This document shows, in pieces, positions 1 through 64,000 of a DNA stretch of 64,000 nt; position 1 is the stretch's first letter; each line of letters begins with the position of its first letter. Under the pieces are notes generated by a model. It saw only the letters and a list, made by a program, of their open reading frames with translations, made no database searches and was not told the DNA's origin. The stretch spans positions 14,370,564 to 14,434,563 of the forward strand of contig JALGQZ010000009.1 in NCBI GenBank assembly GCA_023105745.1. Reading direction: 5' to 3'. This stretch comes from Austropuccinia psidii (lineage: Eukaryota > Basidiomycota > Pucciniomycetes > Pucciniales > Sphaerophragmiaceae). The position numbers and the translations under genes are program-made.

Positions 1-181
1 TTACATACCAATATTAATACTTATTTTTCTTCACAACTCTTTTCCAGACTTTTGAAAACTTCGGACTAGAGTGTTCTTATTTTGTTTCGGTTTTAAATTC
101 ATAATTCATCATACGTCTTCATTTTTTCTCTTGATTGTTTACTTTGTATGCAGTTACTAACCTCAATTGTTTTGTTTTTAG

Positions 182-1525
182 ATGTCGTGCACTTTATGCA
201 CCAAGCAGGGTATCCCCTGCATTCGTTCCTCAACGACGAACAACGCTTGTGATGCTTGCCAACAAGCACACAAGAAATGTTCGTTCAATGTCCGCCCCTT
301 CCAACCACGAGGCCAGAGGAGTTCCCGCCCAAGACGCCCTCGCGAGGACTCCTTTGTGGTCGACAATGATGAAACCATTTCCGAGCATGAATGGACGCCG
401 GGCCCCCAAACAGGCCAATGGGAACAATTCTGGACAATCAGCCCTGTCCCCTCCCGTATCGATTTCTCCACTCCCCCTCCTAGGCCACCATCCGATGGTC
501 ACTTCACTCCTTGACCGGAGCGAAGTGATTATCCGGCCAATCAAGGATGGCGATGGCGAGAGGACATTTGAGCTTGGGCTGATCGTCACCGATGGGATTC
601 AAACGCCAAAGTAAGTTTTCTTTCTCCTCCTTATCTCATTTCTCTTCACGCCATAATACTGACTTTTTTCCATTACTCATAGAACAAAACCCCCCGAATC
701 CCCCCCAACATGACTCTCCCGTTCCTAGTTTGCCTCGCGAGCAAACCCTCCGGCAACCCACTCCAGGCCCGAGTGGCACCCAATGGTCTGAGGAATTATT
801 CCCCGGTAAGCAGCCAAAATTTCATTTCATTTTCACTTTCACTTTTGAGTCAAGTGAACTGACTCTTACTCCTTTTTTAGAACCCTCCCGAACCGAAGAG
901 CCACCTATTCCTGGCCCAAGTCCATCGTCCCAGCCACCTGAGGACAATACGACTTGTGAGCCAGAACCTGAGGTGGCTCCTACGCAATCCACGGAGGAAC
1001 CTTATGGTAAGTCACCCCTTCTTTCTCTTCGATCCATATCCACTTTTCCTCATTTTTTCTTTGACTGTCTCCAGATCATCCCGCCACTCCTCGCTCAATC
1101 ATCATCATCGACGATACGCCCGTCAGATCCCCCCATCCCCCTTCTTCTTCACCGACTCCACCATCTTCCCCTCCTCTCCTACCCCGGTTCCTTCCCAGGA
1201 TCTCCCTCCCATTGCCCCCGAGAACCCAACAACCTCCTCCCCCCCGGTGCCAAGCTCCTCTCATTCCCACGTTGACGCTCGCCAGGAATTCACCGACCTG
1301 CGACTGACCCTAATGATTCCTCGAGCCATCGTCCACGAATTGATCAACCGAATCTTGTTGGAGCATTGCCGCTTGCTCCACATGATTCCTTTCGTGGATT
1401 CAACTCATCGAAATGAGATGCACCGGGAATTCCGGGAGGAACTAAACTCCCTCCTTGCCCAGGCACTGGAGGCTTATCCAAAGCAGGACATCACCGGGAT
1501 AGTCTCAAAATTCTTAGAAAAATAA
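182..1525 (+). pseudogene. Degenerate Zn2Cys6-like multicopy rust gene, four putative exons
   Basis: The first exon (182-610) opens with C-X2-C-X6-C-X9-C-X2-C-X6-C (CTLC...GIPC...CDAC...HKKC), exactly the spacing of a fungal Zn2Cys6 binuclear cluster, followed by an Arg/Pro-rich stretch. That frame stops at 514. Three clean introns follow: 611-682, 806-880 and 1007-1074, each GTAAG...AG and about 70 nt. The last exon ends at 1525 with a helical segment (IPRAIVHELINRIL through IVSKFLEK). Reading it as one protein needs at least two frame changes, one in exon 1 and one near 1150, so I call a decayed copy; the 110-residue cysteine-rich ORF alone is intact. The layout recalls the antisense gene at 16,962-18,202. 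DNA binding is inferred only from the cysteine spacing. Confidence 0.55.
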
Positions 1526-1935
1526 AAATTTAAAAAAAATGTCATGATTTCCTCTTTTTATTATTTGTAATACTTTCTTTTAAATGAATTATTTGTCTTC
1601 AATTATTGTTATGTTCAATTTCTATTACATTCTTTGCTCATGTGAAATTATATTTTCCTCAATGGTTCACATATCCTTTCGCGTGAGAAAAATTTTTATA
1701 AGTTCCCCACCAAGAGTTTGAGTGAGTATTTGTTTTCGTGAACCTCTTTTTCTCAAAATGCGCCAATAGTTGCCGTTATCCTCTCCTATATTTTCTTCTT
1801 CCATGGTTTAGAGCCATATCCATTCTTAACTGTAAAAAAGCGGGAGCTTCCCGCATGTGAGCAATCCACTCCAGATTTGTGAAACATGGCCTTTCCTATG
1901 GTCACACGCTATTAATCTTACTCATGTATTGAATT
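1526..1935. other. AT-rich spacer, no gene seen
   Basis: Downstream flank of the Zn2Cys6-like pseudogene. A few AT-rich runs could act as a 3' end, but I see no coding or structural signal. Confidence 0.6.
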
Positions 1936-2700
1936 ATTTAAATCGTCTGGAACCTTCACAAGCGTAAGGATTGGCATGTGACTTGTCGGGAGGCTGCACA
2001 GGCATAAGGATTGGCGTGTGAATTATCGGGAGCCTGCACAGGCGTAAGAATTTTTCAGCATTGTTGGCAACCTTCCCAAGCATAAGGATTGGCGTGTGAA
2101 TCGTCGCAAGCCTGTACAAGCATAAGGAATTTTTAGCATTTTTGGGACCCTTCACAAGCATAAGGATTGGCGTGTGAAGTTTTGGGAGCCTGCACAGGCG
2201 TAAGAATTAGCGTGTGAATTCTCGGGATCCTGCACAGGCCAAGAAATTTCAGCATTGTGGGGAACCTTCACAAGCGTAAGGATTGGCGTGTGAATTGCCG
2301 GAAGCCTGTACAGGCGTAAGGAATTTTTAGCATTTTTGGGACCCTTCACAAGCATAAGGATTGGCGTGTGAAGTTTTGGGAGCCTGCACAGGCGTAAGAA
2401 TTAGCGTGTGAATTCTTGGGATCCTGCACAGGCCAAGAAATTTTCAGCATTGTGGGGAACCTTCACAAGTGTAAGGATTGGCGTGTGAATCGCCGGAAGC
2501 CTGTACAGGCGTAAGGAATTTTTAGCATTTTTGGGAACCTTCACAAGTGTCAGGATTGGCGTGTAAATTTTCGGGAGCCTGCACAGGAGTAAGGATTGGC
2601 GTGTGTAGCGTCGGCACCCTGCATAGGCGTAAGGAACTTTTAGCATTTGCGGAACCTGCACAAGCATAAGGATTCGCGTGTGAAGCATCGGCATCCTGGA
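1936..2700. repeat. Minisatellite 1, about 40-bp unit with about 195-bp higher-order period
   Basis: Degenerate tandem units contain GCGTAAGGATTGGCGTGTGA and CCTGCACAGG, interspersed with GGAATTTTTAGCATTTTTGG. A block starting near 2153 recurs almost unchanged near 2348, giving a higher-order period of about 195 bp. Long open frames on the minus strand here are translations of the repeat. The array shares its CAAGCGTAAGGAT core with the minisatellite at 7500-7985, in the same orientation. Confidence 0.85.
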
Positions 2701-2723
2701 CAATAGCAACAAGCCAGGACAGA

Positions 2724-2747
2724 TGTACAATGGCATGCCACCGTACA
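2724..2747. repeat. 24-bp near-palindrome, copy 1
   Basis: The right half reads CATGCCACCGTACA and the left half starts TGTACAATGGCA; two paired positions mismatch. It sits at the end of minisatellite 1, just beyond the 3' end of the TET-like gene. Copies 2 and 3 are at 4589-4612 and 7470-7493. Confidence 0.7.
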
Positions 2748-2857
2748 TAATCCACTTCACCCCTTTTTCATGTGAGACACCCCATCTCCCGCACTCGAAT
2801 CCATCCAATCCTGGTGTATATTGTCCTCTGCCTTACCCAACCCACATGCAAATCTCC

Positions 2858-3850
2858 TCATTCTTTGAATCGGCATGAGATTGTATTACCATCCCTGATT
2901 TGATAGCCCGCTCTCTCGCCAATCTCATAATAGCCATGGTTTTTTTGCCGCATTGTTTTTGCTAACCTGCTTGAGCATTGTGCGGACATACCCACTAGTG
3001 TCGTGCTTTCGTTGTCCTGTGCTGGATCAGTATAATGAACAAATGTACTACTGGCCCACACTACCTGAATGAGCCCATGACATGCGGATAGATCAATCCA
3101 AAAATGCTCATTTGGGAAAATCAATTTTCCCCCTGTACACCGCTTTGATGCATCTCTTTGAATTTGCCCGGTCCGCTTATCAGCTTGAAACCACCATCCC
3201 GAAGCATACAGCGATGCATCCTTATCAAGATGAGGTGCGTTTTTGAATCCATTAATGGTGAAAGTGAGTGCGGAAGCAAACTCGAATGCACCCTGATTTG
3301 CCGGAATATTGCCTTCATAGTTGACTTGATCAAAAGACGGAACCCCCAATGAATTGTAGAAATTTTGAATCTTCTCAAATAAATTATCCCCAGCATATCG
3401 TAAGGATTGACCTAGAATGCAACCCACCAAGCTAAGATTGGGACCTTGGTTCTGCCATTCATCTTTTGCGTTTTCAATTTTCCCGACACTTCCATACATA
3501 CCAAATTGTTCATTCTTGGTGCTGCATTTGCGCCACCCAATCGCGAACATAAATCCCTCCAGTAATGCTCCATTGGTTGCAATCGGGTCGGTGAATCTCT
3601 TTTCGCGAAATAAGAATTGTGATAATTCATCCCATTGATTGACCTCGAATTCACTCATTGTTGTGAATGGTCGGAATTCGACAAGGGCAATGAGTAATCT
3701 GGTTGAAGAGAAAATTGCCACACGGCCAAAGTGAATGCGTTTGATCTGATTGACATCCACAACCCTCCAAATTTCACTTGGGGTGATATTTGCTGATACT
3801 GGCATTGATATTTGTGCTGTTGGGCAAGAGGAGGAAAACAACCTATTCAT
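2858..3850 (-). CDS. TET/JBP-like 2OG-Fe(II) oxygenase domain protein
   Basis: A 330-residue intact reading frame resembling the Tet-like 2OG-Fe(II) oxygenase family expanded in rusts and mushrooms. Visible landmarks are MFAIGWR at about 101-107, the iron-binding H-X-D as H207-L-D209 (APHLDKDA) and a distal histidine at H272 (TFVHYTDP). Characterised family members oxidise 5-methylcytosine or thymine in DNA; the substrate here is unknown. When aligned by eye with the second copy (60,738-61,879, FTRLSMSLQ), the expected 2-oxoglutarate-binding arginine falls on Leu285 (TTLVGMSAQ), so this copy may be inactive. The ATG at 3850 is the longest start, but an upstream exon cannot be excluded. Iyer and colleagues described such genes as associated with KDZ DNA transposons in fungi; no transposase is recognisable beside this one. 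Confidence 0.7.
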   Translation of the reverse strand: MNRLFSSSCPTAQISMPVSANITPSEIWRVVDVNQIKRIHFGRVAIFSSTRLLIALVEFRPFTTMSEFEVNQWDELSQFLFREKRFTDPIATNGALLEGFMFAIGWRKCSTKNEQFGMYGSVGKIENAKDEWQNQGPNLSLVGCILGQSLRYAGDNLFEKIQNFYNSLGVPSFDQVNYEGNIPANQGAFEFASALTFTINGFKNAPHLDKDASLYASGWWFQADKRTGQIQRDASKRCTGGKLIFPNEHFWIDLSACHGLIQVVWASSTFVHYTDPAQDNESTTLVGMSAQCSSRLAKTMRQKNHGYYEIGERAGYQIRDGNTISCRFKE

Positions 3851-4588
3851 TCAGCTTGTTTTGCGCTCATTTGTCTTTTGGGATCTGCTACTATTCCCGA
3901 GTGGTTGAGGGATCACTATGTGTTGAAGCACACAAGATATCAGATACTGCCAAGGAGCTTTCTTTGGCACACATCCTTGAACTTCCCTGTTGGAGCCCAC
4001 ATGACATTGGCACAATCTGAACCGACTAAAGCCAATGTTCTTCCGTGGGGCCCAATGAGGGTGCCACATAAATGTGGAAGCATATATACACTGAGATTAA
4101 GCGAGCAACTCACACTTTCCTTCCTCAGCCCGACGCTTTCTGGCGAGTTCCCTTTTACGCTCTTTTCCTTTTTTCGTGAATGGCATGCTTTCAGCAGAAA
4201 ATGAAATGAAACCGAATGATTACTGATTTATCAATATCACCTAAATTGAATTGCAGTTGATGAATCTTTTTTGATTGCGGCTAAAGAGAAAGATCACACC
4301 TGACCTTGGCAAATTGGCGATCTCAAATACCTGAACCTGAAAATTGCAGTGGATAGTGCATTATTCAATTTGACATATTGATGTTCCCACCATGCAATCA
4401 CTTTCCAATCCAACCATTTGGAATGTGGATCCCTAGCTATCCTAGTCCTCTTGAAAGACACAGGAACATTTGGCCTATTATGCGCTGGCGGGAAGTGATA
4501 AACGCGAATTCCCGCAATGCCCCCGCGTGTGCTACTTGGGGGCACAATGCCTGACTCAGCTTGCATCTTGTCGGAGTCTTTGTAACGA
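3851..4588. other. Intergenic region, no supported gene
   Basis: Separates the TET-like gene from palindrome copy 2. Short open frames on both strands lack recognisable domains. It would hold the promoter of the minus-strand oxygenase gene; no clear TATA box was found. Confidence 0.5.
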
Positions 4589-4612
4589 TGTACGGAGGCA
4601 TGCCACCGTACA
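4589..4612. repeat. 24-bp near-palindrome, copy 2
   Basis: Reads TGTACGGAGGCA then TGCCACCGTACA; only one symmetric pair mismatches, making this the best of the three copies. It lies about 350 bp beyond the 3' end of the unknown gene at 4959-6968; the intervening 4613-4958 holds no supported gene. Confidence 0.75.
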
Positions 4613-4958
4613 ATTACTATTGGTACTCAGACTGTGGCATCCGGGGAGTAGTAGGATAGGAAGTCATGATTATTAAACTCATAAATCACTTTGCAAAATT
4701 AAATTACAATCTATCCAGTACAAAGCTAATCTAAAACGGGTAAATCCTGGTTGTGAGCTTTGCTGACCTGGGTACCATCAAGGTGACCTCATCACTTGAA
4801 CCAAGACCGTGTTTCGCTACCCAGGCATCACCAAAGTCTAATACTAAGCATTGTGCAAATTCAAATCTAAGAGGTACAGTGGGGTTAAAAGACTCTGATG
4901 AGAAGAAGCTTTTATTCAGGAAATTACATATATACTTATTAGTATGTAGCCACACTGG

Positions 4959-6968
4959 CTACACTAGATTTTTACCCTCTGAAAGTTTTGCGGAAATGTC
5001 AATTAGTGATAAAGCCCCTTTAACTGAGCTTTTTCTCCAGTCATCTGAGCATACCATCAAACCACAAACCCCCGCCGCACAGAATGCCGCTAATATACCA
5101 TAGCAAATTTGATTTATTCCGAGATTCTTGTGACACGCCAAAAGATCTTTGATGGCCTTATTTTTTTTTGAGTTCGTGAGTTTGCCTTTGATGCCATTAA
5201 CTTCGACCTTTGTATGTGCACGTACCATGTTGTACGCAATCATAAAATGGATAAATGTATCCATTAGATCCTCCAGGTTCTTGTGCGGCTTTGTGGATAT
5301 CTCATTGTCAGCCCCGCCACCTTCAATGCTGAGTTGGGTTGCACGTTGCTTCGATTTACTCAAGCAGGAGGCAAGGTATTCAACTGCTCCCCGTTCGAGT
5401 CCAAGAGGATCGGTCAAATTTGATGTTGGTGCAACATATGGTTTGGGTGCAACCACATCGTATGAGACTAAACTAATGGATTCAAACATAACATTTGCCC
5501 AAAAATGTTTAACTGGATTGGCGGGGTAAAGAAGGCTCTGAACCATTTTGAAGAAGGAGTGTTCAGATTTTGGGAGATTCGCTGGAGGTTTAGCTGATTC
5601 CTTCATCAATTTGAGATTCCAAATGTTGTGATCAAAAAACGCTTCTGTTTCGGTTGGCTTAAAAAAATCTAACCCTGTATATTGAAGTTTATATCACCAG
5701 TCAACAGCCAATAATCATGTATCATGCACAAAGATAAAACTCACCTGCCATCTCAAGATCCTCCAGCCAGGCCGACATTTTAAGCTCTTGGTTACTGATC
5801 ACCTTAATACCAACAGGCAGGAATGTATGAGCATCTTTTGTTGGTAAATTGTCCCATCAATTTTTTTAAATACTATTGATATTATCAAGCCCCCTTTTCC
5901 ATGATTGTTGAGTAATATTGGAATGATAATTCAAAATGCCTGCAAACTCTTCCATGCGGGATAAAAATATCCCTTGAAAATTAGCAGAGGATGACACTTC
6001 GGGCTCAGGGTCAGGAACTATATCAGTCATATGTCGTCCCATTGTATCATGTTTAATTGTTTCCCTTTCTTGAAAGGCTTGAATATTCCGAGGAGAGGCG
6101 GGAGGGGTTGCATCATGCATGGTTTCATTGGGTATCGGGGGACTTTCAGTATGTGGAGCTTCATCATGGATTGTTTCATTGAGTATTGGGGGGGGGTTCA
6201 GTATGCGGAGGTTGATTATCAATATGGTCCCCTTCAACATTGATAATTTCATGACCTTGATCGCGAGAATCGTTTGCGGCTTCAAAGGTACGGCGTTTTT
6301 TGTTTGTTTTTTTGGTTGCATGTATATTTGGTCTTTTTCCTAATCCTTTGCCTGGAAATCCAATGACGACTGGAGATCCTTCAGGTAGAGATTCTCCCAC
6401 CTCCACACCTGCCCATATATTGTAAGCAGCTATTGATATCAATTTGGTTTTGAATTAGTAATGGACTTACGGTTCAAATCCATTTTGAGCAGGCTCATGG
6501 CTTCAGCAATCTTTTGACGCACATAATCAGGAATTTTACTATCATTTTGGATTTTTTCGAGCCTTGGGATTGTTTGAGCAATGTTGGAGACAAATTGTTC
6601 CTTGGATATAATTTCCACCTCCCCACTGAAAATTACATCATCTTGCCCATCATCTTCTGTTGGTGCACAAGGTTCAACAGTCTTTTCCTTCTCATAACTT
6701 TTAAAATTCGGTTTCTGAGAGCTTGGAGGCTGACCTGAAATAAAGGCTATGACACAATATCAGGTTTTGGGAGATTAGAAATATTCAAGATGGATGCATA
6801 CTCACATTCTGGAAGAACTGGTGGATCTTGATTATCTTCATGTGACTGGCTCTCTACTTCAATGCCTAATTCACGACTACTGGCGATATCAGAGATTTCA
6901 CTTCCACTCTCTGGGGCTGAAGTTGGTTGTTCATTGAATTCAGTTGAATTTCCCAGGGTTTGGGCCAT
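4959..6968 (-). CDS. Multi-exon rust protein of unknown function
   Basis: The start is the ATG at 6968 (MAQTLGNSTEF). Introns can be read at 6805-6735 (GTGAGT...TTTCAG), 6470-6409 (GTAAGT...GGGCAG, 62 nt) and 5744-5675 (GTGAGT...TACAG). The exons join an acidic N-terminus, a helical segment (EQFVSNIAQTIPRLEKIQ), a glycine-rich basic stretch (GFPGKGLGKRPN...KKTNKKRR), a Pro/His/Glu-rich linker with two related NETxHD units, and a C-terminal 210-residue part ending at 4959. That part has one hydrophobic stretch (ICYGILAAFCAAGVCGLMVC) that may cross a membrane. A run of eight G on the + strand near 6184-6195 shifts the frame, and the segment near 5865 also needs a frame change, so this copy may be damaged or contain homopolymer errors. 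No family function is known to me. Its neighbour, the TET-like gene, lies downstream on the same strand. Confidence 0.5.
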
Positions 6969-7133
6969 AGCGGAGGTAGTTTATTAAGAAAATAGATTGT
7001 GACGAGGTGATTGATAACTTTTTTGAAAATTTTTGGATAAAAGATCCAAATTCAAGAAAAAAGGTGCAAGTAAAATAATGGCATTTGCAAAATGCGATTT
7101 GTTGGGAAATTGAAGGAGGCGATGTTTTGCAAA
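6969..7133. other. Upstream flank of the unknown gene
   Basis: AT-rich sequence directly 5' of the ATG at 6968 on the minus strand, presumably promoter. No definite element was identified. Confidence 0.3.
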
Positions 7134-7283
7134 TTATTTCATATCATGCAAATGAAATCACTTCCCTGTGAGACATTGAATAAAGTTGACTAGTGAGAAA
7201 CCTACTAAAGTCAACTTTTGAACTATTCAACGCTCATGAGGTAAGGACTAAGCAAAGTGTTCCATTTGAATGATATGAAATAA
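7134..7283. mobile_element. Foldback, MITE-like element
   Basis: The ends are inverted repeats: TTATTTCATATCATGCAAAT on the left matches, with one mismatch, the reverse complement of the right end (CATTTGAATGATATGAAATAA). A second inner stem pairs AAAGTTGACT with AGTCAACTTT. The 150-bp size and nested symmetry fit a MITE or foldback element. No clear target-site duplication could be read. Confidence 0.55.
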
Positions 7284-7469
7284 AATGGTTTCGTCGGCAA
7301 AACAGGAGACACAATTCTCTTGTCTTAAATAGTCCACTTATTAGGTTTTAATTTGTGAGTCTCATGATTCAAACCCTAACCACAACATTGTGAATATACT
7401 GACCAATTTCCCCTTAGGTCCTGTTGGCAGAGAAGGCCACTCAGCATATTTCGGTGATTGCCTTCATTG

Positions 7470-7493
7470 TGTATGCCAACAAGCCACCGTACA
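7470..7493. repeat. 24-bp near-palindrome, copy 3, left arm decayed
   Basis: The right half GCCACCGTACA is identical to copies 1 and 2; the left half retains TGTA and overall length but not the symmetry. It sits immediately before minisatellite 2. Confidence 0.55.
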
Positions 7494-7499
7494 CTATGG

Positions 7500-7985
7500 A
7501 TGTAGTACGGAAGCGTAAGGATAAGTCATGTTGGGAGAATGTTGAGAGGCACTCCGCAAGCATAAGGATAGGTGGTTTTGGGAGCATGTCGGGAGGGCAC
7601 CACACAAGCGTAAGGATAAGTGGTGTCGGGAGGGCAGTACACAAGTGTAAGGATAAGTGGTGTCGGGAGCATGTTGGGAGTGCACACCGCGAGCGTAAGG
7701 ATGGTAAGCAGTGTCGGGAGGGCACTACACAAGTGTAAGGATAAGCAGTGTCGGGAGCATGTCGGGAGGGCAGTTGAGCGAGCGTAAGGATAAGTGATGT
7801 CGGCAGCATGTCGGGAGTGCACTCCGCAAGCGTAATGATCGTAAGCAGTGTCGGGAGCATATCGGGAGGGCACTTGAGCGAGCGTAAGGATAAGTGATGT
7901 CGGGAGCATGTCGGGAGTGCACCACGTGAGCATAAAGATGGTATGGGCGGGGGTGTGAAAGCGTAAGGAGTGGTGAGGACGGAGA
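7500..7985. repeat. Minisatellite 2 (GTCGGGAG...CAAGCGTAAGGATAAG)
   Basis: Degenerate tandem units of roughly 35-60 bp combine GTCGGGAGCATGTCGGGAG with CACAAGCGTAAGGATAAGTG. The long minus-strand frame across 7441-8199 is a repeat translation rich in Pro/Leu/Thr/Tyr and is not a credible protein. The core is shared with minisatellite 1. Confidence 0.85.
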
Positions 7986-9290
7986 TGGGGGGGCAGTGTT
8001 GGAGTCTCATCTGGAGGGCGGTGCGGGCTCGTAAGCATGCGAAGCATTGTGGCGGATTAGGTGGGGATACGGAAGCCAATGAGGTGAAATTACCCGAACA
8101 TTGTGAATAGTGTTGAAATGGGTTTGGGCTTTGAGTGACATTTGCATGTGACACATGTGACGATTGACGTTGTCTTGACGCTGATGTGACGTGACCCACT
8201 AAATCCAGTGACTATAAAGTGTCACTAACACGACTGAAGCAAGATTTTATACTGACAGCGGTGCGACGTGAAGTCAATCGCCAACAATTGACGCAAGATT
8301 CGCCCTGGTGTTAAATTGAAATGGGTTGAATGAATTTCCCATACTTGAAAATGAAATACAGTTCTTGATGGATCCAGACTGTATTGAAATGAAGGTGGTT
8401 GCCAAGATGGATTGAGTGGAGCTTTAAAACTTGATAAATGAATGAACTGCCTCTTTAATCCATTGAGAATGGTTGAACAGTATTTCCTTGGAGGAATACT
8501 GTGAATGAAATTATCCAATGACCTCTTGATGGCGTGATTGGTCTTTGACGCTGAAACACTTGCTCTTGAGCCTTGATGAGTCCTCTGAATGATTGGGCGC
8601 CTTGATGACGTCATGATATTTTGTAATATTGAAATGACCATGTGATATTGCCACCATTGAATTGCTGTTGAAAAATGATGCATAATGATATATAACATCA
8701 TTTACGGCATATTGGTTCATTGGAAAGAAGATTACGTCCAAAGGTCTTGAGATGGCAAGACAGAGGGGAAAAGATGGATGTGATGGCTTCAGAGCTTTGA
8801 AAGGTGTTTCTGGGTCCCTTGCGGTTTTTGGTCACTTTTGGGCTCTGAGCCAAAAACTGGGCCAAAGGGCGGGAAAGTGTCTTTTGGACACTTTGCATCA
8901 AAGTGCGCAAAAATGCGCAAATGTGTATTATGAGCCCAAATGGCCAAAACACCCATTTGGGCCACTCCCCCTGGTTTTGAGGGAAATGACCAGCAATACC
9001 CAATTGGGCATAAATCGCCGCTATGCCTTCTGTATTGAGGTGAAGGGCCATGAAGGCCCCAAAAGACAAATGGTCCATAAGATGATGACATGGCCATATT
9101 GGCCACTGGTGATGGATATGGCCAATTGGCCATAAAAGGACTGTGGCTTGATATGCCATACACAGATCCAAGGAGGTGAATTGCCATGGTTGTGACAGGA
9201 TTGGAGAAACAACTCTGGCATTGGAGCCTCATAAAGCAGCAGCTCAACATTTAAAAGGACTGAACCACCTTAAAGCCATTATACAAGAAC
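7986..9290. other. Dispersed repeat-like, gene-poor sequence with inverted repeats
   Basis: No supported gene. 8750-9180 is rich in GGCC words and short inverted repeats, for example GCCCAAATGG near 8934 pairing with CCATTTGGGC near 8953. Open frames there on both strands have the monotonous Gly/Pro/Trp composition of such repeats. A similar GC-rich block occurs at 16,430-16,790 inside element C. Confidence 0.5.
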
Positions 9291-10810
9291 AAAACTGACT
9301 GCATGCAGTCTTTTAAGCAATGGGATGAACATTAATGCAAGCTGACTTAACTCTATCACCAAGAACAATCAAGTATCACGTACAATGCTTTAGATAGGCC
9401 TACTAACCTGGCTTGGTAGAAGAACAAATAAAATAAAATACCAAAATGCAACTGGCTGAATAATAAGCTTGGATTTAGATCAGGGAGAGTTTAAACACCA
9501 AAAACTGACATTCAATGTGGTTATGATCACATCCAAAGGCCTCTTGGACGTCAGACAGTGGCTAATACCTCATACAGAGGCGTTTCAATCGTTTCCGACG
9601 CAAACTATTACCTCTAGGACCCAGTAAAACAGTACCGTTCACTAAAACCACCCACCCGATGAAAATGAAGTTACTGTACCTTACAGTAACGTACTGCACA
9701 GCCAAAGCCACTTGTGAAGCAAGTGAAAGACACTTGAAGTGCCAGTACCTCCCCTGGTGTGGCTGATTAATTATTGGTCCTTATCTAACAATCCTACTGC
9801 CCTTGACATACTCAAAACACCTCCCCTGACTAATTAAAAGTCAGTAGTACACCACTTCGTTGAGTAAGGAGGAGGAATCACTGTTCAACAAAAAAAAATA
9901 ACCTAAAGTGACTATAGATGTCACATAAAGCACCAACAGCTTAAAAAAGTAGCAAAACAACATCAACACCTAGTAGAAGTGTAGAAGGACTCTCTAGTAG
10001 TCAAAGGCACCAGAACCAACTTACTTATAAGTGGTAATGAGGGTATAGGAATCCATAGAAACTCACCTGATTAACTTTCCAGCACCCTAAAGGGTGTTGG
10101 AGCATCCCCAAACAATAAGCTAACCTATCCAAAGCTTCTAAAAGGGATTAAGGGACTTATCAACCAAGTGCAAAAAATGCAAAGAGGTTTAGAGCACAAT
10201 AAAAGTGCTTATAAAGGAATTGTTTATATATAAGCAATAATTAAATAGATAAATAAGCAATTATAAGAATTAAAAGAAATGTAAAAAAGGGGATGGGTAG
10301 TAAAACCCATCTAGAGGTCTTTTCCAAAAGAAAACAGTACCCAAAGTGGTATTAAGCCTCACTTGGGATATACTAGCTTAACATAGCCTGAATTAGACCT
10401 CGAGAGGCAGCCAGACCACCTCTTCAGCTAAAATCAGCAGCTCAACTTCATGGAGACCACCAAAATAAGTTCAAACCATACTGGTAACTTAATTAAATCA
10501 ACCGTACATCAATAATAATAACAATAGTAGCTAAATATATAAATTAGCTACTTTTATTACCAAAATTTTTTAATTTGAGTTACTAATTTTTCTTTCAAAA
10601 AAATGCAATAACTAAATCAAAAAAAAAAAACCAATACTAATAACAATAATGATAACCATAATAATAATAATAATAAATTATTATTAACATTTGAATTTAT
10701 GCTACAGGGCAACAAATAAAAAAAGAGTCCTGAAAAAGACTTAAAACTGTTTATTTTTATTTTTCTTGTTAAAACTGGATATTACTGATTTTTTTTCTTT
10801 TGATAAATTT
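9291..10810. repeat. Diverged copy of the spacer seen at about 42.3-45 kb
   Basis: Several blocks match the interior of element A in order: ATGTGGTTATGATCACATC at 9537 (also 43,247), CAACAGCTTA...AGTAGCA near 9888 (43,397), and TTTAGAGCACAAT...AAAGTGCTT near 10,190 (44,060). One unit of the class II structured motif lies at about 10,725-10,750, preceded by GCTACAGGGC at 10,701. A perfect 9-bp hairpin (GTTACTGTA / TACAGTAAC) is at 9670-9690. No coding region. Confidence 0.55.
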
Positions 10811-11719
10811 TCTAAAAAAAATAAAAATAAAATAAAGTAAAATAAAAATCAAAAAAATAAATAAATCAAAATATATAACAAGGAATTAAATTACTGTTGT
10901 GGTATTCCATACCATTTTTTTCACCAGGCTCAAGCTCATAGTACCCCAAAACAGCAGTAAATCCAGCCTACAGGTAGACTTACACTGAAATTTTACACCA
11001 AAAGGTCAATTTTACAGCAAGAAGCTGGATTTAACTCATAAAACCATGGCACAGGCACCAAATGGCAGTGTATGTGTTTAAATAAATTATTCAATTTCAT
11101 TATGCATATGTAAAAATCAAGTTACATATAGTAAACCAGTTACAACAAATAAGGTACCACCCTTTAAATTACACACCCCACCCAGCTTTACACCCCATTA
11201 CAGCCACAAGACTCATGCAGCAATAAAAGGACACCTGCATGAATTACACAGCAACCTAGCACTCAACATAGAGAAGTCACATGATGCAAAGCTAAAACCC
11301 ATGAAATTCCTGCAAGTCATTTACAACACAGCCACAGGAGTACCTTATCTTATATCCACAGTAATTCCACTTAAAGCCTTAAAACATAATCAGATTTATT
11401 TACACCACTCATCACCTCATGCAAACCAAAGCTAGTTACAACAAGCTGCATGCAGTACACAATTTTAATTAAATCTCAACCACATGACTATGCAAAGCAT
11501 GTGTCAAACTCAAAAATCACATCATCTCATACATAACAGTAAAATTCATCAGTGCAAGAAATTATCACCTGACTTTATTTGAAATTTCAAAAAGAAGAAA
11601 AACAACCATGACACCTGCATAAACTACACAGCCACTTCTACCAAACCTAAAATAGGACATATGCAAAGGAATTACAAGGTCATCATGTGATACTGAATCC
11701 ACCAGCAGAATATCATGTG
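10811..11719 (+). mobile_element. Probable U3 portion of the element A 5' LTR, left of the B insertion
   Basis: AT-rich noncoding DNA that ends with ATGTG (11,715-11,719), duplicated at 34,107-34,111 on the far side of element B. The sequence therefore continued directly into 34,112 before B inserted. The left end of the LTR could not be placed; this boundary is a guess. Confidence 0.4.
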
Positions 11720-13121
11720 TGTCAGGCTGAATCTATGTTGAAGAAGTAATAAGGCTATTTACAACTAAAACTATGATTGTGACATGGTAAAAATGTTTTT
11801 AAAAGATAATAAAATTGATAATAGATGATTTAAATTAAGATTTTAAGGGCTTTACTATAGAGATATAGTGGTGGTGAGCGCTGCTGAAAGCCCTGGGTGC
11901 AGCTTTATCTGTTGGGTTACAATAATAAAAGACTAAAATAATTAAATTTAAAATTATACCTGATTATTAACCAAGAGTAAAACTTCTTTTGACAGTTTAC
12001 TACGTAGGTTATTCAAGAGCAGGATGAGGAGATGATTTTGGCTGTGAAAAGCCCTCCTTTTATCCTGAAATTGGGGTGGAAAGGCTGCTAGACCTTTCCA
12101 CGTAGAGGAAGTGAAGATTTTTCACTCTCCAGGACAGGCTTTTGGTTTGCAAACAGCCTGTATACTGGGCGGTTTTCACCAATACAGGGTGAAAACTTTC
12201 ATCTGGGGACCTCACAGCCTGATTCTGATGTGTATGACGCGTAGAATGCTGTACAGAAACTGTATGGGACCCCAGTATTGACTGACATATGAGGTATTGA
12301 AGTAAAAACATGCTTCTTCGTCTATTTGACACCTCATATTCATGATTATGGGATATTATCCCAAGGTAAGGCTGTATATGACAGCTGGTGAGATTTTGAC
12401 CTTAAAACAGCCATAACTTTGTCAATTCTTGAGATATCAACATCAAAATTGGTTCGGTGTGTAGCCCTGTATGTGCTCTACACAATGGTACCTCATTTGA
12501 TATGGGTATCATTAAGTATGGCAAAGTTATCCCATGTACAAGAGTTTTGTACATTTGCGTGTTTTGGCCAAGAAGCTGTATTGAGCTTGTTTGCCCCATA
12601 ACTTTTGTTCGAGTTGAGTTATGGGGAAATGGATGGCATCATCAGATAGCCCTGATTGTGCTCTTTCCAAAAATACCCAACTTCAGGTATCCCACACTAA
12701 AACTGTAGAAGTTAGATGAGAGGTGAATGTTTTGTTCACCCTTATTTGGCCTGAAATTGACCATAACTCCAGTAATATTGGTGCTAGCTCAGTTTAGCTG
12801 GTACCATTGGATAGCCCTGGCTTAGAGCTTCACTTTGAATACCCATTTGATGGGGTTAAGCCTCTCCTTCTATATTTTAGATGAGAGGTGAAAAATAAGG
12901 TTTATGCTCAGCAATAACTTTGAGCAGGAATAACTTTGTTTTTTCTTGTCCTATGGTGATGGGACTTATATTTTCAGAAAGAGGTGAGTTTCCTCTTTCT
13001 TTTGATACCTTTTGAGCTGATTTGGCTCAGTTCCATGTTTTGGTGGTATCTTGGCTATACCATTGGTTTATGGTATTTTGGCTGTCATGCTTGTGCTCTG
13101 GTTTTGAGTCACAGGCTGACA
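11720..13121 (-). repeat. Left (3') LTR of element B
   Basis: Begins TGTCAGGCTGAATC and ends GAGTCACAGGCTGACA. 1402 bp, collinear with 32,666-34,106 but lacking about 39 bp present there, including a 26-bp perfect palindrome. The inner end abuts a polypurine tract at 13,122-13,133, which establishes the minus orientation. Confidence 0.92.
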
Positions 13122-13133
13122 TACCCTCCCTCT
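13122..13133 (-). promoter_or_regulatory. Polypurine tract of element B
   Basis: Minus strand reads AGAGGGAGGGTA immediately before the LTR start TGTCAGCC, the expected plus-strand primer site. Confidence 0.75.
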
Positions 13134-13145
13134 AAAAAAGGCTCA

Positions 13146-15260
13146 TCATTTATGAGACTTTTCAGTCCTCCTAGAGGCTCTGAATCTCCTTAAATGAAGG
13201 TTCCTATCTGGTATGGCATCCTCTGCCAACCATTTGTCCTTATCTGCTGTCTGGTTTTTGAATCTGACTAGGTATTGTCTTTGATCCTTCCCATTGAGTC
13301 TGATCTTCCTGGCCCTGATGATATTACTCACAGGTCCAGGGGAGTCCTCCACTTCCATTATCTCTTGTGGTGTGGGGTTCTTTCTCCTGGAGGGGAATTT
13401 ATCCTCCTCTGTCTGGAAGTATGGTTTGACCAAACTCACTGGAAAGACTGGATCTTTCCTTGAAAATTCCTCAGTGAGTTTGACTTCCACTGCATTTTTT
13501 CCTATCAACTTAATGATAGTGAAAGGTCCTACAAATGAGTCTCTCATCTTTTTAGGTCCTTTGAGATCGCTGAAGCTCAGTGTAGACACTAGCACTTGGT
13601 CTCCTTCTTTGAAGTCAGGTTCCATATGTGATTGATCCCACCTCTGCTTATTGTATTCTTTTGCCTCAGCTATGCATTTGGCAGCTGTGTCACAGGCCCT
13701 CTTCCACATATCATGGAAGTCTTTGGCTGTGGGATGGATGGTCAGAAGGTTTTTCTTCAAGTGATCCACAGGCAACAGGGGATTCCACCCTTTCTCTACC
13801 AAGGCAGGTGTTTTTCCTGTGGTGGAGTGCTGACTTGTGTTGTAAGCCAGTTGGACAGCTGGTAAGAGGGTAACCCAATCATGGGTGTATCCCTCATGGT
13901 CCTTGTATTCCATGCCATAGGCACAGAATCTTCTGAGGATGTCTTCCATTGTTTGGATCATCCTTTCAGCTAGGCCATCTGTTTGTGGATGGTAAGCTGT
14001 GGAAAAAGCAAGTTTGGTACCAAGCATGTCATATAAGTTAGTCCAAAATTCAGATGTGAATTTTGGGTCCCTATCACTAATGATGATCTTAGGGACTCCA
14101 CAGGTAGATATGATGTTATTCCAAAACAACAGAGCAGTATCCATGGCTGTGTCTTCTTTATGGCATGGTAGACCCCTCATGCTCTTGCTGAACCTATCAA
14201 CTATGATCAAAAAGGCATTGTAGTTTTCTTTGCCTCCTGGGATAAGTCCTGTAACCCAGTCCATGTTGATGGTTTCCCATGGGTGCTTGGGTTCTTCTAT
14301 GTGTTGAAGTAACCCATACTTCTTCCCATGTTTCCTATTTGCCTTTTGGCATCTTTCACAAGTGTTTATGTATTCACTCAACTCTTGTTCCCACTTGGGC
14401 CACCAAGCTGTGCTTGCTACCCTCTCTCTGGTCCTGTCTTCACTCATGTGTCCCATATAGGGGCAGTCATGGCATTCTTGTAGGATCAATGAGATGTGGT
14501 CTCTCTCTACCACTGTGAGTGCACTTGTGTGCTTTTCTCTGTGGTAGAGCAGGCCATCTATAAGGAAAAACTTATTGTCCTTATAGGCCCTCAACCAGGG
14601 TTCTTCCAGCTGGGTTTCCAATTCTGGGCTCCTGTACTTTTGTTGAAGGAGTTGGAGTAGTATGCTACACTGTTTGTGTTTGGCATAAGACTTCTGTACT
14701 GCACTGAAGAATTCATTGTGCAGTTCTGAGGAGCTTATTCCCAGTATGGGAGTTTCTGTTCCTTCTGAATCAGTGTTTCCATTGTCAAGGATACCATTTC
14801 CTCCTGCCCATTCAGAAAATCTGAAGTTCTTCCTCCTATCTATTTCCATAAAATGGATAGGGATTTTGGCTGCAACTTCTGGGTCATAGGCTGGATTGCT
14901 CTTGACACTTTGCAGTGGCCTTCTGCTGAGGCCATCTGCATTGGTATGGCTTTTACCTTCTTTGTAAATGATGGTCATGTTCCCTCTATACTCCTGGATA
15001 GCTATTTGCCATCTCAGCATATGTCTATTAGTAGTCTTCATGTTTAGTAAAGACTTCAAGGCTGTACAGTCTGTGTAGAATTCAAAGACTGCACCCTCCA
15101 AATAATAATGGAGTTTTTCTAGAGCCCAGACTAGACATAGACATTCAGTCTGGGTGGCCCCATACCTGGGTTCTGAATCTTTCAGTTGCCTAGAGATGTA
15201 ACATATTACACCCTCTCTTGGTTCACCATCCACAATTTGTCTTTGGTGAAGGGCTGCTCC
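13146..15260 (-). CDS. Element B pol, 3' part: RNase H, integrase, chromodomain-like end
   Basis: Open over about 700 codons and cut at its 5' end by element C at 15,261; the reading frame continues at 27,977. In the numbering of the 723-codon frame, whose first 19 residues come from C's LTR, visible residues include RNase H Glu ([13 protein letters not shown], about 58), Asp ([10 protein letters not shown], about 82) and Asp (NADGLSRR, about 128). The integrase zinc domain is H283/H290/C320/C323 and the DDE triad is D353 (NMDWVTG), D415 (SDRDPKF) and E451 (LAERM). The C-terminus ([20 protein letters not shown] through WLAEDAIPD) resembles a chromodomain, consistent with targeted integration. 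It is uninterrupted, but the locus cannot make full Pol because of the C insertion. Confidence 0.9.
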
Positions 15261-16020
15261 TGTCACAGGGGCTCTTCGAAGTGAAGAGGGCCTGGCACTC
15301 AGTAAACTGGGACTCACTTATGGAGGGCTCAAAGATATGATAAGAAGGAGTACACTAAAGAGTGTCAAAGATAAATTTCTAAAAGAATAAATATAAGAAA
15401 AGCAGAAACAAGAGTAAGAGTAAGGAATAGAAGAGCCAACCACAAACAAGTCCAAGTCCACTGTTTCAACCTGTCAGAATGGAAAGAGAAGGGTTAATAA
15501 GGATATGGCCACCCAACTCATACTGTACAGGCGAAGAGAGAAAAGGCAAAGACTAACTTAAAATTAAATAATTATAATACCCAATTATAAGGATAAGAAT
15601 AATTATAAAATAATAAATAACTAAATTAATTAACTGGGGAAAAGTCCCCAGGGGGGAGAAAGAGGGGCTGGTATATGTGAGAATCACCAGCCCTGATCCA
15701 GAGGAAGAATTTTCTTGAGAATAATTGATGATTGAGTTGAGTCTGGCCAATACAGGTCCTGTACAGCTGTACAGAACCTGTACAAGAGGTGTGGTGTATT
15801 TGAGTGATCATACAGTTCCATATTGGTGTATTGAAACTGTATTGGGTGAATCCAACCTGTACAGGTATTGACAGGCTGTATTGATGTACCAAGCTGTATG
15901 CATGTTTCAGAATGAAGATTGCTGAAACTGAATGCTGATGCAGATACTGGATTTGCTGGTTTGGGGTGTTTGAGTGGGTGTATGAATGAATACCCTTACC
16001 CCTGATGGATGGTTGTTACA
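15261..16020 (-). repeat. Left (3') LTR of element C
   Basis: Starts TGTCACAGGGGCTC and ends GGATGGTTGTTACA. Contains at 15,751-15,782 a palindrome with one broken pair, the counterpart of the perfect one in the right LTR, and several further CCTGTAC words. Confidence 0.93.
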
Positions 16021-16033
16021 GTATCCCCCTCTT
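16021..16033 (-). promoter_or_regulatory. Polypurine tract of element C
   Basis: Minus strand reads AAGAGGGGGATAC directly before the LTR start TGTAACA. Its position shows that the DNA between here and the integrase gene, including the antisense gene, is native to element C rather than a later insertion. Confidence 0.75.
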
Positions 16034-16961
16034 GAAACTGGTGGGCTCCTGAACACCATAATACCCTGCCACTGTTGAGTGGCATCTCAATATCCCCACA
16101 TTTTTTTCAAAAAATTTCTTTTTTTAATTTTCTTTCCCTCTTGACCATCATCCTGAAAATCCTTCATTACTTCTTCTCTGTCAAATTTCAATTGATTCCC
16201 CCCTTTTTTCCAATTTTGAGTAAGTATTCCACTTTGAAGTATGCATTTCTTTTCTTCTGATTCAATCAACCATGCCCTTGAGATGTGGCCTTGGGATATA
16301 TCCCAGAATAAGGACCACTGAGCTATTGTGCTCAAAAAATGATGCCCAATGAGTATATGAAGTGTACTCATTGGGCAAGGCTTAATCCATTGCAATATTG
16401 AAATTATTTCCTCCAAGGGGTCTTGTCCCCATTACCCATGGAAATGGCCTCCACAGCCCTCCAAGTTGTTTTGGGCTGTGGCCTTTACCCTGATGCTTCT
16501 TGACATATCTTGATTTTTTATGGCCTTTTGGCCTTTTTGGGTGTTTTGGTGAATTTGGCAAAAATTGGCCTTTTCATGCTTCTGGGGTCCTATGGTCCGT
16601 GGACCGTACGCCGCGGTCCGCGGTCCGTGGGGGTTAATGGAGGCCCCCAGGACCAAAATGGAGCCCCTGGGCCCAAATTTGCTGGGGACCCAGAATTGGC
16701 CCAAGCATAAAAGTTCACTATACATGGCCTGGACCCATTGATGGGGTCCAGGACCATCAAGATCCTGGCCTCCCCAAAATTGCAGGGGAGGCCCTGGGTG
16801 ATGAGTTCAGCCCCAAAGGGGCATGAACCTTCACCTTAGAGGCTTTGAGGGGGGGAATAATTGAGTTATGGCCCCATTTCCTTGAGGGCACATTCTTTTG
16901 TCTTGATATGGATTGGATTGATTCTGACGTCTTGAATCTTCTGCTTGCATATTCTTCAGTT
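16034..16961. other. Upstream region of the antisense gene; GC-rich repeat block
   Basis: 16,430-16,790 is a GC-rich island in AT-rich surroundings, with GGTCCGTGGACC, CCGCGGTCCGCGG and runs of GGCCCC. It may be the promoter or 5' leader of the gene starting at 16,962. Open frames here are low-complexity Gly/Pro/Trp-rich and are not annotated. Confidence 0.4.
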
Positions 16962-18202
16962 ATGAGTTCCAAACTGACTGAACTCACTGAATCTTCCCCT
17001 TCTGCACCGCCACCGTCTGTTCTTCATGGTTCTGGCGTCTTCAGTCGATTTTCCTCACTTTCCATGGTGTCTTCTGGCCATTTTGATCCTTCCCAAACAT
17101 ATGATGGGTTCAGAGCAGTTGAAGTTCTTGATCCTGCCTGTACTGAGTGTTTGGCCAAGGGAAAGGATTGCTTTCAACATTACAATCCTCGATCATCAAA
17201 ATTCCATTTTTGTTTTGTTGGGAAGAAGCCATGCCGCCATACCGGACTAGCTTTGTCCCAGGTCAGGAGACACTTATGGAGCAGGAAAGATGGGCCTTAT
17301 GCGCAGGAATTCCCCATTCTTGAGGAGCCTACCCCTGATGCCACTTCTGGATTTTCTCAATGTGAGTGATTTGCATATTTTGATTGAATTGGTGCTGATA
17401 TCTTGATGTAGTGACTGGTTCCAGGCAGAGGGATGTGGCCAAATGGACTAATGTTGGAGGGTACATTCCATTTGGTGGTAGGCCCATCCACTACAGCTCA
17501 GAAATTCCAATTTCAAGAACCAATGCTGATGGAGTGGTGAAAGTAGTGAAGAAGCTAAGAAGAATTGTTGATTCCCCATCAGATCCAGATGCTGAAGGAA
17601 GTGATGAGTTGGATGGTGAAGAAGTTCAAGTTATTCCTCATTCCATTGGCCATCCATCCAGCAATTCCTCTTCTCAAACTCTTTCCAACACCAGATTCCA
17701 AAGTCAAGTCATTCCCAGTACTCCAAGAACCTTCCAACCAATGCTTGCCTACATTCCTACAACCCTTCCTCCTCCTTCACCAACTACTTCCCACACCACC
17801 AGGCCTGCCTTGAATCCAGAAGTAAGACCATCCCCAGTTCAACAGCCCAGGAACTCACCCATAAACACCTCCCGTCAACTCCAACCTGTGGCCAGCTCCA
17901 GCAGAAGAAGAGATGGATTGTCCCCTCTGCCGTTTCCCGCCGCTCAAGTTTTTCAAAGAAGAGAACGTTGGCCTATCCGGGTTACCAGAGAAGATCCCAA
18001 CGCGGCTAGTGAAAGTCAAGATGCTGTGGCCAGATTGTTCAGGAGGGTTGATAGGAATAGCAGAGAGGTGATTATGTATTCCAATGACAGGACTATTCCA
18101 GGTACTGCTTCTGAAGAGATGGCTGCAAAATTTGCCTGGTATGAAGATGAGTTGATAAATGATTTCCAGAGAACTTTTGATGATTTGGGTAGAGATAACT
18201 AG
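16962..18202 (+). CDS. Intact antisense gene in element C: Zn2Cys6-like protein, two exons
   Basis: Starts at ATG 16,962 (MSSKLTELTESS). A 50-nt intron (17,362-17,411, GTGAGT...CTGAT...GTAG) joins TCAA-T to TG-ACT, giving about 396 residues to the TAA at 18,202. A cysteine block at about residues 52-85 has C-X2-C-X6-C, then C-X6-C, as in Zn2Cys6 clusters; the first cysteine of the second pair reads Phe here (KFHFCFVGKKPC). A long Ser/Pro-rich middle follows, then a conserved-looking C-terminus (PIRVTREDPN through ELINDFQRTFDDLGRDN). Unlike the neighbouring gag-pol, the spliced frame has no stops. It is transcribed opposite to the element, between its polypurine tract and chromodomain. A regulator of the element or host is a guess; a zinc-knuckle RNA binder is an alternative. 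Confidence 0.72.
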
Positions 18203-18967
18203 TTTCCTTTTCCTTGTTTTTGTTTGGTTTTTCTTCTATCCCCACTCTTATAAATACTAAAAAATGAAAAAAAAATAATGGAACCTCCCAATACATGATT
18301 TGGGAGTGGATGCTGCTGCTTTAAGAAATAAAAGAAAGAAAATTATACAAGTAATAAAGAAAGAAAAATAAAGAATAAGAGAAAATGAGAGTAAAGAAAG
18401 AAATAAAGAAAATTCCTGATGGTTGGTCCTTCTTGTAGTGAGTTGCTTGATTCTGGCCAAAAAGTGTCTGAAAAATGAAAACCAAGCATTTGATGCTCAC
18501 AAAGTGGCCAAGGTGATGTTTTACAAGAAGTAGAACCCTCAGGGATGCATACAAGGAGATGGAACTTACTTTCATAAGTTCCACTCCCCACCAAGCACCA
18601 TAAAATTGAAAAGATTGCCATAAATGACTTCTGAGATGAATTTCCATAAATGACTTCTGAAAAGAATTGCCGTAAATGACTTGAAGTAATGAATGTCTTG
18701 AATTATGATTATTGGCACAAATTGAAATGTTAAATGAAAAGAAAGAAAAGAAACAAAGAAAGGAATGTTTGTCCATATCTTGATAAGGTCCAAATCGGGG
18801 TGTATTGGTGTTGTATGCTTCCTGAACCTGTCCACAGAATTGACAAGTGCTCACAAAGTGGCCAAGGTGATGCTTACAACAACATATGGGTAGAATACCC
18901 CCTTAAAGGTGCATGCCAGGAGAGGAACTTACTTTCATAACTTCTTCTCCCCACCAAGCACCATAAA
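18203..18967. other. AT-rich spacer between convergent genes
   Basis: Lies between the 3' end of the antisense gene and the 3' end of element C pol. It holds purine-rich runs (AAAGAAAGAAAA) and a tandem pair of ATGACTTCTGA...AATT(T)CC(A/G)TAA units at 18,610-18,690. TGCTCACAAAGTGGCCAAGGTGATG occurs twice in part, near 18,492 and 18,849. No gene. Confidence 0.5.
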
Positions 18968-19734
18968 TCAAACTCTTGAGGTATTTGGACCAGGCTTGTC
19001 TGGATACAATGAGTGGAAGTCCTTGACAAGATCTGGTGAGTTGGTAAGCTTTGAAGCTGGTTCCCAAGTGGTTCTTTCTGGGTCTTCACTGAATCCTTTC
19101 CACTCTACAAGGTACCATAATTTACCTCTTTTGAGTTTTGAGTCCAGAACCTGAGCCAGTTCCCATTCTTCTTGCTGCTCCACTAAGACTGGTAATGGCG
19201 GCAATTGATGACGATTTGGGATAGTTGAATGCTTGACTGGTTCTAATAAGGACACATGGAATACAGGGTGAACTGTCTTCCATTGCTGAGGCAACTTGAG
19301 GTGATATGCATGACTGCCAATCTTCTTCAGAACTTCAAAAGGTCCCAACCATCTTTCTGATAATTTCTTGGTGGGTCTTGTTGTCTTGATGTTCTTGGAA
19401 GCTAGCCATACTTTGTCCCCAGGTTGGAAATCAGGTGGAATTGCTCTATTTCTATCTGCATACTTCTTGAATCTCCTTATTGCTGACTGTGATTCTTCTT
19501 TGACAACTTGCTGTACTGATTGGAGTTTTGTTGATAACTTTCCAGCAGGTGAGTCTTGAGAAATATGGATTGAGTCAAAGCTGGGATTTCTTCCATAAAT
19601 GGTGAAAAAAGGTGATTGCTTGGTTGATTAATGTTCTGCATTATTATAGGCAAATTCAGCCAGAGGGAGCCAGGTGTACCAGTCATCTTGATGATAGCTG
19701 ACATACATCCAAAGGTACTGTTCTAGTATCTGAT
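18968..19734 (-). pseudogene. Element C pol 3' end: integrase tail and chromodomain, frameshifted
   Basis: The frame 18,968-19,348 contains a canonical chromodomain (LKRGKLWYLVEWKGFSEDPE then TTWEPASKL), which in chromoviruses reads histone marks to direct integration. Upstream, in other frames, are integrase C-terminal segments ([16 protein letters not shown] near 19,680 and a basic DKVWLASKNIK-type stretch near 19,400). At least two frameshifts separate this from the 19,735-22,386 frame, so it is not translatable as is. Confidence 0.8.
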
Positions 19735-22386
19735 TTACCCTCTCTGTCTGTCCATCTGTTTCAGGGTGAAAAGCAGTTGAAAGATCTCTTTATATCTTGA
19801 GCTGCTGACACAATTGAGTCCAAAATGATGAAACAAATAAGGATCCTCTATCACCAAAAATACTGATGGAAGTCCATGCTTGGAAAATACATGACTAATG
19901 AAGATTTGAGCTAAATCCAGAGCAGTTATTGTGCCATAAGTTGGAATGAAGATTGCCATTTTTGAGAATCTGTCCACAACTACTAAGATTGAATCAAAGT
20001 TGTTTGACAGTGGCAATTGAGTGATTAAGTCCATTGATAATGAATTCCAAGGACCAGATGGAATTGAAAGAGGCTTGAGTAATCCAAGCTTTTTGTGATG
20101 AATGTTCTTGTTTCTTGAACATTGCTGACATGAGGACACATAGTCCTTGATTAATTGATTCATGCCAGCCCAATAAAAATCCCTCTTGATGAGCTTGAGG
20201 GTCTTCTCCTGACCAGGGTGGCCAGCCAATGGTGAGTCATGACGCTTTTGAAGAATATTGAGTTGAAGTTCTTCATTGCTTGGGATTACCACTCTATCTT
20301 TGAATAATAATAACTTGGCTTGAGGTTCAAGAGAATAATCTGGAACTGATTCACCTCTTGCTAGTTGCTTGAGTATTTCTTTATAGTTTTTGTCTTGCCA
20401 TACTTCTTTTTGAATCTTGTCCACTAAATCTGAGAAAATTTCCACTTTGATTGAGAAGAATCTTGACTCTTGCATTCCATCTTTCTTAAGTACTTGATGA
20501 AAATTATGAGGATTCTTACTGATGAAGTCCACCCCCCTCTCTGGGTACACGTCGTCCCGACGTGACAAGGCATCTGGTAAAGTGGCCAGCCTGCCTGGGC
20601 GGTAAGTGATAGTGAAATGAAATTCTGAGAGAAATTCAGCCCAAAGGGCCTGACGACGAGTAAGAACTTTGGAAGACATGAAATACTGCAAGGAAGAGTG
20701 GTCTGTCAAGACCTCAAAAGGATTGGAAAGAGAAAGAAGAAATGCTCTCCAGCGCTTGAGAGCCCAAACTAAGCCAAGGAGTTCCTTGTCATGAATTTCA
20801 TAGTTGAGTTCAGCTGGTAAGGGCTTGCAACTATCAAATGCAATGGGATGCTTTCCAGAGTCATTCACCTGACTCAGTACGGCGCCCAATGCATAATCAG
20901 AAGCATCAGTCTCTACAATAGTAGGTAGAGATGGATTGAAATGGGATAAGATAGGAGCAGAGGTGAAAGCTTCTTTGAGTGCTTGAAACTGACTAAGAGC
21001 TTCCTCATTGAAGATGAAAGGAGAATCTTTTTTGAGAAGGGAAGTGAGAGAAGTGATTTTTTTGGAATAATTTTTAATGAAACGACGATAAAAATTGGCA
21101 AAGCCAAGAAAGGATTGAAGAGCCTTGATGTTTTTGGGCTGAGGCCAATTGAGGATTTGCTGAACTTTTGAAGAATCCATCTTGAGGCCATCACTTGAAA
21201 CAACATAGCCCAAGTATTCCACACTTGAGGCGTGGAATACACACTTGGAGGCTTTGGCAAACAGATTATTGTCCCTCAGTCTTTGGAGGACAGAGGCCAC
21301 ATGTTTGACATGTTCCTCCTCAGAACTGGAAAAGACCATAATATCATCTAAATAAACCACAACAAACACATCCAAAAAATCTGCAAAGATATCATTTACT
21401 AGATTTTGGAAAGAAGCAGGAGCATTGGTCAAACCAAATGGCATGATCAAATACTCATAACTGCCATATTTGGTTCTAAAGGCAGTTAAGTGCTCATCCC
21501 CCTCTTTGATTCTCAGAAGGTTATATGCACCACGCAAATCTATCTTGGAGAAGATAGTGGAACCGTTGAATACGGTAAGAAGCTGGTTCATAGGAGGAAC
21601 AGGGTATCTGTTCTTCCTAGTGACAGCATTTAGTTTGCGGTAGTCAACAAACAAACGAAGACGTCCATCCTTTTTCTTGACGAAAAGGACAGGTGCTCCT
21701 GTTGAAGAGGAGCTTGGTCTAATGAAACCTTTCTCTACATTCTCTGAAATGTAGGCCCGCAGTGTTTCTGACTCTTGATTTGATAATGAGTAGATAACAC
21801 TAATTGGAGGTAGAAGACCCTCCAATTCGATATGGTGATCAAAAGCCTGGTGTGGAGGAAGTTTCTCTGCTTTCACCTTGGAGAATACATCCAAATATTG
21901 GTGATAAGCAGGAGGAACAACATTCAACACAGTTTCAATTTCTTCTGGCTCTTCCTCCTCATCCCACTGCTCCTCCACGGATGCATGAAAAGATAAGGGA
22001 GGAAGGTCCATATCCCCTTGAAAGAGATGAAGTGAAGATATGGCAACATCTTCTCCAACATCCTTTATCTCTTTGAAGACTTCATCTCTTGATGGAAGTA
22101 ATGACTGAGAGGGAGTAATGGAAGGGATATGGACAGAAGAAGGAAGGGAAGGTGTCTTAAGTTCACCGACCAGAGCAACACTGTTGACAGCAGTGGCTAA
22201 GTCATTACTAGTAGAAGGAATAATACCACTAGAATCCTTATGATTAGAATCATAGGTGATCAATCCATTTCTCCAATCAATAATGGGATCAAAATGGTAA
22301 AGAAAATCATAGCCCAATATCAGGTCTTCTCCCTTGGGTGAATCTATGATAAAGAAGCCCCATTCAAAGCTTGGGAAGGAAGGCAA
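19735..22386 (-). CDS. Element C pol: RT, RNase H, integrase core (883 codons, interrupted at both ends)
   Basis: Begins in the protease-RT linker ([20 protein letters not shown]). The RT shows [10 protein letters not shown] (about 248), [13 protein letters not shown] (about 315) and the catalytic YLDD at 345-348. RNase H has [14 protein letters not shown] and [13 protein letters not shown], ending at DALSRRDD. The integrase zinc domain follows (HDSPLAGH...CQQC), then the first catalytic Asp ([11 protein letters not shown]). A frameshift near 19,810-19,850 separates it from the [14 protein letters not shown] segment with the catalytic Glu. Upstream, the frame is separated from the protease by the solo LTR insertion. 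Inactive remains of a Ty3/Gypsy chromovirus polymerase. Confidence 0.9.
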
Positions 22387-23651
22387 GTCAACTATCCACT
22401 TGGTATTGTGGTATACCTGTACCAGTTTGGATTAATGGAAAAATTAAGCAGGAATATTTTTCTATTTTCCTTAGGCTTTTCCCAATATATTAGAGTATTC
22501 ATTTTTTCAAAATAAATTATAAGAAGGACTAACACCATTAAAACTCAATAAATTCCTTTTGTTAATAAATGAACTTGACAATTATGATGTGACACCCCAA
22601 TGCACCACCCAGATGAATTAACTTTCAAGGGATTGGTTGACCCAAAACAATTATTATTTTTATATATATTTTTTATTTTCTTAATTTATTTTACTTCAAT
22701 TTTCTTTAAATATTGTGGGTAGTAAAAGATCAACAAACATATACTACAGCACAGAAGGTCCTAGTTACAATGAGGATGCATGGAATTAAATTTCAGGGCA
22801 GAGTTGTAGCATAATAGGGGTCATAAAAATTAATTAAAAGTTCATTTATATATCAAAAAGGTAGAATTGGGTATTTAGATGAAAATTAGTCTTTCTATTA
22901 ATTTTGAGAAGGAACAGAATATTAAATTTAGAGGGTTAAATCTAGGAAAAGTGTTTAATTCAGGCTTAGGATATCATTCAAACAAGAAAAGCACAGGTGT
23001 ATTGTATTCTCTGACTCCTTTGAGGAAGTCTAGCATTACAAAAAGGATTTAAACAAATTTAAACACTTAGTAATAATTTTTATTATTATGATAAGGTGGT
23101 CATTGTGATGCTAGAAGGAAGAAATTCAACATTTAGGGTACAGAGAGATGTTAAAATGGTGTGAAATGTGAAAGAAAATAGGCTAGGAAGACAAGATTAG
23201 ACAGTAGAGATATCACAGTAGTATTACAGAAGGTTCAGAGCAAGATTACAGAAGTTTCACAAGGTTGTACTGTAATACAGTTACAGTTACAGGACACCTA
23301 GTTACAGAAAAAGACAGGATAATACAGGAAAACTATAGTACAGTGGTCAGGGAGATAAGAATTCCAGGGCTTTCAATTGATTACATCATCAATGACATCA
23401 TAAATGACATCATCAACAGGAATTAAAGTAGGATTACTAATCAAGGAGATAAGCATCCCAGGAAACTCAATTGATTACATAATCAAATGACATCATTTCC
23501 CCACAATTTCAAGAACTCAATTGAAAATATAGGTCTCATGATCCAACACCACCAAACCTTATTTCATAATACAGGTCATATGTCAAAAACCCAGATTGGA
23601 GACCTGAAAAATTCTAAGTCCCCTTTTTTTTGACACTCCCATGGGGGGCCC

Positions 23652-23672
23652 AAAAACTATAAATAGAGGTCC
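23652..23672 (+). promoter_or_regulatory. TATA box of the solo LTR
   Basis: CTATAAATAGAGG after a GGGGGGCCC word; the equivalent in the element A LTR is GGTATAAATAGAGG at about 34,388. Conservation between two diverged LTRs supports a core promoter. Confidence 0.65.
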
Positions 23673-23800
23673 CCTCCCCCCCCTCAATTCTTTTTTCCTC
23701 ATGGCCTAGACAGAGGTCCATCACAAAAACGTAACTTCTTAATATTTTTTCTGAGGGAAATCCCCTCCATCCATCCACATTATCCTAATTTTTTAGGAAT

Positions 23801-24345
23801 ACTCAGTAGCTAAGCTCAGCAGTATAGCTATCCTATCCCCATTCCTAAATTTTGCTCAGTAGCTAAGCTCAGAAGCACTGTCTGAGTGATTTATAATTAA
23901 TAGTAGTTAACAGTTGGTCTACTTTAATTTATAAATTCATCTCATTGACTATCTCCATCCCATTATTGCTCAGTAGCTAAGCTCAGAAGCACTGTCTGAG
24001 TCTTCTTTATATAATTAATAGTAGACAACAGCTGGTCTACATTGATTTATAAATTAAACTCATTGACTATCCCCTTGATATTGTTACCCCATTCCTAAAT
24101 TCTGCTCAGTAGCTAAGCTCAGTAGCACTGTCTGAGTGATTTATAATTAATAGTAGTTAACAGTTTGTCTACTTTAATTCATAAACTCATCTCATTGACT
24201 ACCTCCATCCCTAAATCTGCTCAGTAGCCAAGCTCAGTAGCATTGTCTGGGTGTTTTATAGATAATAGTAGTTAACAGTTGGTCTACATTATTTTATAAA
24301 TCCATCCCATTGACAAGGTTCTTTACTCAGTAGCCAAGATCAGAA
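23801..24345 (+). repeat. Six-copy tandem array in the solo LTR leader (about 115 bp)
   Basis: Each unit starts CTCAGTAGCTAAGCTCAG, four continuing AAGCACTGTCTGAGTG and ATAATTAATAGTAGTTAACA. Starts are near 23,802, 23,855, 23,969, 24,104, 24,220 and 24,327. The CTCAG...CTGAG arms could form a hairpin; at 24,220 the second arm reads CTGGG, which keeps pairing through a G-U pair. Downstream of the TATA box, so it would be in the transcript leader. The element A LTR has one unit near 34,540. Confidence 0.8.
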
Positions 24346-24815
24346 GTAAAATGAACAATAGTAGTGTCTGTTATCCCAGGTTATCATCATAAAATTATTA
24401 AACCCTTAAAAAAAAGTGTTTGTTATTATTATTTATCATATTATCAACAGTGTTATCACCAAAATTGGAAATCCCTCAAGGTGTTACTGTTCTCAGTAAA
24501 GGAATGAAAAAGTCTTTTCCCAGTTTTATATCTTTATTTATTTGTGTTAAGGTCTACTAACCATTGTTCCCAGATCAAACAAAGTCTGATAGAGTCTGTT
24601 GAATATACTTTTCTGACAAGCCACCATCAAATAAAATAAATTGATTGTGAACTCAAGTCAAGATAATTCAGCATTTTCAGGAAGGGCAGTTCAGATTATT
24701 CTGACACACAAGCAGAGGAAGGGTTACAATCCTGAACAGAAATTCAAAACTGTTTTATTGTAATTTCCCCTTCCAGGTACTTCCTCAATTATCCCACACA
24801 AGAGGAGTTCCCACA

Positions 24816-25090
24816 GTATAATGGGTGATGAACAAGGCAGGGGATTCATTAGAATCCAAAATGAAAAGAGGAATCTTTTCAGGGAGCTCTGAAAGAGTCA
24901 ATGAGTACTTGAGAACAAAATTATTTGCAATAAAAGAGTTTGTAGCACCAGAATCAATGAGAATACTATAAAAATATCAGAGATAGAAGAGAAAATAAGA
25001 AATTTTAAAGATTTCTTGACACTAGTATTCAGAGTGCACAATTGTGCTCTTGAAGGAAATAAGTGAGAACCATTGAACACATCATGATTC
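24816..25090 (-). pseudogene. Element C protease fragment
   Basis: Minus-strand translation gives LIDSGATNSFIANNF, the aspartic protease active site, at about 24,945, continuing through ILDSNESPALFITHYT to the solo LTR junction. A frameshift separates it from the segment that starts beside the gag stop. Confidence 0.8.
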
Positions 25091-25094
25091 CGAC

Positions 25095-26456
25095 TCAGGC
25101 TTTTCCCTGCTTGCTAGGGAAGCCTCTTGATGATGACCCAGGCTTGTTCTGAGGTCTCTTGAAGCTTTTTTCAATTGGGTGCTTTCCACCACAATAAGTA
25201 CAAAACCCCTCTTTAATCCTCCTCTCCTTTTCAGAACCAATTAATTTATTGTCCTTATTGAGGAGAGCAGCATGGGGTTTGTCCTTTGAAGCTTGAAATT
25301 GCTTGGCCTTCTTGTTCTTCTTCTGGTGAGACCTCTTTGAAGATGAGTTTTGAGGAGGCCTAGATTGATTGGATCCAATGACTGGAGGCTTCTTCTCTTG
25401 ATTGCCACCCTTTTCTTTTTGCCTCTCATGATATCTTGTGTCTAATTCTAAAGTGACATCCATAAGTTCTTGAAGAGTATCAAAAGTTCCAGGGTGAGAA
25501 GCCAACTGATCCAATAATCTTGATGCCGATCCTCTTCTGTAAACATGGATATAAGCTCTTTCCCCCCAATCTCCAATTCTTGACATTAAGCTTCTGAAAT
25601 CTGTAATGTACAAGGAAACATGACCACTTTCCTTCATCCTCAAATTGTCCAACTCTTGTTCAGCTTTCCTGACTTCATTGGGGTCACCAAACAGAGTGAA
25701 TAATTGAGATTCAAATAATGGCCAATTATTGAGGAGGTAGGAAGGGTCTTCATTGGAAATATTTGAGAGATAGGGTTCAATCCACTTTCCAGCTCTACCA
25801 GTGAGAAAAGAAGTTGAGTAAAGAACTTTCTTCCTGTCAGAGAAGAAATTTGCCGGATCATTATGGAAGATTAATTGACAGGATTGGATAAATCCTCTCA
25901 ATTTATGAGCTTGAGTACCATCAAAAGAATCAGGTGCCTTCATGGATGGAGTCTTGAAAGCAGGGGCTTTGGAATTTTCCCTGGGAGCAACTGCTTGAGT
26001 GAGTTGCCCCATGAATTGAGTCATCTGCTCCATCATCTTGAGGAGACTTGGATCAGTTTGAGAGACAAGAGGTTTACTAGAAAGGGCTAGATTAGAACCC
26101 TGAGGCACCTCTGGAGCATTTGCCAAGGCATCTGCCACTTCAGTTTCCCCAGAATCTTCCTCTTCCACAGACTCTTCCCCCTCTTCATCTTCAACTTCCC
26201 CTTGTCTTGCTCTTGCACCTTCAGACATGCCAGGGTAGCCACCCAAAAGTCCAGAGAAAGATCTTGATCTTCTAGATTTCATTCCACCTCTTCTTGAGGG
26301 TGCTGCTCCTTCCATTGGCGGTCCTCTGTCCAAATTTGCACTCAGTTGATAAACTGATGGTGTGCGGTCAAGAGCAGCCCTTGCTGTAGGAGTGAGAACA
26401 GCTCAAATTCTTTGGGATCTAGTATTTTTGGCTGGGGGACTATGCTGAACTGGCAT
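25095..26456 (-). pseudogene. Element C gag with one nonsense codon
   Basis: Start ATG at 26,456 (MPVQHSPPAK); an in-frame TGA at 26,403-26,405 interrupts the N-terminus, after which the frame stays open for 430 codons. The capsid-like core (FDGTQAHKLRGFIQSCQLIF through YITDFRSLMSRIGDWGERA) matches Ty3/Gypsy Gag of the retrotransposon_gag type. A C-terminal knuckle reads CTYCGGKHPIEKS, with the last zinc ligand Ser instead of Cys. A Gag shell protein packages the element RNA; this copy is probably defective on two counts. Confidence 0.85.
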
Positions 26457-27216
26457 TTTGAATAAAATGAAATAAAACTTGATGATACTTTGAATAAAAT
26501 AAGGCTTGACCAAAACAATCAAATGAGAATCTTGATGAACTTGAGAAATCAATCAATAGTCTTGAAGTGAATCAATATGAATAAATCTTGAAGAGTAAAG
26601 ATGACAAGTCAAATTCTTATGAAAAATCAATTTCAATCAATAAGTCAAATCAAGTCAATCAAAATCAAATGAATTAAGTCTTGAGGATTTCAATCAATAT
26701 CTTCAAAAATCAATTCAATTTTCTTGAAGAATCAAATTCAAATCAAATCTTGAGGATAAATCAGCTATCTTGAGGAATCAAATCAAGTCAATCAATCAAA
26801 TCAATCAAAGTCAAATCAAAGTCTTGAGGTGAAATAAATGTCTTGAGGAATCAATCAATAGGTTTGAGAAATTTCAAAACCAAAATCACTGAATACCCCA
26901 AATCAATAAAAATCCCTGAATGATGAATCAATTAACCCAAATAATTCCACTCAAATAACCTGATAGAACCTGAATTCAGACAAAAAGAGAAATGAGAGTG
27001 ATAAAAAATAAAATGAAATGGTCAGCAGAATTTTTAAAAATGAGAAAAAGAATCAATTTTCATTTTGAATGAAATGAATGAGATGAAAATTGATGAGAGA
27101 GAAAAATCATAGAAAATCATAAAAATCATAAAATCATGAAAAGGTTATAATTGAAAAATGAGAGAAATGAATAAAATTAATGAAAGAAAGAATCAAATAT
27201 GAGTTAATTAATTTAA
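26457..27216 (-). other. Element C leader, degenerate AATCAATCAAGTC-type repeats
   Basis: Between the 5' LTR and gag. 26,500-26,900 is built from short direct words (TCTTGAGGAATCAA, AATCAAGTCAATCAA); the rest is A/G-rich. No ORF. Confidence 0.6.
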
Positions 27217-27976
27217 TGTCACAGGGGCTCTTCAAAGTGAAGAGGGCCTGGCACTCAGTAAAATGGCACTCACTTATGGAGGGCTCAAAGATATGATAAG
27301 AAGGAGTACACTGAAGAGTGTCAAAGATAAATTGCTAAAAGAATAAATATAAGAAAAGCAGCAACAAGAGTAAGAGTAAGGAATAGAAGAGCCAACCACA
27401 AACAAGTCCAAGTACACTGTTTCAACCTGTCAGAATGGAAAGAGAAGGGTAAATAAGGATATGGCCACCCAACTCATACTGTACAGGCGAAGAGAGAAAA
27501 GGCAAAGACTAACTTAAAATTAAATAATTATAATACCCAATTATAAGGATAAGAATAATTATAAAATAATAAATAACTAAATTAATTAACTGGGGAAAAG
27601 TCCCCAGGGGGGAGAAAGAGGGGCTGGTATATGTGAGAATCACCAGCCCTGATCCAGAGGAAGAATTTTCATGAGAGGATTGAATGATTGAATTGAGTCT
27701 GGTCAATACAGGTCCTGTACAGCTGTACAGGACCTGTACAAGAGGTGTGGTGTATTTGAGTGATCATACAGTTCCATATTGGTGTATTGAAACTGTATTG
27801 GGTGAATCCAACCTGTACAGGTATTGACAGGCTGTATTGATGTACCAAGCTGTATGCATGTTTCAGAATGAAGATTGCTGAAACTGAATGCTGATGCAGA
27901 TACTGGATTTGCTGTTTTGGGGTGTTTGAGTGGATGTATGAATGAATACCCTTACCCCTGATGGATGGTTGTTACA
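27217..27976 (-). repeat. Right (5') LTR of element C
   Basis: 760 bp, TGTCACAGG to GTTGTTACA. Contains a perfect 32-bp palindrome at 27,707-27,738 (arm TACAGGTCCTGTACAG). Confidence 0.93.
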
Positions 27977-29196
27977 GCTCCTAAGCCTTGGCTGCATGCT
28001 GCATCTATATATAACTTGAATGGTAGTTCAAAGTCAGGTAAGATGAGTACTGGTGCATTGGTGAGTTCATATTTGATTCTCTCATATGCATCCCTCCTCT
28101 CCTTGGTTATTTCAAAAACTACATCTTTTGAACATAACTTGTATAAACTACTAGTTATGTGTGCAAAATTTTTGATATGGTTTCTATAGTAGCTAGCAAA
28201 CCCAAGGAAAGATTGCATCTCTTTGATGTTCTTTGGTACTGGCTTTTGCAGTACTGCTGCTACTTTGTTCTGGTCAATTGCCAGACTAAGACCTGAGACT
28301 TTATGTCCTAGAGCTAGTAGCTCTTGTTGGCCAAAATTACACTTTTTGAGTGAAATTTTCAGATTAATGGGTATAAATTTACTTAGAACTCTGTCTATGT
28401 ATTGTACATCGTCTTCCCATGTCTCTGAGTATATAATGATATCATCAATATATACTACCATCCAGCCTTCCATTATTTCTTCTTGAAATATGGTGTCCAT
28501 CATCCTTTGGAAGTGGGCTGGTGCATTCTTGATGCCAAATGGCATTCTGGTGTACTCATATATGCCCATATGGCATATTATTCTGAGTAATTTCATGGAG
28601 TTTGGTTTAACTGCATTTTGGTGGAAGCCTTTTATACAATCCATCTTGGTTATGTATTTGGCTTTGGCTAGCTTATCCAAAGCATGAGGTATCCTTGGTA
28701 TAGGGTACCTGTCTGCTTTTGTGTAGTTATTCAGGGCTCTGAAGTCTCCACACAATCTAGATTTGCCATCATGCCAAGTGATTAGGACAGGAGTAGTGAT
28801 TTCCACTATTTCATTATGTCCAATCTTCCTGATGACATCCATATCCAGTAGTTCATTGATGTGTTTCTCAATTTCTTTCCTGGTTTCCAGGCTTGCTGGA
28901 TAAGGAGGTCTTCTCAGCATGGGTGGATAAGGCCTTTCCACATCCAGATATAGTTCTATATCATGGCCTTTGATCTTGCCTAATGGTTCTTCACCAATGG
29001 CAAATGCTGGTCTGTTTTTTCTCAGCATCTTCAGTAAACTTAGTTTTTGTTTACTGGTGAGGGTAGTGCTAAACTGTCCCTCTCTGAATTCCTTCAGAAG
29101 TTCTTCCAGTGGATCCTGAGAAGTTATCTGGTATATGTCAAGTGAAAATTTCTTTTCCTTGTTAGTATCTATGGTGATGTGCCTATTTTTACTGTT
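27977..29196 (-). CDS. Element B pol, 5' part: reverse transcriptase
   Basis: An open frame starts at 29,028 ([15 protein letters not shown]) and in-frame sequence extends to the stop near 29,196 (GIDI-stop). RT landmarks: [36 protein letters not shown] and catalytic YIDD in [13 protein letters not shown], then the RNase H start [13 protein letters not shown]. The frame is cut at 27,977 by element C and resumes at 15,260 after removal of C and one copy of the duplicated GCTCC. Part of Gag-Pol. Confidence 0.9.
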
Positions 29197-29577
29197 TTAA
29201 ATATCTATGCCATACATCCTCTGGTAATCTTTTCCTAGTAGAAACCCTTGGATGTGGGCATCATTAAGCACTACAAACTCTGGGTTGAGTCTGATATTAC
29301 CCTTCCTGTGGGGTATAATTATCTCTTTGATAATTGTCCCAATGGAAGTCATCTTCCCTGATGCACTTTTAAAGTTCTTTGCCTTAGTGGGCAAGAGCTG
29401 TTTTTCCCAGTTTGGGAAGTGGGTATCTAGATAGTTTCTGGCTACTATGGAGCAGTGTGATCCACTATCAATGATCAGTGGGTGTTGAGCATTGTCAATA
29501 CAAACAGTCATTTTTTGTGGCTGTCCCATGTATAAATGCCATTCCTTTGGTTGGTGTAACCAGGAATGTTTGTGCAT
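29197..29577 (-). CDS. Element B protease
   Basis: A 126-codon frame overlapping the 3' end of the gag frame (29,495-29,577) in a different phase, consistent with frameshift or damage at the Gag/Pro junction. Active site LIIDSGSHCSIVARNYL at about 35-51; the second lobe contains GFLLGKDYQRM. It ends at a TAA just after MYGIDI, where related sequence would be expected to continue into RT, so the stop may be a mutation. Confidence 0.8.
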   Translation of the reverse strand: MHKHSWLHQPKEWHLYMGQPQKMTVCIDNAQHPLIIDSGSHCSIVARNYLDTHFPNWEKQLLPTKAKNFKSASGKMTSIGTIIKEIIIPHRKGNIRLNPEFVVLNDAHIQGFLLGKDYQRMYGIDI

Positions 29578-31723
29578 CTTGTGTGTGTTTGCACAAGTTC
29601 TTGTTAGCAGTGTCCTGTGGCATGCCTGCTTCCAACTGTATGTCCTGGATTTCCCGTGGGGTTTCTTCTTGGTATTCCACTAGAAATTCCTCTCTTGGGT
29701 CTTGATCATCCTCAGATGGTTCTCTGATGGCATCACCCATAGAGTCTGAATCAGAATCCTCTGTTGGAGGTTCTTCCTCAGGGACTTTCTCTATGGCATA
29801 GACTTTCTTCCTTGCCTTTGGACAGTTGTTGGCATAGTGGTCTGCTGAACCACAATTGTGACAAGAATTTCTCTTCTTTGCCACTTCTGCCACTCTTTCT
29901 TTGGGCTTGTCTTGAAACTCTACCCTGAAAGGTTGTTTCTCTTTGAAACCACTGCTCTTATATGGGGTGAATTTCCCTATATTTGTCCTTTTCCTTATGT
30001 CTTGTAAGGTGTTGGCAATGTCATCTAGAGTGCAATTTTGGTTGCATCTGCATTTTACTGCATGTTCTAGCTCTCCTGGCAGTTGTGTCAGAAGTTTGTG
30101 ATTCCTCATTTGGATGTTCATCTGAGGATCAATGGCTTTAAGTCTTTTAGACTGTCTAAGACACCACTCATATGGATCTTTGTCCACAGAGTATTTGTCA
30201 TTTTCAAATGACATGGTCTTTTGCCATATCCAAGATCCATTACTGTACTTTTGGATGATTTGACTCTTCCACCATGGCCAGTTTCTTCTGCCATGGATTT
30301 CCTTCATTTCTGTGTACCATATACTTGCATGACCTTTAAATGCAGTATTCAATCTAGCAGTAATCCAGTAGTCTGGTATGCTTGGTACATCAATGAAGAG
30401 TCCATCAATATAATCTATGAGTTCCATATGATCATATTCTCCTGATCCAGAGAATTTGGGCCAGCTTGAGGCCTCAGGAAGCTGTTTCAAGGCTTCCTTC
30501 TCTGAATAAGACATGCCATCTCCATCCTGGTATTGTGATGGAGATCTTGCCTTATTCATCAACATGGCATCTGGTTTGATGTCATCTGGTTGATATGGAT
30601 TCTCCATAGCTTGGCCTTGTGGTTGGGGCTCCAAGCTATGGTAGGCATTAAACAACTTGTTAATGTCTTGATCCAGACACTCCCTGTCCCTTGTGCTGTG
30701 GTGTTGTTCTTCAAAGACTATATTCAGTCTTTTGTTGGTTTCTTCAGAGGCTTTGCTCAGTTAAGCATATCCTTCTTGAAGATTTTTAACTATATGTTCC
30801 AAGGAGGCTTGAGTTTGTCTCATCCTCTCTTGGCTAGCTTTAATTTCTGCAAACTACTTTGCAGATTGCTCAGCATATTGGGACATTTGTAACCACAGTG
30901 TATCACTGTTGATGTTACTTCCAGATGTGACAATGTTATTTTCAGTCTGAGTGGGGGTAATGTTTCTATTGCTAGGACTACTGATTCTAGAGTGGTTTAT
31001 AACTACTTCTGGTTCTTGTGTACTCCTTTTACCAAATCCAACAGCTTCTGGATCATGGGGTCTGACTCTTTCCTCCTCTGGTTGAAGGAGGCTTTGTTCT
31101 TGCCCTTGTTTCCTTGTCTTCTCCTGGAAACTTCCTGGAATTGTGAAGAATGGTGACTCTTGGCCACTGATCTGCTGGTTTCTGAATGGGGTGAAGCCAC
31201 TGGAGAGCTGACTTGGCCTGCTCCTTGTGAACCTGAAGGAATCTGAGTAGGCCCTGTCTGGGTTAATTGTTCTTCTATTGCTTGGATAGTGGCTTGATTC
31301 TCCCTTATCCTCTGTGCCCTTGCCTCCAGGAGTCTGTGCTGCCTGGTATGATTCCAAACTTTGGTGATTTCCATAAAGTCTTTGAAGTCTATCTCTTTGA
31401 GACAGATCTTCTGGCAACTTGATCCAAGTTCTGCCCAGTGAGTTGCTAGGTTGAACCTCTTGTTGTCCATGCTCGATTGAAACAAATCTTTGAGGAGTTG
31501 GTGGATCTGAAGAACTTGATCCATATCCTTCCAGTCCTCTGGTTTGAGGTTTCTGTTGAATTGGAGTGTGAATGGCAAGGTTGATATTATCTCCCTCATT
31601 GTTTTGCCATCCACCACTGTGTCCAAGGTGTCTTCTTCCAGGTCTGCTGGTTCTGGACAATCCTTCTCTGTCTTCTGGCTGGTTCCTTTGGAAACCAAGA
31701 TCTCTGAGGTATGCAGGGGACAT
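29495..31723 (-). pseudogene. Element B Gag (starts inside an intron; two in-frame stops)
   Basis: ATG at 31,723 (MSPAYLRDLGFQ) opens a 289-codon Gln/Arg/Ser-rich N-terminal region ending at a stop at 30,854. The same frame, after a second stop about 60 codons later, carries the capsid-like part (PEASSWPKFSGSGEYDHMEL, WPWWKSQIIQKYSNG) and a zinc knuckle CHNCGSADHYANNC. The start codon lies within a 68-nt intron (31,704-31,771), one nucleotide after the TGA (31,725-31,727) of the upstream ORF. Gag would thus come only from unspliced RNA, perhaps by termination-reinitiation. Overlaps the alternative-frame accessory exon. Confidence 0.72.
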
Positions 31724-32071
31724 ATCAGTGTTTGAAAGCAGTCAAAAACTTTATGTTCTTAAGGTATTTACCTTTGACTGTGCCTTGTACAAATTTATTG
31801 TCTGCTGACTTGGGCAGTTTGCCTTTGGAAGTTATAACTGGGTTAATAACTGTAATCTTTCCTGTACAAGTGGTCAAGGTTGGTTTACCTTGTATTGAAG
31901 CAGAGTTTCGTGGTTTTCTACTCCTCTGAGTGGCTATTGGAGTCCACTTCTTGGATGTGATGAGACCTTCACTGTGCCTCTTTCCCTTGCCCTTGCTGCC
32001 CTCTGGTTCTGAGGGTGTCACTGGTGTGTTGGCCTGTGACTGGGTCTCAAGTGGAATGTAGTTTTCTTCCA
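31003..32071 (-). CDS. Element B accessory protein from spliced RNA, alternative frame to Gag
   Basis: Exon 32,071-31,772 encodes a basic segment (GKGKRHSEGLITSKKW; PTLTTCTGKITVINPV). A 68-nt intron (31,771-31,704: GTAAAT, branch-like CTGAT, CTCAG) joins AAA-G to AG-ATC-TTG, opening a 230-codon frame to 31,003 with a helical middle (WKDMDQVLQIHQLLKDL; RIRENQATIQAIEEQLTQ). The downstream exon overlaps the Gag N-terminus in another phase for about 700 nt, and both frames are open. A strong acceptor at 32,072 (CTTTTTTCCTACCTTGATTTCAG) and donor at 32,620 (AA-GTAAGT) suggest a 549-nt leader intron; joining there would create an ATG (A+TG) before GAAGAAAAC. No homology known to me. Confidence 0.6.
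31704..31771 (-). promoter_or_regulatory. Putative regulated intron containing the Gag start codon
   Basis: 68 nt, donor AAAG-GTAAAT, branch-like CTGAT about 21 nt before acceptor ATACCTCAG. Contains the upstream ORF stop TGA (31,725-31,727) and Gag ATG (31,721-31,723). Length and signals match other introns in the window. Confidence 0.62.
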
Positions 32072-32665
32072 CTGAAATCAAGGTAGGAAAAAAGAGAGCT
32101 TATGTCAGTTAAGAATTCTCAAAAATGCTGGTTTTGCACGTCTAAGGGTGGCCTCTGGGCTTGTATGATACTACAATGTGGCCTGTATAATGACAGTGTA
32201 ATTGAATCAACAATTCCACTTCAGCATTACAGCTTTTGGTACCCTGTCACACTGTTTGTGTGTCAGTATCCCACAGATACACTTGTGGTTTTCAAGTGTA
32301 TTTTGTACAAGTGGTTTTATATAAGTGTTATCGAGTTAACAATACACTTAACCACGCCTCAACTGATGGTTTTTCAGTCAGAGGTGTCCTTATTCAGTCA
32401 AGAATACAGGACCTATTGATGGCTTATGTGTTTTTATATACAAAACACGCCAAAAATAGTTACTTTCAGTGGGTATTAACCACGTGAATGATACTCTTAT
32501 AATATTAGTATATATAAAGAAAAGGATAAAGATATATAAAATATATATCTTAATAGAGAAATCACGCCTAAAAAAAGATAAAACACTTGCTAATAAGTCA
32601 TAAAAAGAGAAAAAACTTACTTATAAGGTCCAAAAAGGATTTAAAATACGGCCAGGCCCCTAAAA
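32072..32665 (-). other. Element B leader, possible leader intron 32,620-32,072
   Basis: Noncoding sequence between the 5' LTR and the first exon, with candidate donor GTAAGT at 32,620 and acceptor TTTCAG at 32,072. Contains several copies of cTATTGATgg/GTGTTATcGAG-like words but no clear repeat. Confidence 0.4.
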
Positions 32666-34106
32666 TGTCAGGCTTAATCTATGTTGAAGAAGTAATAAGG
32701 CTATTTGCAACTAAAGCTATGATTGTGACACGGTAAAAATGTTTTTAAAAGATAATAAAACTGATAATAGATGATTTAAATTAAGATTTTAAGGGCTTTA
32801 CTATAGAGATATAGTGGTGGTGAGCGCTGCTGAAAGCCCTGGGTGCAGATTTATCTGTTGGGTTACAATAATAAAAGACTACAATAATTAAATTTATAAT
32901 TATACCTGATTATTAACCAATAGTAAAACTGTTTTTGACAGTTTACTACGTAGGTTATTCAAGAGCAGGATGAGGAGATGATTTTGGCTGTGAAAAGCCC
33001 TCCTTTTATCCTGAAATTGGGGTGGAAAGGCTGCTAGACCTTTCCAGGTAGAGGAAGTGAAGATTTTTCACTCTCCAGGACAGGCTTGTAGTTTGCAAAC
33101 AGCCTGTATACCCTGTATTGGGCTCAGATGTGGTTTTAAAACCACATCTGGGCGGTTTTCACCAATACAGGGTGAAAATTTTCATCTGGGGACCTCACAG
33201 CCTGATTCTGACGTGTATGATGCGTAGAATGCTGTACAGAAACTGTATGGGACCCCAGTATTGACTGACATATGAGGTATTGAAGTAAAAACATGCTTCT
33301 TTGTCTATTTGACACCTCATATTTATGATTATGGGATATTATCCCATGGTAAGGCTGTATATGACAGCTGGTGAGATTTTGACCTTAAAACAGCCATACC
33401 TTTGTCAATTCTTGAGATATCAACCTCAAAATTGGTTCAGTGTGTAGCTCTGTATGTGCTCTACACAATGGTACCTCATTTGATATGGGTATCATTAAAT
33501 ATGGCAAAGTTATCCCATGTACAAGATTTTTGTACATTTGCGTGTTTTTGGGCAAGAAGCTGTATTGAGCTTGTTTGCCCCATAATTTTTGTTCGAGTTG
33601 AGTTATGGGGAAATGGATGGCATCATCAGATAGCCCTGATTTTGCTCTTTCCAAAAATACCCCACTTCAGGTATCCCACACTAAAACTGTAGAAGTTAGA
33701 TGAGAGGTGAATGTTTTGTTCACCCTTATTTGGCCTGAAATTGACCATAACTCCAGTAATATTGGTGCTAGCTCAGTTTAGCTGGTACCATTGGATAGCC
33801 CTGGCTTAGAGCTTCACTTTGAATACCCATTTGATGGGGTTAATCCTCTCCTTCTAGATTTTAGATGAGAAGTGAAAATTAAGGTTTATGCTCAGCAATA
33901 ACTTTGAGCAGGAAATAATTTTGTTATTTCTTGTCCTATGGTGATGGGACTTATATTTTAAGAAAGAGGCGAGTTTCCTCTTTCTTTTGATACCTTTTGA
34001 GCTTATTTGGCTCAGCTCCATGTTTTGGTGGTATCTTGGCTATACAATTGGTTTATGGTATTTTGGCTGTCATGCTTGTGCTCTGGTTTTGAGTCACAGG
34101 CTGACA
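32666..34106 (-). repeat. Right (5') LTR of element B
   Basis: 1441 bp, TGTCAGGC to GGCTGACA. Carries a 26-bp perfect palindrome at 33,125-33,150 (arm CAGATGTGGTTTT) absent from the left LTR. Confidence 0.92.
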
Positions 34107-35258
34107 ATGTGACAGAAAAGAGGCAGTGCACAAGAAAAATACTCAGCTAAAATGAAATCACCTCATGCATGCAAGGAAAATCCAATAATATCACATCATA
34201 ATCAGTCCACCAAAAGATGATCATGTGATAAATGGAGGCTGTGTAGAGAGAAAATTATCACCAAACCTTAAATCACCTGACCCATGCAAGCAAGGTCCTC
34301 ACCAAAAACAGAGTCACATGATGAAATCAAGGGGAATTAAAGTGGAAAAAGAAAGCTCCCATGGAGGGCCCCCTGGGCTCCCAAAAGGTATAAATAGAGG
34401 GGCTCTCTCCCCCAAATTTCAAAATCCCCCCCATGCAAATTATATCTATTGCAAATTATATCCACTGCACAGTAGGAGCATAGGAATAATTCATCCCTCA
34501 CCTGGGAGGTAGTCCAGTATATTATATTAAAAATTACTTGCCCAGTAGCTAAGCTCAGTGGAATCTTATTATTAAAATAAAAATTATTATTACAAAAATT
34601 ACCTAGTACCCAAGATTAGGGTTACTACTCTATTGAAATATTTTATCCAGTAAAATTAAAACCACTTATCAAGACTTAAAAATAACTTACCCCTTTAAAA
34701 ATCCAATATCAAAGAATCTTACCCCTTAAAATTAACAAATACAATTTTATTATTAACCACTCTTCAAAAAAATAATAACAAACCTTTAAAAAAATTATTT
34801 TACTCTATTATAACTTTACCTTAAAAAATTACCTTTATCAACACTCATCAAAATTTCCAGAACACCTTAAAAAAAACCATCTTGCAAAAGGAATTTTAAC
34901 CAAGAAGAAAAAAACTCACCTCAATTTCACCACAAAAAAATATTAAAATTTAAACAGACAAGTATTTCATTAAATCTAAAAATTAACCAAATTACTGACA
35001 TTATTGTTCATATTATTTATTGAATATTTCTGATCTTAGACTGCTGAATTTTTTCTTCTGCAGTTGTAAAGCCACTTACTAATTTTATTTTGGTTTGTGA
35101 GCTCCAAGGAAGATTTTGTTCAGTATTTTAGGAGGGGCAGGCAATACACCCTTGCCACCCTTGGTTACAGGAGTTATTAGCAATTCAAAACTAGTTACCT
35201 GTGATTTCCCCCTCCAGGTACTGCCTCATTCTAATCCCACACAAGAGGAGTTCCCACA
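34107..35258 (+). mobile_element. Element A 5' LTR, right part (promoter, R/U5)
   Basis: Continues the LTR interrupted by B. A TATA box GGTATAAATAGAGG follows a CATGGAGGGCCCCC word at about 34,360-34,400. One CAGTAGCTAAGCTCAG unit is near 34,543. It ends TTTCCCCCTCCAGGTACTGC...GAGGAGTTCCCACA, closely matching the end of the solo LTR at 24,815. Confidence 0.75.
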
Positions 35259-35260
35259 TC

Positions 35261-35280
35261 TGGTGTCCCAACAGTGGCAG
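35261..35280 (+). promoter_or_regulatory. Primer-binding site of element A
   Basis: TGGTGTCCCAACAGTGGCAG two bases after the LTR end; the TGG start and position fit a tRNA primer site. The tRNA was not identified. Confidence 0.6.
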
Positions 35281-35728
35281 ATAACCTCAACTTCAATAAA
35301 AAAAATCAATTAAATTACAACCAATTGAAAAATTATTATCAACTCAAGAATACAATTTTGTATAACAAAAACTGGATTCAAATAATCAAAATCAGGCAAA
35401 ACCATCATCTCAAAAATCTGAATCATCAACTCACTCTGACCATTACTATTATCCACCCAAGCAAGAAACAGAACTAGGGGAGGAATCAAACAAACATCCC
35501 AATTTCCCAATTGCAAAACCAAGAACCAATAAAAGGGACTTGAAGGTTGTGGAGAAATTTTTCCTTGATCTCCTTCAAAGAAATAAAATCAATAACTCAA
35601 CACCAAAATAAAAGGAAGAAATAAAGAAATCAAAAATGGATAAACCTTAATCATCAAAATTACCTTGTAGTATTGAAGAAAACCAGGAAGAAAACCTTAA
35701 TGAAGAAACTGTTGAAGGACAGGAAGAA

Positions 35729-36925
35729 ATGTCTTCAACAGAGAGACTGCAGCAGAAGATGCTAGAAATGCAAGCAGAATTACTAGCACTAATCAAAAAG
35801 GAAGGCAAAAATAAATCATCAAGTTATACTCCACAAAATAGCCCATTTGAAGAACAAACTACCCTTCCAAGATCATTCAGGCAGCATGGATCACCTTCAC
35901 CTTATCCTAGACCCATGGCCACATCAACACCTTATACAGAATAAAGACAAAGTACCTTACCAAGAAGAGTCAACATTTCTTTCCAAATGCCAACTCCATT
36001 ACATCAAGAAAATCCAAGAAACACTAATCCAATAGTGAAGATAAGAGCCAAGGACTATAACTTGTGGTTTGATGGAAAGGATGTTGAAAGATTCATCAAG
36101 AAAGTTGAAAATATTGCAGAAATTGAAGGAGCAAGTGCTAGAGACATTGCAAGACAAATAGCATTTTGGACAAAAGATTAAGAAATCAGTTATCATATTG
36201 AAGGAATGCCAGGATATGAAACAGCTGATTGGGATCAATTGAAAGTGGATATGAAAAGAAGATGGGGAACAGTCTCACCTGAAAGAAGATACAGATTATC
36301 CTCAATCACTGATTTATTCACAAAAACTCAACAAGAAGGTGGAATAAGAAACATGACTCAATACAGAAAATTTATTGGGGAATATGAAGCAATCATCACT
36401 TACCTCAAAAGATACCAATATATCCAAGGTGAGATCAATCATAACCAGGAAATATTGGCCAGCCTTTCCACTAGTGTTCAAGAATCAATTTACAAAGAAA
36501 TAATTAAATACAGAGCTATGGTCAAAGCCTTGGATGGAGCTTACATCATACCAAGATTGGATATTTTGAAATTATACATCGAACAAGACTTGGAGGCCAA
36601 GGTACTGATTCAACAAAAGGAATTTTCTAAACCAAAGCCTCCAGAAAAGAAAACAAGATTTGAGGATGAAAGTTGGATGATGTTTTAAAACAAGTAAAAG
36701 AACTCACCCAAAAGATCAAAAATCCTCCACAACCAGAACCTCAGCCAAGAAATGAGGGAAAAGAATCAGTTAAAGAAGTTTCAAATCAACTTAAAAGCCT
36801 TTCAGAAGCAGTGAATCCACCAAGAAGGAACTGGAAAAACAATCAAGAGCAAATATTACCTCAAAATAATCAGCCATATAGGCCAAGGAATCCCTTACCA
36901 CCATTTTCATCTAGTTACCAACCAT
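35729..36925 (+). pseudogene. Element A gag, N-terminal and capsid part
   Basis: Starts MSSTERLQQKMLEMQAELLA, a coiled-coil-like segment, with stops at 35,942 and 36,179 and a frame change at about 36,675. Capsid-like landmarks: IRAKDYNLWFDGKDVERFIK, WDQLKVDMKRRWGTVSPERR, and YIIPRLDILKLYIEQDLEAK. Linker KKKTRF-like basic and Pro-rich sequence follows. Family assignment rests on position and the downstream zinc knuckle. Confidence 0.7.
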
Positions 36926-36939
36926 AAATACCAGCTCAA

Positions 36940-37330
36940 ATGGCTCCAAGACCACCATTTAAGTGTGTTTACTGCAAGGAAGAAGGTCATACAGAAACTA
37001 GATGCACTCACCTTGCTGAAGACTTGGACAAAAGAATTGTCAGAACCCAAGGAGCATCTTACCTCTTCCCCAACTATCAGAGAGTACCTATGGAAGGAAA
37101 TGAAAGTGCCAAAGACATAGTCAGGGCCTTTGCAAAAGAACAAGCAGAACTCAACAAGAAATTCAATGAAAAACCTACTGCAAAACCAAAACCAGAAGAA
37201 GAGATTAAGCCCACTGAAAGAGATCAGATGATAAAACAACCTCAATTGCTCATGTTGAAGATTGGTCAAATTGGAAACCACCTACCTTTTCCTCAGCCAA
37301 TGACCCTTTTGAATCACACATTGGATTAAG
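36940..37330 (+). CDS. Element A gag C-terminus with zinc knuckle
   Basis: CVYCKEEGHTETRC is a perfect CX2CX4HX4C nucleocapsid knuckle, followed by a helical acidic/basic tail (DIVRAFAKEQAELNKKF). A frame change near 37,240 leads into SSANDPFESHIGLRQTKQRM in the next phase. Confidence 0.75.
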
Positions 37331-37346
37331 ACAGACAAAACAAAGG

Positions 37347-38560
37347 ATGGAAAGACAAGCCCAAAATCAAGAGCCAAAGAAGAAAGCAGAAATTCCAGGA
37401 ACTTACATTGAAGAAGAAAAGGAAGAAGAAAGAGTAATAATTCCCACCAAATGCCAAAATTCAAATATTCCAAAACCAGACCAGCCTGAGGAGGAGATTG
37501 AGAATATTGCCAATAAGATTGAAGATGAGGAAATTCCAAAAGAAGAAAAGAACCTCAGAAAACCGCAAAAGAAAAAAGCTGAAACTAAATTGGAAATTGA
37601 CAAAATTATTAAGAAAATTATGCAACAAAAGATCAACCTTACCATTGAAGAAATCTTGAGGATGTCACCAAATTTTGTCCATAAATTACAAGAATTATCA
37701 GAAAAACACAAGGAAAAAATTAAATCACTCAGATCAATGGATCTTCAAGAAAGACTATTAACATTTGGATTCAAAGAAATACCAAATCCCAAGATTCATT
37801 ATGCCTGTCCTTTGGGATTTATGGAAAGGAAGAATATCCTATCAGAGTATTGGTGGACACTGGTGCAGAACTCAACATTATACCAGAAAAAATAGCAATC
37901 AAAGCCTCACGCACAACAAGAAATCTTAACATGAACCTCAGGGGAATTGGAGGCCATACTACTTCATTCGTTGCACTATCAGAATTTACTCCAATAATTT
38001 TGGCTTCAGGTGAAGAAACTTAAATACACTTTTTTATTGCCAAATGATCTGTCCATACAGTATTTGGAAGACCTTTCTTGGCAGACAACAATATCAGACT
38101 AGAATTTTCCCATAAACAAGGTAAGATACTCAGTTATCAAGAGCCTGATGGAAGAAGATTATGCATGCCAATATGCAAGCCTCAAGCACTTGGATGGCAA
38201 ACTGGACCACCTAGAGGAATGGATTTATGCAATATGGCAACATTGGTCAGAAATAACCCAGGAAAGAAGGATCAAAATGCAAAAAGAGACAATACCATAA
38301 TCAATTTAACCCAGAAGACCCAAGAGTTATCCATATCTCCAAAAAGTGATGAATTTGGTCAAGATTTCCAAAATACCCAATGGCCAAACAACCTCAAAAG
38401 ACAACTTGAAGACTCAACCTTTGAAGATGAATTACCAAATATAATTTACAAGCCAATTAACAATAATAAAGAAACATTCCAAATTTTGGTGGATGGAAAT
38501 GAGAAAATACATGGAAACCCTTTCAAACCTAAACCCAAAAAAGAAGAAAGTCAGATTTAG
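37347..38560 (+). pseudogene. Element A protease region
   Basis: A 182-codon charged frame (to 37,895) precedes the protease. The active site VLVDTGAELNIIPEKIA lies at about 37,846-37,896 in another phase, and the second lobe (HTVFGRPFLADNNIRLEFSH) leads into the frame 38,078-38,560 (PDGRRLCMPICKPQALGW). Several frame breaks. A retropepsin would process Gag-Pol. Confidence 0.8.
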
Positions 38561-39251
38561 TGAACATCATGAGCTCTGAGATGAAGAAACTATCAATGAA
38601 ATAGAAAAAGACCTCAAAATTATGGAAGAAAGAGACAAAAATTTAAAAGACACATACCATATCAACTTCTTGGACAGACCATTGAACAACCAAGAAGAAC
38701 CTTATGAATGGCAACTGGAAAACCCTGAATTTATCCAGCAACCTCCCAATGAAGAGGATGAAACAGAATCCATCTTATAAAATGAATAAAATTACATTTA
38801 CCTGCCATACATCACCTTTGAAGACATTTATGGGGATGAAGCTCAAGAAATTTTATGTGAAGATAAATACTTATGTCACCTTCCAGGATCAAACTTGAAC
38901 AATATCCAATTCTTAGATTTATTAATTGAAGAGGGAATTAAAGGTAACCTTGAAAATCAGCTCTGGGATGAAATATTTGAAATGGACACACTACCAAGAA
39001 GAGGACTTTACTTCAACCAAATTTGGTCCCAGTGGTACCTTGGATTGAATGGATCAACATACCAAACTGGAAAATTGAAATGGGTTGGAGATGGATATAT
39101 ATTCATTGATGAAGACCCATGGTGGTCAGAATTTCCAGCAGAACCAGAAATTGAGGAAAGAAATGACTTTGTGGAAGCCCTCAAAGACCTGACTTTGGCC
39201 AGGTTACTCAACAGACACTCACCTTTCCCACTTGAGGGAGCTCAACTTTGA
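38561..39251 (+). CDS. Element A unknown domain, island 1
   Basis: After degenerate coding sequence (PYITFEDIYGDEAQEIL near 38,800), an open frame 38,895-39,251 carries FLDLLIEEGIKGNLENQLWD then EIFEMDTLPRRGLYF and a Trp-rich stretch, ending EALKDLTLARLLNRHSPFPL. It sits between protease and RT where most Ty3/Gypsy elements have nothing. Island 3 repeats this domain. Function unknown. Confidence 0.6.
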
Positions 39252-39354
39252 ATAAATCCAACAAAATCAAGATTTTTTCTTTAAAATGTATCAGTATCAC
39301 CCATAAAATGTATCATTAGTCTCTTTTTTTATTTATTTCATTTTTTCTCTCAAA

Positions 39355-39384
39355 GGGCAGTGACTTCCTGCCTTAACAAAGAAG
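39355..39384 (+). ncRNA. Class I pseudoknot-like motif, unit 1
   Basis: GGCAG-TGACTTC-CTGCC-TTAACAAA-GAAG. Stem 1 pairs GGCAG with CTGCC; loop CTTC can pair with downstream GAAG. Units 2-5 have CCTC with GAGG, so both partners changed together. Confidence 0.5.
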
Positions 39385-39469
39385 ACATTCATCAACAAAT
39401 TATTTCTTAAAAAATAAAAAATAAGAAATTAAAAAAAAAACTTACAAAAATATATCAATCACCTCCACC

Positions 39470-39805
39470 ATGGCCAATTCACCAATTTTTGGATCCTATG
39501 GGAAAGAATTAATAAAAGAAGACCAAATTATCAATGAAGAACTTCATTGGTCACCAGAAGATGAATATTTCAATAAAGAGAACCTTTGGCACTTTAAGGA
39601 TACTTCATCAATATCAAGAAACCAAGAAATTGAAGAAATCAAGGAATTGCTGAAAGTTTTGGAGGTTTCTGACAAAACCAATGATCAAATTACTCAAGAA
39701 TTAATGGACCAATTCAATTTCAAACCATTAATTCCCATCTTGAAGACAAATAACAGCTCTAAAAATCAAAAATCAAACAAAATAGTCAGATTTAAACTTC
39801 AATAA
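39470..39805 (+). CDS. Element A unknown domain, island 2
   Basis: 111 codons, ATG in good context (CACCATGGCC). Segments LHWSPEDEYFNKENLWHFKD and KNKIVRF-like basic end. Flanked on both sides by spacers with class I motifs. In related rust elements, from memory, similar sequence forms part of one long polyprotein; here it is a separate frame. Function unknown. Confidence 0.5.
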   Translation: MANSPIFGSYGKELIKEDQIINEELHWSPEDEYFNKENLWHFKDTSSISRNQEIEEIKELLKVLEVSDKTNDQITQELMDQFNFKPLIPILKTNNSSKNQKSNKIVRFKLQ

Positions 39806-39810
39806 TCACT

Positions 39811-40123
39811 AGGCAGTGACCTCCTGCCTTATCAAAGAGGAATATCAATCCTCATCAAATCAAATCAATAATTCTACTCACCAATAAAAAACACAATAAC
39901 TAACCATAAAATTACGAGGCAGTGACCTCCTGCCTTATCAAAGAGGAAATTCAATTTTCAACCAAAAATAACCAATTTGTCTTACCCAAAATCAAGCATC
40001 ACTAGGCAGTGACCTCCTGCCTTATCAAAGAGGGAAATAATTTCTTATCAATAAAAATCACCAATTTCACTCACCCAAATCATAAAAATCACAAGGCAGT
40101 GACCTCCTTCCTTATCAAAGAGG
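39811..40123 (+). ncRNA. Class I pseudoknot-like motif array, units 2-5
   Basis: Units at 39,811-39,840, 39,917-39,946, 40,004-40,033 and 40,094-40,123, spaced 87-106 bp. Consensus AGGCAG-TGACCTC-CTGCCT-TATCAAA-GAGG: stem 1 AGGCAG with CTGCCT (one mismatch in the last unit), stem 2 loop CCTC with GAGG. Sequence between units is diverged AT-rich DNA. They occupy the whole spacer between islands 2 and 3. Confidence 0.55.
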
Positions 40124-40241
40124 AATATTCAAATTCTTACCCAAAAATCAACATCCAAAACCCATTAAACCTATCCTCAAACTAGTTTGATAAATAAAAT
40201 ATTCTCAATCATTATTACCTTAACACTCCAAATACTTCAAA

Positions 40242-41024
40242 ATGGAATCATGGCCATTACTTGATGAAAATCCCTGGTCAATGGACACAGATATCAGCTG
40301 GCTAGAAGAAAAAGAAGTCTAGGCAAATTATGTTAATCCTCAAGAGTTAATTGAAAATCCTGACTGGTTCTTGAAAATAAAACTAGAACCCTGTCCTAAT
40401 ATTTCCACCATAGTCCTTCCATAAATTGAGTTTGAGGACATCTTCAAAAAAGAAAAACTACCATCAGAAAATATCATACCTCATCCATGGAAAGAATTAC
40501 CTCGATTCAACCTTGCAAAGTATGAATTCTTGGATTTACTGACCTGGGATGGAGTTGAAGGCAACCTTGGAAACCCATACTGGAATGAAATATTTGAAAT
40601 GGATGAACACCTCAGGGAATCATTATTTTGGAAAACCTGGGAATGCCAAGACTGGTTCAACCTTCAGGATTTTGAAATTAAAAATGGGAAAATAAGCAAG
40701 ATCTCAAGAAGATATACTATAAAAAATTCCGCCTGGAATTGTCACTGGGAAGAAACCCTTATACCAGCAATATTCAGCCTTAAGACTGGTGTAACAGAAT
40801 TAAATACAGAAGAATGGAGTTCTTTCTGTCAAAAGTACTTGTTTAAAAGTCTAAAAAGAGATAAATGGAGGGGAGGTAAATTTCTCAAACAAGAATTAGT
40901 GAAGGAAATACTTGGCAAAGGAATTAATTTAAAAAAGAATTGCCTGCTAAGTCCTCAATTCACTACTTCTCTACTAGCTTCCTTAGAACTTTTTATTTTA
41001 AGTCAATCCTCCATATATAATTAG
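40242..41024 (+). pseudogene. Element A unknown domain, island 3 (paralogue of island 1)
   Basis: Begins ATGGAATCATGGCCA; stops near 40,319 and 40,424, then open 40,530-41,024. KYEFLDLLTWDGVEGNLGNP then YWNEIFEMDEHLRESLFW and ECQDWFNLQDFEIKNGKISK match island 1 (FLDLL, GNL, EIFEMD) but it has a different C-terminal half. A duplicated, otherwise unknown domain. Confidence 0.6.
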
Positions 41025-44000
41025 TCTATCAAAAAAATATAAATAAAAAAATAAATTAGCTTCAAACCAAATAACTTGTGTAAAAAAAGGATAACTTACA
41101 TGCTATTATATTTGATTTCTTATATAAATTAATAAAGCCTACATCTCAATTAATTCAATCATTTGGATTTTCTTTATTGTTCCGATAGAAATTATATGAA
41201 TTACACTTAGCAGAATCATCATCTTGATATGCTAAAATGATAAAAACACTAATGGAAATATCATAACAAAAAAAAATCAATCACAGAATATCATTTCAGC
41301 TTTATTATTAGTTAGTCTTATGATTTTAACATTTTTCCATTTTAGTACTTCATTGCCTTATTATGTTATTATTTTAAATATTTTCCTGCTTTATTATCTT
41401 ATTATTTCACTATTTTATTATTTCATTATTTTACTATTTTAATATCTTAATATCTTGATATTTTTAATTTTACTATTTCAATGTTTTATTAATTTTCTTT
41501 TTATTTTTTTATCCTTAAAAAAAAAGGAGAAATTGACTAGAGTTTTTTTGGGTCTCCGAGACCTGATTAATAGCAATTTTCAAAAACAAAAGTCTTGTGT
41601 CAACTAAAAACATCAACATTATAAAGGAGGAATTACACAACAAAAATATGACATGCATATCAATGCGATTAAAAAGATTTTTTGTTTTCAGAGACAAATT
41701 AGTATATCAAAGTAAAATTAATATGACAAATGGGCTCAACAACTAAATTTTCATTTCCAATTGCACCAAGTTTCTCTAAGAAGGGACTTGGGATGTATCG
41801 CTTAAGCTCAATCAATCCTATTTGATCTATTGTCTAACTTAAATAGGTATCTAACTTGATGATTAAAAAACTAGCTTATTTTGTTTTTATTTTTTAAAAA
41901 AAAAATAAAAAAAAATAAAAGGGAAAAGAGGGACAATTCGAGCAAGAGAGGGGGGGTATTTATAGTTCCCCAATGTTTACACCCTGGAGGTAGCTCAAAC
42001 CGGAGATTGGTAGGCTTCACCAAGCACATATAAGTGCTAAAAGCCTTTACTTCCAGTATATAATCAATAATTTGCAGGAACAGTTATGACAGCTCCTTGG
42101 CCTCCTCCAACACATATACCGAGAAAAAACAAAACTAAAAACAAACAGGAGAGAGAATGAAGGCTTTGACAGCTTCAACAAAAAGAAAATCTTATCAAGT
42201 TACGACCACCAGAACAATGCACCATGTGAGTCCCTGGCTGCAGTACACACCAGTCTGTGCACAGGCCTTGATAGCCGAATTCCTCCGAAACAAGATTTTT
42301 TTTACATATTTCTTTGAAAGAAAATGAAATATGTGATGATATCAACAACTAAACTAATAATTACAATACTGTACTCAAGAACCACATGCAGTCTTTAAAA
42401 AAATGGAGCTACGACAACAGGCAAAGAAGCTGGCAGGAGCACTACACCAAAGGAACAAGCGAGGATAAATTAATGGGGTCATCACCAGACTTTGGGCACT
42501 GAGGAAAGCACTATTGACGATTTATTTTGATTCTATTGGTGGAATTAGCTCAGTTTGGTGTTACTGTGGAATGCTAAGATCACCAAAGACACAAGAAACA
42601 AGGTTTATCAGCCGCACACCTTGGCATCTTAAAATAAAAAAGAACAAATCACGTGAAACAACAAACTGGCTTCCAGCAGTAAAGTGGCATAAAAGCCCTC
42701 AAGTTCCTCATTATCAGCTCTGATAGCTCCTCCGACATGAATATTTGACAGAAAACAACTGACCAATCCAATTTGGTCTTCCATCATGAAAGCTATTGGA
42801 GGAGTTAGTGCTAACATAATGAAAAAAAACACCCTTCTTAATGCATCAAAGGAAGAATGAGAAGAATTTCATCACAAAATAACTTTGACATAAGGAGCAA
42901 GGCAATTTTGCATTAGTACCTCCACAAGCGACTTGAAATCAATTCAGAACCTTAATACAATTACAAAAGAGTTCCAGTACATGCAATGCATGCAGAAGTT
43001 TAAGCAAGAATAATTTCGACGACAGCAGGTGGTACATGACAGCTGCGAGTCAGCTTAACTTTATCACCCAAAACAAGCATGTACAGTACTCTACCATGTC
43101 TGATGCTTTGGGTAGCGCTATTAGTTTGGCTTGGTAGAAGGATAAAGAAGATAAGTCACGATTAAACTAGCCGGAAAACAAGCTGTACTATCAAAACAGT
43201 GTATTTAGATCGGAGGAAAGTTTGAACACCATCCACTGACAGTCAATGTGGTTATGATCACATCTAAAGACCTCTTGAAGGTCCGCAAGTGATGAAGCCT
43301 CACCAAGAGGTATTTGAACTGTTTCCGAAGGTCACTATCAACTCCTGGAACCTGTAGGCCAGCCCCAAAACAATAAAGGCCTTTAGAAAGCCTCAACAGC
43401 TTAGCAAAGTAGCAGGAGAACACCAATGTCTAGTCAAAGGGTAGCAGGACCCTATATTTTTCAAAACTAATGTAAACGACTCACTTTAAAGTATCCAAAA
43501 GGGGGCATTCAAGGTCTACCAACAAAAAAATAACCCACCCAATTCAACTTGAAGGTTTTCGGGGGAATATCTCAATAAACGACTAAATTTTATAATCCTA
43601 CCTATGACCCATTGAAAGGGGAGAACAATCAACCAAAGTGACTTCATGGATCACTAAGGGGATACAGCAGAAACAGCTGCTTCTGAGCAGTCTAGAGGAT
43701 TTTACAGCATCCCTATGAGTAAAGGAGCTCTTCCGATCAATTTTTAAGCGACCTGGAGGGTTTTGAATGATTTTCTTTACAGTAAAATGGTAAACCCAAA
43801 GCTTTTCAAAAACTTTGGAACACCCTGTGAGCAGGAAAAAGCCACGCGAATTCAATGCAAGCTTTACTGGGGGTATATTAACACCCACAAGAGCTGAAAT
43901 AACTCACCCGATGAGGCTATGAAGCCTCTAGTGGTTGATAATCAACTAAGAGATAGATTCAGGGCTTAGCCCTACCTGAATTATCAAATACATTGCACTA

Positions 44001-44180
44001 AAAAAAAGCCACTTACAGCACTTTCAATAGGATAAAAAGGTCTCACCCGAAGCTTATTAGAGCACAATTAAAGTGCTTTTAAAGGAAATTGGAGTTGGGA
44101 ACTAACCCACCCAAAGCATGAAACAAGGTTCAAAAACAATAAATAGATGAAAAATAAAAAAACAAAATTAAAAAAAAAAG
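41025..44180. other. Noncoding AT-rich spacer of element A, homologous in part to 9.3-10.8 kb
   Basis: No ORF with recognisable content. 42,300-44,100 shares ordered blocks with 9,291-10,810. Local hairpins include GTTGA-TAA-TCAAC near 43,936 and ATTCAGG...CCTGAAT near 43,955-43,983. 41,340-41,520 is T/A-rich with repeated TTATTATTT words. Confidence 0.5.
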
Positions 44181-46365
44181 AGCCCTCAGCATGGCTTGAA
44201 ACTGCTTGGTTTTAATTTTATTTGAATAATATTGCCTCTATAAATGCTGATATTATGTTTTTAATTTGATACAGGTATATCTTAATGAGAAACAAAAGAA
44301 ACAAAAAAAAGTATATATATATATATATATTTCATGAATTAAGGAAGTTGAAATAAACCAAAAATGAGTCCTCAGCAAGACTTAAAACTGCTCATTTCTC
44401 TTTTGCTCCATTTTTTAAAAATATGATGACTGATCTGTTTTTTATGATTTTATTAACCAATCTTTTCAATTTTGACTATAGTGATTATAAGAAACAAAAA
44501 AAAAAGTCCTCAGCAAGACATTAAACTGCTGGTTTCTGATTTTATTTTTTATCTTGACTCTTTATTTTACTGATCTGAAAATGATTTTTTTTTGATTTTT
44601 TACTGGGGTTTACAATAAATTAAAAATAAAAAAGTAAGAGCCCTCAGCAAGGCTTTAGCCTGCTTGTTTTGCTTTTGTTTTTTTTTGTTTTTTTGATAAT
44701 GTTGGCTAATTTTCATTTATTGGCCTTTAAATTACTAACATTTCTTTTATTTTAAGTAAATTCAATCAACCAAGAGTCCTCAACAAGACTTCAAACTGTT
44801 GAATTTATTTATCTGTTTAGTGTTAATGTTATTTTTTTACTAATTGTTTTTTTTATATATATAAAACAAATGATGATAATGATTAATATATATATATATA
44901 AGAATACAAATAAAATACTTATTTATTTTTAATCTTACCCAATATTTCATTTAAATTTACTGATGATTTTTTTTACAAAGGCCTTAAAAGGAATAATAAT
45001 AAAAACGTACTCAGAAAGACATTAAACTTCTGGTTTCTCCTTTTATTTCAAATTAACAAAAGAAAAAAAAAATATTTTTATGTGCTACAGGGCTATAAAG
45101 GACAATGCAATGCCCTGAGCAAGGCATTAAACTGCTCAAATTTTATTTCTTATGTTTTTTTACTGATTTTCCCTTTAGTTTAATAATTAGAGGAAATAAT
45201 GAATAAAAAAAAGAGCCCTCAGCATGGCATAAAACTGCTTAATTTCATTTATTATCATGATTTAATTAATTTGACTAACCATGTTTTTTTTATGCTGCAG
45301 GGCTACAAACAGTAAAAAGCCCTTAGCATGGCTTAAAACTGCTTAGTTCTTTTATGAATTATAATTCTGATTTTTCAATTTGCTAATTGATTTTTTATTT
45401 TGAAATTCTACAGGGCTATAAGTTAAAAAAAAATAAAACCCCTCAGCATGGCTTTAAACTGCTGGTTTTGTTTATTTATCTTATTAAATCTGTTTATTTT
45501 TTATGCTACAGGGCATACAAAAAAAAATGTCCTCAGCAAGACATTGAACTGCTGGTTTCTGATTTTATTTTTTATCTTGACTGTTTATTTTACTGATCTG
45601 AAAATGTTTTTTTACTGGGCTTTAAAATAAAGTGAAAAATAAAAAAAAGAGCCCTCAGTATGGCTATAAACTGCTTATTTTATTTTATTTTTCATTCTTA
45701 CTGTATTTTTTTTGGTTATTAAATTAAACTGACATATTTAAATTTGGATATGGCTACAGGGCTATAAACAAAAAAAATGTCCTCAGCAAGACATCAAACT
45801 GCTGGATTTATTTTGATTTTCCCCTTGATATTACATGAAGATGACATATTCATTTTTATGTGCTAAAGGGCTATAAATGACAATGCAAATCCCTAAGAAA
45901 GGCTTGAACCTGCTTTTTTTTATTTTTTATTTTTGATGCTTTTTCTTATATTTTATAATATATTATACTGACATATTTTATTTTGAATGCTACAGGTGTT
46001 CATCATGAAAATATTTCTCTTATCTTATAGGCTTAAATGTGCTTTTAAAATGAAGATGAGTCCTTAACAACACCCTAAACTGTTTAATTCAATTTAAAAC
46101 TTGGCTTTGAAGATAAATCAAAACCAAAATTATCAACAAGGAATCAAGTAATTATCAAGAAAAAACAAGTATATGGTCCTTGGAAAGACCATAAACTGCC
46201 TCTTCAAATGTCAAAAACAAATCACTAAAATTATCAACAAGGACAAAAGCAAAGATGACACATGGTCCTTGGAAAGACCATAAACTGCATATTTAAATAT
46301 TAAAAAAAAGTGGACTTAACAAGGACTATAAAAGGATGATAAGTCCCAGGCAAGACTATAAACTA
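44181..46365 (+). ncRNA. Class II pseudoknot-like motif array, about 18 units
   Basis: Units every 80-180 bp: stem 1 5' arm, loop CTCAGCA(A/T), stem 1 3' arm, AT-rich linker ending AAAC, then TGCT. Stem 1 pairs vary but match: ATGTC/GACAT (45,529; 45,777), AATGCC/GGCATT (45,109), ATGGTC/GACCAT (46,173 and the next unit), AGCC/GGCT (44,181), AGTC/GACT (44,775). Loop AGCA can pair with TGCT; AACA with TGTT (44,782) and AGAA with TTCT (45,013). Most units are preceded by GCTACAGGGCTATAAA or a variant. Exceptions: stem 1 fails at about 46,061 and 45,888. No coding frame. Confidence 0.6.
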
Positions 46366-47850
46366 CCTAAGAATTAGGGGCATATCCCATTCATGATCTC
46401 AAGATTATTCTATTTATTTATCATCTTTATTATACTTTTCCAAATATTACAACAAGAGCCATTCAATTGGCTTGATTTCTTAGCTCAATAATAATTAAAA
46501 AAATAAAATAAAAACTTTACATCAAGTATTTTTTGATTTTATTTTTTTAAAAAAAAAAATCTATTTATTTGAAATATTTCTTCAATTACAAGAAAGTGAT
46601 TTGAACCTGTTTGAAAAGAAGAAGTATTTGTGCCATCAAGGCATTAATTGAACTCTGAAGGAGCTATTTGTATTAAAAACTCATAAATTGATGTCATAAT
46701 TTGGGGAATTTACATATTAATAACACCTCAATGTGATATTTATTCCTAAAGGAATTTGAAAGCCCCCCAAAAAGCAAACAAGAGTTTTTTTCAACTGTAC
46801 AAATTTTTGATTTCACTGTTTATATTTTTTAAAAACTCAAATGCAGTTATGGGTAACAGAAAATCTGAACCACAAAGGGGATGGACTTGAAATAAAGTCT
46901 GAGTCACAATGATGATTCCAAAAGGAAGAGTTGTGGCATCATAAGGGTCATTATATGAATGAAGGACTCAAATTATGATTATTCAGCTATGTAATATTAA
47001 TAATAAATACTCTAAAGAGCACCAATTTTTGCTGATTGGAACAAATTACCACCTTCAACCAAACAGTTCCATGATATTAACTGTGATTCAGGTTTATTTC
47101 TTTTAAATTGTTATTTTCACTCAGATATCTCACTTTATGGTTATTTTATACTTAAATTAAAAAAAAGCAACTTATTATTGAATCATAATTAAAATAGAAT
47201 TATGTATATTTACTGTATCATTATTTATCCTCATCAAAAGCACTATAAAAAATAAGGGGTGGGTAAACTTATTTCTTACACTATCCCTTATAGTGGAAGT
47301 TTTTGGGGAATGAGAACATATCCTCTTCAAAATTTGAAAACCAACTCAAGATTTTTAAATGCAGAGGGGGGCCCTGATCCAAACAAATATTATTGAAACA
47401 AAAATATCAATAAATTAATATTAAAATCAATTTTAAATCACCTTATTATTAAATTTTTTTATTTTTCATTTCTTTATAACAGGTATAATTCAGGAATACA
47501 AAAGAACAAAAGAACCTAAATTATTTTGGAGAAATAGCAAGAAAATTGGGAAACAACCCATTATAGGAAAATTATTCACAATACTGAAAATAAAGAACAT
47601 TGTTTATGAAGAAAAGCAGGAGTTCCTTATGGATTGACCTTTGGACAGCACAAGAACTTGGACACTTCTTTGATTCTGGATTGAAACTCATTTGGAATTC
47701 AAGAATCATTGGTCAGGATTTATGGACTGAAGGATGACCCAATGGATTAATTATGGACTCAGGACTCACTCAACATGAAGGATTAACAAGATGATGTACA
47801 ACACTCAAATCAAATTGCCCTTGGGATTCTAAAGAAGATTGAAGACTCAA
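46366..47850. other. AT-rich spacer within element A
   Basis: No gene. 46,900-46,960 (AGTTGTGGCATCATAAGGGTCA) loosely resembles the solo LTR near 22,800, and CACTATAAAAAATAAGGGG near 47,230 resembles its TATA region, so an old, diverged LTR may lie here. Confidence 0.35.
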
Positions 47851-48345
47851 GAGGTCCTCAGCATGACACTAAACTGCTTCCCCTGTGGACTTGGGCAGGG
47901 AAAATTTTAAAAAAAACAGCCAAGCAGCTGGAGGGGATTGTCCTAGTCAGGAGAAGTGCTGAAGGACCATCTTTGTCCTCAGGATGACAATAAACTGCTC
48001 CCTTTGTGTAACAGGAACAAGGGGTTTCACAGGTGTTTAGCATTATCAAATTGGCCAAAATGAACAAAGTGAAGTCTCAAGCCATCAATTAAGACAAGAA
48101 AATTCCTTATCAAGAAATAAAACAACCAGAAGAATCTTGCACCAAGTGGGAATCATGAATATTGAAGAATAAAACAAGAGTCAAGTGGAATCCAAATTGA
48201 AGCCCAAAGGAGCTCAAGGATCAAGATAAGCCCTTGGATTAGGCCAGGAGGTCCTTGCATGACTTAAACTGCAGGACTTGTATACCTGATATACAGGGGT
48301 TACACACCTAGTTGTAGGTCCTGCATGACCTTAAACTACATTTTT
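47851..48345 (+). ncRNA. Class II motifs, four further units upstream of RT
   Basis: Units near 47,854 (GTC/GAC, AGCA/TGCT), 47,973 (TTGTC/GACAA), 48,248 (GTC/GAC, GCA/TGC) and 48,316 (AGGTC/GACCT, shortened loop CTGCAT). They lie just 5' of the RT-containing frame starting at 48,439. Confidence 0.55.
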
Positions 48346-48438
48346 TTATGGAAGAAAGAAGAAAGAAGAATTGTGAAGACCTCAATATTTCAGGACACTA
48401 GCAAGTTCTTGGAAATAATTAAAAATCACTAATTGAAG

Positions 48439-49565
48439 ATGGATCACCAAATTTTAGCAGCCAAATATAAATCAGTCCTGAAGAAGGTGAGACCAGTCAA
48501 TGAGCCAATGCCTCAAGACCTTAAGCCACCTTTGGAAAGACCACCTTTGTCAAGAGATCCTTATGAAACACCCTTATCACCAAACCCACCTATATTTCAA
48601 GAAACCTTCAAGGTCACCCATTATCAAATGAAGAAATCAATTTACTCAAAAATGTTATTACCTTAAGGGAAAAAGCAATAGCTTTCTGTGAAGAAGAAAG
48701 AGGGTTACTCAAACACTCATATGGAAAACCTTACAAGATACCAGTAATACCTCATGAACCTTGGCAGAAGAAACCTATTCCCATTCCCAAATCAATTTTG
48801 CCTCAGTTTACTGAATTAATCAGAGAAAGAATCAGGACTGGACTCTATGTGCAATCCACCTCAAGCTACACCAGCCCAATCTTTTGTGTGGCCAAATCAA
48901 ATGGGAAACTCAGAATTGTCCATGACCTTCAAGAACTCAACAAAGTCACCATCAAGGATGCTGGCTTACCACCTCATATTGAAGTATTTGTAGATGCATT
49001 TGCAGGAAGAGCATGCTATGGACAAGGAGATATCATGGGAGGATATGATGAAAGAGAATTAGATGTCACTACAAGACCCCTCACTACTTTTGAAACACCC
49101 CCTGGAAGGATGCAGCTCACAAGACTACCCCAAGGAGCCACCAACTCAGTAGCAGTATACCAAGCCCAAATGACCTGGATAGTTCAAGAAGAAATACCAG
49201 AAAGTGTAGGAATTTTTATTGATGATGGAGGAATAAAAGGACCAAGATCACTTTACAATCAAGAAACACTACCAGAAAACCCCTCAATAAGAAGATTTAT
49301 ATGGGAATATGCCATAACATTAGAAAGAATTTTATTCAGAATTGAAGAAGCAGGACTGACTATCTCAGGATCAAAGTTTGCATGCTGTGTGCCAGCTTTG
49401 GACATAGTAGGGCATGTTGTATCATTCAAAGGAAGAACAATCTCAAAACAAAAGATCAACAAGATTCAAAATTGGCCAACAACTCTTAACAAGAAGGAAA
49501 TAAGGGCATTTCTTGGACTTTGTGCCTATGTAAGGATGTTCATTGAAAACTTCTCACAAGTTTAA
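48439..49565 (+). pseudogene. Element A reverse transcriptase
   Basis: ATG 48,439 (MDHQILAAKYKSVLKKVRP); a frame change near 48,640-48,670, then open 48,798-49,565. RT landmarks: SPIFCVAKSNGKLRIVHDLQ, MQLTRLPQGATNSVAVYQ, and the catalytic motif as FIDD (GIFIDDGG) at about 140-143 rather than YxDD. Thumb region FKGRTISKQKINKIQNWP follows. Stop TAA at 49,563 within a conserved stretch (ENFSQV-stop-SPLRRLT). Confidence 0.85.
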
Positions 49566-51360
49566 TCACCACTCAGAAGGCTCACCAGAGAAGATGTTGA
49601 CTGGGATTGGGATCAAAAATGTGAAGAAGCTTTCCATAAGCTCAGAAGAATAGTTGGAGAAGAAATAACTCTCAAGAAATTAGATTATGACAAAGGATCA
49701 GGAAAAATTAAGCTAGCAGTAGATTCAAGCTACATTGCTGCAGGAGCAGTACTCACTCAAGAAGACAAAGAAGGAAAAGACAGACCAGTATTATATGAAT
49801 AAATAACTTTTTCAAAATTAGAATCAAAATGGTCACAACCCAAATTGGTACTCTGTGGAGTTGCAAGAATTCTCAAGAAGCTTTAAACAATACTTTGGGG
49901 ACAACATTTTGAATTACAGGTTGATGCCAAGGCCTTAATTGAAATGATAAACACCCCTTGCTTACCCAATGCCCCCATGACAAGATGGGTGGCTTTAATT
50001 CAAGTATTTTCCTTTGATTTGGTACACAAACCAGGGAAAACTTTCACTATTCCAGATGGGCTATCCAGAAGACCAAAAACCTCAGAAGAAGAAGATGAAG
50101 ATGCACCAGAATTTGATGAAGAAGAAGATTGGATCAAGCCACACCCTGGATTTGGGGCTAAGACTATAAATTCACTCAATTTTTCAGGAATAGAGGTACC
50201 AACCAAACAAGAAGGATTTTGGAAGAGAATGCAACAATACTTAAGTACAATGAAAAAACCACAATCAAGCAAAGATAAAGAGTTTAGAAGGATAAAAAGA
50301 AGGTCATCCAACTTTTTATTGGAAGATGGCCAGCTTAAAAGGAGAAACAACCTAAACCCCCAACTAGTGATTTCAAGTCAAGAAGTTCAAAGCTACACTT
50401 TAGAATCACTTCATGAAGACATGGGCCACAGAGGGGAAAATGAAACTTACAGAAGAATTAAAGCAAGATTTTGGTGGGAAGGAATGAAGAAATCAGTAAA
50501 GAAATGGGTTCAATCTTGCGTAGCCTGCCAAAAGAGAAGTCAAAACTTACAAAGAGAACAAGGAAAATCTACAGAAACATCCACAATCTTTGAAAGAGTC
50601 AGTATGGATTCACTCCATATCAAATCTGGAAGATGGAAGTATATGGTTGTGGCCAGGGATTATTTTTTAGGTTGGCCAGAAACAGTTGGACTAGTCAAAT
50701 TGAGAGCAAAAGCAGTTGCAGAATGGTTCACCTCACAATGGATATGCAGGTATGGCTCACCAAAGGAAGTAACTGTTGATGGGGGGCTAGAGTTTGGAAA
50801 ACAATTGCAAGATGCAGTAAAGAAAGCAGGATCAAGGATCAGAGTCACCACACCTTATTACCCAGAGTCTCAAGGAATGGTTGAAAGGGGCCATAAGCAA
50901 CTCAAAGATGCATTAGTCAAGATGTGTGGAGAAAATGGAGGAAAATGGAAAAAATATCTACCTTTGGTTACATTGGCTGACAGAATCTCAACTAAAAGGA
51001 CAACTGGTTTCTCACCATATGAACTCCAATTTGGACAGCTTCCAGTATTACCAATTGACATTGAAACAAAAAGATTTTTGGAAGTAGAATGGCACAAAAT
51101 ATCAACAACTGAGGAATTACTGGAAGACAGAGCTAAACAATTAGAAGGGAAAGAAGAAATGAGAAGGAAAGCAGCAGAAAAACTCAAAAAAAAGGGAGGA
51201 CTCAATGAAATTTTGGGATAGCAGAATGGCACACCAACTAAGATCACCACTCAATCCAGGAGATTTGGTCCTGGTTTACAACAAAGCAATAGAAACTAAT
51301 TGGGGACTACTTTTCAAAAACAAATGGAATGGACCCTACAGAGTAATCACTGGGGGAATC
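49566..51360 (+). pseudogene. Element A RNase H and integrase
   Basis: RNase H (LAVDSSYIAAGAVLTQEDKE) with TAA stops at 49,799 and 49,885; the main frame 49,944-51,221 begins in RNase H (LIEMINTPCLPNAP; DGLSRRPK). Integrase zinc domain: HEDMGHRGENETYRRI...SCVACQKR. Catalytic residues: D in VSMDSLHI, D in VTVDGGLEF, E in PESQGMVERGHKQ. It breaks near 51,215 and a tail (MAHQLRSPLNPGDLVLVYNK, NKWNGPYRVI) ends at about 51,360. No chromodomain is seen. Confidence 0.88.
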
Positions 51361-54300
51361 TGACTTGGACCTGCCTGCAGGTCCCTTACAAGTATATTGA
51401 CTTATATCTCAAAGTTAACTCAGCATTAACTCATTTCATATCTCTATCTTTATCTCCAAGCTAACTCATCATTAACTTATGTCATATCTATATCTTTATA
51501 TCCAAGTTAACTCTGCATTAACTCATGTCATATCTCCAATCTTATCTCCAATTGAACTCATCATTATCTCATGGAATATTTACATTTCTATTTCCAAGCT
51601 AACCCATATTTGACTCATGGAATATCTTGATGTTTATCTCAAAGCTAACCTATCATTCACTCCAGTCATATTTTCATTAGTATCTCAAAATGGAATTATT
51701 CTTTACTTGGCTTACATCTAAGCTTGTTAATTATCTTTTACAAACTCTTTACTTATCACTGATGTGATTAGACTGGGTATTTCCTACAGTGCTAGGGCAA
51801 TCCTGTCAGTTTTCTTTCATTTAACTCAAAACTAAGTCAGATTGTTTCCAAGTATGTATCACCAAATTATCTCAAGGCTTACTTTCATTTTCTCTGAGTC
51901 TGTACTCTCATTTCAACTCAAGATTAATTCAAAATTTCAAATTCACTATATTAAAGTTTTAATATCTTTGTTTACTATGCAAGAACCCAGGACTCCATAT
52001 ATATATACAATTTATAAATGATAATATTAAATTCAACTCATCATATACACTTCTGAAGTACAAAATGATATCATAATTTATCCTTTGATAGAATCAGCTA
52101 TAAATTTCATTTTATAATATTTTGTGTTTCATTTAATATGGTTTGAAGCTATCATTATATAAAATAGTTGTTCCTATTATCCCGCAATATTACCTATATT
52201 CAAGACACAGTATAATTTAATTTCAATTTTAACTTTCATTCAAAAACATTTCTTTTAGTTGCAAGACTTATAGATATTCATGTAGATTGAGTACCCACTT
52301 GAAATTCATTTTTTAATACAGAAATGAAACCAATTTTGATTCTCTCTTGATATATAGCTCTATAAATTTATAGTAATTATTCATTCTATTGATAATCCTA
52401 ATTTTTCAGGATTGAAGTATTAATTAAGAATCAGAGTTAACATAAATTTATAAGTGTTCAGAAATGATTTTCAATTTGGATGGAATATTAAAAAATTAAA
52501 AATGGTAGAATTTCACACTTTTTGTGTCCTAAATCTCCAGGGAATAAGGTTTTAAGATCAAATAAACATGAACACTTTTGAAGAATTATATATAGAGAAT
52601 ATGATAAGAATGTAAATATATGTAATAATTTTTTTTTAAATTTTTGAATAATATGAATCAATTTGAATCTCATGCTATTTCCTTCTTTTGTTAAATAAAA
52701 ATTCTGGTTTTATTTATTGCGTTTCTATTGAAAAAATCTATTTAAATTCTCAGTATTTACTGTGTTTTTACTTCTTTCCAATCCTTAACATATTTATGTT
52801 ATATCTCCTTGAATGGCTACTTTGCAAATTGGATTGAATGGACTCAAATAAGCCTTATTATTTGTATTTTTTATTGAAAACTTATCAATCACTGTTTTTA
52901 GGTATTCAAGTGAGTGAATGATTAATGACTTTAAGAAAAAAAACTATATTTTATCTCAAAGTAAAATACATAAAATTCAATCCTGCCCCCCACTTTTCAC
53001 CAAAACTCTATTGAAGTAATTTAAAAATCTGTATTTATTAAATGATTCAAAATTAAATTCAAGGGATTTTCAAATTCTTGAATAACTTGCTAAACTGAAT
53101 TTTTTTTTTAACTTAACTTGGGATAAATTTACTTCAAAAAATTGATAAAAGTAAGATCTCTGGAATTTTTGGTTTAAACTTTGTGGATTGACTTAAATTT
53201 GTTTTCTTCAAAATATTGAATATTTTGAGCTTTTATGTTCATGGAATATATTCCATATAGAAGAAAAAGGTCTTAACAGAATACTGAAAATATTAATTTC
53301 ATGGTAAATATTTTATTCCTAAACTGATTATTTTGGGTAACTAAGTAATCAAAGAAATTTTCTCAGTATTTACTAAATTGGGGCAAATTATTACAAAGTA
53401 AAATTTCAAAAATTAATCCTTATTTTCTCAAGTTTAAAGAGCTCTTTGAAATCATTTTTTTTAAATTTTTCATTACTTTTGGTAAGTGAAAATTTAAATA
53501 TTATTTGAATTCAAATTACAAAAAACCTTTATATCTTAGCAAATTCATTCAATCCCTTATGTGGAATTATGAAAATGTTTCAAATTCACACAATACCTGT
53601 TTTTTAAAATCAATTAAAAAGATTAAAATGGACTTAATTATAATTCTGGCTATCTAAGATTCCTTTAAAATTTGCAATATCTTTCTTTTGTGTGAAAACT
53701 GTTACAATTGGGAAGCTTTCAATCCTATATTTTTTAAAGGGGGAGGCTATCAAATAATTGATATAAATATTGATTTCAAAAAGTTTTTTTCAACAAAAAT
53801 GTGTCATGTGAGAAAGGAAGTCTGAGAGAAGGTATAATGACAAATCTTTATGCATTCTTTTTGTAATCCCACAAAAGAGGTCTGTTTTGAAATTGGGGAC
53901 AAATACCACTCCATTAATTTTTTTTGGAAAACATAAGGTTAACCAAATTGAGTTTTCAATTTATTTTTATTAATCCTCTTTTGAATTTTCTTTCAAAGAC
54001 TCTCATCAAGAATCTTATGGCCAAATCAAACCAAACCCAATTTTTGTAATACAGTTTGGGCCATTTGAAACCAAAACTTGATTCAGATGATTCTCAACGC
54101 CCTGAAAATATTTTCAAGTTAAAAAAGGCTGAATTGTACAAAAGCTCCCTTCACTGTTTGGAATTCAGGTGTGTGCTACAAATGGATATTCAAGCAGGGG
54201 ATTATGAATGATATTTAATTTTAATTAGTGTTTTTATATTTATTCACTTTATTTAGTATAAAGATCCTCACAATCAAGTGAATAAAAAGTTAAAAATTAA

Positions 54301-55100
54301 ATCAATTTGGAGTAGTAAGTTTTTTTTATGATTTTCAATGTGCTTCCCTTTTGGGGGAGAATAATATTTAACTTCATTTCTCCTAGCTTTGCCTATTCTC
54401 TTTTAAAATTGGTTAAGAGGAATTTTTAATGTGGATTAAATAAATTGTTATATTATTTCATCAAGCTCTTATACAAATGAATAAATCCCTTCCAAATATA
54501 TTCACATTGAGTTATATATATAAATAATTTATTAAATTCAATTCTACTAAATGTCAAAAAAAAAACAATAATTAATACATAAATTTGATTGTAATTTTAT
54601 TTACTTCTTGTTTGCTTAGACTTTGATTATTTAATTTTCTTTATTTTGATTTTTTTTATTACAAAAGAACAAATACATTCAATAATTCAAAATAAATTAG
54701 CTATTTCTTAAACTTTTTATCATTCTTTTTTCTCTCAATTTTTTTTTGCTTTTTTTGCTTATATTATATTTTTATTTTGGAATAATTACATTATTACATA
54801 TTTTCTTTAAAAAAACATTAAATACATCTTTTTTTCCATAGGAAAAATTAATAATATAAAATTTCTATTGCAACGTAAAAATAACTTCATTTAAATCAAT
54901 GAAATTGAGACAAATGAGCCATACACTGGCAAGAATAATATATGAAAAAGCTATAAAAAATCAAAACTTCCATGGCCAAAGATGGCTTTTGTTTAAAAAA
55001 GGCATTCATAACCTATTCTTAACAGTAGAACCCTGACACCTGCTTTATGAAAACAAATTTGTCTTCAAAATTGAATCAAGTCAATTATTTTGCTTCACGA
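51361..55100. other. AT-rich DNA without a supported gene; includes a minisatellite at 51,395-51,700
   Basis: Coding homology to element A stops abruptly at about 51,350, beside an 8-bp-arm palindrome (GGACCTGC-CT-GCAGGTCC, 51,367-51,384), suggesting a breakpoint. 51,395-51,700 contains about six degenerate units of about 50 bp (TATCTCCAAGCTAACTCATC). A purine run AAAGGGGGAGG is at about 53,737. The rest is AT-rich with no ORF over 61 codons. Confidence 0.5.
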
Positions 55101-55173
55101 AGAAAGAATAGCAGGGTCACTCAAAATTACATATGTACATATTCATCTGAAAAATTCAGATTTAACTTTACTA

Positions 55174-56075
55174 TTACAAGTTAAAAAAGTCGAATGCATA
55201 CAGATAATTTCTCTTGATAGAGTCAAGAGTATCTATTCCTTCATTATTGATACTGGGTTGATCTAATAATGATTTGAAGAATTCTTGTTCTGATTCAGCA
55301 TCATCATTTACTGCCAACACTTTGATTAAAGTGTTGACTACATATGCTGTCATGTGTACACCGTTTTGATCCATTTGTGCCACATATCTCAGGACCAAAT
55401 CTACTCTTTTGAATGCTACAGATATATTGAAAAGGGCTTGATAACATACTGCATCCGGTAATCCAGGACTATCACCTTCCCTTCTTTGGATAAGGACAAA
55501 GCTTTTGGGATGAAAATTAATTGTCTTCAGGTAACTTTGAAATAATCATGTTGCATAAAAATGTATTGGGTGTAACTCGATGTTTGATGTCCTCTTCAAA
55601 GTGTTAATCATATCAGTCAAGATGACAAGAATCAAAAACTGTAGCAAAATTTATACTTATATAAAGAGATAAGAGCTTACAGCTAAAGCTGCACTAGCAT
55701 TATCAGTGGCTTCATGGGCATGTTGAATCATGGCCGCATAAGCATCAGCAGATGGGGCTGCTCTGCTGCTAATTAATAGATTCTTGTGGATTGCCAGTTC
55801 TTCCAGCAATCCACAATAAGCAAGAGCAATTATCATTATATCTTCAACTCTTGTCCAACTTATTGATTTGAGAGCTTAGTCACTAGCTGGCACACTGCCC
55901 AGTGAAGCTAATGCAACATGTGCATTGACATACATCTGCCTTACTCGGTCAACCTGACGATGACATCCATAGGTTTCAAACAAAGCAGATTATGCATCAG
56001 CTGTTAAATAATGGCCTTGCAAGGTCGACTGGTGCACAGCGTTGTACAACCTGTCGAGTTGAATCAAATCCAACG
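55174..56075 (-). pseudogene. Pentatricopeptide-repeat protein pseudogene fragment
   Basis: Minus-strand translation gives helical PPR-like repeats: RLYNAVHQSTLQGHYLTADA, RVRQMYVNAHVALASLGSV, SADAYAAMIQHAHEATDNAS, and PDAVCYQALFNISVAFKRVD followed by YVVNTLIKVLA. In-frame TAA stops at 55,990-55,992 and 55,876-55,878 and a frame break near 55,550 disable it. PPR proteins bind organellar RNA. Only this piece is present; it abuts the ELP1 pseudogene. Confidence 0.7.
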
Positions 56076-56084
56076 AGCCTCACC

Positions 56085-59000
56085 TTAGTCTTAGCCGAAT
56101 TACCTGAATAAATATCAAGAGCCTCTGCATATAAAGAATGAAGCGTGGTATAATTAAGCACTGCATCAAACTGATCTTCACCTGCAGCTGAGAGATGTCG
56201 CACTGCCAAAGAATAATTCCCCAATTGGTCATCAATTTTAAATTTGCGCCTCTCAGGTTCAAGGTCCCGTAAGCTTTGTAAAAATGGTAGGTATTCTTTG
56301 GGGTCCTGAGTTAATTACGCCAGTAATTTGAGGAAAAAAGTACAATATAAGCCTGAGGCGCTTTATAGTCAATACTGGAAATAGAAATACTTGTGTGCCT
56401 TTTGAGAATGTTGAGCGGTAAGAATTACCAAAGATAAATCATACACTGAAAGAGCAAAGTTGTACAATTCGTTAGCGTCACTCAAAAAGATTATGTATTT
56501 CACTGCATCATCTAAAACCTTGCCATCCTGAGCTGAAAGAAAGCACATAATTCACTTCATATGTTTTCTGAGCAATAAAACAAACCTCTTACCCTTCATT
56601 TTTGACAATATCTGTAACACAGATTTATAATCAGGTGATTTTTTACAAACAAATGCCATCAGAATACTGTTGATGTGCTCCCACTGCACTTGTTTGTGGG
56701 TAAATTCAAGCACCATGAGCTCGCAAACTTGATTGATCTTGCTGACGTCCACTATTGTCCCAAATAGAACCAAGCAAAAAGCATCGCTGTCAACCAACCT
56801 GATATGACCCAACAGTTAATGCAGGTGCAGATAACCAAGTGATTGCTACTGCACATTAAATTGTCCTTTCCGGTTAAACGTTTCCAGCTTGAGGTAATTG
56901 GATAAAGCTCTTTGGTAACATCTTTTGGCCTCAAACTACTTGAAACAGGAAAAAATGGTCATTGCTATTGATTTGTTTGACAAATTCCCGCACCCCTTCG
57001 CCCAGAAATCTTTGTGGGTCAAAATCGACCAAGAGGTTAAAGTCAATCTTGTGTTTTCGTCATTGAATAAACGCTTCAGCCCAACGGCCCTCTGCCAAAA
57101 AGTCTAAACAGATAGACTGCAAGACAATGGGTCTAGGACATATTGTTTCCAAATTTCAACGGGGCATTTGCAAAATTACTTTCATGCAACTAGGTACAAT
57201 AGTGACAATTGTAGAACCCCTTTCAACGGCTCTGGTGACCGTGGCAAGAGTTTTGGATGGCTTGATGGAAAAAGTTTTGCTCGCACTCAGTTGGGTTATA
57301 TCGGTGGATGATGCTTCACTAAGCTCGATAAACTTGAATTGGTGGGAAAAGGTGGAGTAGATCACATATTGCGAGTCCAATGTGACTGAGGAGCAGTCAC
57401 CCGCGACAATTTCTTGGTTAATGTCAAGTTTTCCCGATTGGTTTAAACCAATCACACGGTATAAATCGGACAAATTATTCAAAGAAGTTGTATTTAATGG
57501 CCTAAAAATCGTATAAAATTCGGGGAATATAGCTGAAAAGTCCTCAGTAGCAAAGGAACTACCCAAGCCACTAGATCTATGATACACTAAGATAATGTGA
57601 GAGCATTATTTTAGTTCAATTTGAGGAATAAAACACATTAATCAAATCTTCAAACCTTGTTTAAGGATGCCTGTACTCGTCCGAATGAGTATCAAACCTC
57701 TTTTGGGTAGGGCTGAGAGTTTTGACCACAATTAGCCCTTAGCAACGTACAGATAGACTGGGTCGCTTTCCCGATAAACCTCATTATCTCCTCTGTGTTC
57801 CTGGTTTTTTCCAACATCAAATGTTTGTATGAGTACGCCATTGCGGAGTTTTCCACCATGCGATTCAGAAAAAAGGACTATGAGAGCCTGTTCGCAACCA
57901 GACACAGCAGCTTCAAAACCTAGGGTCATGAGGCAAACTTGTCGAGAAAGAATGCGGCAAGCTGCTTGAGAGGTTAAGTTAAAGTGGCAACCTTCCGTCG
58001 GTTGGGACAGAAACTTGGGCGACGGATTTCTGTGAGGCAAATGCCAGTCACATAGGATAACCTGTCCATTTGGAAACAAAACAGCGAACATTGATGAACA
58101 AGAGCTGAAAGCCACATGAGTTGGAGGCCTAGGATCGAGCAGTGGAGAGGGCCCCGGAGGTAAAAGAGATAGCTGAAAGGTGGACATGGGCGGTGGCACG
58201 ACCTGATATCTAAAAGGTGTTAAATGTAGTTGGTCTACAAACTCGCAACAGGTCAAAATGCAAGCCATGATCCGAACAGGCGATAAGCTAGAAGCCTTTT
58301 GGCGAAATAAAATTTCTACGAACATCCATCTAAGACCGCAACCGCGCCTGTATCGTTTGGTTTTGATGCTACATCAGCCCATGACTCCCAAGCCAACTTG
58401 CGCATTTCGATGCATCCTGTGAAAGGTGTCCTAGTAAGTAAAGTTGCTAAACTTTGATGAAAAGGGCGAGGTTGTACCTGAGGCAGTAAAGTAAAGGCAA
58501 AGGGGTATTTCAGGGTGCCACATCATTGATGGCACTGCTTCTGAGCCTAAAGGATGATGTAAATCAGCTCAAGCTTCGTGCTTGAGATACCAATGATAAT
58601 TGCTTCTAGCCCAACGCTGGACTGTGTATGAAATGGAAAGTACTCAAAGTTCCGCTAAATACCGATTGATAAAAGAAAAATGAAGTGATTGTGAAATCCT
58701 GCCATCTGATGTAATAAGGCAGATTTGGCTAGATTCTGGCAATGGCTTCAGTCCAACGATGGTAACCTCGGATTCAGAATGCAAATCATTTCCCTCCAAA
58801 ATTGCTTCATCAGGTAATAAAGTCGCTAATAATTTTGGCTGATTCTACGATATTCCGAGCTCGTTAGTGACCCAAAAAATCAAGAAATATACTAAAATAC
58901 AACATAAAATAATGCTTTACTTTCAATTCATTTTCAAAGCTGATAGACTATACTGAAACTGCGTCGGTGTCAGGATTAATTAGTGCACCATGAACTCGGC

Positions 59001-59170
59001 CATCGTCGGGGTTCACACTAATTTGAATAGGTCCAGACTGTTTCAATTGGGCTATGGCACTGGATACATGAACAAGTGATTTCATGCTCACTGTGAGGAT
59101 ATGGTAATCTTTGTGAACAAGAGATGGGCCTGAAGATGATGAACCTTCCGTAGAACGATAATCAATCAAC
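56085..59170 (-). pseudogene. Elongator complex protein 1 (ELP1/IKI3) pseudogene
   Basis: Segments in ELP1 order: N-terminal propeller pieces (59,170-58,660: SVNPDDGRVHGALINPDTDA; EVTIVGLKPLPESSQICLIT), RYQVVPPPMSTFQLSLLPPG (about 58,220), TIVTIVPSCMKVILQMPR (57,156), FNLLVDFDPQRFLGEGVREF (about 57,020), DVTKELYPI (56,920), and QDPKEYLPFLQSLRDLEPER (56,300) with YAEALDIYSGNS before the PPR junction. ELP1 scaffolds the Elongator tRNA-wobble modification complex. In-frame TGA stops at 57,156-57,158 and 57,060-57,062, frame breaks, and absence of roughly the middle of the first propeller and the whole C-terminus mark a pseudogene. Short introns remain visible. Confidence 0.85.
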
Positions 59171-60737
59171 TGTCATCAAAGCGGGATGGGTGATGGCTGC
59201 CTGAAGAACCTGACAAGATGAGATTTTGATTAAATCTTCAGAAGCCGTCGGATGATTTCCGGAGCGCTGATGGGAAAGATCTGATGGATTGGATGGAGTC
59301 ATGGCTGGAAATAAGGACTCTAGCTAAATTGGCAAATTGAGATATGGATGAGTTGCCCAGCGAGAGATGCAAGCCAGGGATGAAAGTGAGATTGAGCAGA
59401 GCTATGGGAATTAAAGCGTAGATGAAGAGAAGAGAAATGTGCTGCCCATTTTGATTGAATACAGAAGGTGGTCACTTGACTAGAGATGTTCGGAGGGGAG
59501 GGCACTGGGTGAGTGTGTGGTGTGTGCTGTGCATGCGCCAGAAAAAAAGCCCATAACACCGTTGAGGTTCAGTTTCTCAACCAAATGTAGTTTATTGATT
59601 CAATTGAAAATACAAACCTTGTTACGATGATGAATGAGAATTTAATTGAAATAAATTTAGAGGTAAAAACTGATTGAGATTCAATTATTGCTTTTGTGTA
59701 TAAATGAAGAGTTTAGTTGTAATAAGGTGTGAGTTTTAAAATTCGGAGTTTGAGATTTTTTGATTGCGATATTTGGAAATAAAATTGCTGCAAGCTTGAG
59801 GAGAGTGTTTGAATTGGATGTTGGTGAGACAAAGGAGATTAGATGTCAATAATACTTTAATTGGTTTAAATATGAGTTTGTGAAAGAACATACCCGAAAA
59901 TATTAAATTCATTACAAGCCAATCTTGGTCAAGCATTTGAAGACCCAACAATAATTAATCATTTTCAAAGTTGATAGATATCAGGAATTAATGCCGATTG
60001 TTTGGTTTGAAATACTAAGCAAATGAACTTGAGACATTCAGTGATTGGATGAGAAACAGGAAGATTGAGTGAGTACAAAACTTACTCAATTTTGATAGAA
60101 ATGAGTAGGGTTGATTAATTGATGAGAAATTTGAGTTGAAGGAGGAAATGATTTGGTTTCAATGGAATTATCAGGTTAATTTGGAATGGAGTGAAAGAAT
60201 TTTAAGAATGAAGAATGAGGATAAAGTTTGGAGATGTAATTTTTTTTTGTTTGTATTTCAAAAACTGGTTTTCAAAAGTAGAGGCGGAATGAAAATATTT
60301 TTCAGATTTGAAATTGGAATTAAAAAAGGGAGGGTTTAAAAAAATATCAAATGGAAGATTTTTTTACGATGAAGGATTGTGATAATAAAAAGGTGATTAA
60401 GAATATGAAAATGTAAATAGTGTGAATCCAATTGATGATTGGATCTACATTATTTTATTTTTGTCAAAATGTTTTTGTTTTGGAATTAAGAGTACATAGA
60501 TGACAATTATAAAATGAAATGTTTAATTTAATAAAATTAGATTTATATTATTATTTTAATTTTTTTTTGAAATGTGTTGTGTTTTAATTTGAACTTTAAT
60601 GAAGAAATTAAGATGACGAAAATTGATATTTATTGTTTTTTTTGATTTTATTAAAAATTAATTTGAATTTTTTTGAGAATTTTTGAAGAACTGATATTGA
60701 AAATGAAATTAATGTAATAAGAAAAAAATGATTTTGA
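59171..60737. other. AT-rich intergenic DNA
   Basis: No supported gene. 59,300-59,560 is somewhat GC-richer (possible old 5' flank of ELP1). The remainder is T- and A-rich with only short frames. Confidence 0.5.
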
Positions 60738-61879
60738 CTATTTAGAAGTTGAAGCAAGCCTGTTGAGGATAGAAGTATGATCATCTACTGTAAATTTATC
60801 AATCTTACCATTTTGTAAGTTTTTGAATAAGTTGTATGCTTTTTTTGAAATTTGTAATGACATGGATAATCTGGTAAAAGAGTTACTATTGCCGCCATCT
60901 GGATAAAGAGTAAAATGTCTAGTGCTTTTTGCTTTCCAGACCATTTGTACAATACCAGGTTCTTTACCTGTTAAATCAATATTAATAGAGTGGTCTGGAA
61001 AGACAAAAAATTCATTAAATAAATCAAAGTTATCAAAGATTAAGGTGCCATCACTTGTAGAAATTGGGATAGAAAGAAAATAAGCAAACTCCGAAGAGTC
61101 TGTTTGATCAATATGAGGAAAGTTAGAAAAGTTATTTAAAGTAAATGTTAATTGATTTGCAAATGAAGAAGAATAAAAATCAGTAAAGTCTAAAATCTCA
61201 AATCCTGGAATGTTGAATTGTTTCATTTGATTTGAATTCATTTCAAAAACTGTTGATGATAATTTTTGAAAGAGATTTTGAATAATAATTTGTAATTGAG
61301 AGAGTTGAAGTGATAAAGAATTATAAAGTTCTGGGTTATTAGAAATAGAAGTGGAATTGATATAACGCCCAATCGTAAAGTCACCAAGTCGAGGTGGTCT
61401 CCATCCAATTGCATACATGGAACCGGTGATCTTGTTTCCAGATTCTTGTAATTTGTTAAGAAAAAGTTTATATTTAAATAAAAAAGTGGATAAAAAGTTT
61501 ATTTGAGATTTTTCATAATCATTCAGGTTTCTAAAAGGAATAAATTGGATTATTGCAAAAGTTTTATCAGGTGAATGAAGAAGTGATTTATCATCTAAAA
61601 TTGTAAATCCAAAATTTATAGAAAAATATTTTTTTTTAATATAAGTTCTGTAAGAGTGAGTTTTTGTTAAAAAAATTGGTCTTAAAGTTTTTCTATCAAA
61701 ATCATTATGAGGAATTGGATCAAAGAAAGATTCATGTAAAAAATTACATGTTCTGAAATAAGAAGTTTCATAACTACATCCTAATTTTTTTTTTATTTTG
61801 ACAGTGGAGTTGATTAGATATCTGAGAATTGTTTAAATGTTTTTTGAGATATCTATTTGATTTCATTGCTCTAGGCATT
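60738..61879 (-). CDS. TET/JBP-like 2OG-Fe(II) oxygenase, one homopolymer frameshift
   Basis: The uninterrupted 226-codon frame (61,418) is only the C-terminal part. The same frame runs upstream through TRSPDK-like and FAIIQFIPFRNLNDYEKSQ segments to about 61,790, where a run of 10 T on the + strand breaks it from the N-terminus starting ATG 61,879 (MPRAMKSNRYLKKHL). In the 226-residue numbering: MYAIGWR (1-7), iron ligands H102-I-D104 (FPHIDQTD), H168 (TRHFTLYPD), and Arg183 (SFTRLSMSLQ) in the 2OG-binding position. The catalytic set is therefore complete, unlike the copy at 2858-3850. The frameshift may be real or a homopolymer sequencing error. Substrate unknown; DNA base oxidation is the family precedent. 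Confidence 0.65.
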
Positions 61880-62385
61880 TTGAAATTTGAAAAGAGTAAT
61901 AAAATTCAAAAAATAAATTTTAAAAAGGCTGAATAACGATCTTATAGCCTCATAAAATTATGAGTTAGTCAATCTTTGACTAGCACGCATCCATTCAGTT
62001 TTAAAAAATATATTTAATGAAGATTATTGTAGTAATTAATGAAGAAATTAGTGGAAAGAGATTTTTTGCTAGTAGGAAGGCTGAAAATCAAAGAGAAGGA
62101 CTGGATGTGGTGGAAATAGCACAAAAAGATGATTTGGTGCGAAATCTGTTAGTTCTGAGGTGGCGGTCATCACCGGAGCTTCAAAATGATGAAACCATAC
62201 CTCAATTGAATTCCAGGGGCCCCCACTGCTCTGTATGACTGGCTTTGGCAGTGGGGGGCTGTAAAACATGCCTGGAGGCTCTGTAACAAGCCCCAGGTGA
62301 CTGTATTGTTTGGAAGAAAAAAATATATTCTGAAATTGGCTGACTGGTGATACAGCAACCCAAAAGAAATAACAAACATGTATTA
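61880..62385. other. Spacer with a strong GC-rich hairpin at 62,220-62,257
   Basis: CCCCCACTGC (62,220-62,229) pairs perfectly with GCAGTGGGGG (62,248-62,257) across an 18-nt loop, in otherwise AT-rich DNA. Probably the residue of a repeat; no gene. Confidence 0.5.
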
Positions 62386-62389
62386 ACTT

Positions 62390-62880
62390 TAAATTGAATT
62401 GATAGAATTAATTCAATCAATTTGAAATTGTATTAAATTAAATAAGTTAATTAATTAGATAAATTTCAAAATGAATTAATTAATTTCAATAAATCAATTA
62501 ATCAATTTAATTAATGAATTAATCTCAATGAAGCAATTAATTAATTTACTTAATTAATTTTAATGAATCAATTAATTAATTGATTTAATTAATGAATATT
62601 TCAATGAATAAATCAATGAATCTATTAATTAATGGATTTAATTAATTCATTTCAATGAATCAATCAATTAATTTCATTAATTAATGAATTTCAATGAATC
62701 AATTAATTCATTTCAATGAATCAATCAATTAATTTAATTAATTGATGAACTTCATTGAATCAATCAATTAATTAATTAATTTCAATGAATCAATCAAGTA
62801 ATTTAATTAATTAATTTCAAGAAATCAATTAAGTAATTAAATTGATTCATTGAGAATCAAATTTAATTATTTGGAAATGA
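62390..62880. repeat. Degenerate AATTAATCAATGAAT simple-sequence tract
   Basis: About 490 bp of imperfect TTAATTAATTTCAATGAATCAA units, composition nearly all A and T. Slippage-type low-complexity DNA. Confidence 0.85.
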
Positions 62881-63797
62881 AATTTAACAATTGAAAATGA
62901 AATGTAAGTAATTGAAAAAAAAATTGGGTATGTGAAAAGGAAATTTTATAAATTGATTTAATGGAGCATTACAATTCAAATTAAATCAAAATGGATTAAT
63001 TTAAATTATTGAAGTGAATTCATTAAGTTTATTAATTCAAAAATTAAATGAATTGATTATGTGAAATGCTAAATTTATGAATTTGAGTTGTTATAAACTT
63101 AAAGTAATCATACTAATAGTTTCATTATGGTTTTTTAAACAAAATTGAAAATTTTTTAGATATTATAAATTAATGGTCTAATTAAAAGAAAATGATAATA
63201 AACTGTTTTAAAATGAGAAAGTACTAATGATTTATTGAAAATAAATGTTAGACACAAAAAAATTACAGGTGTATTTCAGAGTTTATTTGGAAGTTGATTT
63301 GGGGTTGGAAAATGTGGAGTAAGATATTGAAAAGAGGGTAAAGATTTAATAGCAAGAAATATTAGATGGGAATATAGTTTTTCCTACAAAGTAAATAAAC
63401 ATAAGCATGAAATTAACTTAACTTATTGGCAATCATGCAAGTAAAGTAAGCATGGTATTGTCATTATAAAAGACAAGGTTTTTGGATGGCAATTGAAAAT
63501 AAGGACAGTGAGGATGTTATTAGTATGAGTATATTGTAGTGAAGGATAATATTTTTGATTTGAGTTGTTGAGGAATGTTGAAAACACAGGATTTGCTTGT
63601 TGCACTGAGTCAAGTCTTATTTAAAAACAAATGCCATAGCTAATGAATGAAAAGGTAGTTTCAAAATAAAACTATTCTAAAATTAAAAGCATGGACATTA
63701 TAAAACCAAAAAAGATTTAACAGGTTCTTGGAATAGGAAATTAATTACAATGGTTCGATTATCATGTGTAAGTAAATTAGAAACAGGAGGTAAAGCA
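62881..63797. other. AT-rich DNA, no gene seen except possible 3' end of the edge gene
   Basis: Short frames only. On the minus strand near 63,680-63,810, SDALPPVSNLLTHDNR in a shifted frame may continue the edge gene after a frameshift or intron. Confidence 0.4.
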
Positions 63798-63998
63798 TCA
63801 GATTTGTGAGGGTGGAAGGAATGATGTCACAGTGGCTTGTGCTTCCCATTGGTTTAAAAAATCACTTGTAAGATATTGAGCCAATTGATGTCGTGAAGGT
63901 GGGTGAACAAGTTGGACATCAGTGAATGGTTTCATGCCCTTAGAAAAAAAAGATTTAAGATGAAAAGATAGATTTTTCCAAACTGGATCTTCGGGTGG
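63798..63998 (-). CDS. Partial reading frame running off the right edge
   Basis: Minus strand, open from the window end: EDPVWKNLSFHLKSFFSKGM, then QLVHPPSRHQLAQYLTSDFL and WEAQATVTSFLPPSQ to a TGA at 63,798-63,800. Balanced composition and biased third positions in an AT-rich background suggest real coding. I do not recognise the family. Confidence 0.45.
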   Translation of the reverse strand, partial: PPEDPVWKNLSFHLKSFFSKGMKPFTDVQLVHPPSRHQLAQYLTSDFLNQWEAQATVTSFLPPSQI

Positions 63999-64000
63999 AG

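Follow-up and report, generated by a model that had tools for sequence, protein, structure and literature searches.

What are the short motifs repeated upstream of the reverse transcriptase of a retroelement in the rust fungus Austropuccinia psidii, and what might they do? The window, by which we mean the whole 64,000-nucleotide stretch of DNA analysed here, had been given a preliminary description in which at least 20 such units in a noncoding stretch were read as H-type pseudoknots, with arms that vary yet stay complementary. A profile HMM blind to pairing bears out the number, giving 22 units in the window, 18 at 44179–46370 and 4 at 47851–48343. The noncoding stretch does hold the array, and also houses a second pseudoknot array and a hypervariable region. 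The features are listed by position in the window.

10724–10754, + strand: stray unit beside a relative of the element's variable region, the stretch at 9.2–10.2 kb (covariance-model match).
35650–38560, + strand: gag (zinc knuckle) and protease region of the array-bearing element (frame translations; the domain reading is our own).
39356–40123, + strand: second array, of other sequence and the same topology as the main array (sequence listing); units at 39356 (CTTC/GAAG variant), 39811, 39917, 40004 and 40095 (S1 mismatch).
39470–39805, + strand: accessory ORF B, with its TAA at 39803–39805 (translation).
40242–41024, + strand: accessory ORF C region, frame broken in the window copy (translation).
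41025–44170, + strand: hypervariable mosaic region, from ORF C to the main array (locus comparison).
44179–46370, + strand: main array of 18 predicted H-type pseudoknot units, each about 31 nt (profile matches, and matches of a covariance model built partly from those same units); unit starts at 44179, 44365, 44503, 44637, 44773, 45004, 45109, 45212, 45316, 45436, 45526, 45648, 45776, 45887, 46057, 46173, 46262 and 46340.
44260–46000, + strand: 3'-splice-site-like elements between units, of the form CTRAY, T-rich, TACAG|G (pattern counts).
47851–48343, + strand: pol-proximal set of 4 units, at 47851, 47972, 48248 and 48315 (profile search).
48439–51363, + strand: pol, with reverse transcriptase and integrase, and RNase H by position and relatives; frames broken in the window copy.

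The carrier of the array is likely a high-copy, large Ty3/gypsy-like retroelement of A. psidii. A Pfam scan of the window ORFs detected RVT_1 and Integrase_H2C2 domains; the gag/protease region gave no Pfam match for the one frame scanned, and no LTR pair of the array-bearing element was found among the window repeats. The 82 ORF C relatives listed all come from A. psidii, and none has a precomputed Pfam domain; searches of viral contigs for relatives of the reverse transcriptase and of GTDB contigs for relatives of the integrase found none. A strict unit pattern has 899 exact matches in the A. psidii genome, and its backward control 0. The loci compared were 20 stretches of 9.9 kb around genome matches (L036–L043 left out) plus the window, 21 in all, and four shorter flanks of genome matches were also read; the rust evidence comes from one genome and one high-copy retroelement family. 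The pairing-blind profile search (nhmmer) gave 395 matches in the 21 loci at E<10, of which 369 at E≤0.05 were kept as units, ranging from 8 to 28 per locus.

Alignment of these units shows a compact predicted H-type pseudoknot in the sense RNA of the retroelement. In rust, S1 has 5–6 bp with a GNC/GNC core, L1 is CU, S2 has 4–6 bp with a nearly invariant terminal A-U and is followed by one A/U linker, and L3 ends in UAAAC. Ranked by covariation, the top three column pairs all coincide with predicted base pairs of S1 and S2. Against shuffling of the 3' arms, the S1 core is fully paired in 277 of 352 rows (shuffle mean 142.6, maximum 168) and the S2 core in 264 of 326 (mean 188.3, maximum 203), these being the rows left from the 369 units once gapped cores were dropped; with distinct arm combinations only, the excess is weak (13 of 47 against a mean of 9.1, maximum 16; 17 of 40 against 11.8, maximum 20). 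In 75 distinct units, drawn from 190 gap-free distinct units, the named pseudoknot pairs are formed in 87.0% of cells, a level reached by 0 of 500 shuffles (mean 76.3), and pairing falls to 24–41% when the arms are slid by 1–3 columns. Flank-defined homologous units carry 23 paired changes against 2.0 expected at pair 8-19 and 9 against 1.0 at pair 14-30, all of them pair-to-pair.

Phylogeny was weighed with a tree-based null, our own approximation of R-scape, on 252 units (rows with more than 3 gaps dropped, then duplicates). The covariation anticipated in the preliminary description exceeds this null for (8,19) in S1 (E<0.005) and (14,30) in S2 (E=0.01), and for none of the other named pairs, (6,21) among them (E=0.84), so that 2 of 12 are significant. 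With pairing of both stems above the arm shuffles and one pair per stem passing the tree null, the claim of varying yet complementary arms stands, and so does the pseudoknot itself, since the crossing S1 and S2 both covary in rust and, independently, in phage contigs. A further joint change, AGAA/TTCT, falls away: the underlying pair 15-29 lacks covariation in rust (MI 0.017; 31 two-sided changes against 21.4 expected, just 4 of them pair-to-pair).

The profile matches of each locus all lie on one strand in 21 of 21 loci, and the strict consensus occurs 141 times in sense and 0 times in antisense in 219 kb. At the pairs, G.U and A.C number 115 and 43, with 259 and 177 expected from independent columns. 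The one-strand orientation and the preference for G.U over A.C favour sense RNA over DNA; the earlier suggestion of selection on a single-strand structure is backed by the covariation. That the unit would both fold and act as sense-strand RNA is well supported.

Three main-array units are damaged, 45004 (S1 broken), 45887 (broken) and 46057 (S1 broken), the last two having already been described, at 45,888 and 46,061, as imperfectly paired; L057 has an intact counterpart of 46057, matched by flanking text. The pol-proximal units are spaced by 121, 276 and 67 nt in the window; of 16 aligned copies, the window copy alone has the S2 mismatches seen at 47972 and 48315. Across the 21 loci this set has 4 units in 12, 2–3 in 5 and none in 4, and over the surrounding 1.3 kb the variability of the units is not clearly below that of the sequence flanking them. 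pol has its own ATG, 95 nt beyond the last pseudoknot, kept in 16 of 16 aligned copies. Among the 13 loci measured, one of them the window, the hypervariable region is 2.7–4.2 kb long. Identity between inter-unit spacers is 0.315 against 0.317 expected when they are aligned from the unit, a value that makes drift look greater than it is, since indels shift the register of spacers anchored at the unit.

The second array has units of the form GGCAG-TGA-CCTC-CTGCC-TATCAAA-GAGG. Its unit at 39811, the first of four clustered ones, stands 5 nt after the ORF B stop, and the first clustered pseudoknot lies 5–6 nt past a TAA in the window, L045, L061, L059, L048 and L053 (the TAA was checked to be in frame with ORF B for the window, and L053 was matched by text only).

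Apparently the same fold recurs in phage contigs of IMG/VR. Two loose patterns were used in which loops, outer S1 letters and a single S2 pair were fixed and three positions were left free to pair; conservation of the loops and fixed stem parts in phages is therefore imposed rather than observed. Each scan gave at least 120 stretches. Among the matches listed, 118 of 122 distinct ones pair at all three free positions for the first pattern and 89 of 94 for the second; the 4 and 5 unpaired matches were dropped from the counts of context. The reversed control, run for the first pattern, found 27 stretches in the whole IMG/VR collection against at least 120 forward, with 1 of the 27 paired. In a set of 35 IMG/VR loci, some of them near-duplicates, the S1 arms pair over at least 3 consecutive bp in 20, which contradicts a chance origin of these matches. 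A GTDB scan returned 10 matches, about 9 being expected by rough arithmetic, and in 7 of the 10 S1 forms at least 4 pairs in a row. The phage contigs carrying the fold differ in gene content; by blastn, the L102 and L272 regions matched named phages, L083 gave only short matches at its tRNA (best 5 of 24), and L086, L148 and L105 gave no match to named phages.

In phages the fold sits close 3' of the ends of coding sequences and, in cyanophage S-CRM01, of tRNAs. Among the matches listed, a frame of at least 50 codons ends no more than 20 nt 5' of 119 of the 207 distinct paired units, at a distance of exactly 6 nt in 41 and of 5–10 nt in 90; for the first set, 85 of 118 listed units have a frame end at most 40 nt away, the comparable figure for random positions being 318 of 2360. 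Among the same 207, 88 lack, by the test applied, both a qualifying stop and a nearby tRNA, and 0 show a link to a tRNA 3' end of the kind seen in S-CRM01. In that phage, positions 129000–178563 hold 5 units, all of them on one strand, and the reversed sequence holds 0; three of the five begin 4 positions past a tRNA end (ARAGORN) and the remaining two lie 6 and 8 nt past annotated CDS ends. In L009, an Rfam match to permuted tmRNA spans the unit, which we read as the intervening part of that RNA. Among the matches listed, most phage units outside called ORFs, 84 of 107, have co-directional genes on both sides, which makes an influence on the gene 3' of the unit possible; spacing to the next start is not tightly set, with a median of 59 nt (n=92, among the matches listed).

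The likeliest account, which we hold tentatively, is that the pseudoknot serves as a mechanical roadblock guarding or defining RNA 3' ends, arrayed in the retroelement upstream of pol. Its basis is the placement after stop codons and tRNA ends. The fold would stop processive enzymes coming from the 3' side, above all 3'-to-5' exonucleases, and would leave the upstream RNA with a defined, stable 3' end; the invariant parts of L1 and L3 may make tertiary contacts. Tandem copies between the gag and accessory ORFs and pol could form a strong, redundant barrier that stabilises the upstream RNA or sets the gag-to-pol balance, and a unit number that varies between copies is what a redundant barrier predicts. 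Against the roadblock, the main array follows no recognisable ORF end, and the model leaves the 3'-splice-site-like repeats unexplained. The 88 phage units lacking a qualifying stop and a nearby tRNA, and the weak excess in rust on distinct arm combinations, also count against it.

The placement can also be read in terms of translation. With 6 nt between stop and pseudoknot, a terminating ribosome would have the fold at its entry, and pseudoknots lie 5' of ORF B, ORF C and pol; the unit could pause, recycle or re-initiate ribosomes, or allow internal initiation of the accessory ORFs and pol from a polycistronic RNA. The 181 ATGs between 38561 and 48434 and the A-rich, length-variable stretch just before the conserved pol ATG fit this possible but rather unlikely role. 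However, some S-CRM01 units lie between tRNAs, where no ribosome terminates, and to our knowledge the array far exceeds the size of known internal entry sites. The frames past phage stops are mostly closed, with a median of 16 open codons in the 0 frame, 20 in −1 and 3 in +1 (n=51), although at least 30 open codons follow in 6, 17 and 8 of the 51, respectively. Because these frames are mostly short, programmed read-through or frameshifting was rejected as a general role.

A processing site, or a small self-cleaving ribozyme that separates parts of the transcript by cutting near the 5' edge of the unit, seems unlikely. The distribution over phages and a retroelement resembles that of known ribozymes, but we know of no natural ribozyme as small as 26 nt. 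The units are anchored on their 5' side without a conserved flank (no conserved sequence at positions −8 to −1 of phage units), and the positions between tRNAs in S-CRM01 and within the permuted tmRNA match of L009 would suit processing, as would the proposal that phage theta ribozymes process tRNA 3' trailers (PMC10879173); no Rfam ribozyme family was found at the units scanned.

The acceptor-like elements between the units raise the question of splicing or export control, with repeated 3' splice sites, lacking donors, whose use the pseudoknots would regulate in the genomic RNA. Often immediately 5' of the next pseudoknot, these elements number 99 in 40.9 kb of arrays from the 21 loci, against 13.9 ± 3.6 in shuffles and 8 on the reverse strand; donor-like sites fall below the shuffle mean (GTRHGT 1 against 5.6, range 2–13; GTRHG[TA] 7 against 16.4, range 7–27). 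The box TGCTACAGGGCT was rejected as an alternative pairing partner of the unit's 5' half, AGGGC preceding both C-type (57) and T-type (15) units, and it suits a 3' splice site better. Such control is nevertheless quite improbable, as acceptors are mostly absent from the closely packed units at the array's end and from the pol-proximal set (in the two loci printed in full) and phage units have no splicing. An Ogre-like intron between protease and reverse transcriptase, spliced from 38121 to the start of pol, was rejected: this donor, the one tested, is missing in 3 of 4 further copies.

The many copies and nearly invariant loops would also suit a multivalent protein-binding array, either a Gag packaging signal or a decoy like a type III antitoxin, and tandem H-type pseudoknots do bind proteins in ToxIN (PMC5086642). 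We give this little weight, since the 10 window ORFs scanned with Pfam contain no toxin-like domain and phage units, unlike ToxI arrays, are often tied to gene ends. Finally, a mere decaying tandem repeat or DNA-level site with no function as RNA would agree with the many broken units and the small share of pairs passing the tree null, but it is very improbable given the paired changes in homologous units, the one-strand orientation and the recurrence in phages.

Shared descent and convergence could each account for the likeness of the rust and phage motifs. A bolder reading, which we regard as speculative and somewhat unlikely, is that one and the same 26-nt pseudoknot works in phages and retroelement as a self-contained device for 3' ends, either a new minimal ribozyme that cleaves itself or a fold proof against exonucleases of every kind; phages would use it singly as punctuation and the retroelement in tandem. 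The H-type topology is known; for the loci scanned, Rfam 15 offers no entry specific to this sequence-and-structure family, and the observations point to a small, recurrent, uncatalogued RNA device. In phage contigs the fold recurs with a preferred distance to gene ends, and in rust it forms arrays of up to 28 units per locus, within a host genome of gigabase scale; this recurrence means that a 26-nt insert, combined with compensatory mutants, would give a direct test of function. It offers a natural case of recurrence, or of transfer, of a tiny RNA fold between domains.

Scans against Rfam 15 at gathering cut-offs found tRNAs in the phage loci and no family at the units, in the window or in 10 plus 20 phage loci, save the tmRNA match of L009. 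A permissive search of 39300–48420 gave four sub-threshold matches, all on the minus strand, and in L086 2380–3130 two sub-threshold matches touch units. The open-licence literature, a search that leaves subscription papers and bioRxiv preprints outside, yielded no paper on this fold. The tobamovirus 3' pseudoknot domain and luteovirus frameshift pseudoknots are tandem or minimal H-type folds with an A-rich L3, but the phage stops here have no general open frame after them. STAXI (RF01728), a short pseudoknot repeated at least two times (PMC2864571), is alike in being short and repeated; it had no match at the units in the Rfam scans, and it differs in being listed for Enterobacteriales and in its frequent UUCG loops, which are absent from the consensus of the units here. 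In the type III toxin–antitoxin RNAs ToxI and CptI, short H-type pseudoknots that carry single-stranded tails are likewise repeated in tandem (PMC5086642), whereas the phage units here often follow stop codons. HDV-like theta ribozymes are likewise phage-borne, pseudoknotted and tRNA-associated (PMC10879173), but they form a nested double pseudoknot with cleavage shown, whereas the units here are a single predicted 26-nt H-type fold; a check for HDV-like topology found one crossing helix only in the pairs tested, and no Rfam match. The xrRNAs, which had no match at the units in the Rfam scans, differ in being ring-like and in blocking Xrn1 in the 5'-to-3' direction (PMC5760640, PMC7603331); what they share with the roadblock reading is a compact structure acting as a mechanical barrier.

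The main array of pseudoknot units is part of a + strand element of Ty3/gypsy-like type, in a genome of 1.015 Gb. The integrase frame is 81–94% identical, over 46–92% of its length, to four Austropuccinia psidii MF-1 proteins among its best matches (P0001, P0002, P0006 and P0030), which points to this rust or a near relative as host; several reading frames of this copy are broken. The element is laid out in window positions as follows.

~35.6–38.5 kb, + strand: gag and protease
up to 41.0 kb, + strand: accessory ORFs
39356–40123: second array, five units of other sequence and the same topology
41025–44170, + strand: hypervariable region, ~3 kb, between ORF C and the main array
44179–46370, + strand: main array, 18 units
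47851–48343: pol-proximal set, four units
from the ATG at 48439, + strand: RT to integrase

Across copies, the hypervariable mosaic is 2.7–4.2 kb long, with ORF C on one side and the main array on the other; pieces of it reappear shuffled in other copies and at window 9.2–10.2 kb. Two accessory ORFs (38790–41024) have a common segment (38908 and 40525) with 76% identity, and the relatives of ORF C are all A. psidii entries without a domain. An 8-bp perfect hairpin (51361–51384), GGACCTGC/GCAGGTCC, lies a few nt 3′ of a pol-frame stop. The integrase or RNase H relatives P0074, P0076 and P0113 carry Streptomyces and Xanthomonas names, possibly through fungal contamination in bacterial assemblies.

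The units that the preliminary description placed at 44181..48345 are present, being recovered both by listing and by a profile built without pairing information. This profile, run on 20 fetched rust copies and the window (cut-off E<0.05), found 369 units, 313 of them distinct, with 8 to 28 per locus. APC-corrected mutual information was highest at profile columns (8,19) of stem S1, (14,30) of S2 and (6,21) of S1, followed by (32,33), which is no predicted pair, and then (13,31) of S2. The joint tables are dominated by complementary combinations: UA 164 and CG 140 at (8,19), GC 250, AU 32 and UA 15 at (14,30), and AU 219 and GC 47 at (13,31). We built an R-scape-like null on a tree of 252 rows, derived from the same short columns and in our view therefore conservative; (8,19) and (14,30) remained significant under it and (6,21) did not (E 0.84). 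Covariation of the arms of both stems, as claimed from the single sequence, is upheld under this null at one pair in each stem.

Homologous flanks, compared with the unit masked, yielded 1003 unit pairs from different copies, which are mutually non-independent. Among these, two-sided changes exceeded the expectation under independence at (8,19) (23 vs 2.0), (6,21) (41 vs 13.1), (14,30) (9 vs 1.0) and (13,31) (8 vs 3.4), and also at (5,22) (26 vs 9.7) and (15,29) (31 vs 21.4), where just 9 and 4, respectively, were pair-to-pair. By such sequence comparison, the predicted fold is established. Mismatches in S2 pile up at 15-29 in units of several copies (L052, L059, L062 and others), as A-G (20), C-A (17) and C-T (8), and could reflect mutation bias at GpC. 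The loops are near-invariant: C10 is identical in 369/369 units, with U11 in 359, A16 in 365, A24–A26 in 357–365, C27 in 359 and U28 in 368. Because the stems differ between units while loop L1, the S2 closing pair and loop L3 stay constant, a fixed tertiary fold of the unit is suggested.

Median unit spacing is 118 nt over all units, tightening toward the 3′ end of the main array. The main array is variable, and ~1.6 kb beyond it as many as four further units precede pol: four in 12/21 loci, two or three in 5/21 and none in 4/21. In the last of these units, S2 is UGUA/UACA in 13/15 other aligned copies, the exceptions being UGUA/UGCA (L047), UUUA/UACA (L062) and, in the window, UGCA/UACA; the third unit of L052 carries a two-sided change, with UGUA/UACA replacing UGCA/UGCA. 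In aligned copies, the pol-proximal units showed no clear drop in variability relative to their flanks (0.016–0.031 vs 0.018–0.039). The second array has CUUC/GAAG alongside CCUC/GAGG in S2, and its clustered part starts 5–6 nt after a TAA in six loci. Scanning the window for pseudoknots under strict criteria gave no third repeated signature, bar one pair at 15272 and 27228 that coincides with a 97% identical repeat pair. Long repeat pairs at 11.7–34.1 kb (11.7–13.1 vs 32.7–34.1 kb, 96–98% identity; 15.3 vs 27.2 kb, 97%) look like nested LTR elements, and two tandem arrays (1949–2684 and 7548–7922) have a common core like GCGTAAGGAT.

Between main-array units (window 44260–46000 and the arrays of L044–L063) sit CTRAY, a T-rich stretch and TACAG|G. 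Acceptor-like sites number 99 in sense vs 13.9 ± 3.6 in shuffles, with 8 on the opposite strand, and donor-like GTRHGT occurs once in the arrays vs 5.6. For 13 loci, raw GTRHGT counts in the variable region, with no shuffle baseline, are 6 sense vs 50 antisense. We read the scarcity of sense donors as sense RNA that may avoid splicing. Inside this retroelement, acceptor-like sites thus form a sense-strand array in which donor-like sites are scarce.

Related units occur in phages. The strict rust pattern matched 35 IMG/VR stretches; chance was dropped as an explanation, since the pattern-free arm pairs over at least 3 bp in 20/35 loci, some with swapped arms (GAC/GUC). A looser pattern, with the middle S1 pair and two S2 pairs left free but one S2 pair, the outer letters of S1 and the loops fixed, matched at least 120 stretches, and its reversal 27. 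Among the matches listed, the middle S1 pair formed in 122/122 distinct matches (AU 59, UA 55, CG 7, GC 1), and in 118/122 every one of the three free pairs did, vs 1/27 in the reversed control. With U15-A29 in place of C15-G29, a pattern with no reversed counterpart, 89/94 distinct matches listed pair at all three. Beyond the 3-bp S1 core, pairs form in just 20 to 44 of 87 phage matches, in which rust units differ. The exact phage consensus occurs 141 times in sense and never in antisense in 219 kb of rust loci, and a fuller descriptor 194 times and never, with 0 in reversed rust sequence, which fixes the strand of the putative RNA. Over the 27 control loci (237 kb) this descriptor gave 0, and 2 reversed, as expected from how these loci were picked.

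Among the phage matches listed, 11/118 units fall within a called ORF; of the remaining 107, 98 are preceded and 92 followed by a gene on the same strand. Anchoring to upstream ends is evident in the combined listed set, where a long frame ends within 20 nt of 119/207 units, 41 of them at 6 nt; in 51 checked, the stop codons were TAA (40), TAG (7) and TGA (4). A tRNA gene follows within 220 nt in 9/118 and 6/89 units of the two listed sets. Synechococcus phage S-CRM01 has five units in 49.6 kb: three start 4 positions past a tRNA end (ARAGORN), two of these with a further tRNA 4 and 6 nt downstream, and the remaining two are 6 and 8 nt past annotated CDS ends; one of the tRNAs is called by ARAGORN only and has no entry in the record. 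A unit of Staphylococcus phage B122 lies 3′ of the minor capsid gene and overlaps a predicted promoter (BPROM) in that phage's record.

The units are anchored to the upstream 3′ end, stand at no tight distance from the next feature and are used after CDS as well as, in a single phage, after tRNAs; a device that works on the 3′ end of the upstream RNA matches this pattern better than one that works on the downstream gene. Rival explanations invoke translation, cleavage, control of splicing or protein binding. Our first choice, held tentatively and short of probable, is that the pseudoknot would block 3′-to-5′ exonucleases as a roadblock; it calls for no partner peculiar to one lineage and would therefore explain phages and fungus alike. 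Two points temper our confidence in it, the letters fixed by the phage patterns and the lack of lower variability in the pol-proximal units, and the part of any enzyme is one we infer.

No description of the motif was found in the open-licence literature searched, and neither "pseudoknot" nor "tandem" occurs in the text of the A. psidii genome paper (PMC8063080, in excerpt), which puts transposable elements, mostly Gypsy, at over 90%. In the loci scanned, the units gave no match at the cut-off of any Rfam 15 family, except a permuted-tmRNA match (12111–12325) spanning the unit of one phage contig, L009. Two potential pseudoknots are described for the RNA of yeast Ty3 (PMC11381356, in excerpt), and the T4 gene 32 pseudoknot is an operator 67 nt upstream of the gene start (PMC3014915, in excerpt). 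Among known systems, ToxI (PMC5086642, in excerpt) and STAXI (PMC2864571, in excerpt) are tandem pseudoknots, and theta ribozymes are phage RNAs linked to tRNAs (PMC10879173, in excerpt).
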